From Anadara kagoshimensis (lineage: Eukaryota > Mollusca > Bivalvia > Arcoida > Arcidae): DNA of 64,000 bases. This document shows positions 1-64,000 of the stretch, piece by piece. Position numbers and translations under genes: made by a program. Below the pieces are notes generated by a model. The model was not told the DNA's origin and searched no databases. It worked only from the letters and a program-made list of their open reading frames with translations. Location of the stretch: positions 5,994,765-6,058,764 of the forward strand of contig CM037862.1 in the NCBI GenBank assembly GCA_021292105.1. Direction: 5' to 3'. Each line of letters begins with the position of its first letter. Within the stretch, counting starts at the first letter, position 1.

Positions 1-3000
1 GAAAGAATCCTGGCTGGGGCATAAAACCTCAATAAAATACATGTATACCAAGACCGATATGGTGAAAGAATCCTGGCTGGGGCATACAACCTCAATAAAA
101 TACATGTATACCAAGACCGAGATGGTGAAAGAATCCTGGCTGGGGCATAAAACCTCAATAAAATACATGTATACCAAGACCGATATGGTGAAAGAATCCT
201 GGCTGGGGCATACAACCTCAATAAAATACATGTATACCAAGACCGAGGTGGTGAAAGAATCCTGGCTGGGGCATAAATACCTCAATAAAATACATGTATA
301 CCAAGACAGAGATGGTGAAAGAATCCTGGCTGGGGCATACAACCTCAATATAATACATGTATACCAAGACCGAGATGGTGAAAGAATCCTGGCTGGGGCA
401 TAAAACCTCAATAAAATACATGTATACCAAGACCGATATGGTGAAAGAATCCTGGCTGGGGCATAAAACCTCAATAAAATACATGTATACCAAGACAGAG
501 ATGGTGAAAGAATCCTGGCTGGGGCATACAACCTCAATATAATACATGTATACCAAGACCGAGATGGTGAAAGAATCCTGGCTGGGGCATAAAACCTCAA
601 TAAAATACATGTATACCAAGACCGATATGGTGAAAGAATCCTGGCTGGGGCATAAAACCTCAATAAAATACATGTATACCAAGACCGAGATGGTGAAAGA
701 ATCCTGGCTGGGGCATAAAACCTCAATAAAATACATGTATACCAAGACCGAGATGGTGAAAGAATCCTGGCTGGGGCATAAAACCTCAATAAAATACATG
801 TATACCAAGACCGAGATGGTGAAAGAATCCTGGCTGGGGCATAAAACCTCAATAAAATACATGTATACCAAGACCGAGATGGTGAAAGAATCCTGGCTGG
901 GGCATAAAACCTCAATAAAATGCATGTATACCAAGACAGAGATGGTGAAAGAATCCTGGCTGGGGCATACAACCTCAATAAAATACATGTATACCAAGAC
1001 CGAGATGGTGAAAGAATCCTTGCTGGGGCATAAAACCTCAATAAAATACATGTATACCAAGACCGATATGGTGAAAGAATCCTGGCTGGGGCATACAACC
1101 TCAATAAAATACATGTATACCAAGACCGAGATGGTGAAAGAATCCTGGCTGGGGCATAAATACCTCAATAAAATACATGTACACCAAGACCGAGATGGTG
1201 AAAGAATCCTGGCTGGGGCATAAAACCTCAATAAAATACATGTATACCAAGACCGAGATGGTGAAAGAATCCTGGGGGGCATAAATACCTCAATAAAATA
1301 CATGTATACCAAGACCGAGATGGTGAAAGAATCCTGGCTGTGGCATAAAACCTCAATAAAATACATGTATACCAAGACAGAGATGGTGAAAGAATCCTGG
1401 CTGGGGCATACAACCTCAATAAAATACATGTATACCAAGACCGAGATGGTGAAAGAATCCTGGCTGGGCATAAAACCTCAATAAAATACATGTATACCAA
1501 GACCGATATGGTGAAAGAATCCTGGCTGGGGCATACAACCTCAATAAAATACATGTATACCAAGACCGAGATGGTGAAAGAATCCTGGCTGGGGCATAAA
1601 ACCTCAATAAAATACATGTATACCAAGACCGATATGGTGAAAGAATCCTGGCTGGGGCATAAAACCTCAATAAAATACATGTATACCAAGACCGATATGG
1701 TGAAAGAATCCTGGCTGGGGCATAAAACCTCAATAAAATACATGTATACCAAGACCGAGATGGTGAAAGAATCCTGGCTGGGGCATAAAACCTCAATAAA
1801 ATACATGTATACCAAGACCGAGATGGTGAAAGAATCCTGGCTGGGGCATAAATACCTCAATAAAATACATGTATACCAAGACCGATATGGTGAAAGAATC
1901 CTGGCTGGGGCATACAACCTCAATAAAATACATGTATACCAAGACCGAGATGGTGAAAGAATCCTGGCTGGGGCATAAAACCTCAATAAAATACATGTAT
2001 ACCAAGACCGAGATGGTGAAAGAATCCTGGCTGGGGCATAAAACCTCAATAAAATACATGTATACCAAGACCGAGATGGTGAAAGAATCCTGGCTGGGGC
2101 ATACAACCTCAATAAAATACATGTATACCAAGACCGAGGTGGTGAAAGAATCCTGGCTGGGGCATAAATACCTCAATAAAATACATGTATACCAAGACAG
2201 AGATGGTGAAAGAATCCTGGCTGGGGCATACAACCTCAATATAATACATGTATACCAAGACCGAGATGGTGAAAGAATCCTGGCTGGGGCATAAAACCTC
2301 AATAAAATACATGTATACCAAGACCGATATGGTGAAAGAATCCTGGCTGGGGCATAAAACCTCAATAAAATACATGTATACCAAGACAGAGATGGTGAAA
2401 GAATCCTGGCTGGGGCATACAACCTCAATATAATACATGTATACCAAGACCGAGATGGTGAAAGAATCCTGGCTGGGGCATAAAACCTCAATAAAATACA
2501 TGTATACCAAGACCGATATGGTGAAAGAATCCTGGCTGGGGCATAAAACCTCAATAAAATACATGTATACCAAGACCGAGATGGTGAAAGAATCCTGGCT
2601 GGGGCATAAAACCTCAATAAAATACATGTATACCAAGACCGAGATGGTGAAAGAATCCTGGCTGGGGCATAAAACCTCAATAAAATACATGTATACCAAG
2701 ACCGAGATGGTGAAAGAATCCTGGCTGGGGCATAAAACCTCAATAAAATACATGTATACCAAGACCGAGATGGTGAAAGAATCCTGGCTGGGGCATAAAA
2801 CCTCAATAAAATGCATGTATACCAAGACAGAGATGGTGAAAGAATCCTGGCTGGGGCATACAACCTCAATAAAATACATGTATACCAAGACCGAGATGGT
2901 GAAAGAATCCTTGCTGGGGCATAAAACCTCAATAAAATACATGTATACCAAGACCGATATGGTGAAAGAATCCTGGCTGGGGCATACAACCTCAATAAAA

Positions 3001-6000
3001 TACATGTATACCAAGACCGAGATGGTGAAAGAATCCTGGCTGGGGCATAAATACCTCAATAAAATACATGTACACCAAGACCGAGATGGTGAAAGAATCC
3101 TGGCTGGGGCATAAAACCTCAATAAAATACATGTATACCAAGACCGAGATGGTGAAAGAATCCTGGCTGGGGCATAAATACCTCAATAAAATACATGTAT
3201 ACCAAGACCGAGATGGTGAAAGAATCCTGGCTGTGGCATAAAACCTCAATAAAATACATGTACACCAAGACCGAGATGGTGAAAGAATCCTGGCTGGGGC
3301 ATAAAACCTCAATAAAATACATGTATACCAAGACCGAGATGGTGAAAGAATCCTGGCTGGGGCATAAATACCTCAATAAAATACATGTATACCAAGACCG
3401 ATATGGTGAAAGAATCCTGGCTGGGGCATACAACCTCAATAAAATACATGTATACCAAGACCGAGATGGTGAAAGAATCCTGGCTGGGGCATAAAACCTC
3501 AATAAAATACATGTATACCAAGACCGATATGGTGAAAGAATCCTGGCTGGGGCATAAAACCTCAATAAAATACATGTATACCAAGACCGAGATGGTGAAA
3601 GAATCCTGGCTGGGGCATAAAACCTCAATAAAATACATGTATACCAAGACCGAGATGGTGAAAGAATCCTGGCTGGGGCATAAAACCTCAATAAAATACA
3701 TGTATACCAAGACAGAGATGGTGAAAGAATCCTGGCTGGGGCATACAACCTCAATAAAATACATGTATACCAAGACCGAGATGGTGAAAGAATCCTGGCT
3801 GGGGCATAAAACCTCATAAAATACATGTATACCAAGACAGAGATGGTGAAAGAATCCTGGCTGGGGCATAAATACCTCAATAAAATACATGTATACCAAG
3901 ACCGAGATGGTGAAAGAATCCTGGCTGGGGCATAAAACCTCAATAAAATACATGTATACCAAGACCGAGATGGTGAAAGAATCCTGGCTGGGGCATAAAA
4001 CCTCAATAAAATGCATGTATACCAAGACAGAGATGGTGAAAGAATCCTGGCTGGGGCATACAACCTCAATAAAATACATGTATACCAAGACCGAGATGGT
4101 GAAAGAATCCTTGCTGGGGCATAAAACCTCAATAAAATACATGTATACCAAGACAGAGATGGTGAAAGAATCCTGGCTGGGGCATAAATACCTCAATAAA
4201 ATACATGTATACCAAGACAGAGATGGTGAAAGAATCCTGGCTGGGGCATAAATACCTCAATAAAATACATGTACACCAAGACCGAGATGGTGAAAGAATC
4301 CTGGCTGGGGCATAAAACCTCAATAAAATACATGTATACCAAGACCGAGATGGTGAAAGAATCCTGGCTGGGGCATAAATACCTCAATAAAATACATGTA
4401 TACCAAGACCGAGATGGTGAAAGAATCCTGGCTGTGGCATAAAACCTCAATAAAATACATGTACACCAAGACCGAGATGGTGAAAGAATCCTGGCTGGGG
4501 CATAAAACCTCAATAAAATACATGTATACCAAGACCGAGATGGTGAAAGAATCCTGGCTGGGGCATAAATACCTCAATAAAATACATGTATACCAAGACC
4601 GATATGGTGAAAGAATCCTGGCTGGGGCATACAACCTCAATAAAATACATGTATACCAAGACCGAGATGGTGAAAGAATCCTGGCTGGGGCATAAAACCT
4701 CAATAAAATACATGTATACCAAGACCGATATGGTGAAAGAATCCTGGCTGGGGCATAAAACCTCAATAAAATACATGTATACCAAGACCGAGATGGTGAA
4801 AGAATCCTGGCTGGGGCATAAAACCTCAATAAAATACATGTATACCAAGACCGAGATGGTGAAAGAATCCTGGCTGGGGCATAAATACCTCAATAAAATA
4901 CATGTATACCAAGACCGATATGGTGAAAGAATCCTGGCTGGGGCATACAACCTCAATAAAATACATGTATACCAAGACCGAGATGGTGAAAGAATCCTGG
5001 CTGGGGCATAAAACCTCAATAAAATACATGTATACCAAGACCGAGATGGTGAAAGAATCCTGGCTGTGGCATAAAACCTCAATAAAATACATGTATACCA
5101 AGACCGATATGGTGAAAGAATCCTGGCTGTGGCATAAATACCTCAATAAAATACATGTATACCAAGACCGATATGGTGAAAGAATCCTGGCTGTGGCATA
5201 AATACCTCAATAAAATACATGTATACCAAGACCGAGATGGTGAAAGAATCCTGGCTGGGGCATAAAACCTCAATAAAATACATGTATACCAAGACCGATA
5301 TGGTGAAAGAATCCTGGCTGGGGCATACAACCTCAATAAAATACATGTATACCAAGACCGAGATGGTGAAAGAATCCTGGCTGGGGCATAAAACCTCAAT
5401 AAAATACATGTATACCAAGACCGATATGGTGAAAGAATCCTGGCTGGGGCATACAACCTCAATAAAATACATGTATACCAAGACCGAGGTGGTGAAAGAA
5501 TCCTGGCTGGGGCATAAATACCTCAATAAAATACATGTATACCAAGACAGAGATGGTGAAAGAATCCTGGCTGGGGCATACAACCTCAATATAATACATG
5601 TATACCAAGACCGAGATGGTGAAAGAATCCTGGCTGGGGCATAAAACCTCAATAAAATACATGTATACCAAGACCGATATGGTGAAAGAATCCTGGCTGG
5701 GGCATAAAACCTCAATAAAATACATGTATACCAAGACAGAGATGGTGAAAGAATCCTGGCTGGGGCATACAACCTCAATATAATACATGTATACCAAGAC
5801 CGAGATGGTGAAAGAATCCTGGCTGGGGCATAAAACCTCAATAAAATACATGTATACCAAGACCGATATGGTGAAAGAATCCTGGCTGGGGCATAAAACC
5901 TCAATAAAATACATGTATACCAAGACCGAGATGGTGAAAGAATCCTGGCTGGGGCATAAAACCTCAATAAAATACATGTATACCAAGACCGAGATGGTGA

Positions 6001-8568
6001 AAGAATCCTGGCTGGGGCATAAAACCTCAATAAAATATGTATACCAAGACCGAGATGGTGAAAGAATCCTGGCTGGGGCATAAAACCTCAATAAAATACA
6101 TGTATACCAAGACAGAGATGGTGAAAGAATCCTGGCTGGGGCATACAACCTCAATAAAATACATGTATACCAAGACAGAGATGGTGAAAGAATCCTGGCT
6201 GGGGCATAAAACCTCAATAAAATACATGTATACCAAGACAGAGATGGTGAAAGAATCCTGGCTGGGGCATAAATACCTCAATAAAATACATGTATACCAA
6301 GACCGAGATGGTGAAAGAATCCTGGCTGGGGCATAAAACCTCAATAAAATACATGTATACCAAGACCGAGATGGTGAAAGAATCCTGGCTGGGGCATAAA
6401 ACCTCAATAAAATGCATGTATACCAAGACAGAGATGGTGAAAGAATCCTGGCTGGGGCATACAACCTCAATAAAATACATGTATACCAAGACCGAGATGG
6501 TGAAAGAATCCTTGCTGGGCATAAAACCTCAATAAAATACATGTATACCAAGACAGAGATGGTGAAAGAATCCTGGCTGGGGCATAAATACCTCAATAAA
6601 TACATGTATACCAAGACAGAGATGGTGAAAGAATCCTGGCTGGGGCATAAATACCTCAATAAAATACATGTACACCAAGACCGAGATGGTGAAAGAATCC
6701 TGGCTGGGGCATAAAACCTCAATAAAATACATGTATACCAAGACCGAGATGGTGAAAGAATCCTGGCTGGGGCATAAATACCTCAATAAAATACATGTAT
6801 ACCAAGACCGAGATGGTGAAAGAATCCTGGCTGTGGCATAAAACCTCAATAAAATACATGTACACCAAGACCGAGATGGTGAAAGAATCCTGGCTGGGGC
6901 ATAAAACCTCAATAAAATACATGTATACCAAGACCGATATGGTGAAAGAATCCTGGCTGGGGCATAAATACCTCAATAAAATACATGTATACCAAGACCG
7001 AGATGGTGAAAGAATCCTGGCTGGGGCATAAATACCTCAATAAAATACATGTATACCAAGACCGAGATGGTGAAAGAATCCTGGCTGGGGCATAAAACCT
7101 CAATAAAATACATGTATACCAAGACCGAGATGGTGAAAGAATCCTGGCTGGGGCATAAAACCTCAATAAAATACATGTATACCAAGACCGATATGGTGAA
7201 AGAATCCTGGCTGGGCATAAATACCTCAATAAAATACATGTATACCAAGACCTAGATGGTGAAAGAATCCTGGCTGGGGCATACAACCTCAATAAAATAC
7301 ATGTATACCAAGACCGAGATGGTGAAAGAATCCTGGCTGGGGCATAAAACCTCAATAAAATACATGTATACCAAGACAGAGATGGTGAAAGAATCCTGGC
7401 TGGGGCATACAACCTCAATAAAATACATGTATACCAAGACCGAGATGGTGAAAGAATCCTGGCTGGGGCATAAAACCTCAATAAAATACATGTATACCAA
7501 GACAGAGATGGTGAAAGAATCCTGGCTGGGCATAAAACCTCAATAAAATACATGTATACCAAGACCGATATGGTGAAAGAATCCTGGCTGGGGCATAAAT
7601 ACCTCAATAAAATACATGTATACCAAGACCGATATGGTGAAAGAATCCTGGCTGGGGCATAAATACCTCAATAAAATACATGTATACCAAGACCGATATG
7701 GTGAAAGAATCCTGGCTGGGGCATAAATACCTCAATAAAATACATGTATACCAAGACCGAGATGGTGAAAGAATCCTGGCTGGGGCATAAATACCTCAAT
7801 AAAATACATGTATACCAAGACAGAGATGGTGAAAGAATCCTGGCTGGGGCATAAATACCTCAATAAAATACATGTATACCAAGACCGATATGGTGAAAGA
7901 ATCCTGGCTGGGGCATAAATACCTCAATAAAATACATGTACACCAAGACCGAGATGGTGAAAGAATCCTGGCTGGGGCATAAAACCTCAATAAAATACAT
8001 GTATACCAAGACTGAGATGGTGAAAGAATCCTGGCTGGGGCATAAATACCTCAATAAAATACATGTACACCAAGACCGAGATGGTGAAAGAATCCTGGCT
8101 GGGGCATAAAACCTCAATAAAATACATGTATACCAAGACTGAGATGGTGAAAGAATCTTGGCTGGGGCATAAATACCTCAATAAAATACATGTACACCAA
8201 GACCGAGATGGTGAAAGAATCCTGGCTGGGGCATAAATACCTCAATAAAATACATGTATACCAAGACCGAGATGGTGAAAGAATCCTGGCTGGGGCATAA
8301 ATACCTCAATAAAATACATGTATACCAAGACCGAGATGGTGAAAGAATCCTGGCTGGGGCATAAAACCTCAATAAAATACATGTACACCAAGACAGAGAT
8401 GGTGAAAGAATCCTGGCTGGGGCATACAACCTCAATAAAATACATGTACACCAAGACCGAGATGGTGAAAGAATCCTGGCTGGGGCATAAATACCTCAAT
8501 AAAATACATGTATACCAAGACCGAGATGGTGAAAGAATCCTGGCTGGGGCATAAATACCTCAATAAAA
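1..8568. repeat. 63/64-bp minisatellite array, about 136 units, with higher-order duplications
   Basis: The unit reads roughly GTGAAAGAATCCTGGCTGGG, then a GCATAAAACCTC, GCATACAACCTC or GCATAAATACCTC block, then AATAAAATACATGTATACC and AAGACCGAGATG. The first two block types give 63-bp units and the third gives 64 bp. Because 63 is a multiple of three, long ORFs open in several frames on both strands; these are period artefacts and not genes. Marker variants show block duplications: the rare GAGGTGG unit recurs at about 245, 2136 and 5486 (shifts of 1891 and 3350 bp), and the block at 3195 recurs at 4396 (shift 1201). Every unit carries an AATAAA hexamer on the plus strand. The array runs off the left edge of the window, so its true length is unknown. 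Confidence 0.98.
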
Positions 8569-9080
8569 CAATTTCAAAATTTTAAAATTTTTATAAATAT
8601 TGTTCAATAATTTAGGATAGACCTTGATGAATCTTCAGTGTTATCACAAGATTTAAAAATCAACACTTTTGTTACTAGTATTTAGTTTTGCATTTATAGA
8701 TTAAAATATTTTTTTAGCACTTATATATTAAAGTCTATGTCAAAAATACTTACTAATATCTGTCCACCTAGGACCCCTATCAGCAAGGATTAACTGAGGC
8801 TTTGTTAGCCAACCGACTCAGGATCATGGCTTTTTAAAATGATTACATTTCCAAGTATTGCATTTACTTATCTATTTGACGTAAACACGGAAATTTTATT
8901 TATAGATTTTCTATATCAATAAGGAGGAAGTTTTTCTTCTGTACGAATACACGCGTGTTTATTGATCATTCTTATTCTATAAACTGTAGTGTTTTGGAAG
9001 TTTCCATACATAGGTTTATATATCGGGTAAATGTTACAGGCTATAGATCTACTGCAATATGGGAAATAATTTATTCCGAG
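8569..9080. other. AT-rich single-copy-looking spacer
   Basis: Right flank of the 63-bp array. I see no coding sequence, RNA gene or recognisable repeat here. Confidence 0.5.
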
Positions 9081-9090
9081 AAAGTTTTGT

Positions 9091-9411
9091 TGATTTATCA
9101 AAACAAGCATACCAATCTATGTCCAAGTCACAATCACAAAGCAAAGTAAAATCATTAAATGAAATACACGAACTTTCACCAGGAACGTAAGCCCGGCTGC
9201 TCCGGAAGGTTAATCACTTCCCGCTACTCACATCAAACAAACATACTAATTTATATCCAAGTCACAATCCCAAAGCAAAGTAAATCATTATATGAAACAC
9301 GCAAATTTTCACCAGGAACGCAAGGCCGGCTGTCCCTAAAGGGTAAGGCACCTCCTGCTGGTTACACCCATTACACCCGCCACGGTCATTCCGAGAAAGT
9401 TTGGTTGATTC
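9091..9411 (-). mobile_element. Two adjacent Penelope-like 3'-tail fragments
   Basis: Two diverged copies of the dispersed tail family, starting near 9098 and 9229. Each begins with a plus-strand A-rich edge followed by AACATACTAATTTATATCC-like sequence and AAAGCAAAGTAAA, then runs into CACCAGGAACG and a CACCTCC block. An identical motif, ATTCCGAGAAAGTTT, flanks the pair at about 9073 and 9388, suggesting a local duplication. The sense strand of the parent element is minus; see the reverse-transcriptase pseudogene at 36718-37745. Confidence 0.6.
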
Positions 9412-9449
9412 ATATTAATGCTAACAGCCTATTACAATTACGATCATTC

Positions 9450-9506
9450 ACTCTCTCTCTGTGTGTGTGTGTGTGTGTGAGGGTGTGTGTGTGTGTGTGT
9501 GTGTGT
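9450..9506. repeat. (CT)n/(GT)n microsatellite
   Basis: A short CT run followed by an interrupted GT run. Confidence 0.95.
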
Positions 9507-9599
9507 TCAACCTTATGACCTGACATCATTTTAATGATATAATTGTTTTTTTAATAAATATAATCTAGTAAGTTCTGCTTATCGAGGGTTCTGTTCGAG

Positions 9600-9760
9600 A
9601 AATCTAAAACACTCACTTACGGATTACACCGCCTCTTATCACCAATGTTCGGTTTCCGCTCGGGCCGATCCTAATGTGAGGACGTTTGTAAGTTCGCTTG
9701 CCGAAGGTTGGTTGTTTTCTCCGGGCACCCCGGTTCCTTCCATCATCCAAGATCAAATGA
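9600..9760 (-). repeat. Possible SINE-tail fragment
   Basis: On the minus strand this carries GGTGCCCGGAGAAAAC next to an ACCGG motif. That is the same GGAGTACC/GGAGAAAAC signature seen near 46740 and 16790. Without a head it can only be called a probable old SINE fragment. Confidence 0.35.
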
Positions 9761-10297
9761 AATTGAAAATAACTTAATTGGTACTTAAAACACCATGACA
9801 CCACTCCATTCATGCTCGCATTTTGACTAAGACAATGGATGGTCAGCAAGACTTCAGTAATAGGTAGTACATGTTTTCGAAATCATGTTTTATGTAACAT
9901 TTCACTTATATTAACTTTACAATACTGAATTTGACTTTCAAGATTTGACATAAAATACCCGCTATCGAAATTGGTAACATTATTAGTGTAAAACGTTGTC
10001 ATGATCTTATTTGGACAAACAATAACATAACCATCGTCATTTCCATAGGAACAGGATATTCATTTTATTTGGATTTCGTTGGGCACAGTCTTAAGGTACT
10101 TCAAACAGTCAAGTTGATACTGTTTTATCTCCATGTTCATTGCCAGTCCAAAGTTGTGAATCATTTATCTCGGAATGTCTTAATACTGTCCTCGTTTGTC
10201 CCAGTGCGCATGCCGATAAGAGAGCCACTGTATTTCAGTTGCTTTGGCTATTTTCATGAACAGGTTGTTTTGCATTGTAATTTTCCAGCGCATTGGT

Positions 10298-10550
10298 AAC
10301 TACCGCAGTAGCTTAGTTGGAAGAGTGCTCGCTCCGTAATTGGGAGGTCGTTGTTTCGAACCCCGACCGGGTCTGACCCAGGACTTGAAAGTGGGAAGTG
10401 ACCGTTCTTTTGCCAATCATTCGGCATTACGAAATGATTAAGGTTCTTTCGAACGGGAACTTAAACTAAACGAGGTCACGTGTAACGATAAGCTTGACAT
10501 GCTGTACATTGCCATCAGCGCACTACACAGGCAAAATTCTGCAACCTCAC
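10298..10550 (+). mobile_element. tRNA-derived SINE, copy 1
   Basis: The head resembles a tRNA with Pol III boxes: box A-like GTAGCTTAGTTGGAAGAG at about 10308 and box B-like GTTTCGAACCCCG at about 10352. The body runs through GACCCAGGACTTGAAAG, TTCGGCATTACGAAATG and GGTTCTTTCGAACG. It shares its order of motifs with the copy at 11600-11850, so this is a family and not a lone tRNA gene. The architecture recalls the metazoan SINEs described from bivalves (MetaSINE-type). That assignment is inference. Confidence 0.8.
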
Positions 10551-11255
10551 AACTCTAGAGCAAGGTAAAACAAACACACCAATCCATGTCCAAATCACAA
10601 CACCAGAGCAAGTAGAAACAAACATACCAATCCATGTCTAAATCACAACCCCTGAGCAAGGTTAAACAAACACACCAATCCATGTCCAAATCACAGTTCC
10701 AGAGCAAGCTAAAACAATACACACCAATCCATGTCCAAATCACAGTCCCAGAGCAAGCTAAAACAATACACACCAATCTATGTCCAAATTACAATCCCAG
10801 AGCAAGGTAAAACAAACACACCAATATATGCCCAAATAACAATCCTAGAGCAAGGTAAAACAAACACACCAATCTATGCCCAAATTACAATCCCAGAGCA
10901 AGGTAAAACAAACACACCAATCTATGCCCAAATTACAATCCCAGAGCAAGGTAAAACAAACACACCAATCTATGCCCAAATTACAATCCTGGAGTAAGGT
11001 AAAACAAACACACCAATCCATGTCCAAATCACAACCCCAGAGCAAGGTAAAACAAACACACCAACCCATGTCCAAATTACAATCCCAGAGTAAAGTAAAA
11101 CAAACACACCAATCCATGTCCAAATTACAACCTCAGAGCAAGGTAAAACAAACATACATTCCAATCCATGTCCAAATTACAACCCCAGAGCAAGGTAAAA
11201 CAAACATATCAATCAATGTCCAAATCACAATCCCAGAGCAAGGTAAAGGCTTTGG
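10551..11255. repeat. 48-bp minisatellite seeded from a Penelope-like tail
   Basis: About 14 copies of a 48-bp unit containing ACACCAATCCATGTCCAAAT, CACAATCCCAGAGCAAGG and TAAAACAA. The unit matches the terminal part of the dispersed tail (AACATACTAATCCATGTCCG, AATCACAATCCAGAAGCAAA, GTAAAA), and the array continues directly into the rest of that tail at 11256. Reading frames through it (16-residue period) are artefacts. Confidence 0.95.
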
Positions 11256-11384
11256 CATTATCAAATTAAACACGTGAACTGGTACCATGGAAGTGAGGCC
11301 GGGTGCACCGGAAGGGTAAGCACCTCCTGTTTAGCAAACCACGCGTGTAATCAATATTGAGATAGAACGTTTTGAGGTCAAATC
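11256..11384 (-). mobile_element. Penelope-like tail body attached to the 48-bp array
   Basis: Contains GTGAACTGG, AAGTGAGGCCGGGTGCACCG, GAAGGGTAAGCACCTCCTGT and a CGTGTGTAATCAA block in the same order as the other tail copies. Confidence 0.75.
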
Positions 11385-11596
11385 AAAAACAAACATACTA
11401 ATTCATATCCGAATCACAATACAGAAGCAAAGTAAAAACTTTGGAACTGACAAGTTAGGTTATATACGTGAACTTCCACCAGGGAAGTGAGGCTGGGTGC
11501 TCCATAAGGGAAAGCATCTCCTGTTTAGCTAGCTATAGCTACACCCGCCACGTGTGTAATCAAAATTGTGTGAAAGGAACATGGAACTATGAGAGA
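11385..11596 (-). mobile_element. Penelope-like 3'-tail fragment
   Basis: Starts at the shared edge (CAAAAACAAACATACTAATT) and runs through the GTGAGGCTGGGTGCTCC and CGTGTGTAATCAAAATTGTG blocks, ending near GGAACATGGAACTATGAGA. The SINE at 11600 follows immediately. Confidence 0.8.
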
Positions 11597-11599
11597 TAG

Positions 11600-11850
11600 C
11601 ACCACTACAGTAGCTCAGTCTGTAGAGTGTTTGCTCCGAATGTGGGATGTTGTGTGTTGGAACCGCTGCTAGTCTGACCAAGACTTGAAACCGTTGGTAA
11701 CTGTTCTTTCACCAAGCACTCGGCATTAGAAATGTCACGAGGTCCTTCGAAAGCGACCTTAAAAACCGATGCCACGACATTGCACGTTAAAGAACCATTC
11801 CTACACAGTGCCTTAAGCGCAAAGATTAAAAAATTCTCCCACTTCACCAA
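11600..11850 (+). mobile_element. tRNA-derived SINE, copy 2
   Basis: The tRNA-like head (CAGTAGCTCAGTCTGTAGAG) is followed by TCTGACCAAGACTTGAAAC, then CTCGGCATTAGAAATG, AGGTCCTTCGAAAGCGACC and ACATTGCACGTTAAAGAACC. It is parallel to copy 1 but keeps the 3' part better. The conserved central block supports membership of a broad SINE superfamily. Confidence 0.8.
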
Positions 11851-12281
11851 TAGCTGTTGACTTTACGATATAACTGAAATATTCTTGATTAGGGCGTAAA
11901 ACGCCATTGATTTAATCAATCTAGATAGCAGCGCTTTCCAAAGAAAATCGTGAGTAGTGAAAGTTATACATAAATACTCCCATGGGATCCAGGAAATAAG
12001 TTATTATGTATAAAGTACTTTGTCCGAAATTCCACTGTGTGAACAAGGAAATGCATTCTTACATCCAATTGACGTTAGGAAATAATTCGTCTAATTCATG
12101 AATACTAGTTTGAATCGCCCAAAGCACGAATATAAAATATAAAATAATCACAAAATTGTTACATAGATTATACAAACTAACGCCAACAACATATAAAAGA
12201 GAGATAGAGAGTGTTCAATAACAGGTGAACGAACATCTCCCATCAAAATTGGTTAGATGGTGGTATAGGTAAACAACATTG
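11851..12281. other. Unassigned AT-rich spacer
   Basis: No gene or clear repeat seen. Confidence 0.4.
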
Positions 12282-12466
12282 ACCTGTCCGCTTGACCTTT
12301 GATTTAAATTTTCTTTATGGGCGAGTAAATTTAAGTAATATATATGATGTTAACATTCATCATGCGTAATGTGTATATGCGAATCCTAACACTACCCATA
12401 TATTGGATGGATCATCCTATATGAATATTCCCAAGGAAAGGTCAAGCCGACAGGCCAACCTTGCCT
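12282..12466. mobile_element. MITE family A, copy 1
   Basis: Inverted ends: ATTGACCTGTCCGCTTGACC at the left and AAGGTCAAGCCGACAGGCCA at the right, with about 185 bp between outer edges and no coding capacity. The same ends bound the element at 15410-15614. Superfamily is undetermined because I cannot fix a target-site duplication. Confidence 0.75.
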
Positions 12467-12914
12467 ATACATATACAGTGTAATGATTGTTTATTTTTTA
12501 AATAATTGAATACTGTAGTATATCTTTATGCAGCGCAAATTGTGAGTTGCATAAACATTTATTCAGCGAATTTGATAAATTCAATATCATAAATTTACAT
12601 TTATGATGTTTGATTCTATTAAACCCTGTTTGAGAATAATTACAAACTGGGCGTGGTTAAAGTCACTTTTAAATTTTGATTGGTCAATTTGGATATAAAT
12701 GACGTCAGTTTTGACATGTTATTTTGTATAACATTGCAGTTTTGCCGGAACTACCTTCGGTGTTTAGATTTAATGTTGACAATGGGAAAATAATGTAGGT
12801 CAACTCTCGGGAGATAATGGGTAAAATCGTTTAAAAATAAAATAGAAAAAAATGAATGAGTAATTTTTTTTATTTATTAAAAATATTTAAAAATAATATA
12901 AAATAAAAAATTCA
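12467..12914. other. AT-rich spacer 5' of the recombinase remnant
   Basis: Contains a GACGTCA site at about 12702 and low-complexity A/T runs near 12830-12910. No open frame is visible. It may include decayed sequence of the Crypton-like element. Confidence 0.35.
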
Positions 12915-12917
12915 AAG

Positions 12918-13235
12918 GATTATTACAAGTTCGCTGCTACACAAATTCTGAACGATGCTGGGGTAGAACTACGACATATTATGATAATGTCTGGGCATCG
13001 AAGTGAGGCTTCTCTTAGAAGTTATAGCAGGGATTGTTCAACAAATCAAAAACGTAACATAAGTGACACGCTGAGTAAACCGACAACCAGCTACATACCA
13101 CAAACATCACTTGAATCATCCATCGCAAACCACGAAGTACTTCAGGAATCTGCTACATTACATCCTCAAAAGCACGCTATTTTTACACAAAGCATTTCAA
13201 ATACAAATACAAGTACGCTTAGTCCTCTTCAATAA
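12918..13235 (+). pseudogene. C-terminal remnant of a tyrosine recombinase (Crypton-like)
   Basis: The plus frame reads YKFAATQILNDAGVELRHIM, then IMSGHRSEASLRSYSR, then a DCSTNQKRNISDTLS segment before a Ser/Thr-rich end. The ATQ-L-AG-V--IM--SGHRS-ASL-SY pattern is the C-terminal catalytic block of tyrosine recombinases (H-x-x-R box with the Tyr nine residues later). The post-catalytic QK-NIS-TLS resembles animal Crypton-derived proteins. The upstream DNA-binding and first-Arg parts are missing, so this is a fragment. DIRS-type origin is less likely because no reverse transcriptase or RNase H is nearby. Confidence 0.7.
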
Positions 13236-13671
13236 GTACAACCAATAGATTTCTACACAATGCATCATTTAACAACTGCAAGATATCATTTAATCTAGAC
13301 AACAGCACATCCCCACGTATAAAATGTGCTGCCGATGACAAATTTGAAATTGTTGTGAATTTGAAACTTTGTTGACGTCACACGTTAATACATTGTATTT
13401 AAAAAATCTTCAATGAATTCTTTGTTAATTTTGCTGTGAAAATTAATTGGTATACTGAATCCACAAAAACGCTGGTTGTCTTATTTTTACTCGTTCAAAT
13501 AATTATTTTACTTTTTCTCGCCTCTCAGCTGCTGACCTATTTGGCAGGTATCCAAATGTGACCGATGTAACCGAGGTAAACAATGTGTATTATTGCGCTA
13601 AAGTACACAAAGTAGTTCGAAGTTTGATCGTTATTTAAGGTCTTACACATCGACGATAGGGTTTGTAATTA
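13236..13671. other. Spacer between recombinase remnant and foldback
   Basis: Carries a GTTGACGTCACACG motif near 13371, mirroring the GACGTCA upstream of the recombinase remnant. No gene seen. Confidence 0.35.
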
Positions 13672-13842
13672 TAAGGATTGTTTGTCATTTTGTGTAAATT
13701 TATTGAAGTATAACATCACGATGACGGAAAACAAATTACGTATAAAATCGCGTAGCGTAGCGCAGCGATTTTATACAATTTGTTTCCCGTCATCGTGATG
13801 TTATACTTCAATAAATTTACACAAAATGACAAACAATCCTTA
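13672..13842. repeat. Near-perfect foldback, arms about 80 bp
   Basis: The left arm begins TAAGGATTGTTTGTCATTTT and the right arm ends with its reverse complement. The centre is a short CGTAGCGTAGCG-type loop. A transcript in either direction would form a long hairpin of about 80 bp. No coding sequence. It probably represents a young foldback/MITE insertion because the arms have hardly diverged. Confidence 0.9.
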
Positions 13843-14035
13843 ACTAATTACATTTGCTAATGTGACGTCACCCATCTCTTGCTTACGCCTGTATCCGTGA
13901 CGTCTTTGATCGGCTGTTCCAGCAATTAGGATTGCATGCCGTGCACGACAATATTTTAAATTTATTTTAGGATAAAAAAAAACAAAAATAAGAGATTAAA
14001 AAATTGCAAAATATAAATATAACCAATAAACTGTC

Positions 14036-14168
14036 TAGAAATGGCGTTTATAGTGCTATAACTTCCATCGCCGTACAAAACAAACTAATCACAACGTGCT
14101 AGCACGCGTTATTCAGTTTGCTTTGCACGGCAATGAAAGTTATAGCACTATAAACGCCATTTTTAGGC
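14036..14168. repeat. Second foldback, arms about 50 bp
   Basis: The left arm contains ATGGCGTTTATAGTGCTATA and the right arm contains TATAGCACTATAAACGCCAT, separated by about 30 bp rich in CGTGCTAGCACG (itself palindromic). The arms outside the core carry several mismatches. Confidence 0.85.
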
Positions 14169-15409
14169 AGTTCAATGGTTAAATAAACAGTAATGCAACA
14201 TTCTGTATATTTATCAACATATAATTCTGATGAAATGGATAAGATATCGTGGTAACTTTGGAATATGAAAGTATGAAAAAAGACCGGGAAGAAGAAAGTA
14301 TGAAAAAAATAATATAAACACTGTTTTTAAAACCTATTGCAGCATTTTCAAAGAAATTGATAGCGATTGATTCTTGGTCTTGTAACAGGAAATAAATATT
14401 TTTTTATCATGTGTCAAGCTTCCTGTTTTTTGTTTGATGTATTTGTTCCCGGTGATATTAAATCAAATATCTCAATCCTTTTAACTTAAAGGATCGATTC
14501 GATGATAATATGGTCATATAACTCTGACATGAATAGTTTTAAAACTTCCTTTTTTAAAACATATCTGTTTACTATGGGTCCCTTTTCGAGTTTATGAAAT
14601 AAAACTATTTTAACTTATATTACAATGTTTCTTTTGAATTTTATTTTTAAACTAAACCCACAAAGTATATAGTACATGTAGTTTAGATTGAGGATTTTCT
14701 ATTCCCAATTGCATTATTAGTTTATACACGGCGCAATTACAACTTCTATTTAAAAACACACTTACTCACAAACTTCACATTTTGTCACCTCTTGTTGTTG
14801 ATTTTTTATATTATAAAAACTAGTTTTTTAATACAAAGTATTTCAATATTTAGTACACGACATTTCTATAATTGTTGTTAGCCGTAAACGTTTGTGTGGA
14901 ATAATAATCTCGATTGGATATTGAATCAGTTTAGGTTTTCCCGTAAGAACGACATTATTTCGGGAATTCGCGGCGTAATTTTTTTCTAAACGTCTCGTAC
15001 AAACTCTTAAGTGTGTTGAATCTGTTGACCATGTACATCGGCGAACTCCACTACATAGTAGTTGTTGGTAGTATTATTATACATTTGTGTTTCTATGGTT
15101 TCTGAACTTTGTACCTTATTCAGTAACTAAAATCAATGAGCAGCATCACATACCTAAAGGATCTCACAGTAATTAATATACTTCAAATTGATACTGTCAT
15201 CAATATTCTGCCGATTTAGATGTTTTATTAAATATAAATTGATACATTTACAATTAGCACATGGGAACGTAACCTGTTTCCAACAGTTCTCTTACTTGTT
15301 GATACACGCCAAGATTCGTTTATCAAGTAATGAGCGCCACAGTTGCCTCGCATAGGAAACTAGAAGTCATAGGTTTTTAAGTTGGGTATCTAAAGAACCT
15401 TCATTTTAT
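14169..15409. other. AT-rich spacer
   Basis: No supported gene, RNA or repeat found on either strand. Confidence 0.4.
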
Positions 15410-15614
15410 CACGACATTGACCTGTCCGTTTGATCTTTCATTGGGCATAGGTTCCATCCAGTACAACTGAAGGCAGTGTTACGATTTGCAGTTAATCATG
15501 ATATATGTACACGACACATGGTTAGTGTTCAGTGTGTAGATAAGATATACAACTCTGGTACCTAAACATATATGTATAATATTCAAATTAAAGGTCAAGC
15601 GGATAGGTCAATGT
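15410..15614. mobile_element. MITE family A, copy 2
   Basis: Ends are ACATTGACCTGTCCGTTTGA at the left and AAAGGTCAAGCGGATAGGTC at the right, matching copy 1. The interior differs, which is usual for old MITEs. Confidence 0.75.
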
Positions 15615-16122
15615 TGCATGCGTCTACCTAATAGACCAATTCTTCACACTATGAAAAGATGACCATTATGATCTTTAGTTATATTCACATAGTAATAATA
15701 TTACCGACAAATAACCTGAATTTGTTTTTATTTCTCTCAGTCATCAATTCCAACCTAAAATGTCTCTGAACAAAGGTTCATCAACGTCATAAGTTATACT
15801 TAAACATGGATGATACATCGCTCGCGTTTTTAACTCCGGTTGGAATGGCAACTTTGTTCACAACAGAAGAAAAAAATAGTTGTCCCTAGATAACTGGTAC
15901 AATGTGTAATTGGCAATAGCCAATGCAAGCGATTTAACCCAAACAGACTTTCCTAAAACTGTTTTACTATAAAAATCACAATTGTACATCCTTGGCTTCT
16001 TTAAGAAGCATTTTCTGTATTTCAAGCGCCATATACACACTTCCATACACGTTGGTATACGTATTTATATGACATGTACTAAATATGATAGAGTATTATC
16101 ACTGAACACGGTGTGTTACACC
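15615..16122. other. 3' flank of the receptor gene
   Basis: Presumed 3' UTR and downstream sequence of the minus-strand receptor. The ORF at 15858-16046 has no recognisable features and I do not call it. Confidence 0.4.
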
Positions 16123-16453
16123 TCAAAACGCCATTAGATATTCAGTTCTGTCTCTTTCTCTCTCTTGTTCTGTTTTTTCATCATAAGTCCAGTTCCAATG
16201 TGAAGAATTATTTCCATTTATATGTCTTATAAAACTGCCTTCTGATTGGTACTGGTTCTGATAATGCGATGACGGTATTTTAGAAGATGGCGGTTTGGGC
16301 GGTTTTTGCGGTTTTTTATTATCGCTTACTGTCGGGATTTTCGGTAAAGCACGGTTCTGGCTACTGGATCTTACCGGAGAAACATAAGCTGGAATTTCCT
16401 CATATACTTCTGCATAAGGGTTCTGTGGTTGTGGTGGTGGAGGCGGTGTTTTC
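16123..16453 (-). CDS. Receptor last exon: cytoplasmic tail
   Basis: Acceptor CTGTTACAG lies just upstream; entry is in phase 2. About 110 residues: a run of prolines (KTPPPPPQPQNP), then YAEVYEEIPAYVSPV, RALPKIP, KPQKPPKPP, SHYQNQYQSE and a charged end with TEYLMAF. YEEI is the classical Src-family SH2 ligand when phosphorylated, and the PxxP runs are SH3-ligand-like. This indicates a tyrosine-phosphorylated adaptor-recruiting tail (inference). It ends at TGA 16123-16125. Confidence 0.75.
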
Positions 16454-19400
16454 CTGTAACAGAAAAAAGTATTATTTTCGTAAGATAATAGGTTATGTTT
16501 TTTTGGCATGTGACCAGCATGAATTTGATACCGGTGGTTGACTTTACCGGGTACAAGAACAGTTGCCATGATTAGTAACACGTAAAATGACGTCGGTCAC
16601 GGAAATATTTGTATTTTGGCTGGCGTAACCGACCGTAGTCTTCTCGGCTGACGTCAGTTTGAGTGGAACATTTTTCTATCCGGGTGCATAGAAGGTTAAA
16701 TAACTGCGAACCTTATTGGAGAGACGTAAAGTAATGTTATTACATATATTTTGCTCCCTTGTCAGGGTGGGGGGCACTGGGATGGAGAAGGAAACCGGAG
16801 TATCCGGAGAAATACAATTGCCGTCGGCAAAAAAAAATTGACTAACCGTTTGTACCATTATTGTCTAGTGGTATCCGTACCCATGCGATTATAGGTGCGA
16901 ACCGTAAGTGTACGCTTTAAACTACCCCACCAATGGACCCTACAGTCTTGATGGTGATAAATTCTGTACACGACAAGAACCAAGGCACACGAATGCCATA
17001 ATTGTATAACGATCACTGATCAAAATCCAGGACAGACCGTATATAATGACAAATGGTATAGTTATGACTAAAATCATTGACCAAAAACAACTAACCCCAA
17101 AGCCCCAAACGAGTGATTATGCGAGTTTAAATGCACAGCATAATCACAGGGAAATTAATTCTCACCTTCTAAAATATAAGACTGTTATAATCACTGAGTA
17201 AAGCAGAGTAACTCCTGTCAAAGCACCTAGACTTCCAATAAGTAAATCTGAAATACAATGAACAAAATTATAAAAATATACAGTACGGGGCTACGGGGCT
17301 GTCGAATGTTTAACACCTAGCTTACGATTTCTGACGAGTGGCTGCCATATGGAAAGCTAGTACCAGAATACCTGTCGAGATCTGGAAAAATAAAACAGAT
17401 GCCGAAAGCTGTTGTTATATACCTGATGAGGGGACGAGATAAGCAGTCAGATATGTATCGATTCTTTAAACTTTCGACAAGTCTATACTGCCATATACCA
17501 TTTTTTACATTTAATTATAAAATGCATTCAAAAAATTATATACCATTATTTTAATATAGTTTGATTTATTTAAAAAAAATGGTATATGACAGTACTGTGG
17601 CGTGTAAAGGCATTTCCATTTTATTTAGGAATTTTTTCTTTAATATTGTGTTCTACACTACTATACAGTCTGCAGCTACATTTGTTTCAAGTTGGCTATA
17701 TAATATAGTCAGTTGGTCTTTAAGAAACAACATTATCAATTGTTTCAGAATCCAGAAAGACATTGCGTATAATGGAATGTCAATGTTTGATTGATATTTA
17801 TTTTCGATTGAATAAATTTATTGTCAGTGTTATTGAAAGCCATATTGAAAAAATCGGACAATGCAATAAAATAAGAAAAAAGTTAACTTTCTCTATAAAG
17901 GTATTCAATGGGAGCTGAACTGTTACAAGTATCTTAATTAACAAATAATCTTTACAAAACTATCATGTGACACAGAAAAAAAAATTAAGTAAAACATCCC
18001 CGGTCCTCATAACCACACCCCCACATATAGATGCATCAACGAATGTTCGACTTTACAACCGACATATTATCCTGGAGAAAACAATATATCCACCGACCTG
18101 ATTCAGCAGGACATTGTGCGATGCCAACAAGACCGCACTGTTGCTTTGAATAGTTGTCAACTTTGTTGTACTTTCCATTGTGCTAGACGATGTTGTTTCT
18201 TTTTGTCTAGTTGTCACTCTGTCGTTATTGCCTCTGTTGTATCATCCTCTTGTTTCTTGTTGTTGTCAGCTATTGTTGTTGTTGGCACGGTTGTGGTTGT
18301 TGTTGATGTTGTTGTTGTTTCCTCTACACACGTCACTGTCATAGAAGGATGTGGAGCGTTTCCTAGAAAACGTAATATGCAAAGTCATTAAATTACAAAG
18401 ACTTACAGCAAATGACAAATGTATTTGATGACATTCACGTGATCACCACGTGATTTAGTTACAAACGGAATAAAGTGACTTATACTCTGTTTAGTGTTTA
18501 CATACTAAAACGATTTAAAATCAATAAGGATTTAATGGTACTGTATAAGAAGAAGCATTTAAGCGGTAGACACTTTCGCGTTTTTGATCGTGTAAACTAT
18601 TTCGCGGTAAGAAAAACTGTATGAAAAGTGTACCAAGGGAAAGAAGAATTTTTCGCTGAGAAGATATAGTAATACGAGCATTTACAGTAGAAGATTCACC
18701 GTGAAAATTGCGAATATTTCCTCTTATACAATACTAGTATCTGGAACTTTTTTCACTTTGGAACAAAATCGCTGCATTCAGATATATTCATTCACGCCTT
18801 CTCACGCGTTATTTGTTGCATTCACTCTAGCTAATGTAAAATTCACTTGTTGTAACCATTATCATCAGATTGTGATACACAGGTAAAGAAATAAACATAC
18901 TTATATCGAGTCTGTAGCAGTAGCGTGTGTCCATAGGTTCCATCTTCTTATGTAGTTCTATTGATAAAGTCTCCCCCGGTATCAGCTCAGAATAAGTTGT
19001 ACCACCAAGACAAGTTATACGGTGGGTGTCACCATTTTGGCTGTTATCCCTGGATAATGTAATCTCTGACCCACAGCCGTTATACCCGGGGGATGATATC
19101 TCACTGAATGTAAACTGTTTACCGGCTACTATCAAAACGCTACATTTACACTTGACCACACCGGCGTCATGGGCGTAGAAAAAGTCCAACAGGACACTCT
19201 CCTGTGTGACACTCCCACCCTGACACATATGGAGGACTGGAAAAAATGAACGTCAAAGGTTTACCATTTTACGGTAAAATTGTAACTATAGAAGAGAATA
19301 ACATTAAACAAACCATTCACATAGGTTTATACACATCAATATAATAGCATCAGTTATGCAAAATTTATAATGGGGAAAGATGGCTATTGTGAACCTTATG

Positions 19401-22400
19401 GGTACTGTTGTGGACCACGACCACACCAATGGTTTCATCTTGTTGCGTGCTGTGGTACATGTCGGATCATATAAAAAGTTGCAGAATGATATTGCAAACA
19501 TTGTAATTTATTATTACCACTGATTGGTTGATTGATGGATTAATTATTTGATTGAATGGTATTTTATATGAAAGTCAAGAATTTTTCACTTACATCAAGA
19601 TGTCACCAACTATAGATGAAGTGACAGAATTTCTTACCTTTGCAGCGCAATCGGGGTAATGTATATTTCTAAAGCACTGTGCTACGAGGCATCTCTGTGA
19701 CTTTTATATCTAATTAAATATGGAACCCTCGGTTCCCATTTTGAAGCCTTGGTCAAACCTAGTTCACAACCATTCCCCACCAAGCTCCAACATACAGGAC
19801 AATCACTCCGACAACTGACAACTATGAGATTTCAACAGTATTGATATGATAGCTTTGGTACACTGTTCAGACGTATCTTGTTTCTATAGGAAGATCTATA
19901 TTATGTCGCATTACATGTTATAGTGAAACACTACTTGGACAGAGCTTTAATGAATAAGGACAATCATGTAATTCTCTGTTTATCTAAGGGATTCTGTGTT
20001 CACACGTTTACAGCTTTTGAAAATAATAAAATGGTAAAACTTACTTGGCGTCCCTCCAGTCGGACATTTAGTAACTGTAATGAAAAAAGAAACAAAGAAA
20101 ATAAATTAAGAATGTAGGAATAAAGTAAGTGCGTTGCAGGGTTAAATGGCTGTTTCAATGCAAAAAGGACAGGGAAAACGGGCACTTGTACCCACCACTT
20201 AAATCTAAATTTTATTTGAAAAAGTCTAAAATGAAAACAAAATTACGGAATCAACACATTTTGGTCATTTCTGTAAAAACTAATTTTTCAAAAATTTCAT
20301 ATAGAATTCAATGGATGGGGATACCAAAAAAAGTCTTGCCTAAGACAGCTTACCTGAAAGACATACTATAACTGAACTGCCTTGCATTCTACCTGTCATA
20401 GGCTTCTTTTGAATTGTTTATTGAACTATTAGAACACTTGAATAAAAATTATGATCGGTTCGAGGTTTGCAGGTTATATATAACAAATGCTTTTAATTTC
20501 GGAGACAACAGAATTAAACAGATCTACCACAAAAGTTGTAATTTTCCATTTCTCATAATATTTATTATTTTGACACGATAAACGAGATACTTCCATATCA
20601 TCTGAACAAATTACAATCATACGACTCTAATAGAAACAATCAGCTATATACTTGAAACTAAATCCCCTAGGTTGTCATCAACACCTGATTAGGAAACTAA
20701 CTCAGATTGTCTGATGTCACGTGATTTAATTAACAGTTATGATTTTTAGAAGTGAAAAAATCTGCAATGAAAGGTGGTTTAATAGCATTTACAGAAATTA
20801 ACAAATCGATAGTTCCTGGTTGTCATAGCAACATTGGCATTATAACTGAAATGTACAAACGTATCCAGGTTCAAAACATACATATATATGTACATTTTGT
20901 ATATGTATAAATATATTATGTTTGTGATTGAATGTACAGTATACACAACAACGTATTTGATAACAATTCTGTTTTAGAATTCATTTATTTTGACATATGA
21001 CAGGTGCTAAATTCCAGCTTCGGTGTCTATTGAATACAGGAATAAAGACCCCTGTTACCTTGAAATTGTACGAAGGGTATGGTTTTAAAAAATGGCAAAA
21101 ACACATTTTGTACTTAAAAACATAATCTAAAAAAAATCTTGGACACTTACTATAAGCATATGCCGAAGAATCCATTTTACTTTCTCAAAACCAAACATGG
21201 CTTATCTGTATTTAAGGCCAATGTTTTTGATATTTATATCATAAAAATACATTAGGATAATGAAAGATCGATAGAATTAGACACTATGGTCATAACATCA
21301 AAACAAACATTGTGCATGTGACTAATTAAAAACGTGTATGCATGCATACAATATAGACCTGTCGAACGTTTAACACTAATCCAGTGAATTGGTGCCCCTG
21401 AATCTTAGCCCCTCGTGCCTATAGCTCGCCACTTGCTATCAATCTCGAAACAGTTTTCCGTAACCAGCTATCCATATCAGTCAGGTTACTCAGCAGACGA
21501 GCTTCGACTCTGTATCATTAGCTCAGTGTTTAACTTTCGGTACGTTTGTATTGTACATGTATTATCACAATACTTGCAGTAGATAACTTCCAATCTCCCA
21601 AATCAACAACAACAATTTGAAACAGTAAAACATGGTATTCACAATCTCAATACAACAAGACAATCTGCATGACAGACAAACATAAAAAATTTCAAGACAA
21701 GAAAAACGTAAAACTAATGAAAAATACAACATAAATACGCAATGCAATCTTCTGTAAAATATATATACTATTAAAACTAAATCATAAAATAAATGTAGAG
21801 AAAACCAGAGTGACTTACCCTTCGTTCTTCTATAATATAACATGTTTAAATTAAAGTCATTTAGAAATGAATACATCTAAAGCGTAATAGTATAACATAA
21901 ATCAAAAACAAACATACTAAATCCATTGATAAATATTAGACTAATAAAATTAATAAAAACAATACATTTTAACAGTTAAAACAAAATTAAAAAAAGTTTT
22001 ATGCTTGCTAACAAAAAAAAAAAAAAAAAAAAAAAAAAACCACAAAAACCATCGTGATGCCAACAAAGTCACGCCATTTTAAAGACAAACACTGCAATCT
22101 TGATACGCGGAATACTTCATTTAATATTAATGTTTTAAGGCATTATTATATTAGAAGGGAATAAATACACAATTTATTTACTTTGTTCCTTTACCAGTTT
22201 CTAATATTATATATATAGCGTAAACATTACATATTAAGTATTAGATCTTTATATTGACAAAGACTAACGCATACATTATGTCTTCCGGTATTTGAATTAA
22301 CAAAACATCTTACTTTTTGCTTCTATTGCAATAATAATAGACATCATTAGTACCACCAATGTCACAAAATATAATCTTTCCATGGTTAATTATTAGGGTC

Positions 22401-25400
22401 CAGTTTGGCCTCCTGGATTCCAGGGTGTGTCCGAGTGTTCTAAGCTAACGATGACCATTAATTAAGGCACATAGACTACCCAGACATCGCTATCTTCCTG
22501 TAGAATCATAATCTAACCATATATTCTGATCTATATCATAAAAGGTAGCTTATAAGACGCACCTGATGCTTGTCGTGTTAATAAACACTGTGAAAGACGT
22601 TGCCATGACAACCTGAGGTACATTAATATCAGTTTTATAAAAGGTAAAGAGAGAATAATTATGATCATATTTGAGAATGATAATGATCATATTCGATTAG
22701 TTGTATGCTTGTATTACTTGTATCTTATATCGTGATAACATATAGAATATAAAACACGCGACATGTATAAAAACTGACAAAAATAATTATATAGCAGTCA
22801 TATATATACAATATCAAAACAAATACGTATGTTATGACTGGATATTGCGGTTACAAATCATTACAGCAAATTGTTACAGTTAATAAACAATGCGTGTAAT
22901 AAAATGTAATGTAAAATATGACATAAGGGTTTTCAAAAGTGAGAGTGAGACCAGGTGCTTCCAAAAAGCATAAAAGCTAACAAGTGAAAGTGAGACCAAG
23001 TGCTTTCAAAAAGCGTAGTGAAATTACATATTTTACCAGTGTCAATTTTACAGCACTAGACAGCCGTTTCGGAATACAATTTCTTATTGGTAGTGCTTGC
23101 AATAAAATTATGAAACCAAAACATTTTAAGGGGTTGAAAAAATATAAAAAGGACATGATTAATTTATCCATATTTAGCTAATACTTTGCATGAAGGAGTG
23201 TACCAAACAAAATTTTTGAAAGTGAGACCAAGTGCTTCCAAACAGTCTAAAGACTTTCAGTAGTGTAATCAAAAACAAACATACTAATCCATGTCCGAAT
23301 TACAATCTAGAAGCAAAGTAAAAACTTTGGAACTGACATGTTAGGTTAGACACGCCAACTTCCAGCAGGGAAGTGAGGCCGTGTGCACCAGAAGGGTAAG
23401 CACCTCCCGTTTAGCTAGCTACACCCGCCACGTGTGTAATCAAAATTGTGTGAAAGGAACATGGAACTATGAGACGTCAAATATAAAAAAGGACTTTCAG
23501 TAGTGAAATTGCTTCTAAAAAGCGTAGTGAAATTACATATTATACCAGTGTTAATTTTACAGCACAAGACAATCGTTTCGCCGGAATACAATTTCTCATT
23601 AGTAGTGCTTGGACCAAAATCGTGAAACCAAGATTTTTAAGGGGTTGAGGACAAAAAATATATATTTAAATTTAGCTATGGAAATGCTTTGCATTAAGGA
23701 GTGTATCGAAGTTATTGAAAGTTAGACCAATTGCTTCGAAAAACCGTAAGGACTTTCAGTATAGTGAAAGCGAGTCCAAGTGCTTCGAAAAAGTATACTT
23801 TCTTGTTTTGTTTAACATATGGCAAATATGGCCTAATGACATTGTCGAATCCGAGCATTGATTTGAAAGAGTTTATTTTGCCTCTCTGTCAACACTTCAA
23901 ATGTAGATATTATTTATTCCATGTAGATGGTAACTTTAACAAAACAACATTGGAAACTAAAATGAAATACTAGTTTCATCATACTTCTATCCTTACTTTT
24001 TTGGTGGAAATCCGCGTGTTTAATAAAAAACAAACATACTAATCCATGTCCGAATCACAATTCAAAAGCAAAGTAAAAACTTTGGAACTGGCAAGTTAGG
24101 TTAGACACGTCAACTTCCACCTGGGAAGTGAGGCCGGGTGCTCCAGAAGGGTAAGCACCTCCTGTTTAGCTAGCCACACCCGCCACGTGTGTTATTAAAA
24201 TTATGTGAAAAGAACATGGAACTGTGAGACGTCAAATATATCCAGGCCAATCCTGGACACAAACTTGTCAACAATACTGTGATGACGGCCATAAAACTTT
24301 TTGAGGGTCCCGATACGCCTAGGCTTGCAATATCCCTGAGTCAACAATTTATTTGCAAGCAGCCTACTTCGTTGTACAAAGTCCCCGTAGTGTGAACAAG
24401 CTCTACCATAGCGTATTAATTGGGAAACAAATACACCATAAACAACAAATTCATTTGCCAGTTTTCAGAGATTTTACTTTGATTTTGAATTGCGAGTTGT
24501 ACATGGATTGGTTTTTATCTCTTCATTTTGGTCATCTATTTCAGTTTGAGGATGATCCATTACTATAAAGACAACATATAAGGATAAAGGATAAATTATT
24601 CCTTTTGGCAAAACATAAAAAGTGTTCATTACTAGAAATTGTTTCAATATAACACATTACAGTTTGTTTGGCATTTTATGTTGAAATAAGAAGAAATTTG
24701 AATTTAATATACCAAGTTCTCCATTTACTTTTAGGTAGGACAAATGTATTGAAGGTATTTTCGTCTGTATGTCAACACAATACAGTATTACAAGTTCATA
24801 AGGTTTATTTTTTAAAACAATATATGTTTCGCATAGAAATTAACGATAAATTCAGAGGTGTTAGCGTGTAAATATATACTAGAATAAATATATATCGATA
24901 ATTCACGCAAACTGATTTCCTCCGAATCCATTTTTCATATTGTGCTTTTTGTCAGATGACACGTGATTATGGCGTCATACGGTTGTTGTTACATGGTTGT
25001 TAAGCAATAGTTTTTATGTTCTTATAAAAGAATAAGTGCAATATTTATGTATATGAGAAAATTGTTTTTAGATGAAATACCGGTACTAGTTGAAAGCAAA
25101 TCAAATACATTTTGCTATATAATAAAAGGGTTATTGAACTGATTGTGAAATATTTTATTATATAGCAAAATAAATTTCGTTTACTTCCGTCAAGTATTTC
25201 ATCTTAAATACCATTTTGTTGTACAATACATAAATATTACACTAGTTCTTATAAATGAATGTAAGAACCTAGTGCAATATGACAACAACACACCGATGAC
25301 GTCGACAGCAATTTATGAAGTCATAAACGACAGCGCCATGTGACAAAGTGTGCAGTATGAAAAAATTGATTCAGGAAACCTCGGACTGAAACACAGTTAA

Positions 25401-26173
25401 CGTGCAAATATCGGTATTTATTGCACAGTAACACCTCTGGATTTATCGTTTAATTTCTATGCAAAGCATATATTGCTATAAAACAATTATAAATATCAGT
25501 TCATTAATCCTTGGAAAGTAATTGTATTTGTCTGCTCTGGCTACAATGATAATTATTACACAATCACTAAAACAAAAAATTCAAAATACAAACAAGTGCG
25601 CACAACAAACAAACGTAAACCACACAATAACATGCATACAAGCTTTTTATTTTCCAATACTTATTGACAAGCTGATACAAGGCAAGATATGTTGGATTAT
25701 CTCCCATTATTGTTTTTGTAATTTGTTAATGTCGACTTAAAAGAAAGCTTTTATGACCCAACTAAAACATTGTAAATTTCCATAAACTCCCATCCATTAT
25801 TTTACATTGGTTTATATTATAATTTGTAATCATCATGTTCGTCAATTTTTATTCTTATTCATAGAATTAAAATTTTCAAGTTTTTGCTGTTTTTGAAAGT
25901 GATGTATTAATGTATAATCAGCATAATCAGTTATCTTAATGCACCTAACAACGGTTGCTTTTCCTTGAGAATAATTTTTCTTGGATGTTTTTGAAATTTT
26001 GGGGAATCAATAAAAATGTGGGGAAAAATATATTTTTTAAGATAAATACACCATTTTAGCTGAAAAAACACCCAGCTTCGGCCGAATGATGTTTTCAACA
26101 ATTTGATTTTATGAAGATTTTCACTCTGCAATGATATGTCTGGTTTCAAATATTTGTATTAATGTATGGATGG

Positions 26174-26228
<55 letters not shown>

Positions 26229-28805
26229 TTATATTCTATTGAGTAATCAGAAGATTTAATCCTGCAAATTGACACATATCAATATGGTACATACGTTTTT
26301 TTCCTGGCTTTTCATTAGGTTGTCCAAGGTCTGGGGTTGTGTCTATAAAAAATAAACATCAAAATAAGTATATCAGAGTAAGTAAAAAGTTTGAAAATAG
26401 GTAAATAGGTAACGAGGAAATAAGGATTCAAATTTTCAAAATGGCTGGCAGCGAACATATTGGTAATTCAATAAAGCTCAAAATGCGGTATGCACAACTT
26501 GTTTTATATCATCTCGATCAAGTTTCATCAAAATCACTTCAGTAGATGTTGAGTAGATATAAATATAAAATCTTCTGATAGATAAACGGGTACCAATAAA
26601 CACTAATGTCTCTTATCGGTGAATGCTGTCATATACTGTTGTTTGTTTTTTTATTTTGTAACTCAATACATTTTCAAAAAAGTATATTTTGGTATAATAT
26701 ATTTTAATCCTTTGGGTTTCTTTTCAACATCTGTTTTAGCTTCATAATTTTGGTCCAAGCACTTCTAATGAGGAATGAGGAATTATAGTCCGAAACGGCC
26801 TTCTAGTGCTGTAAAATAAAGACTGGTATAAAATGTAACATAAGAATACTATAGTCTGGTTTATCATTCAGGGGACTAATACATGTACTAACAATGATAA
26901 AAACAATGTAAACGTAATAAACATAATAAACACGTGTAATAAAAAACAAACATACTTATCCATGTCCGAATCACAATCTAGAAGCAAAGTAAAAACTTTG
27001 GAACTGACAAGTTAGGTTAGACACGTGAACTTCCACCTGGGAAATGAGGCCGGGTGCTCCGGAAGGGTAAGCACCTCCTGTTTAGCTAGCTACACCCGCC
27101 ACGTGTGTAATCAAAATTGTGTGAAAGGAACATTGAACTATGAGACGTCAAATATATTCAGGGCAATCATAATCATTTAATTAATAATATATATTTTTGA
27201 AATTTATGATCAGTGTTTATGATTTTGATAAGTATTGTAACGGACTTTCCTAACCATAAAAATGTCAGGAATAAACCAGGCAGCCGACCTGTGAAACCAT
27301 TGCATTCATTTATTTGGAACTTTATTTTATATCGTTTCCCAAAACATTTAGTTTCCCTAAGGGTATAGACGCTTTGAATGTAAATGGTGTCTACACCTGG
27401 GTCAATATCGAGCGGGTTTTAAACTTTTAAAACAAGGTCCAAGCATTGAGTTAAACTTTCTTGTCGACATATAGCTATATTAAATAACTAACCGGAGATT
27501 TTGACCAAACCTGAATTCATGCGTATGTTTGACAATTTCAGCATAAGCAAAAGCGTGTTCCATTTTTTCGAACATTCTTGTCTGCCCAGGTATAATTTGG
27601 AGCACGCTTTTGCTGTAAAAGAAAACAATTTATAACTTAAACTATATTTTACTATTAAGTCATAATTGTTTTTATCAGGTGCATCAACAGAATTTGTATG
27701 CATACTGCAAGGCATTGTGGGTTTAAATCCTACATGTTCTTGGGCTCACAATGGCACAAATCCCTATATTGCTGTTTGTTGTTTAAAGACAAACTAGAGA
27801 CGTGCTTATTTGTTCCTTTTCAACAGTTTGTATTTAGCAAACAGGTTCATGTATACATAATAATAACCATTGTAAAGCTCTCCTAAGATTTATACAGGAG
27901 TTCAATTACAAGTTGTGTCACAACACAATTTTTGTTTATTTACATTGCAAAACAGGCTCGAACAGTATCCAAAACATTGAAGAACCAAATCAAAAACCTA
28001 GAATTTTGCGATGGCTCATTTATAATTTTAACACTTGTTTCCTTTTCACGGAATACAGACATAACAAGGCAGGTATGTTTGGGTTCAGTTATGTCATGAA
28101 CATCTGCTACTTTATCGATTAATGTCCAGATGATAGGCTTCAGTTATTAATATTAACACATTGCTATATTTAAACATTTCCAAAATGTGACAAAAGGAAA
28201 TAGACTACTCACTATATTGATAATTACACGAACACTCGAAAACTAAGACATATATCCCTTATGCAAAATATTTTAACAGCTAAATTTGGTTAAATATATT
28301 TTAGTGTCATTTTGGTCCTTTGGTTATTTATTCAACACCTTGAACAATTTTGGTTTCACAATTTTGTTCTATGAGTACTGCTGATGAGGACTTATATTCC
28401 AAAACGACCGTCTAGTGCTGTAAAATTAACACTGACATATTATGTACATTGCTTTAAAACTATTTATTTTTCTACATTAAAAATTAAAATAAACTTTCTG
28501 GTTGCAATAACTTGTCCGACGAAATACATAAATAATTAACTATAACATGATATATAACGGGTATATTGACCTAGGCATACAAAATGGTTGATAGATAGCG
28601 TTTTATTACCTGTATATTGCTTACAGGTATTTGTTACAGGTAACTAAAATAATTCAAATTAATTGATGGTTATATTACCTGTACAGATATGAAAAGTTAA
28701 GTTATTTGTCAAAATCGTAAATTAACCACATCAATACTTACTGGAGGCGTAAATTAATCTCAAAATGCTAAAAACAAAAATAACATAGGCGATACAGACA
28801 TCCAT
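16123..28805 (-). CDS. Putative type I transmembrane signalling receptor, split gene
   Basis: I do not recognise a named family. The gene is assembled from splice sites and phases: exons 28805-28742, 27612-27511, 26342-26295, (21183-21151 possible), 20392-20354, 20074-20045, 19236-18901, 18362-18098, 17247-17166 and 16453-16123. Every junction before the transmembrane exon is phase 1 and the last is phase 2, and the phases fit together. The order is signal peptide, short linker exons, a Cys-rich domain of about 112 residues, a Thr-rich stalk, a single transmembrane helix, then a cytoplasmic tail with tyrosine and proline motifs. This is the layout of a small cell-surface signalling receptor. 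The Thr-rich exon breaks frame in this assembly, so the gene is either damaged here or mis-assembled. Exons 2 and 3 are the least certain. No transcript evidence is available. Confidence 0.6.
16740..16870. repeat. Possible SINE-tail fragment in receptor intron
   Basis: Contains GGAAACCGGAGTATCCGGAG, the same signature as the SINE at 46690-46940. No clear head is present. Confidence 0.35.
17166..17247 (-). CDS. Receptor transmembrane exon
   Basis: 82 nt bounded by TTTCAG and a GTGAG donor. It encodes DLLIGSLGALTGVTLLYSVI followed by ITVLYFRR: about 22 hydrophobic residues then a basic stop-transfer. It leaves AG, which joins the G of the tail exon to make Arg, confirming the splice. Confidence 0.8.
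17297..17480. mobile_element. MITE family B, copy 1
   Basis: Left end CTGTCGAATGTTTAACACC, right end TTTAAACTTTCGACAAG as an imperfect inverted repeat. About 184 bp, no coding capacity. A second copy with similar ends and length lies at 21357-21543. Confidence 0.55.
18098..18362 (-). CDS. Receptor Thr-rich stalk exon with broken frame
   Basis: Acceptor TTTTCTAG and donor CAG/GTCGGT. It begins in frame as NAPHPSMTVTCVEETTTTST with further Thr runs, a mucin-like stalk, but reaches TGA after about 48 codons. The adjacent frame then carries more Thr-rich sequence (VTTRQKETTSSSTMESTTKL). The frame required by the transmembrane exon (GLVGIAQCPAES) is the third one. The length of 265 nt is 1 modulo 3, although phase 1 is needed on both sides. 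Indels in a low-complexity exon, assembly error or real decay are all possible. Confidence 0.5.
18901..19236 (-). CDS. Receptor Cys-rich extracellular domain exon
   Basis: 336 nt, phase 1 to phase 1, acceptor TTTTTTCCAG, donor GTATGT. About 112 residues with LHMCQGGSVTQ at the start, CKCSVLIVAG, SPGYNGCGSE, ITCLGG and RYCYRLD at the end. Six cysteines and alternating beta-like stretches resemble a CUB-like or other small secreted beta domain. I cannot assign a family. It is the best coding evidence for this gene outside the tail. Confidence 0.7.
20045..20074 (-). CDS. Receptor 30-nt linker exon
   Basis: Bounded by ATTACAG and GTAAGT, phase 1 on both sides. Encodes TKCPTGGTP, a short Pro/Thr linker with one Cys just before the Cys-rich domain. 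Confidence 0.6.
20354..20392 (-). CDS. Receptor 39-nt exon
   Basis: Bounded by ATGACAG and GTAAGC, phase 1 on both sides. Encodes RMQGSSVIVCLS. Short symmetric exons like this can be skipped without changing frame. Confidence 0.55.
21151..21183 (-). CDS. Possible 33-nt symmetric exon
   Basis: Acceptor TTTTGAG and donor GTAAGTG, phase 1 on both sides, encoding SKMDSSAYAY. It is included only because size, phase and donor fit the neighbouring mini-exons. Confidence 0.3.
21357..21543. mobile_element. MITE family B, copy 2
   Basis: Left end CTGTCGAACGTTTAACACT, right end AGTGTTTAACTTTCGGTAC. The length is almost equal to copy 1. Confidence 0.55.
22013..22039 (+). repeat. Poly(A) run
   Basis: 27 A in the intron, possibly a retroposon tail. 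No element body is recognised next to it. Confidence 0.8.
23052..23097 (-). ncRNA. Degenerate hammerhead ribozyme motif 1
   Basis: Stem I AGCACTA pairs perfectly with TAGTGCT. A GAAA box, a very short stem III and the GTC cleavage triplet are present. The CTGATGAG box is decayed to CCAATAAG, so cleavage is not expected. Confidence 0.7.
23266..23491 (-). mobile_element. Complete 226-bp Penelope-like tail insertion with target duplication
   Basis: The insert is flanked on both sides by GACTTTCAGTAGTG (23252-23265 and 23492-23505), a 14-bp target-site duplication inside the retrozyme-like repeat. It starts at the shared edge and is truncated near GACGTCAAATAT. This shows the dispersed tails are insertion events truncated at the 5' end of the parent element. 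Confidence 0.85.
23561..23609 (-). ncRNA. Degenerate hammerhead ribozyme motif 2
   Basis: AGCACTA stem I strand, CTAATGAG (one change from CTGATGAG), stem II region ending CCGGC, intact CGAAA box, GTC triplet. The 3' stem I strand is TTGTGCT with one mismatch. Confidence 0.7.
24020..24420 (-). mobile_element. Penelope-like tail with end of reverse-transcriptase ORF
   Basis: The longer tail copy includes, on the minus strand, KLLTQGYCKPRRIGTLKKFY followed by GRHHSIVDKF. This is the C-terminal signature of the reverse transcriptase seen more fully at 36930-37745. It confirms the sense strand is minus and that the tail is the 3' untranslated end of that element. Confidence 0.8.
24810..25500. 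repeat. Large imperfect palindrome, arms about 330 bp
   Basis: The left arm (for example GCATAGAAATTAACGATAAA at about 24835 and AATATTTATGTATATGAG) reappears reversed on the right (TTTATCGTTTAATTTCTATG at about 25443 and the ATACATAAATATTACAC block). The centre near 25140 has the arms TTTGCTATATAATAAAA and TTTTATTATATAGCAAAA around about 25 bp. It looks like a decayed foldback element inside a receptor intron. No coding capacity. Confidence 0.8.
26175..26225. repeat. (TA)n microsatellite
   Basis: A pure TA run of about 50 bp next to the 48-nt receptor exon. Confidence 0.95.
26295..26342 (-). CDS. Receptor 48-nt exon
   Basis: Acceptor TTTTTTATAG and donor GTATGT, phase 1 on both sides. Encodes TTPDLGQPNEKPGKK, a hydrophilic Pro-rich linker. 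Confidence 0.5.
26758..26810 (+). ncRNA. Degenerate hammerhead ribozyme motif 3
   Basis: AGCACTT pairs with TAGTGCT except at one end. CTAATGAG is followed by a duplicated GGAATGA segment that lengthens stem II. The CGAAAC box is intact and the triplet is TTC. It is preceded by the shared CATAATTTTGGTCCAAGC leader. Confidence 0.65.
26938..27160 (-). mobile_element. Penelope-like 3'-tail fragment
   Basis: Same block order as the 226-bp insert at 23266, ending at the same GACGTCAAATAT truncation point. Confidence 0.8.
27511..27612 (-). CDS. Receptor 102-nt exon
   Basis: Acceptor TCTTTTACAG, donor GTTTGG (weak), phase 1 on both sides. In the frame set by the signal-peptide exon it reads KACSKLYLGRQECSKKWNTL and onwards. 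A second frame is also open across it (KSVLQIIPGQTRMFEKMEHA), so the reading frame, and thus membership of this gene, is uncertain. Confidence 0.4.
28374..28419 (+). ncRNA. Best-preserved hammerhead ribozyme motif
   Basis: Stem I AGTACTG/TAGTGCT pairs over seven positions (two G-T wobbles). The CTGATGAG box at 28381-28388 is intact. Stem II is GGA/TCC with a 7-nt loop, stem III is minimal, and the GTC triplet is at 28410-28412. The only core defect I see is AAAA in place of GAAA at 28401-28404. This is type I topology with a very short stem III, as reported for Penelope-like elements and retrozymes. Confidence 0.8.
28742..28805 (-). CDS. Receptor first exon: signal peptide
   Basis: ATG at 28805 opens MDVCIAYVIFVFSILRLIYA: a short N-region, a hydrophobic core and an A-S cleavage-like end. 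A strong GTAAGT donor follows in phase 1. This is the 5'-most coding exon I can support for the minus-strand receptor. Confidence 0.65.
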
Positions 28806-29559
28806 CTTGTGTACTGAATAAGCTAATTAGATCTTGTAGTCAGTGGAATGGTATAACATAATCTCTGTCATTAAAGCCGTATAAAAACCAGTCCGCAGCT
28901 CTCATATTTCCAGACACGTGGTAAAATCACTTGCCAATGAAATATGTATAGAACGCTTTTAGCAGTTAAGAATGAATACCGTTTTTAGCAGCCAAATTCT
29001 GGAAGGTTGCAAAAGTATACATGATCTGTGACGTAAAAATGAAATTAATCTCTAATCAGTTTTAGCTTGAATAAAAAAATAAAATCGGTATTAAATTCCG
29101 CAAACAGTTCTAGTTTCCAAAGCGCAATTAAAATTTGATACTTTTAATACATGTATAATTAATTTTTTCTCAAGAAGATAGTTTATCGACAATAATAACT
29201 TAAACCCAGGAAATCAGGAAATCTTGATTTTATGCCTTCACTTTAAAAATACCCTTGTACCATTTTATTATTATTACTTTTTAAATTTTACGTCTACATT
29301 TTGTCCTCCGTTTTATTCCAACACATACACACATCCTTCGAAATTTACTAATAATTGCTAACGGAACATAAAACCGACATCAGCCTATTAAACTAATGGT
29401 TTAGGACCTCTGATTTCAATGTACAGTTTATTAATATGTTTATCATGATTGCACTTCGCATGTAGGAAGATAGTAAAGAAACATCATTTTAATAATCAGG
29501 ATAGATCCACCTCTGTAGTGCTGTAGGTTGTACCCGTCATTAATTCCACCCAATGTAAG

Positions 29560-29700
29560 CAACTAGTGTCAAGAACAGTCATACTTATCCATATCCAAAT
29601 TACAATTCCAAACTTTGAAACTGATCAATAAAGTTAAACACTTGAACTTCCATCAGGGAAGTGAGCCGGGTGATCCAAAAGTGTAAGCAAAGGCAAGGTA
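29560..29700 (-). mobile_element. Diverged Penelope-like tail fragment
   Basis: CATACTTATCCATATCCAAA, then ACTTCCATCAGGGAAGTGAG and CCGGGTGATCC. Shortened between blocks. Confidence 0.6.
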
Positions 29701-29981
29701 AGAGATTAACAGGACTGAAGGTTGTATACGTTCCGTCAGCCATTTGTTGGTGCTGTTTTATAACCTTTGATACATGTACTTATGTATATGAAAGTGTATT
29801 AATAAGACATTAAACATGACCATTGTAATTTTTTTCAATATACTGATAAAGGAAAAGGATTTTAACAGCTTTATATACTAAAACCAGGTGATACCCCAAG
29901 TTTGCAATAACGATTTCCTAGAAATAACAATTTAGAAACTAGATTTTTGAAATGTAATAACATATTCCAGATTAAATATTT

Positions 29982-30020
29982 TGGACTAGACGGCCATCTC
30001 GGAACCTCATCAGTAGTGTT
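29982..30020 (-). ncRNA. Degenerate hammerhead ribozyme motif 5
   Basis: CACTA/TAGT stem I remnant, intact CTGATGAG, stem II reduced to GGTTCC, GAGA in place of GAAA, GTC triplet present. Confidence 0.6.
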
Positions 30021-30359
30021 TGGTCCAAAATTATGAAACCAAAATGGTTTTCTAGATGTTGAAAAGATACCCAAAGGGTCAGAATTTATTTTACCAAAAG
30101 CCAAGGAAATAATTTGCATGAGGGAATATATCTTAGTTTTTGAGGAATTTCAAATTTTAACAAGCAGCAAATTTAGACAAATGTATATTTCTGACAACAA
30201 TACACATTGTTAATACGAAAACAAGCAGGATCAAATCGTACACGTTGAAAAATAAAGTCCTGCTTTGTATTTGGACTCAATTATAGTCTCAATTATGACA
30301 CCAACGAAAGGCTACATTATGACGATTAATAAGTATGATGCCTCTGTATAAAAAATTGC

Positions 30360-30490
30360 CCAGGATATAGTTCTTACCCTTCTGGAGCACCCGGCCTCAC
30401 TTTTCTGTAGAAAGATTATGCGTTTAACTTAATTTGTTAGTTTTCAAAGTGTTTACTTTGCTTTGGGATTGTGATTGCATCCCAATCGAG
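30360..30490 (+). mobile_element. Penelope-like tail fragment, opposite orientation
   Basis: TTACCCTTCTGGAGCACCCG, GCCTCACTTTTCTG and CTTTGCTTTGGGATTGTGAT are the reverse complement of the other tails. It is the only clear copy in this orientation. Confidence 0.7.
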
Positions 30491-30712
30491 GCAAGGTAAA
30501 ATTTCAATTGGAAATATGTATTGTATATGCCCTCAAGCACATTACAGACTGCAACATACCATCGATAGAATGTGAGGTTTTGACGAACAACATTTTCAGT
30601 ATATCCGTTTTAAAAACACCATAAGCGTTAACGACATAGTTATGTTTTTCTACTATTAAAAAAAAGTAACCTATCCAGTGACGTGTATAACTTCAAAAAT
30701 ACCTTTATTTTA

Positions 30713-30775
30713 GTCAAAAACAAACATACTAATCCATGTTCGAATCACAATCCAGAAGCAAAGTAAAAACTTTAG
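30713..30775 (-). mobile_element. Very short Penelope-like tail
   Basis: Only the terminal 60 bp (AACATACTAATCCATGTTCG, AATCACAATCCAGAAGC). Strong 5' truncation. Confidence 0.7.
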
Positions 30776-30966
30776 GTAATATAAAAAAATTCGTTTTCTA
30801 TTGACTGTTACTATGGTAAAAATAATGAAATGCATTAGTTTAAACATGCATAATATATACTGCACGAATTAATAGCATTGTCCGTTTCACTTTCTTATGT
30901 ATGCATCCCTAATCATTCAAAAACACATTGTCATGTTTTTTACAATAGGTACACTTAACTGACATT

Positions 30967-31370
30967 CTACAAACAAACATACCAATCCATGTCCGAAGCA
31001 CAATCCAGAGGCAAAGTAAAAACTTTGGAACCTACAAATTAGGTTAGACATGTGAACTTACTCCAAATTAAGCAAATTAAGTTAAACGCATGACCTTTCT
31101 ACAGAAAAGTGAGGCCGGGTGCTCCGGAAGGTAGGCAACTCTTGTTTAGCTAGCTACGCCCGCCACGTGTGTAATCAAAGTTGTGAGATAGGGACATAGA
31201 ACTATGAGATGTCAAATATATCTAGGATAGTCCTGTACGCAGAGACATCAAACTTCTCAACAGTACTGTGATGATGGTCAGAAAACTTTTTGAGGGCCTT
31301 GATAAGCCTAGGCTTGTAATATCCCTTGGACAAAAATTAATTTGCAAGCAGCTATATTAGAGAATTAAAT
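30967..31370 (-). mobile_element. Penelope-like tail with C-terminal RT coding remnant
   Basis: The minus strand at about 31210-31345 reads FLSKGYYKPRLIKALKKFSD, then HHHSTVEKFDVSAYRTILDI, in an open frame. It aligns by eye with the pseudogene at 36960-37080 and the copy at 24240-24360. An internal duplication (AAATTAAGCAAATTAAGTT) sits near 31060. Confidence 0.75.
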
Positions 31371-32120
31371 AGATTAATTAAAGGAGAAGGCTGTTTAATC
31401 GTATAAACATTATAATAATAAACATATTTTATATTTTAATAAAGCTACATAAACAAGTCTAGACAAATCTCTGTGTAAACTGAAACATTCACAAAATAAA
31501 TTGCTTCAACATTCATAGAATGAATAATAACGGTTTTGCCAATCACAAAACTGATTGCAATCGTCTATAACAAATTTTTCTCCGTTATGAAGAGTTCGAA
31601 TGTATATTTTAAAATACGCTTACACTAACTGTTGATGTTTAAAGACATAATTGCACAACGAAAGAGAGTCTTTGTGTAATTATCATACACGAACCTTGCA
31701 TGACAATATCATATAGGTTTGTTTCGGTTTTATTTGAATTCAAATAGCGAAAATGGAAGTTACGAAATGAATTATGAGTCTTTTTAAAAATGACTTAATC
31801 AAGTCTAGTTAAGTTTTTGTGTAAAATAAAACATTCCAGAAGTTTATAAGGCCACACTGAAAAATCTTCCAACAATGATAGAATGGATTAGTTTACTGCA
31901 TTGTCAAACAAAGTAAAAAATGGACAACCAAAGACGAGAGCCAAGATGTAATCATCACATGTACACTAATCCCTTGCACGATATAAATATCATCTAGGTT
32001 TTGGCTTAATTAATTTGTAAGAATTCAGATACTGATAGTTTTCATGACAAATAGTGGTTACGAAATGAATTATGCTGCTGATTTTATTTATGCGTTTGGT
32101 GCACTAAAGACCCGGAACTG
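31371..32120. other. 3' flank of TRIM/NHL exon
   Basis: AT-rich, no gene or known repeat seen. Presumed 3' UTR and spacer. Confidence 0.4.
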
Positions 32121-33134
32121 TCAACTTTGTACACTAAATTTGACGACCGAAACCTTACCGTCTTTACAGCCTACCCATAAACAGTCATTCCTGTCCATTG
32201 CTGCACAAAGAGGATAATGAACTTTCTCGTGCTGTGTCATGATAAACTGAATAAACTGACCCTCTGAGTTCAGTAGATGGACACAGTGGTTCCAATAATC
32301 AAGAGCAATAATTTCTCCCTGTTTATTGTTTGTTAAGCCATATGGACAGAACTTACACATGGCTTCTTTCCTTTGAGAACCAGAATATCTGAATTTTAAA
32401 TTCCCAGCCTGATCCACACAAGTAACACAGAAAGCATCAATGTCAGCAACGCAGATATCACTATTTGCATTTTCTGTCACTCGATAGGGGTGTAAAAACA
32501 AGGGTTTTCCCTTTTCATCAAATTCAAACACGCCATTGTTGTGCTCCCAAATTGACCTTTTAAAAAGCTTCCCGCCATTTTTATCTACAGCACAAACTAG
32601 AAACCCCCCTTCTTCCATGCTGCATATACCGCGCGTGTTTAAAGGTGAAATGTTAAAGACGACTTCAATTTTACCTTTTGGTGTAACTTTTTTCACAGTA
32701 TGTCCCATGTCACTTGCAAGAAGAATTTCCCCAGTATTCGTAACAGCAGTGTGAGAAATTCTTTCAGAGAAAGACACGTGTCTCCTTTGTTTGCCGTCAC
32801 GTGTTAACAAAGTCATTTCTTTGGAACCAAAACAATTGACCCATGCAGAATCAGTGTAAATCGGTGCTATGGAGGCAATGGCCGTCAGTGTTGTCGAAAG
32901 TGGCCAGATTCCCATCTCGGACTTAAAGTTAAATCCGGAAATGAAATCCAGAGTTGTTGAATCATTCCGCCGTTTGGAAGATTTCCGAAAACTTTTTCTG
33001 GATCTTCTAAATTCAATCATTTTTCTATACTTAATTCCACATCCATCAGACGATGCCATGCTGCCCGCAGTTGATTTCAATTGGTCAAACGTGTCGTCTC
33101 CCTGTTGTGTAATTTCACGGAGTTGTCTGTTGTG
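32121..33134 (-). CDS. Last exon of a TRIM-type NHL/beta-propeller protein
   Basis: An open frame of about 338 residues from an acceptor-like TTAG at 33135-33138. It enters with LREITQQGDDTFDQLKSTAG, which looks like the end of a coiled coil, so an upstream RING/B-box exon is expected. The basic stretch is followed by a propeller with NHL-like blades: GEILLASDMGHTVKKVTPKG, GFLVCAVDKNGGKL, HPYRVTENANSDICVAD, GEIIALDYWNHCVHLLNSEG, DCLWVGCKDGKVSVVKF. This matches the C-terminal halves of TRIM2/3/56/71-like proteins, greatly expanded in bivalves. Such proteins are often ubiquitin ligases or RNA/innate-immunity regulators. I found no upstream exon within 3 kb, so either a long intron or an isolated retro-fragment is possible. 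The first ATG in the exon is at 33059. Confidence 0.8.
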   Translation of the reverse strand, partial: HNRQLREITQQGDDTFDQLKSTAGSMASSDGCGIKYRKMIEFRRSRKSFRKSSKRRNDSTTLDFISGFNFKSEMGIWPLSTTLTAIASIAPIYTDSAWVNCFGSKEMTLLTRDGKQRRHVSFSERISHTAVTNTGEILLASDMGHTVKKVTPKGKIEVVFNISPLNTRGICSMEEGGFLVCAVDKNGGKLFKRSIWEHNNGVFEFDEKGKPLFLHPYRVTENANSDICVADIDAFCVTCVDQAGNLKFRYSGSQRKEAMCKFCPYGLTNNKQGEIIALDYWNHCVHLLNSEGQFIQFIMTQHEKVHYPLCAAMDRNDCLWVGCKDGKVSVVKFSVQS

Positions 33135-33139
33135 CTAAT

Positions 33140-34339
33140 TTTTAAATGATAACAGAGGTAAAGTACACTTCTTGTACATAATATGCAATGATAAACTAAT
33201 AAATATAGGTTGAATGTGATAACATTATGAATCATAGATTATGATAGTTAACTGAAGGTGAAGGATGAATAACAATAACAATATTATTAAACTATCGTCT
33301 CACCGCATATCACAAAATATGAACACGTAGTGGTTAAGACACAAAACCAAGTTCTAGTCGTCCATTTACATCAAATTAAATTCCGTTGTTTTGGTCACTT
33401 TTCTTTTCTAGTACAACTATATTGGATACATAACTGGAAATTAATTGACATTTATTTGAAAAAAAAAACCGATACCTTAAAACATACACTTGACAACAGT
33501 CAACGCAACGAATTATAGAAATAATAAAGCTAAAAATACAAGAAAGAACCTCAATGGAAATAGAAAGACATAGTTAACATACAAATATCTTGGAGAGGGG
33601 AGAGAGTCATGATAACAAGTATGACACTTATAAGTATAGGCAGTAATTTTGATTAATTTCACAGCTATTTAAAAAAAACGCAATGCCTTTTAAGTAATTT
33701 TTGATGAATGACATTCGTATCTGTTGACAGTTTCCTTAGACACCTTTTATGTAACAAATCTTTGTAAAAAAAATTCAGCATACTGTTAGGTAATCCAACA
33801 TTTATTAACTTATAAACACATCTGGTATAGATATCCTTATCTTAATGCTTTTTAAACAGAGCTGATTGAAAATTTTAATGTTGCACACGTAGAGTTATAT
33901 AATAATTATTGCATTAATGTCAAGAGGATTTTATTTTTATTGTACAACCCCTTATTCCTATCGTGACAGGAGCTACCATGTTCTGTTAAATTTAGTACAT
34001 GTATTTTATCAGCAAATTTACATAATTTTATATCTACGTTACGTGTCTGTTACATTGCCTTGTGCATTAAATGATAAAACCTCACGTGAGGTTTATATAA
34101 TTAGTAATATATTTAAAAATATCAAACAAAATATAGACTTTAAAATGACCCAACATCAAACAAATTGATAACAAATTAACAGTTATGATAAAATAAAGGT
34201 TGAATGTAAATTACTCATATCTAAGTCAATGTTACTCATATCAGTACTTCTCTAGATTAGAGCACTATTACATGTACTTGTAATAATATTTATATCATTC
34301 ATTATTAGGCCACTGATGTAGCAAATACTATGAACTTAT
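33140..34339. other. Spacer upstream of the NHL exon
   Basis: I searched the minus strand for Cys/His-rich RING or B-box coding and found none. No repeats recognised. Confidence 0.4.
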
Positions 34340-34385
34340 CAGTAACAAACATACAAATCCATGTCCGAATAACAATATATAACTA
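34340..34385 (-). mobile_element. Minimal Penelope-like tail
   Basis: Only AACAAACATACAAATCCATG and TCCGAATAACAAT remain. Confidence 0.5.
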
Positions 34386-34859
34386 GAGATTGTAAAAGTT
34401 TATTCGAGTGTTTTAAAGAGTTTTCTTATGGGAGAGGCATAATATCAAAAGGGGCATGTTTATTTTTATTTTTTGGTATTTTAAAACGCAACGAAATGCG
34501 CATTTACATTCCCATAGATAGGGTCTTTAAACCGAACTATATATATAGCGCCAATCTATTTCAACACACTCGTTGCGTCCAAAAATGGGTACGTTCTGAT
34601 AGGGTACGTTATGGCATTGGTACGTTTTGTCCTACATCCGTACAGATCTATTACTTAATTAAATTGTTCAGTTATAAGATTTTATGCTCGAGTAGAATTT
34701 TTTGACGATCAATAATCGGATTAACTCATAGACGAAAGCATTGGCTTGGTATAATTAAAGTGTCATAACCAGCTTATGTCCATTCGGAATTGGTTTCCCC
34801 CGTATTCAACTACGTATTTAGTTACGCAATTTACACCCACCCACCTTCAAGATAAAGAA

Positions 34860-35070
34860 AATGAACACGTTTAGTATATCTACAAATATAACAGATTATT
34901 GGTACCAAATTTCATCCAAATCTATCAAGCCCTTTCCGAGATCTGTATCAGCCTATATATGTACCGTGGATCTTGAGAGAAGAACAATAATAGGAATAAT
35001 AATAATAATAAGAAGAAACAGAACGAAAACAATATGATTCCCCACCTTCGGTGGTGGGGAATCATAATAC
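34860..35070. mobile_element. Dispersed non-autonomous element ending in a hairpin
   Basis: The body TTTCATCCAAATCTATCAAG, CCCTTTCCGAGATCTGT and an ATA-rich GAAGAAACAGAACG stretch precede a perfect 13-bp hairpin at 35034-35065 (ATGATTCCCCACC and its complement, TTCGGT loop). A terminal hairpin after a short non-coding body resembles known invertebrate repeats. The class is not assigned. Confidence 0.5.
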
Positions 35071-35427
35071 ATTCGCTGATTTTTCTTACATAAACTTATT
35101 AACAAGAATAAAGTTTACATTTCAGTAAACTAGAATAGCCTGTCAACCTCAAGTCATATCTAATTCTGTTTATTGTGACGTCAAAGAAGCCGAGGCTAAA
35201 TACAGTGAAGGAATGAAATGATGTAAAAGAAGGTAGGACTAAAGGCCCTGAAAGGATAAGTGGCGCTGTTCCATTCACTGACTAAACCAGCAGATGAGAA
35301 ATGAAAACCAGTACATTGAATATTATTAGATTCGTCTTTTGCAATTCTAAGCAGAAATGTCAACGAATAATTTTGTAAATCTAAGAAATAATTTTCAATT
35401 TTTTGTGATTTACGGGGATATGTACAA

Positions 35428-35575
35428 TAAAACATAAACATACTGATCCATGTCCGAACCACAATCCAGAAGCAAAGTAAAAACAAGTTAGGTTAAATAC
35501 GTGAACTTCCACCAGGAAAGTGAGACCGGGTGCTCCGAAAGGGTAAGCACCTCCTATTTAGCTAGCTACATCCGT
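35428..35575 (-). mobile_element. Penelope-like 3'-tail fragment
   Basis: AAACATACTGATCCATGTCC to GGGTAAGCACCTCCTATTTA, with the usual block order. Confidence 0.7.
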
Positions 35576-36717
35576 TTATACCCCGTAAACCACAACAATA
35601 GTTATGTTTTCGGTTTAACTGACGCGACACGACCAGATGAACATTTCCATTACCAGGGATGATAAAACTAACTGCTGTATTCTGTCAGGAGTGATTTTGT
35701 TTTACTCCCCGTAACGATTCTCTCACTTATACGGTCAGTTTAATGAATTGATTTGTTGTTTAAAACGTATGAAACAAAACAAAGGGCTAATGAACATTAC
35801 TGCCAAACATTTGACGTTTCCATGCGTTACCAAACTGCAGAACAGAGATATCCAACTTTTCATTTAATACTATCGTTGCAAATTTATCATAAATTTAAGT
35901 TAATATTTTAATTTTAAGATACCAGTTTCACAATAATGCAATGTTTAATATTATTAGTCGATCGCTAAGATGTTGGTTGATATGTCCCAATTTGCACATT
36001 TATTTATCAAAATATTATGATCAGGCGATGAATGAATGATCAGGGTCAAAAGCGTGAGTCAGAAATAAATGCATTATGTCCTGTGTACTGTTGATGATAA
36101 TGGGTTAAAATATAAGTGCATTTGCTTTGTAGTACACAAGTACCCAATCATAATGTTACTTTAAGATTTTTTTCTGACAAAAGAATGTTGCTCAATCCAC
36201 TTTAAACATTTGGTGCAAAATTATAAATTTAAAAAAAAATTAATTTAAAAGTTTACGTAATGCATAGGTTTGTCCATACACTTTCCGAATTTGAAAAGCT
36301 TCCATTTGTAATTGAGAAGCGGTCAGATTTGATATGACACATCAATCACTTCATGGGTTTTAATATTTGCGAGAATGTCATAGTGTTGATGTTTATAACC
36401 ATTTGAATTATATACATTAAATAATGAATCATCAAAATTCAACTAGGTAACCAATAAAAAAACAATGTTATTACTAGTACCGTGACGGTAGACATAATAC
36501 GTTGCCAATCATTTACAACAATTAACTATGGCAGATGGTCCAAAAACAGTAGCACATGAATGTACCATGCAAATGTGATGCCGTCTTGATAACGTTGCGT
36601 TGACAACGTTATATTTACATTCCCATTTAAGAAATATAAGAAAGATAAATTACAAAACTTTCCCCAAGCGATTTTTGAACATTTTACACGGTTTTCAAAT
36701 TGATGTAGTCCGATGTA
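35576..36717. other. AT-rich spacer
   Basis: No supported gene or repeat found. Confidence 0.4.
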
Positions 36718-37745
36718 TCAAAAGACAAACATACCACTCCATGTCAAAATCACAATCCTAAAGCAAAGTAAAACCTTTGAAGGTTGCAAATTAGGTTAAA
36801 CACTTGAACTTTCACCAGGGAAGCGAAAGCCAAGTCACCCGGTAAACAGCTCCTTTTTCAGCTAGCTACACCGATTGCATGCGTGATCAAAATTGGAAAT
36901 AAAAGGAACGTGTAGCTATTGGATGTCAAATATATCAAGGTTATTTTGGATACAGAAAATAATGTGATGACGGCCTTAAAACTATTTGAGGGCCTTGATA
37001 AATCTAGGTCTGTAATATTCTTTTGTCAACATTTTATTTGCAAGTAGCTTGTTTCGTTGTTTAAAGTTCCCTTGGTGGGAACAAGGTCTGTCATAGCGTA
37101 TTAATTGAGAAACAGAATACAGAAGCAGGTATATTGCTGCATAGAAAAGTTAAATTGACAATAGAAAAATTGAAGTCATCACGTTTGTCATACAGTTTCA
37201 AATGTAGCTTTTTGTTGGCATCATAAGTGAGGTATAAGTCTAGATATAAAGCAGAAATCGAAGATCAGTTGTATCTTTTATTTTAAGCTATGATAGATGG
37301 CATCCACATAACCTGCAAATTTTGGATTATTAAGAGATAGAATGTTGTCTATATATGTATATGTGGAGTTGAATGATTTGGCAACAGTCTTTTCTCCAGA
37401 TCTAACAAGGTTCTGCATAAAAATAAAGAAACAAATCAGCAACAGTGATACACAGATGGCGCTAATTGGTATACCAATGTTTTGTTGGAAAATTATCTAA
37501 CCAAACAACAAATATGTTGTCTATCAAAAACTAACATTTCATTGATGGTATCTTCAGTATTTTTTGTTTGGAATCGCATGGTGCTCGACAAAATAACCAG
37601 AATCCCTATTAAATTCTAGAAATTTTTTATATTAACTTACATTTTTGTAAAAGAATGACACGTGAATAATTTGTTTTAGATGTTCTTTTAATTTTGATTG
37701 AGGGATAGTGGTGTAAAGTGTAAAAAAATCAAAGGTTTTATACTT
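36718..37745 (-). pseudogene. Reverse-transcriptase pseudogene of a Penelope-like element with its 3' tail
   Basis: Read on the minus strand, conserved blocks appear in order but in shifting frames with stops. FDFFTLYTTIPQSKLKEHLK and IIHVSFFYKN lie at 37740-37632; GYFVEHHAIPN near 37585; the GIPISAICVSLLL block near 37480 (where active copies have GIP-GTNCAPLLAD); FNSTYTYIDNILSLNNPKFA near 37370-37300 (the YIDD box, here YIDN); KLLANKMLTKEYYRPRFIKA and GRHH near 37060-36960. The untranslated tail then ends at 36718. I recognise the TLYTTIP/YIDD/KFYGRHH combination from reverse transcriptases abundant in molluscs and associate it with the Penelope-like lineage; the lineage assignment is inference. 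Clearly dead: stops, frameshifts and a catalytic-box change. Confidence 0.85.
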
Positions 37746-37767
37746 TTTCACGGTATAAAAAATTAGA

Positions 37768-37983
37768 AGCAATATATTCAAATTATTCTTCAGAATTCTA
37801 TAGAATCCACATTTGATTGATACTAGATGTACATGTATAAGCAATATATTCAAATTATTCTTCAGAATTCTATAGAATCCACATTTGATTGATACTAGAT
37901 GTACATGTAGAAGCAATATATTCAAATTATTCTTCAGAATTCTATAGAATCCACATTTGATTGATACTAGATGAACATGTAGA
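37768..37983. repeat. 72-bp tandem repeat, three copies
   Basis: Three nearly identical units with AAGCAATATATTCAAATTAT, TCTTCAGAATTCTATAGAAT and CCACATTTGATTGATACTAG. It sits directly at the 5' break of the reverse-transcriptase pseudogene and forms a spurious extension of its reading frame. Confidence 0.95.
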
Positions 37984-38452
37984 ATAAAATAAAACAACTA
38001 CTTTTCCTTTTTTAATGTATTTATTAATTTTTCAGTTTTTTTTTTTATTTTACAAAAACTACCAAAAAAATCCCTGCAGTATAATCATATAAATTTTGTA
38101 CATGTAAATAAATGTAAACAGCAGTTGTTCATAGATTATGGCAAATTACAAAAAAGAACACATATAGTAATGAACACATTAGGTGATACAAGTAGCCAAC
38201 CAATTTTATCTCTGTCCAGCACGATAAACTGATTACACCATAGTCAGATCTAATCAGCATTAATGTTTACCTAAAGTAAAAACAACTTGAAGATAAAACA
38301 TTAGATTTTTGACAAACTTGTACATGATTTTCTATGAATGTTTTCATCTTACATTCCTAACTTGGATAAAAACAATACAAAGTCAAATAATTATCAAAAT
38401 ATTGTCCAAGTGTACTTACCAGTATTATTTTTACCTGTAAATTTTGGACACT
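37984..38452. other. Spacer 3' of XPC
   Basis: AT-rich with T runs. I see no gene. Confidence 0.4.
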
Positions 38453-38695
38453 TTGCACAGCAAAATGACCATATTGTGACATAATTTGTACCATTTAAGA
38501 TTTGAATCATTTTCTGCACAGAAAATGACCACATTGTGAAATAATTTCTACCATTTAAACTTTGAATCATTCTCTGCACAGTAAAATGACCACATTGTGG
38601 GATATTTTCTACCATTTCAGGTTTGATTCATACTTTACACAGTAAAATGACCACAGTGGAACATAGTTTTTGCCAATAATTAAACCTTGAATCAA
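38453..38695. repeat. 61-bp tandem repeat, four copies, 3' of XPC
   Basis: Units begin GCACAGTAAAATGACCACAT and continue TTTCTACCATTTAA, TTTGAATCATTCTCT. The copies differ by several substitutions, so this array is older than the 54-bp array. It probably lies in the XPC 3' UTR or just beyond. Confidence 0.9.
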
Positions 38696-38700
38696 AGAAA

Positions 38701-39010
38701 CCTCCATTTTATAATAATAAGGAGACTGTGTTTTTGATTGTTCTTCTTCGTCCTGTTGTTTCATTGGCCATGACCTCATATAATCTTGTGCTTTCTCTCC
38801 ATTGTAAAATCTCCATTTTATAATGAGTAGACTGTGTTTTTGATTGTTGTTCTTCAGTCTGTTGTTTCCTTGGCCATGACTTTATATTATCCTGTGCTTT
38901 CTCTCCATCATAAAACCTCCATTTTATAATGAGTAGACTGTGATTGTTGTTCTTCATCCTGTTGTTTCCTTGGCCATGACTTCATATAATCTTGTGCTTT
39001 CTCTCCATCT
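38701..39010. repeat. XPC terminal exon segment present three times in tandem
   Basis: TTGGCCATGAC anchors occur at about 38764, 38870 and 38970 (spacing 106 and 100 bp), each with TCTTGTGCTTTCTCTCCAT-like flanks. The rightmost copy is the coding one, encoding [15 protein letters not shown]. The other two lie after the stop codon and still read as [20 protein letters not shown] in part. Mutated frames show they are not translated from the normal stop. Confidence 0.9.
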
Positions 39011-39033
39011 TTATTAACCTCATCATCATCATT
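38908..39033 (-). CDS. XPC: XPC last exon
   Basis: Acceptor AATTTTAG, phase 0, 41 codons: [20 protein letters not shown], then [10 protein letters not shown], ending HYKMEVL with TGA at 38908-38910. The acidic start and SWP-EE pattern correspond to the end of vertebrate XPC (the centrin-binding region lies near here). Confidence 0.9.
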   Translation of the reverse strand, partial: NDDDEVNKDGEKAQDYMKSWPRKQQDEEQQSQSTHYKMEVL

Positions 39034-42000
39034 CTAAAATTACACAAAGCCTGGGTTATATAGAATTTTAAGTAGTGTATATGTTTACAGCAAACTTTTA
39101 CAGTAACCCTCATTATAATGCCCCTCAATAATGTTGTAACCTCACTTATTGTTCTTCTATGGTTTTTCTTTATAATGCCAAAATCTGACTGAACAAATCG
39201 GTCAAGGCTTACTGTATTTGTCATGTGTTCCCAGTAAAGATCATTAGTTATGCATCCAGATTTTATCAGCTTTAAACAAGAAGTTGCAGCAATTTTTACT
39301 AAGAATATCCTTTAATGACACTGATCAGAAAGGATATTTTCATAAGACATCAAGGAACCTGTGACTGTAACATATATAACGTACATGTACTTCAAGTAAG
39401 TAATTTCCCTTTCCAAATCTTATGTTTGCAAGATATGAAGTGGATTCATTGAGTTTTAAGCACAGTTAAAATTCTTTCACTTATATCAAGGTTTTCAGTT
39501 CAGAGATGGTAGTGTAAACCAGACTGCCTAAAAAGACAAATTACTCTCACTAAGGTCTGTGCTGAATGAAATTTAAACCTAGGGGATGAGAAGCCCTATA
39601 ATCTGTAAGTGACCTTTTAGTCATGTCTACAAGGAGTGGAACTATGAACTCCAATATACAAAGCAAACAGTTCTACAACTATGCCTCTGTGGTGGCAAAT
39701 TAATTATTGGATTCTTAAGTTGTGTTAATAAGCCAGAATATAACCTTGAAGATTTGCATTCTTGTTATGCTAAACTAAGCTATTTTATGCTAAAATTTAA
39801 AAATTGACATAATTTCCAATTAACATGACATAATTTGTATTACCTTAGCATCTAAATCATATCTTCTCTGTAATCTGTCTTTTATAAGTAATCCTTTAAT
39901 TAACAGTTTCCAATTACCATAAACACGCTTTTCTCTTTTCTGCAAAAAATCAGTAATAAAAACATTTAAATTATTATGAAGAAGACCTCTTCATGTAAGC
40001 AAACTTTTTCTGCATAAAAAAAGTCATCATGAACAAAATGATGAAAAAGAGGTGTGAAAAGAGTTCATAAGGTTGTTTCTGATTGACTTGAATGAAAATC
40101 AGACTTATAGATAAATGAAACATTAAATATTATTTAGACAACTTAAATTATTATTTCTCCTGGTTTGTTTCAGGGGGGATATCAAGGATCTGTCACACTT
40201 TTTTTGGGAATGGGGCCAGGGCTCTAGAAATTGGGAAAATATGCAGCACTTTGACCCATTTTGGTAAAATTCAACAAGAGTAAAAAATATTGCTTTCAGA
40301 CTTTTACTAGTCATGAAACATAATTTATTGTAAATTAGAACTCTATTTGTCTATCTTTCATAGCTGTGTGTCTTTGAGGGATGAAGGTTTGGAAAACATA
40401 TGCAAGTTAATACAACATACAAATAAATTGGGAATATTACTGTTATCAATTGGGAAAAAAGCATACTTTATTGCATTAGGAATGAAGCCCAATATCGGCC
40501 CCAAATTTGCTTCAGTGAGAGCCTGAAAATACAGGAATCTATAGCCATATATAGCCGTCTGGCCTTCAATTCTAATATATTTTCTGCTCTAAGTATATGG
40601 GTGCATTTTGAACAAGCTTGGCACAAATGTAAACTATGAAACATGAGATATTTTGTAGCATACCAAATTCAAGTGCAATGGTCAAGATCACAAGGTGAAA
40701 TCTTAGAAACAACAACTCTGTAATGTTGGGAACAGGATATATTGTTTCTATTGAGACTACTATAGTAATGTGTATTCAAAGATAAATGTGTAGTGATACA
40801 TGTACTGATCCAATTATCGCAGTAAATGTCAGCATTTTCCTCTACAAATTTACCAACAATTTACCAAATATGACATGTGAGTGGGTGTGGCTAATGTGTG
40901 TTCAGGTTGAAAGGATAAATAAGATGGAATAACCTGAATGTTTTTTCACCTTTAATCTAATAAATCTATTAGAAATTTCTTAACTTTAATTATAAAGTAT
41001 TGTCAACTTTAATTTTAAAGTACTGTCAACTTTAATTTAAAGTATGTATCTGTGTAGGTATTTGTGCCTTTCACTTGTTTCTAGTGTTTCTTTTACCTCT
41101 GTTTTCGTTGTTTTTGGATTTCCTGGTCTTCATCCCAGGCAGCCAGTAGAATATCTTTATCTTCTTCACAGACAATAAATCCATCAAGCCTGTAATATAA
41201 AATAAATGTACCTGTACTCTCTTTACAACCCTCTATCATCACATTAAATTTTACTTTTTTCAGTCCTAATGTAGAAATTCTGATGTTGATGAATTCACTA
41301 CAGCAGTATCGATGATCAAGTTGTCTGAAGCACACACTTATAGATGACAGAGCCGTTTATTTCCTAGGTTGGAATCTCATTCAGTATAAATCCTAGTGTG
41401 AGAAACTTTGGCAATTTACTTGCTGCAAGTTGATGGTTTACTCAATCATCCTAGGGCAGCTGCTAATGACACTGAGCAAGGGAAATAACTTTCATAAAAA
41501 CTCAATTTCGAATAAGCCTGACCCAATATGGAATATGTAAGGTTACTACATGACCAGCATTGTCAAATAAAATTGACAAAATCTAGTGAAAGGTTGGATT
41601 CTGACATTTAATACAACATAAGCACTATTGTCACATCTCTAACTCGAAATTTCAACAAATTTACATATATGAAAATAATTCTGAATTTTACCTATGAAAG
41701 CATTACCTAAACAATACTTACAGTGGGTGAGAAAATCCACAGTGAGTATCCCAGCCAACCATAGCAGGTACACAATCCATGTTTAACTTCTTTGCAACTT
41801 TATTCAAACCAGGTACTACAAAAACACAGTTATGAATCAATGAAATATCTGTTCAAAAAAATTTTATGTATAACATCCTTCACCTTTTGAAAGTCAATAA
41901 TGTAACACTGTTGTATGCCGGACATGCTGAAAGATTAATTCTATATACATGTACATAAATTAAAATTATTTTTGACTGAAGGCCTACAAGGACAAACACT

Positions 42001-45000
42001 GTCAGTGAATCTGGCTTATAGCCTCTGCATATTTTTGTCATTGGGTATTAAGAATCTCGTATCACCATTAGACAAGTTAGAATTAAGACAGATTTTTCTT
42101 ATTAGGACTAATTCCCGACATATCTGTGCAGAATTTCAAAAAAATTGGCTCATGCTTAGGCAATATAAAATTAATTGATAGATTTTCATATTTTTTTTCA
42201 AAATCTTTATTAAAGAACACAACAAAAAAATTCTGGGGCGGGACGAAAAAAAGTGGGCCGGGCGGGACGAAAATCTAGGAATTAATTTTATATGACCTTA
42301 ACTGAATAAACCTCTAGACAAAATAACGTTGACGGAAATATGGATGTACAAAGTGATTCCAGTATACCAAAGGGGGTTTAATCATTATTGTAAGTTTCTT
42401 AAGAATAAATTTGTCTCTCTACAGATTTTAAGATAAGGTTGACAACTTATTATTGTCATTAGATGTTTATCTGTATACATTTTCAGTTAAAATAATTGAC
42501 AATCTGTCCTATTAACCTAATGCCAAAAGTCAACGCAAGATCTGACAGAGGAACATTGTAACACTCTTGTATCTATGTTTTATCAATAACCATGAACCAA
42601 AAAGTTTGTTCATTATAAAGCTTTACAATCTCATGTCATTCTTTGCTGATCCTAGTGTGCATGTTTCAAGTATGACATGAATTCCTCTGTAATTTGTACA
42701 AGGCAAATAAAAGGAATGTCCAATTTTTTTTACCTTGTAAATGAACTGTTCCAAGTGGTAACATCCAGGGTTTAAATAATTCAAGATTACCATATCCATT
42801 TCTAGGAATTTTACCCTGAAATGAAATTTATGAAATCAACATCAATTAATTCATAACATGATAAATCAGCTTAAATACACCATCAGAATATAAGTTGTAA
42901 ACAGGGTGGTTGTGGCATGTCAATTAGCTGCTGTTCCTTCACCCAAATCAAAATCCACTGAAATAATTATTGTTATGAACAAAAATTCTGTCACAATACA
43001 TAGTCACACATGATAACTGCAAAGCACCAAATTACAAATTACTTACATTAACAGAAGTGAAGATAAATGGCAGAACAGCCATGCTTGTTTCTTTTCCTTT
43101 CCTAGGGAATATGTGTTATATTCAAGATATTGTAATTAGAGAAATAATTTACACTTAATAGAATTTTAATTAAACTTTGCAATAACCCAACTCAACTCCC
43201 AATCCCCCTCTTTTGATAGAGATGGAAATTACTTCATTTCATAATTCATAGGTATGACTAATGATACAGAATAAGCTATCATAATATGAATTATAATCAC
43301 AATATACACATTACAAACATTGCCAAGAAAACATTTAGACATTTCCAAACAAAATATACCATGTGCAAACATAGGATTTTTAGCCGAGTTGAAACAAAGT
43401 TGAGTTTCATCCCTTTTGATCTTTGAAAAATTATTTAAAAAAGCAGCTTTCTGGACTTTTTTCTAAACACTTGCAGATATTGAACTAAAATTTTAGTATC
43501 TGAATCATACACCATATAGAATATGTAATTGCAACATGGCCTGTTGCACCCTGGTGCCTACAGATTTTTCCTGCCGTTTTTCTGTTCTGATTTACTTACA
43601 TCAATGACTGGAGGTGGAATGTATTTCTCTGTCTGCCAAATACCAAAACACTCCAGATCAAGTGCATCAGGATTCTCCTTGGGTTGTTTCTGAAATGATC
43701 AAACACATGTATAGTCAATCCTTGATGCATATACAAATATGTGTATATATACAGTAACAATAATGTTTCATATTCCTGTCAGGATTATCTTCAGTATCAG
43801 GGACATCAATGATGTGGTCTAAAGCACATGCTTACAGAACACAACACCTCTCACTGCCAAGGTAGAATCACATTCAGAACAGATCCTAGTTTCTTCGTTT
43901 GCTTCATTGCTGAAGGTTGGTTTTTGTTGGAAACTTTTTTTTCTCCATCATTCTTGAACTGACCATCTCTATAAAAGTGAAAGAATCTTGGCTAGGGCAT
44001 GCAACTCTATTGCTCCAATCCACTCTTTAATATCAAAGCCATTAATTTTTTTTAATAAGACCCATTCCAGACTTTAATAAATTTTTTTACATTTTCGATC
44101 AAAGCACTCTAGGTTCTATCCTTGTGACAATATATTTAATCATAATTTTTTAATATTTCAGGAGAATATATAGAATAACAAACAAGAGGCCCATGGGCCT
44201 TAACGCTCACCTGTGACCTTTGAACCCATGAGCTTCATTCAAATATCAAAATGATAATTAGGCCAATATTCTAATATACATCCCTATACAAAAAGTTTAT
44301 AGTTTTTGAGATAAATAATCATCTCAGTACTTGTTTGTATCTGTGATCTTGACATTCAAACTCATGCTCTTCATTCATATATCAAAATGACCACTGTGCC
44401 AGTACCAACAATATTCTAATATACATGCCTATACAAAAAGTTAATAGTTTTCAAGATATTTAACCATTTAGGTATTCATTTGCATCTGTGACCTTGACCT
44501 TTGAACCCATGACCTTCATTCATATATCAAAATGATCATTAGGATAATACCTAAATATTCTAATATACATGCCTATACAAAAGGTTTATAGTTTTTGAGA
44601 TAAATAATCATTTCAGAACTTGTTCACATCTGTGACCTTGACCTTTGAACCCATAACCTTCATTCATATATCAAAATGGTTGTAAGGCTAATACCTACAA
44701 TATTCTAATATACATGCATATACAAAAAGTTAACAGTTTTCAAGATAATTAACCATTCAGGTATTCATTAACATCTGTGACCTTGACCTTTGAACCCATG
44801 ACCTTCATTCATATATCAAAATGATCATTAGGATAATAACTAAAATATTCTCATATACATGCCTATACAAAAAGTCTATAGTTTTTGAGATAAATAATCA
44901 TTTCAGTACTTGTTTACATCTGTGACCTTGACCTTTGAACTCATGACCTTTATTCATATATCAAAATGACCATTGGGCCATTACCTACAATATTCTAATA

Positions 45001-47324
45001 TACATGCCTATACAAAAAGTCTATAGCTTTTGAGATAAATAATCATTTCAGTACTTGTTTACATCTGTGACCTTGACCTTTGACCTCATGGCCTTTATTT
45101 ATATATCAAAATGACCATTGGGCCATTACCTACAATATTCTAATATACATGCCTATACAAAAAAGTTTAATTAACTATTTTGGTAAACTTGTACATCTGT
45201 GACCTTGACCTTTGAACCCATGACCTTAATCGATATATCAAAATGATTGTCATGTCAATACCTACAATTAACCAAAAATCCTACATCATTATCACCAGAA
45301 ATGTTTAAAAAATAGCATTTTTTATCAAAGAACAAAAACTGGGACATGACCTTGACCTTTGACCTTGACATCAATCGGAAGAAAATCGCAAGACAAGATC
45401 AACAGTGAAAACTCCATGCAATTATCTTCAGCCATTATGAAGTTATAACAATAAATGTCTCATTTTAAAAATTACATAATTTTACGCAAAAAACGCGTAA
45501 CCTATTTTTTGTCCAATTTTCATGAAAAACACAATTTTAGTGTATCTAGGTATCCTGAATCCAAAAATCTAATCAAAATTTGCCTGCACCTTTTGGTTTC
45601 AGAGAAGAAGATTTTTTTGTCTTTTGGCTATTTATAGTAATTGCAGCCATATTGTTGGGCGTGGTCAAACCCCGAACACAATTTTGAAAGGCTGTTACCC
45701 AGGCATAATAATCACCAAGTTTCATCAAATTTGGCTCAGTAGTTTTGGAGGAGAAGATTAAAATGTAAAGTTTACGCACGACGGACGACGCACGACGGAC
45801 GACGGACGGTGATAGGCTCAGGTGAGCTAAAAAGACTTAAGGATAAAATAAGTTAACTTGTCTTAAATTTGAAAAAAGGACCTAATACATCATTTTATCC
45901 TTCTAATATATGAAAACCATCCTCACTTGAACAACAGAAATTTTACGTTCAACCCTTCAAATTTCAGGAGTTTTGAGAATTACAAATTATATAACAGGCA
46001 GTACTAACCCATTTAGGTCTGGATTTCACCATTTTATATGGCTCTTCTTTAACCTACAAATAACAAAAATGAAGTATATAATTACATTCACCAAATGTAC
46101 CAGGTGATATCACAGACACTGCGTAATGCATGTAAGAACTATTATTTTTATTGACAAGATTCTACATTTTCCCGCACAAAAGTTGTAGATTAATTTAACC
46201 TATCCAGCTACCACCACACAGAGTATATAACTAATCAAACCCCACCTAGAGCTCACCATTAAAAATATCATAACTGAAACAATACCTATTTTTGTTTTCT
46301 GTAAACTGCAGTATTACCTTGTCTAAAATAAGCATGTATTTCTTTAACGACGATAAAAACCTTCAGCTTTAATGGCAAGTAATCACAATGAGGAATTGTA
46401 TTCCGAAATGTTTGTCTAGTGCTGTAAACTTAAAACTTGTATAATATGTAATTAAAGAAAGAATTTTTTAAAATTAAGCAAAAAACCTATAGAAAATATT
46501 CAGATGACTTTTTTTTCTAAAATTTATTTTCTAATTTTGATACTAACTCTTACAGCTCTTCCTTCCTTTAACCAATTTTCTCTGGAATGTAACTAAAAAT
46601 AGAAACAAGAAAATTTTTATAATCATTATATATATTTAACAATGGAAATTTCCTTTTTCAATTCTGTTATGGAATAATAGTGTCAAGATTGTTTCTTTTA
46701 TATTGTGGTGATTCTGGAATAGTATAGGAAACCGGAGTACCTGAGAAAACCTCTGATTTTTGGCAAGTCAACTGGCAAACTTTTTTGGCAAGTCAACTGG
46801 CAAACTTTTTTGGCAAGTCAACTGGCAAACTTTTTTGGCAAGTCAACTGACAAACATGTACATGTATCTGCCAGAGTGGGATACAAACCTAGGCAGTGAG
46901 AGATGCTGTATTGTGTAAATGTGTGCTTTGTACTATTTGGCCATCAGATTCTATTTTGTCTCTACTAGATCATTATCATATATGAAATTTGAATCATAGT
47001 TATTGATCAGAACCCATTGTTTACTGGTAAATAGGTATATTGTTACACCTGTAATAGCAAAGACATTACCTTACCTTAACACCCAACTTTTAACCATAAG
47101 CCTTAAATACATTTTGAATTTTTAAGTTCAACAAGTAAAACTCTATGTACTTTTGTTGCATGAAAAATTAAGAACTGAAGTGATATTCATATCCACTGGA
47201 CATATCTTGTCTGAAACATACTAGCTTTATGTTCTTACCACTAAGCTTATTATTATGAATGCACTGCACACATGGTTATGTAAATGAAATATATTTTACA
47301 CTGCAACTGAAGGGTGAATATGAT

Positions 47325-47370
<46 letters not shown>

Positions 47371-50300
47371 CTTACAACATGCACACATTCCCTGGCATAT
47401 ATTGGTTCACGTTTTATATAACCCAGTGGTATTGCTGTTTCTGGATATATTGCCTCAAATTTCAACAGGTGTCTGGTTAATACATACCTGTTAATAATTA
47501 TATTATAATTATGTGTTATGTTTAAGATTAAATAATTGACAGTAAGGTATGATAAGAATTTGAACAATTCAGGTAACCTAGTAAATGCTGTACTTGAAAA
47601 TGACACTGGGTGATGACTCCACTCATTTCTCATAGTAAAATAGAAACAAATATGCTACACCTGACACAATAATAATTCTTCAACAACAAGGATTCAGACA
47701 AAATTTATTACAACTTTCTCACTGACAAGCTTTGGATAAATTTGTAATTATATGCTAACTAAAGGTAGAATTGTCAGGTGACATGTGTATTTCAACTGCA
47801 CATCCAGTCCATCAAAAAACTGACACAAAAAGTTTGGTAACATTTGTCCATCTACATGTACTAAAAAACTTAAAATACTGGATGAGGACCTTTGCACTTG
47901 GGGTCTTCTATTCTTTACATAAATGAGATATAAATAAATAAAAGCTAATCAAGATAATACTTACAATGGGTGATTTTTGAATGCACTAATACTGGTTGGA
48001 AATGGCCTCTTGATTAAATGAGCTAAAACAATAAAAGTACAACACAATATATTTATTAACAGCCAAAAAACACAAAAAACAACATCTACGGTATCTTCAA
48101 TTGAAATATAGACAAGTATATGTTGACAATATATTGTAAACGTATTTAATTTTGTGTGTATTTATTTTCGAAGTATATGAAATTTAGACAAATTCAAGTA
48201 CCGTAGTTAAATTTTCTTGTTATTTAAATATGTGCTATTACACAATAAGCATAATATAATTTTTGCTCAGTCTAAATTTTCGTGCAAAACAAAATAAGCG
48301 AAAAATTAGTACACCGCAGAAATTAATATGTATACAGTAATTTAAGCTCACAAAAAAAGCATACATGTATAACATTTACTGGTTTTTGGCTTCCATTCAA
48401 ACCACAGTAATAAAGAGTTTTTAGTATACATGTAGCTTACATTTAATACATGTAACTCTAAATTTTTTCACCAAATTCTTTTCACCAAATGAAACTTCAG
48501 CATTATAAAGGGGCTTGCCAATAAACCAAGGGAGACTGAAGAAAAACAAAAAAAGAAACAGTCTTTAAAACTTCATAATACTTTAGGCGATATTTGAGTT
48601 TTTACTGTAAGTTTTGATGGCTTCTCTTTATACCACTCAAGTACTGTAAAGGGGAAAATTTTTGCTTATTTCATGCTAAATTTAAAGAAATTACCGCAAA
48701 CATTTAACCCACGGGAAAATGTTTACCATACAGGTTAATATATCAATATATATAGAATATACACACTTATATTGGTTGCCCGAAAATTACACTCACGTGA
48801 ATTGTTAGATTTCAGAAATCAGGAAATTTTCAAAAACAATCTCTTTTACAGTAATGAAATTAGACAAAGCTAACATAAACTATTTTTTTACCAAAAATTT
48901 CAAATGCTGACATTGATGGTATAGTAAAAATATTTTGAACATGGAAGCTTATGAGGTACATGCGCATTCTAGTTGATAATTAATTGTTTATTCGTTGTGG
49001 TCAATTAATCATTAAGGGAACTTTTACCATTAATATGTTCATCTTCCTTTTGGTCTTGTTCCTTCCTAAACGTAACATAAGGATCTAGAGTTTCTTCCCA
49101 CCATTCCTTGTTTACACGTAACTTTCTTGTGTCTGTCATCCATTTTGAGGCATAGCGTGCTGTTACGTCTTTTATTATTCCTTCTACAAGTAATCAACAA
49201 CATATAATTTGATTAGTTTGGATAATGGAGACCAGACTACCTCTAATTTAGAATGAGATTTTTACATAATCTATAAAAATACATTCCATAGCAGAGTTAT
49301 TTTTGCTACTCTATTCCCAAAAGTTAAACAGAGAATCACCAACATTGTAAAATATCCTGTCAGGTTTCAGTAAGAGACAGACTGAACCACTAGACAAAAA
49401 TACTCATTCAATTTTGAACTTATTTTATCACTGTGCACTTTTTTAAAACCTTATATGAGATTGGTTCAGGAATGAAAGTGGGATGGAGAAACACCAAGAT
49501 TAATATGATTAGTATGGACAATGAGCATCACAATACCTTTAATTCGGAACATAATTTTCAAGTGACTTATAAAAAAGAGTAACATTTGTTAATAACGGCA
49601 TAAGGGTTATTGAACAAAAGCATTGCTGAAAATGCCAAATTTCATTAAACTGAACATTTTACTGACAAACAGCCTGAACCACTAAGTTTGTATTAATCTT
49701 ATGGGCTTTCTGGTGAGGACAGCATTAAGGTTAAGGTAAGGTTATGGGCACAGTGGCGAGGTCCATTAACATTAGTTAATTTCTACTTACCATTATCATA
49801 ACCTAAACATAATGTACTGGCTGTGTAGCTGTGTTCTACTTACCTATCATAACCTAATACATAATGTACTGGTGTGTAGCTGTGTTCTACTTACCATTAT
49901 CATAACCTAATACAAATGTACTGGCTGTGTAGCTGTGTTCTACTTACCATTATCATAACCTAATACATAATGTACTGGTTGTGTAGCTGTGTTCTACTTA
50001 CCATTATCATAACCTACACATAATGTACTGGTTGTGTAGCTGTGTTCTACTTACCATTATCATAACCTAACACATAATGTACTGGTTGTGTAGCTGTGTT
50101 CTACTTACCATTATCATAACCTAACACATAATGTACTGGCTGTGTAGCTGTGTTCTACTTACCATTATCATAACCTAACACATAATGTACTGGCTGTGTA
50201 GCTGTGTTCTACTTACCATTATCATAACCTAACACATAATGTACTGGCTGTGTAGCTGTGTTCTACTTACCATTATCATAACCTAATACATAATGTACTG

Positions 50301-53300
50301 GTGTGTAGCTGTGTTCTACTTACCATTATCATAACCTAACACATAATGTACTGGCTGTGTAGCTGTGTTCTACTTACCATTATCATAACCTAATACATAA
50401 TGTACTGGTTGTGTAGCTGTGTTCTACTTACCATTATCATAACCTAACACATAATGTACTGGCTGTGTAGCGTGTTCTACTTACCATTATCATAACTATA
50501 CATAATGTACTGATGTGTAGCTGTGTTCTACTTACCATTGTCATAACCTAACACATAATGTACTGGCTGTGTAGCTGTGTTCTACTTACCATTATCATAA
50601 CCTAATACATAATGTACTGGCTGTGTAGCTGTGTTCTACTTACCATTATCATAACCTAACACATAATGTACTGGCTGTGTAGCTGTGTTCTACTTACCAT
50701 TATCATAACCTAACATAATGTACTGGTTGTGTAGCTGTGTTCTACTTACCATTATCATAACCTAACACATAATGTACTGGCTGTGTAGCTGTGTTCTACT
50801 TACCATTATCATAACCTAACACATAATGTACTGGTTGTGTAGCCGTGTTCTACTTACCATTATCATAACCTAACACATAATGTACTGGTTGTGTAGCGTG
50901 TTCTACTTACCATTATCATAACCTAACACATAATGTACTGGTTGTGTAGCTGTGTTCTACTTACCATTATCTTAACCTAATACATAATGTACTGGTTGTG
51001 TAGCTGTGTTCTACTTACCATTATCATAACCTAATACATAATGTACTGGTTGTGTAGCTGTGTTCTACTTACCATTGTCATAACCTAACACATAATGTAC
51101 TGGTTGTGTAGCTGTGTTCTACTTACCATTATCATAACCTAACATAATGTACTGGTTGTGTAGCTGTGTTCTACTTACCATTATCATAACCTAACACATA
51201 ATGTACTGGTTGTGTAGCTGTGTTCTACTTACCATTATCATACCTAATACATAATGTACTGGTTGTGTAGCTGTGTTCTACTTACCATTATCATAACCTA
51301 ACACATAATGTACTGGCTGTGTAGCGTGTTCTACTTACCATTATCATAACCTAATACATAATGTACTGGTTGTGTAGCGTGTTCTACTTACCATTATCAT
51401 AACCTAACACATAATGTACTGGCTGTGTAGCGTGTTCTACTTACCATTGTCATAACCTAATACATAATGTACTGGTTGTGTAGCGTGTTCTACTTACCAT
51501 TATCATAACCTAATACATAATGTACTGGTTGTGTAGCTGTCGTATTCTACTTACCATTATCATAACCTAACACATAATGTACTGGCTGTGTAGCCGTGTT
51601 CTACTTACCATTGTCATAACCTAATACATAATGTACTGGCTGTGTAGCTGTGTTCTACTTACCATTATCATAACCTAACACATAATGTACTGGCTGTGTA
51701 GCTGTGTTCTACTTACCATTATCATAACCTAATACATAATGTACTGGCTGTGTAGCTGTGTTCTACTTACCATTATCATAACCTAATACATAATGTACTG
51801 GCTGTGTAGATGTGTTCTACTTACCATTATCATAACCTAACACATAATGTACTGGCTGTGTAGCTATGTTCTACTTACCATTGTCATAACCTAATACATA
51901 ATGTACTGGCTGTGTAGCTGTGTTCTACTTACCATTATCATAACCTAACACATAATGTACTGGCTGTGTAGCTATGTTCTACTTACCATTGTCATAACCT
52001 AACACATAATGTACTGGTTGTGTAGCTATGTTCTACTTACCATTATCATAACCTAACACATAATGTACTGGCTGTGTAGCTGTGTTCTACTTACATTATC
52101 ATAACCTAATACATAATGTACTGGCTGTGTAGCTGTGTTCTACTTACCATTATCATAACCTAATACATAATGTACTGCTGTGTAGCTGTGTTCTACTTAC
52201 CATTATCATAACCTAATACATAATGTACTGGCTGTGTAGCTGTGTTCTACTTACCATTATCATAACCTAACACATAATGTACTGGCTGTGTAGCTGTGTT
52301 CTACTTACCATTATCATAACCTAATACATAATGTACTGGCTGTGTAGCGTGTTCTACTTACCATTATCATAACCTAACACATAATGTACTGGCTGTGTAG
52401 CTGTGTTCTACTTACCATTATCATAACCTAACACATAATGTACTGGCTGTGTAGCGTGTTCTACTTACCATTATCATAACCTAATACATAATGTACTGGT
52501 TGTGTAGCTGTGTTCTACTTACCATTATCATAACCTATACATAATGTACTGGCTGTGTAGCGTGTTCTACTTACCATTATCATAACCTAATACATAATGT
52601 ACTGGTTGTGTAGCTGTGTTCTACTTACCATTATCATAACCTAATACATAATGTCCTGGCTGTGTAGCTGTGTTCTACTTACCATTATCATAACCTAATA
52701 CATAATGTACTGGCTGTGTAGCTGTGTTCTACTTACCATTATCATAACCTAATACATAATGTAGTGGTTGTGTAGCCGTGTTCTACTTACCATTATCATA
52801 ACCTAACACATAATGTACTGGCTGTGTAGCTGTGTTCTACTTACCATTATCATAACCTAACACATAATGTACTGGTTGTGTAGCTGTGTTCTACTTACCA
52901 TTATCATAACCTAATACATAATGTACTGGCTGTGTAGCTGTGTTCTACTTACCATTATCATAACCTAACACATAATGTACTGGCTGTGTAGCTGTGTTCT
53001 ACTTACCATTATCATAACCTAATACATAATGTACTGGCTGTGTAGCTGTGTTCTACTAACCATTATCATAACCTAACACATAATGTACTGGCTGTGTAGC
53101 TGTGTTCTACTTACCATTATCATAACCTAATACATAATGTACTGGTTGTGTAGCTGTGTTCTACTTACCATTATCATAACCTAATACATAATGTACTGGC
53201 TGTGTAGCTGTGTTCTACTTACCATTATCATAACCTAATACATAATGTACTGGCTGTGTAGCTGTGTTCTACTTACCATTATCATAACCTAACACATAAT

Positions 53301-56300
53301 GTACTGGTTGTGTAGCTGTGTTCTACTTACCATTATCATAACCTAATACATAATGTACTGGCTGTGTAGCTGTGTTCTACTTACCATTATCATAACCTAA
53401 CACATAATGTACTGGTTGTGTAGCTGTGTTCTACTTACCATTATCATAACCTAACACATAATGTACTGGTTGTGTAGCTGTGTTCTACTTACCATTATCA
53501 TAACCTAACACATAATGTACTGGCTGTGTAGCTGTGTTCTACTTACCATTATCATAACCTAACACATGTACTGGTTGTGTAGCTGTGTTCTACTTACCAT
53601 TATCATAACCTAATACATAATGTACTGGCTGTGTAGCTGTGTTCTACTTACCATTATCATAACCTAACACATAATGTACTGGTTGTGTAGCTGTGTTCTA
53701 CTTACCATTATCATAACCTAATACATAATGTACTGGCTGTGTAGCTGTGTTCTACTTACCATTATCATAACCTAATACATAATGTACTGGTTGTGTAGCT
53801 GTGTTCTACTTACCGTTATCATAACCTAATACATAATGTACTGGTTGTGTAGCTGTGTTCTACTTACCATTGTCATAACCTAACACATAATGTACTGGCT
53901 GTGTAGCTGTGTTCTACTTACCATTATCATAACCTAACACATAATGTACTGGCTGTGTAGCTGTGTTCTACTTACCATTATCATAACCTAACACATAATG
54001 TACTGGTTGTGTAGCCGTGTTTTACTTACCATTATCATAACCTAACACATAATGTACTGGCTGTGTAGCTGTGTTCTACTTACCATTATCATAACCTAAT
54101 ACATAATGTACTGGTTGTGTAGCTGTGTTCTACTTACCATTGTCATAACCTAACACATAATGTACTGGCTGTGTAGCTGTGTTCTACTTACCATTATCAT
54201 AACCTAAACATAATGTACTGGTTGTGTAGCTGTGTTCTACTTACCATTATCATAACCTAACACATAATGTACTGGTTGTGTAGCTGTGTTCTACTTACCA
54301 TTATCATAACCTAATACATAATGTACTGGCTGTGTAGCTGTGTTCTACTTACCATTATCATAACCTAATACATAATGTACTGGCTGTGTAGCTGTGTTCT
54401 ACTTACCATTATCATAACCTAACACATAATGTACTGGCTGTGTAGCTGTGTTCTACTTACCATTATCATAACCTAATACATAATGTACTGGTTGTGTAGC
54501 TGTGTTCTACTTACCATTATCATAACCTAACACATAATGTACTGGCTGTGTAGCTGTGTTCTACTTACCATTATCATAACCTAACACATAATGTACTGGT
54601 TGTGTAGCTGTGTTCTACTTACCATTATCATAACCTAATACATAATGTACTGGCTGTGTAGCTGTGTTCTACTTACCATTATCATAACCTATACATAATG
54701 TACTGGTTGTGTAGCGTGTTTTACTTACCATTATCATAACCTAACACATAATGTACTGGCTGTGTAGCTGTGTTCTACTTACCATTGTCATAACCTAACA
54801 CATAATGTACTGTTGTGTAGCTGTGTTCTACTTACCATTATCATAACCTAACACATAATGTACTGGTTGTGTAGCTGTGTTCTACTTACCATTATCATAA
54901 CCTAACACATAATGTACTGGTTGTGTAGCTGTGTTCTACTTACCATTATCATAACCTAACACATAATGTACTGGTTGTGTAGCTGTGTTCTACTTACCAT
55001 TATCATAACCTAACACATAATGTACTGGTTGTGTAGCTGTGTTCTACTTACCATCATAACCTAATACATAATGTACTGGCTGTGTAGCTGTGTTCTACTT
55101 ACCATTATCATAACCTAACACATAATGTACTGGTTGTGTAGCCGTTCTACTTACCATTATCATAACCTAACACATAATGTACTGGTTGTGTAGCTGTGTT
55201 CTACTTACCATTATCATAACCTAACACATAATGTACTGGTTGTGTAGCTGTGTTCTACTTACCATTATCATAACCTAACACATAATGTACTGGTTGTGTA
55301 GCTGTGTTCTACTTACCATTATCATAACCTAACACATAATGTACTGGCTGTGTAGCTGTGTTCTACTTACCATTATCATAACCTAACACATAATGTACTG
55401 GCTGTGTAGCTGTGTTCTACTTACCATTATCATAACCTAACACATAATGTACTGGCTGTGTAGCCGTGTTCTACTTACCATTATCATAACCTAACACATA
55501 ATGTACTGGCTGTGTAGCTGTGTTCTACTTACCATTATCATAACCTAACACATAATGTACTGGTTGTGTAGCCGTGTCTACTTACCATTATCATAACCTA
55601 ACACATAATGTACTGGCTGTGTAGCTGTGTTCTACTTACCATTATCATAACCTAACACATAATGTACTGGTTGTGTAGCTGTGTTCTACTTACCATTATC
55701 ATAACCTAACACATAATGTACTGGTTGTGTAGCTGTGTTCTACTTACCATTATCATAACCTAATACATAATGTACTGGCTGTGTAGCTGTGTTCTACTTA
55801 CCATTATCATAACCTAACACATAATGTACTGGTTGTGTAGCTGTGTTCTACTTACCATTATCATAACCTAACACATAATGTACTGGCTGTGTAGCTGTGT
55901 TCTACTTACCATTATCATAACCTAACACATAATGTACTGGTTGTGTAGCTGTGTTCTACTTACCATTATCATAACCTAACACATAATGTACTGGCTGTGT
56001 AGCTGTGTTCTACTTACCATTATCATAACCTAACACATAATGTACTGGTTGTGTAGCTGTGTTCTACTTACCATTATCATAACCTAACACATAATGTACT
56101 GGCTGTGTAGCTGTGTTCTACTTACCATTATCATAACCTAACACATAATGTACTGGTTGTGTAGCTGTGTTCTACTTACCATTATCATAACCTAACACAT
56201 AATGTACTGGCTGTGTAGCTGTGTTCTACTTACCATTATCATAACCTAACACATAATGTACTGGTTGTGTAGCTGTGTTCTACTTACCATTATCATAACC

Positions 56301-59300
56301 TAACACATAATGTACTGGTTGTGTAGCTGTGTTCTACTTACCATTATCATAACCTAACACATAATGTACTGGTTGTGTAGCTGTGTTCTACTTACCATTA
56401 TCATAACCTAATACATAATGTACTGGTTGTGTAGCTGTGTTCTACTTACCATTGTCATAACCTAATACATAATGTACTGGTTGTGTAGCTGTGTTTCTAC
56501 TTACCATTATCATAACCTAATACATAATGTACTGGCTGTGTAGCTGTGTTCTACTTACCATTATCATAACCTAATACATAATGTACTGGTTGTGTAGCCG
56601 TGTTTACTTACCATTATCATAACCTAATACATAATGTACTGGTTGTGTAGCTGTGTTCTACTTACCATTGTCATAACCTAATACATAATGTACTGGTTGT
56701 GTAGCTGTGTTCTACTTACCATTATCATAACCTAACACATAATGTACTGGTTGTGTAGCTGTGTTCTACTTACCATTATCATAACCTAATACATAATGTA
56801 CTGTTGTGTAGCTGTGTTCTACTTACCATTATCATAACCCTAATACTAATGTACTGGTGTGTAGCTGTGTTCTACTTACCATTATCATAACCTAACACAT
56901 AATGTACTGGTTGTGTAGCTGTTCTATTTACATTACCATAACCTAATACATAATGTACTGGCTGTGTAGTGTTCTACTTACCATTGTCATAACCTAACAC
57001 ATAATGTACTGGCTGTGTAGCGTTCTACTTACCATTATCATAACCTAACACTAATGTACTGGCTGTGTAGCCGTGTTCTACTTACCATTGTCATAACCTA
57101 ACACATAATGTACTGGTTGTGTAGCTGTGTTCTACTTACCATTATCATAACCTAATACATAATGTACTGGCTGTGTAGCTGTGTTCTACTTACCATTATC
57201 ATAACCTAAACATAATGTACTGGTTGTGTAGCTGTGTTCTACTTACCATTATCATAACCTAATACATAATGTACTGGTTGTGTAGCTGTGTTCTACTTAC
57301 CATTATCATAACCTAATACATAATGTACTGGTTGTGTAGCTGTGTTCTACTTACCATTATCATAACCTAATACATAATGTACTGGCTGTGTAGCTGTGTT
57401 CTACTTACCATTATCATAACCTAATACATAATGTACTGGCTGTGTAGCTGTGTTCTACTTACCATTATCATAACCTAATACATAATGTACTGGCTGTGTA
57501 GCTGTGTTCTACTTACCATTATCATAACCAATAATACTGGCTGTGTAGCTGTGTTCTACTTACCATTATCATAACCTAACACATAATTACTGGTTGTGTA
57601 GCTGTGTTCTACTTACCATTATCATAACCTAATACATAATGTACTGGTTGTGTAGCTGTGTTCTACTTACCATTATCATAACCTAACACATAATGTACTG
57701 GTTGTGTAGCTGTGTTTCTACTTACCATTATCATAACCTAATACATAATGTACTGGCTGTGTAGCTGTGTTCTACTTACCATTATCATAACCTAATACAT
57801 AATGTACTGGTTGTGTAGCTGTGTTCTACTTACCATTATCATAACCTAACACATAATGTACTGGCTGTGTAGCTGTGTTCTACTTACCATTATCATAACC
57901 TAACACATAATGTACTGGCTGTGTAGCTGTGTTCTACTTACCATTATCATAACCTAACACATAATGTACTGGCTGTGTAGCTGTGTTCTACTTACCATTA
58001 TCATAACCTAACACATAATGTACTGGCTGTGTAGCTGTGTTCTACTTACCATTATCATAACCTAACACATAATGTACTGGTTGTGTAGCTGTGTTCTACT
58101 TACCATTATCATAACCTAACACATAATGTACTGGCTGTGTAGCTGTGTTCTACTTACCATTATCATAACCTAACACATAATGTACTGGCTGTGTAGCTGT
58201 GTTCTACTTACCATTATCATAACCTAATACATAATGTACTGGCTGTGTAGCTGTGTTTACTTACCATTATCATAACCTAATACATAATGTACTGGCTGTG
58301 TAGCTGTGTTCTACTTACCATTATCATAACCTAATACATAATGTACTGGTTGTGTAGCTGTGTTCTACTTACCATTATCATAACCTAATACATAATGTAC
58401 TGGCTGTGTAGCTGTGTTCTACTTACCATTATCATAACCTAATACATAATGTACTGGTTGTGTAGCTGTGTTCTACTTACCATTATCATAACCTAACACA
58501 TAATGTACTGGCTGTGTAGCTGTGTTCTACTTACCATTATCATAACCTAACACATAATGTACTGGTTGTGTAGCTGTGTTCTACTTACCATTATCATAAC
58601 CTAACACATAATGTACTGGTTGTGTAGCCGTGTTTTACTTACCATTATCATAACCTAATACATAATGTACTGGCTGTGTAGCTGTGTTCTACTTACCATT
58701 GTCATAACCTAATACATAATGTACTGGTTGTGTAGCCGTGTTTTACTTACCATTATCATAACCTAACACATAATGTACTGGTTGTGTGCTGTGTTCTACT
58801 TACCATTATCATAACCTAATACATAATGTACTGGTTGTGTAGCTGTGTTCTACTTACCATTATCATAACCTAATACATAATGTACTGGTTGTGTAGCCGT
58901 GTTCTACTTACCATTATCATAACCTAACACATAATGTACTGGTTGTGTAGCTGTGTTCTACTTACCATTATCATAACCTAATACATAATGTACTGGTTGT
59001 GTAGCTGTGTTCTACTTACCATTATCATAACCTAATACATAATGTACTGGTTGTGTAGCCGTGTTCTACTTACCATTATCATAACCTAATACATAATGTA
59101 CTGGCTGTGTAGCTGTGTTCTACTTACCATTATCATAACCTAACACATAATGTACTGGCTGTGTAGCTGTGTTCTACTTACCATTATCATAACCTAACAC
59201 ATAATGTACTGGTTGTGTAGCTGTGTTCTACTTACCATTGTCATAATCTAATACATAATGTACTGGTTGTGTAGCTGTGTTCTACTTACCATTATCATAA

Positions 59301-62300
59301 CCTAACACATAATGTACTGGCTGTGTAGCAGTATTCTACTTACCATTATCATAACCTAATACATAATGTACTGGCTGTGTAGCTGTGTTCTACTTACCAT
59401 TATCATAACCTAACACATAATGTACTGGTTGTGTAGCCGTGTTTTACTTACCATTATCATAACCTAACACATAATGTACTGGTTGTGTAGCCGTGTTCTA
59501 CTTACCATTATCATAACCTAACACATAATGTACTGGCTGTGTAGCTGTGTTCTACTTACCATTATCATAACCTAACACATAATGTACTGGTTGTGTAGCT
59601 GTGTTCTACTTACCATTGTCATAACCTAATACATAATGTACTGGTTGTGTAGCTGTGTTCTACTTACCATTATCATAACCTAACACATAATGTACTGGTT
59701 GTGTAGCTGTGTTCTACTTACCATTATCATAACCTAACACATAATGTACTGGTTGTGTAGCTGTGTTCTACTTACCATTATCATAACCTAATACATAATG
59801 TACTGGTTGTGTAGCCGTGTTCTACTTACCATTATCATAACCTAACACATAATGTACTGGTTGTGTAGCTGTGTTCTACTTACCATTATCATAACCTAAT
59901 ACATAATGTACTGGCTGTGTAGCCGTATTCTACTTACCATTATCATAACCTAATACATAATGTACTGGTTGTGTAGCTGTGTTCTACTTACCATTATCAT
60001 AACCTAACACATAATGTATGGTTGTGTAGCTGTGTTCTACTTACCATTATCATAACCTAACACATAATGTACTGGTTGTGTAGCTGTGTTTCTACTTACC
60101 ATTGTCATAACCTAATACATAATGTACTGGTTGTGTAGCTGTGTTCTACTTACCATTATCATAACCTAACACATAATGTACTGGTTGTGTAGCTGTGTTC
60201 TACTTACCATTATCATAACCTAACACATAATGTACTGGCTGTGTAGCTGTGTTCTACTTACCATTATCATAACCTAATACATAATGTACTGGTTGTGTAG
60301 CTGTGTTCTACTTACCATTATCATAACCTAATACATAATGTACTGGTTGTGTAGCTGTGTTCTACTTACCATTATCATAACCTAACACATAATGTACTGG
60401 TTGTGTAGCTGTGTTCTACTTACCATTATCATAACCTAACACATAATGTACTGGCTGTGTAGCCGTATTCTACTTACCATTATCATAACCTAACACATAA
60501 TGTACTGGCTGTGTAGCCGTATTCTACTTACCATTATCATAACCTAACACATAATGTACTGGCTGTGTAGCTGTGTTCTACTTACCATTATCATAACCTA
60601 ACACATAATGTACTGGTTGTGTAGCTGTGTTCTACTTACCATTATCATAACCTAACACATAATGTACTGGTTGTGTAGCTGTGTTCTACTTACCATTATC
60701 ATAACCTAACACATAATGTACTGGCTGTGTAGCTGTGTTCTACTTACCATTATCATAACCTAATACATAATGTACTGGTTGTGTAGCTGTGTTCTACTTA
60801 CCATTATCATAACCTAACACATAATGTACTGGTTGTGTAGCTGTGTTCTACTTACCATTATCATAACCTAATACATAATGTACTGGTTGTGTAGCCGTGT
60901 TTTACTTACCATTATCATAACCTAACACATAATGTACTGGTTGTGTAGCTGTGTTCTACTTACCATTATCATAACCTAATACATAATGTACTGGTTGTGT
61001 AGCTGTGTTCTACTTACCATTGTCATAACCTAATACATAATGTACTGGCTGTGTAGCTGTGTTCTACTTACCATTATCATAACCTAACACATAATGTACT
61101 GGCTGTGTAGCTGTGTTCTACTTACCATTATCATAACCTAATACATAATGTACTGGCTGTGTAGCCGTGTTCTACTTACCATTGTCATAACCTAATACAT
61201 AATGTACTGGTTGTGTAGCCGTGTTTTACTTACCATTATCATAACCTAACACATAATGTACTGGCTGTGTAGCTGTGTTCTACTTACCATTATCATAACC
61301 TAATACTAATGTACTGGTTGTGTAGCTGTGTTCTACTTACCATTATCATAACCTAATACATAATGTACTGGTTGTGTAGCTGTGTTCTACTTACCATTAT
61401 CATAACCTAATACATAATGTACTGGCTGTGTAGCTGTGTTCTACTTACCATTATCATAACCTAATACATAATGTACTGGTTGTGTAGCTGTGTTCTACTT
61501 ACCATTATCATAACCTAACACATAATGTACTGGCTGTGTAGCTGTGTTCTACTTACCATTATCATAACCTAACACATAATGTACTGGCTGTGTAGCTGTG
61601 TTCTACTTACCATTATCATAACCTAATACATAATGTACTGGTTGTGTAGCCGTGTTCTACTTACCTTGTCATAACCTAATACATAATGTACTGGTTGTGT
61701 AGCTGTGTTACTTACCATTATCATAACCTAATACATAATGTACTGGTTGTGTAGCTGTGTTTTACTTACCATTATCTAACCTAATACATAATGTACTGGT
61801 TGTGTAGCTGTGTTCTACTTACCATTATCATAACCTAACACATAATGTACTGGCTGTGTAGCTGTGTTCTACTTACCATTGTCATAACCTAACATAATGT
61901 ACTGGCTGTGTAGCCGTATTCTACTACCATTATCATAACCTAAACACATAATGTACTGGCTGTGTAGCCGTGTTCTTACCATTGTCATAACCTAATACAT
62001 AATGTACTGGATGTGTAGCTGTGTTCTACTTACCATTATCATAACCTAATACATAATGTACTGGCTGTGTAGCTGTGTTCTACTTACCATTATCATAACC
62101 TAACACATAATGTACTGGTTGTGTAGCTGTGTTCTACTTACCATTATCATAACCTAACACATAATGTACTGGCTGTGTAGCTGTGTTCTACTTACCATTA
62201 TCATAACCTAATACATAATGTACTGGTTGTGTAGCTGTGTTTACTTACCATTATCATAACCTAACACATAATGTACTGGCTGTGTAGCTGTGTTCTACTT

Positions 62301-63331
62301 ACCATTATCATAACCTAACACATAATGTACTGGTTGTGTAGCTGTGTTCTACAATTATCATAACCTAATACATAATGTACTGGCTGTGTAGCTGTGTTCT
62401 ACTTACATTATCATAACCTAATACATAATGTACTGGTTGTGTAGCCGTGTTCTACTTACCATTATCATAACCTAACACATAATGTACTGGTTGTGTAGCT
62501 GTGTTCTACTTACCATTGTCATAACCTAATACATAATGTACTGGTTGTGTAGCTGTGTTCTACTTACCATTATCAAACCTAACACATAATGTACTGGCTG
62601 TGTAGCTGTGTTCTCTATTTCATATGGTTTGTTCATCTGTCCTTTCAAACAGTCAAAACCTTCAGAAAATAAAAACAAAATTTTATCAATCAAATCTAGA
62701 AATCACAAGACTGTAAATAACTTATGTTTAGACTATATATTGTAATCTAAAGAATTGGCTGAAGTATAAATTCAAAATATCACAACAAAAAAGAAAAAAA
62801 AAGGTGATTTACCTCTGGCACAATTGATTCAATTTGGACCTATACACAAGTGTAAAGAAAACCAGTTGCAATAATTTTTGATTTTGGACAGTGAATTTTT
62901 TCTGAATGCATTTTGAGTTTACCTTATTTGCTAAAATATATATGATAAATGGTGAAAGAATCACAAAAATTTACCTTGTTAATTTTAAGACAATACAATA
63001 TACATGTATATCAATTATTGATTTAAATCAAAATTTCAATCTTCATGGTTTGAAGTACAGTAAATTAATTAATATTAATTTTAGCGGTGTACTTTTTTTT
63101 AGTGATTTAAATCCATGTCATATTAAATACAATCATTATGCACAATGGAGATATCTATGAGATTTACATATTGTAAGTCCAAATGAATTTCTCCGAGTTA
63201 TAATTTGCACTAAAAAGTTCATGCTAAAATCGATACATTTACAGTAGATTAACAGTATTTTATAGAAAACTATTACTTACACATCCATTTTCCTTCGGCT
63301 TCCACAAAAACTTCTACCCACTGATCACAAC
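38908..63331 (-). CDS. XPC: XPC (Rad4 family) nucleotide-excision-repair damage sensor, C-terminal 13 exons
   Basis: XPC binds distorted DNA with RAD23/centrin and starts global-genome nucleotide excision repair in the nucleus. Thirteen exons in correct order and matching phases encode the second half of the transglutaminase-like domain ([17 protein letters not shown]), then BHD1 ([32 protein letters not shown]), BHD2 ([35 protein letters not shown]) and BHD3 ([57 protein letters not shown]). The basic tail is [20 protein letters not shown]. The N-terminal exons lie beyond the right edge. Exons: 63331-63281, 62659-62568, 49183-49028, 48022-47965, 47487-47376, 46592-46554, 46053-46009, 43689-43600, 42815-42734, 41815-41722, 41189-41097, 39934-39844, 39033-38908. 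One intron is occupied by a 12.8-kb array made from the exon before it. Confidence 0.95.
39034..39843 (-). other. XPC intron
   Basis: No repeats or RNA genes recognised. Confidence 0.6.
39844..39934 (-). CDS. XPC: XPC exon, basic C-terminal region
   Basis: 91 nt, phase 2 to 0. Encodes [20 protein letters not shown] and [10 protein letters not shown], matching the conserved [20 protein letters not shown] of vertebrate XPC. The acceptor in frame is AAAAG at 39936-39935, five bases past a stronger-looking TTGCAG that would shift frame. Confidence 0.9.
39935..41096 (-). other. XPC intron
   Basis: No recognisable element. A short repeat of GTCAACTTTAATTTAAAG-type sequence occurs near 41000-41040. 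Confidence 0.5.
41097..41189 (-). CDS. XPC: XPC exon, end of BHD3
   Basis: 93 nt. [20 protein letters not shown] followed by [11 protein letters not shown]. The DGYIVCEE motif is a hallmark of XPC/Rad4. Confidence 0.95.
41340..41480 (+). mobile_element. tRNA-type SINE fragment in XPC intron
   Basis: CCTAGGTTGGAATCTCATTC resembles a box B region and is followed by ATCCTAGTGTGAGAAACTTT and GCTGCAAGTTGATGGTTTAC. It shares blocks with the copies at 43790-44015 and 46690-46940. Confidence 0.55.
41722..41815 (-). CDS. XPC: XPC exon, BHD3
   Basis: 94 nt, phase 1 to 2: [31 protein letters not shown]. Aligns with the LHRVARKLDIDC-QA-TGF region. Confidence 0.95.
41816..42733 (-). other. XPC intron
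   Basis: Mostly AT-rich. A GC-rich patch (GGGGCGGGACG, GGGCCGGGCGGGACG) occurs at about 42232-42270. Its origin is unknown. Confidence 0.5.
42734..42815 (-). CDS. XPC: XPC exon, BHD2/BHD3 junction
   Basis: 82 nt, phase 0 to 1: [27 protein letters not shown]. Matches the GKVPRNEFGNVYLF-PSMMP-G motif. Confidence 0.95.
42816..43599 (-). other. XPC intron
   Basis: No element recognised. Confidence 0.5.
43600..43689 (-). CDS. XPC: XPC exon, BHD2
   Basis: 90 nt, phase 0: [30 protein letters not shown]. Matches the LFGYWQTEEYQPP motif. Confidence 0.95.
43790..44015 (+). mobile_element. tRNA-type SINE in XPC intron, related to the 63-bp array unit
   Basis: The head-like part runs GATGTGGTCTAAAGCACATG to CCAAGGTAGAATCACATTCA. 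The body has TTGCTGAAGGTTGG, and the 3' part reads GTGAAAGAATCTTGGCTAGG and GCATGCAAC. That last 24-bp segment differs at only two positions from the 63-bp minisatellite unit at 1-8568. Confidence 0.65.
44182..45833. mobile_element. Dispersed element with short inverted ends and internal tandem repeats
   Basis: Starts ACAAGAGGCCCATGGGCCTT and GCTCACCTG, and ends GGACGACGGACGGTGATAGG, CTCAGGTGAGCTAAAA, so CTCACCTG/CAGGTGAG forms short inverted ends. The interior holds about eight diverged units of about 145 bp (44205-45250), each with TGTGACCTTGACCTTTGAAC and ATATATCAAAATGA. A unique part follows with TTTCATCAAATTTGGCTCAG and the GACGGACGAC run. No coding capacity. I recall similar repeats as very common in molluscs. 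The class is not assigned. Confidence 0.7.
46009..46053 (-). CDS. XPC: XPC exon, start of BHD2
   Basis: 45 nt, phase 0: [15 protein letters not shown]. Matches the PYKMVK motif. The following linker is shorter than in vertebrates. Confidence 0.95.
46383..46423 (+). ncRNA. Hammerhead-like remnant in XPC intron
   Basis: ATGAG, a 5-bp stem II (GGAAT/ATTCC), an intact CGAAA box and GTC before TAGTGCT. The 5' stem I strand is lost. It belongs to the same family as the motifs at 23052-30020. Confidence 0.6.
46554..46592 (-). CDS. XPC: XPC exon, BHD1 end
   Basis: 39 nt, phase 0: [13 protein letters not shown], equivalent to LHSRDTWLKKAR. Confidence 0.95.
46690..46940 (-). mobile_element. tRNA-type SINE with internal 25-bp tandem repeat
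   Basis: On the minus strand: a head with CTCTCACTGCCTAGGTTTGT and ATCCCACTCTGGC (box B-like), then GCCAGTTGACTTGCC four times (25-bp period, 46762-46860), then GGTTTTCTCAGGTACTCCGG and TTTCCTA. Confidence 0.75.
47324..47366. repeat. (GA)n microsatellite abutting an XPC donor
   Basis: A pure GA run whose minus-strand copy (CT)n begins about 9 bp after the GTAAGTAAAT donor of the BHD1 exon. Confidence 0.95.
47376..47487 (-). CDS. XPC: XPC exon, BHD1
   Basis: 112 nt, phase 2 to 0: [37 protein letters not shown]. Nearly identical to the vertebrate [14 protein letters not shown] motif. Confidence 0.97.
47965..48022 (-). CDS. XPC: XPC exon preceding BHD1
   Basis: 58 nt, phase 1 to 2: [20 protein letters not shown]. 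Matches the P-PT-IG-YKNHPL motif. Confidence 0.95.
48023..49027 (-). other. XPC intron
   Basis: No element recognised. Confidence 0.5.
49028..49183 (-). CDS. XPC: XPC exon after the 54-bp array
   Basis: 156 nt, phase 1 to 1: [36 protein letters not shown]. Matches [20 protein letters not shown]. The acceptor is CTTGTAG. Its first two bases (AA) complete a codon begun by the G before each array donor. Confidence 0.95.
49184..49781 (-). other. XPC intron, array-free 3' part
   Basis: Unique-looking sequence between the last array unit and the acceptor of the next XPC exon. Confidence 0.6.
49782..62613 (-). repeat. 54-bp minisatellite made of an XPC exon end plus its 5' splice donor, about 237 units
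   Basis: On the minus strand each unit reads AACACAGCTACACAGCCAGT, ACATTATGTGTTAGGTTATG, ATAATG and GTAAGTAG. The first 46 bases translate as [15 protein letters not shown], which is XPC sequence (vertebrate YATKPMTYVVGIDSDG). The rest is a near-consensus donor. The right edge (62613) continues into the unique XPC exon ([13 protein letters not shown]) and the left edge (49782) continues from a donor into unique intron (GTAAGTAGAAATTAAC). The array is thus a tandem duplication of the exon/intron boundary. Length 12.8 kb divided by 54 gives about 237 copies. Common variants are at five or so positions; single-base indels are scattered. The period of 18 codons holds frame, but each unit has TAG (or TAA) right after the donor. 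Confidence 0.97.
62568..62659 (-). CDS. XPC: XPC exon, transglutaminase-like domain, from which the array arose
   Basis: Acceptor TTTTCTGAAG, phase 1 in. Encodes [20 protein letters not shown] and QPVHYVLG, then the first array donor at 62567. The consensus unit would give a 93-nt exon in phase 1. Here the first unit lacks one base (GGTTTGATAATG in place of GGTTATGATAATG), giving 92 nt and a frameshift into the next exon. Confidence 0.85.
62660..63280 (-). other. XPC intron
   Basis: No element recognised. Confidence 0.5.
63281..63331 (-). CDS. XPC: XPC exon, transglutaminase-like domain
   Basis: 51 nt, phase 1 to 1: [17 protein letters not shown]. Matches NHWVEVFLEEESKWVCVD. Confidence 0.95.
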
Positions 63332-64000
63332 CTTATAAAAAGATGAACATAATTTAAATTTGAATTCAATACATAGAATGAAAATACAAAGAGAATCACC
63401 ATTCTCATACTAAGCTGATAACATGACAAGGCCTGTCAGATGAAAATTATAGCTCATCTGTACATCCAGTCAAGCAAAAACCTTACACCAAACAATTTAT
63501 CATTGAAATGTGGACACTGATGTGAATGCCTGTCTTATGATACAAGCCCTGTACTTTGTGAAAGCAAGAATGTGTGTCATTTAAATTTTTACTTATTTAC
63601 ATAGTATATATCAATAAGTTTGGTTTTGTAATAGGATAGAATAGAGTTAAAAAGTTTTTATGTGCAGTCTTGGACAAAACAAAAATCATAAATATTCATT
63701 AGGATCAAAATAAAGGACAAAGTGAAGTTATAACTTTGCTCTGTTTCAAATAATGTCACAAGTATTTGCATATATGAAGGTGAACTTCAACTTGCTATGT
63801 AGCGGAGGTTCTGATCTATCTAACTACAATGGAATATAACTAGATAGCTGAAATGTGTACAGTAAAATCTTGTTTCAGTTCCCCTTGATAACTTTGCCAC
63901 CTCACCCATTGCAACACTATGTTGAAGTCTCTAAATCCATTATGTTTTTTTACTTTTCTTTACAAACCTTTCTATGTTTAATGCTAAACCCCCTTTTTCT
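63332..64000 (-). other. XPC intron running off the window
   Basis: No further XPC exon found. The N-terminal half must lie to the right of the window. Confidence 0.5.

Follow-up and report, generated by a model that had tools for sequence, protein, structure and literature searches.

How does a conserved DNA-repair gene make its message when one of its exons is followed, over 12.8 kb, by some 230 near-equal splice donors and the use of any but one of these should destroy that message? This natural extreme of splice-site choice lies in the window, by which we mean the whole 64,000-nucleotide stretch of Anadara kagoshimensis DNA analyzed here (part of contig C6 in an assembly of 1.115 Gb and 36 contigs), and the gene comes with a near-identical, array-free copy that can serve as a control.

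The array is real and far beyond chance. Tandem Repeats Finder (TRF) places it at 49781-62614 (period 54, 239.1 copies, 95% matches), and wraparound alignment on the minus strand covers it with 239 units plus 2 bases, for a total of 12.8 kb; an earlier sequence-only reading, which had counted about 237 units at 49782..62613, was therefore right to within 1%. That reading spoke of every unit as 54 bp long; the period is indeed 54, but the statement is slightly too strong, because only 184 of the 239 aligned units have exactly this length and the others measure 47-56 bp. Read on the minus strand, the unit is AACACAGCTACACA[G/A]CCAGTACATTATGT[G/A]TTAGGTTATGATAATG^GTAAGTAG, in which the last 46 nt of an XPC exon (15 codons plus 1 nt) are followed by 8 nt of intron (GTAAGTAG), so that each unit spans an exon/donor boundary as had been proposed. 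The motif ATGGTAAGTA is present in 228 of the 239 units and the GTAAGT donor in 234, and 217 units terminate in ATGGTAAGTAG in the wraparound alignment. At its right edge the array adjoins the unique start of the exon (62613-62659, minus strand, from which the reading passes into unit 1), and at its left edge it gives way to unique intron sequence; both edges are as previously described, and both are consistent with growth by tandem duplication of a stretch that includes the splice site. Counting an exact 32-base junction motif gave 163 occurrences, all on one strand, for the whole assembly and 163 for the window as well, indicating that the array exists at one place only. A DNA search of the assembly (with very common words skipped) matched only the second gene copy described below, no clear higher-order units were found within the array, and no structured RNA was found within 49000-64000 at gathering thresholds.

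Homology identifies the gene firmly as XPC. A tblastn search with a human XPC sequence as query gave colinear best matches on the minus strand that extend through the window and past it (along with weaker chance matches), and one exon matches human XPC in PDB with an E value of 2e-10. PF03835 and PF10405 are matched in both gene copies and PF10403 (BHD_1) in the array-bearing one, which we call copy A, so that the transglutaminase-like and beta-hairpin domains of XPC/Rad4 lie in colinear exons; PDB, Pfam and tblastn thus all agree with the original assignment. The two exons flanking the array, read from copy B, align to human XPC 544-622 without a gap across the junction (E 6e-19) and match Pfam Rad4 (E 2e-18), which puts the exon end where the sequence-only reading had put it. 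We also considered, and rejected, a satellite merely resembling XPC: the exon, its reading phase and the next exon all suit XPC.

All exons are on the minus strand. The array exon, which matches human XPC from residue 544, occupies 62568..62659 when read as far as its first donor, which makes it 92 nt long in the assembled copy A and 93 nt in copy B; upstream of it is the exon at 63281..63331, located by tblastn and by comparison with copy B, and downstream is the exon at 49028..49183, which has the acceptor TTGTAG and, with 20-nt flanks, is 97% identical to copy B. The exon at 47376..47487 carries Rad4 beta-hairpin domain 1 (PF10403), and the C-terminal coding block lies at 38917..39033, its end being the end of the comparison and maybe not the true 3' end. 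A 106-bp tandem repeat at 38698-39009 (3 copies) triples part of this last coding block, with frame shifts between the repeat copies; in copy B one copy is clear there, and of a second, diverged one only the beginning is present. To the right of the window, at C6:6066510-6066617, copy A has a GC donor (GCAAGT) in XPC where copy B has GT.

Which donors could yield XPC protein? The roughly 230 near-identical donors presumably resemble the U1 consensus. Each of the 184 units of exactly 54 bp closes with an in-frame stop in the XPC frame (TAG in the consensus unit, with TAA as a common variant), so the statement that read-through past the first donor meets a TAG holds for the consensus unit. Unit 1 itself (62560..62612, minus strand) lacks one base in its exon part relative to both copy B and the array consensus; the product of the first donor is consequently out of frame as assembled, and none of the 229 ATGGTAAGTA donors in the stretch, the first included, leads into the next exon with the frame open. 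The earlier argument that correct XPC depends on the first donor is thus a prediction: later donors of consensus units keep a stop, but the first donor as assembled is not open either. The exon at 41097..41189 (minus strand) also lacks one base that copy B has, and with both deletions the assembled copy A cannot encode full XPC.

The picture of a single XPC gene was incomplete: at C6:8.886-8.909 Mb, 2.84 Mb from the first gene and colinear with it, the same contig carries a second, array-free XPC (copy B). There the counterpart of the array exon ends at the same splice position in a single donor (GTAAGTAA). Across 17 hand-set exon blocks of copy B, GT follows all 17 and AG precedes 16 (the start of block e_298 was left unset, and e_885, the final block, was closed at a poor GTTTTATG that may not mark its true end), and the copy appears intact over the blocks compared. 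The copy B intron behind the counterpart of the array exon holds a transposon-like element of 145-bp repeats, which is also found at window 44181-45800.

Comparison of the two copies over these 17 blocks gives 37 synonymous and 11 nonsynonymous differences, 8 of the latter in one lysine-rich exon. The crude dN/dS is 0.073 (no multiple-hit correction) at a synonymous divergence of about 9.5%, whereas neutrality of copy A since the split would predict approximately 75 nonsynonymous changes (1580 sites x 0.0953/2); these counts rule out an old pseudogene. A recently broken gene is a different matter: the frameshifts would be real, copy B would make the protein and the array would go unopposed by selection. 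The deletions in two exons of copy A, which are the only frame breaks in the 17 blocks, the absence of any open frame from the 229 donors as assembled and the intact appearance of copy B over the blocks compared are what this explanation predicts, but we think it rather unlikely, because the low dN/dS permits only a short time without selection and because the deletion in unit 1 looks like an error of the consensus.

This last point follows from where the deletions fall. The array as a whole has 84 bases deleted and 8 inserted; units 1-18, 19-93, 94-109, 110-187 and 188-239 account for 17, 4, 22, 14 and 27 of the deleted bases, respectively, and for 1, 2, 3, 6 and 8 rare substitutions. The unit 1 deletion therefore sits in a stretch that is rich in deletions and poor in substitutions (17 deleted bases and a single rare substitution in 18 units, while the 75 units that follow have 4 deleted bases), on which ground we suspect consensus error there, and the deletion clusters of the array in general are probably local errors of this kind. 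Unique sequence of the two copies differs by 1474 substitutions and 75 1-bp gaps (about 20:1), and the neighboring 63-bp array (8.6 kb) has 10 bases deleted and 36 inserted, all of the insertions being one common variant in a single column. Decay at the array edges is an unlikely source of the deletions because it should also add substitutions, although in unique sequence 1-bp gaps are slightly commoner in copy A than in copy B (42 versus 33, or 13 versus 7 away from homopolymers). Consensus error explains the break at 41097-41189 less well, this being unique sequence; the surrounding block has six one-base gaps in copy A and one in copy B.

On balance we lean toward the view that the array is a tolerated, junction-spanning minisatellite in an XPC gene that works or worked until recently, and that selection sees only the exon-proximal unit; the out-of-frame first donor and the deletion in a second exon, as assembled, count against this reading. 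The array would have begun with a tandem duplication of a 54-bp stretch over the 5' splice site, possibly seeded by a 4-bp match, AGAA, which occurs at both ends of the unit (ATAG-AGAA-CACAG in the exon, GTAAGT-AGAA-ATTAAC in the intron); the copy B intron is without AGAA (GTAAGTAAATACC). Growth to 239 units could then have proceeded through unequal exchange or slippage. The pre-mRNA would present about 230 near-identical donors in series, among which XPC protein would require the exon-proximal one, because each later donor retains the in-frame TAG or TAA of the preceding unit (a frame seen in the consensus unit), and messages spliced from later donors should undergo nonsense-mediated decay. 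Exon definition would likely let the first donor win, because it gives an exon of 93 nt and the later donors give exons of at least 147 nt. Coding selection would then reach only the unit in first place, and the array would otherwise be tolerated, not useful. Should copy A indeed make XPC, the locus tests whether exon definition alone can select one donor among hundreds.

The variants within the array bear on this reading. We found 21 substitution variants, six of which occur in at least four units (columns 2, 5, 14, 29, 41 and 53, in 5 to 121 units), and all six are third-position synonymous transitions in the XPC frame, the one in column 53 turning TAG into TAA; among the other 15, rarer variants, three are synonymous. 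The contrast between common and rare variants has a Fisher p of 0.0015 when common means at least four units (0.03 for at least three and 0.09 for at least two), and six of six synonymous would be expected with a probability of 0.0019 if transitions were random, figures to be read with the fact that the test was devised post hoc, after the variants had been seen, and rests on six variants. As a control, the eight common variants of the 63-bp array are spread over all three phases. If units turn over through the first place, only variants harmless to XPC would become common, and we tentatively suggest that the array keeps a molecular record of the coding selection on one exposed unit, with units rotating through the translated place; the silent bias, if it holds, would mean that a whole satellite can be shaped through selection on one of its units. 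Linkage counts against the preferred reading: inside units the four major sites of variation show almost none (|r| at most 0.12), and they are nearly uncorrelated between neighboring units (|r| at most 0.11 at lag 1, with one site reaching 0.23 at lag 2), which indicates that exchange is fine-grained or that the sites recur, and is not what simple budding from one end would predict.

The sequence-only reading knew of no described minisatellite of this kind; that claim falls, because a 31-bp variable number tandem repeat (VNTR) of the human CBS gene has the same anatomy. It is described as c.1444_1467+7(16_21), that is, 24 exon nt plus 7 intron nt in 16-21 copies, with substitutions between units (PMC2630376), and a second source puts it at exon 13-intron 13 (PMC1395315). 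The two loci share an exon end and donor repeated head to tail in a conserved gene, with units that differ by substitutions. The XPC unit, too, consists of an exon end, the donor and the first intron bases (46 + 8 nt), and the XPC array, too, stands between unique exon and unique intron; in this anatomy it is a junction-spanning splice-donor VNTR like that of CBS, and its unit number is more than tenfold higher. The two differ in size (16-21 x 31 bp, or about 0.5-0.65 kb, in CBS versus 239 x 54 bp, or 12.8 kb, in XPC), and XPC comes with a near-identical array-free copy in the same assembly.

Other systems resemble the XPC array less closely. The CBS variant 844ins68 likewise duplicates an intron/exon junction and creates competing splice sites, but with a single extra copy, and hence two sites, at the intron 7/exon 8 junction (PMC2630376). 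Intron gain by tandem duplication in Drosophila also multiplies splice signals, but there a new intron arises (PMC2891723), whereas in XPC the intron is old and the donor alone is multiplied; we rejected such intron gain here, as the array-free copy B has an intron at the same place. The ABCA7 VNTR is, by its title, an intronic minisatellite affecting splicing, but the title does not say that it spans a donor, as the XPC array does (PMC5954066). Our literature search, whose scope excluded most subscription papers, returned no XPC array for a bivalve or any other animal.

The CBS parallel also raises the idea that the array is a regulator, in which decoy donors divert splicing into stop-containing mRNA and array length sets the level of XPC. 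CBS activity is reported to be lower with more repeats (PMC5188458), and ATGGTAAGTA is kept in 228 of the 239 XPC units; near-identity of units is nevertheless expected in any homogenized array, and copy B lacks the element, which is hence not common to both copies. We regard a regulatory role as improbable. 

Copies A and B belong to a colinear duplicate block (C6 5.66-7.60 and 8.50-10.34 Mb) of at least 1.9 Mb, with 88-98% identity in probes at six places. At these six informative places the partners (5.66 and 8.50, 5.70 and 8.55, 6.01 and 8.86, 6.03-6.09 and 8.88-8.93, 6.46 and 9.30, and 7.60 and 10.33 Mb) keep a nearly constant offset of 2.73-2.85 Mb; a probe at 7.30 Mb was uninformative, being a high-copy repeat. 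Substitutions between copies A and B amount to 3.5-12.5% in 14 blocks (6.5% overall). Copy B may be the other haplotype retained in the assembly or a segmental duplicate, and the two genes, with 239 units versus 1, may be paralogues rather than alleles. If they are alleles, a single animal has one donor for this exon on one haplotype and 239 on the other, a ready-made experiment on how the spliceosome chooses among hundreds of equals. An assembly artefact, in which a real array has the wrong length or placing or the two copies are haplotypes of a single locus that were wrongly joined, is very improbable: deletion-rich patches at both array ends and in the middle, together with a colinear block at a nearly constant offset such as retained haplotigs would give, point that way, but the unique sequences at the two edges of the array are the exon and the intron to be expected there, the substitution level and the synonymous divergence are high for alleles, and same-contig pairs elsewhere differ in depth.

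Those pairs hinted at uniform haplotig duplication, which their unequal identities oppose. With PF00562 we found three eukaryote-like RNA-polymerase second-subunit loci (C1, C9 and C14), besides a fourth, bacterial-looking hit on C22; two of the three are doubled on their own contig, the C9 pair (38.81/38.99 Mb) at 82-89% identity in pieces longer than 400 bp and the C14 pair (18.45/20.48 Mb) at 71-87%; the Rad4-like genes of C15 are also paired on one contig, at 94-98%. Identities ranging from 71% to 98% indicate that the pairs are not of one age and do not fit a single common cause.

Several minor observations concern other sequences in the assembly. A bacterial-looking rpoB match at C22:11302-12450 (420 bits) has one internal TGA, perhaps read as a residue, and its contig is probably a symbiont or contaminant. 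The 2-kb repeat at C6:7300000-7302000 has nine other full-length copies at 98-100% identity and is probably, on that pattern, a young mobile element. On the 5' side of XPC copy A is a 26-bp array of 78 copies (local positions 2855-4911, and also 1-291), and tiled matches suggest that a 51-bp array near it is common to copies A and B. The 63-bp minisatellite occupies window 1-8568 with 136 copies and is open in 21-codon periods (up to 420 aa on the minus strand and 226 aa on the plus strand); it was not reported in the adjoining stretch, which overlaps the start of the window by its final 36 bases. A 48-bp array lies at window 10557-11247 (14 copies), and its consensus unit contains the donor-like motif AGAGCAAGGTAAAAC.
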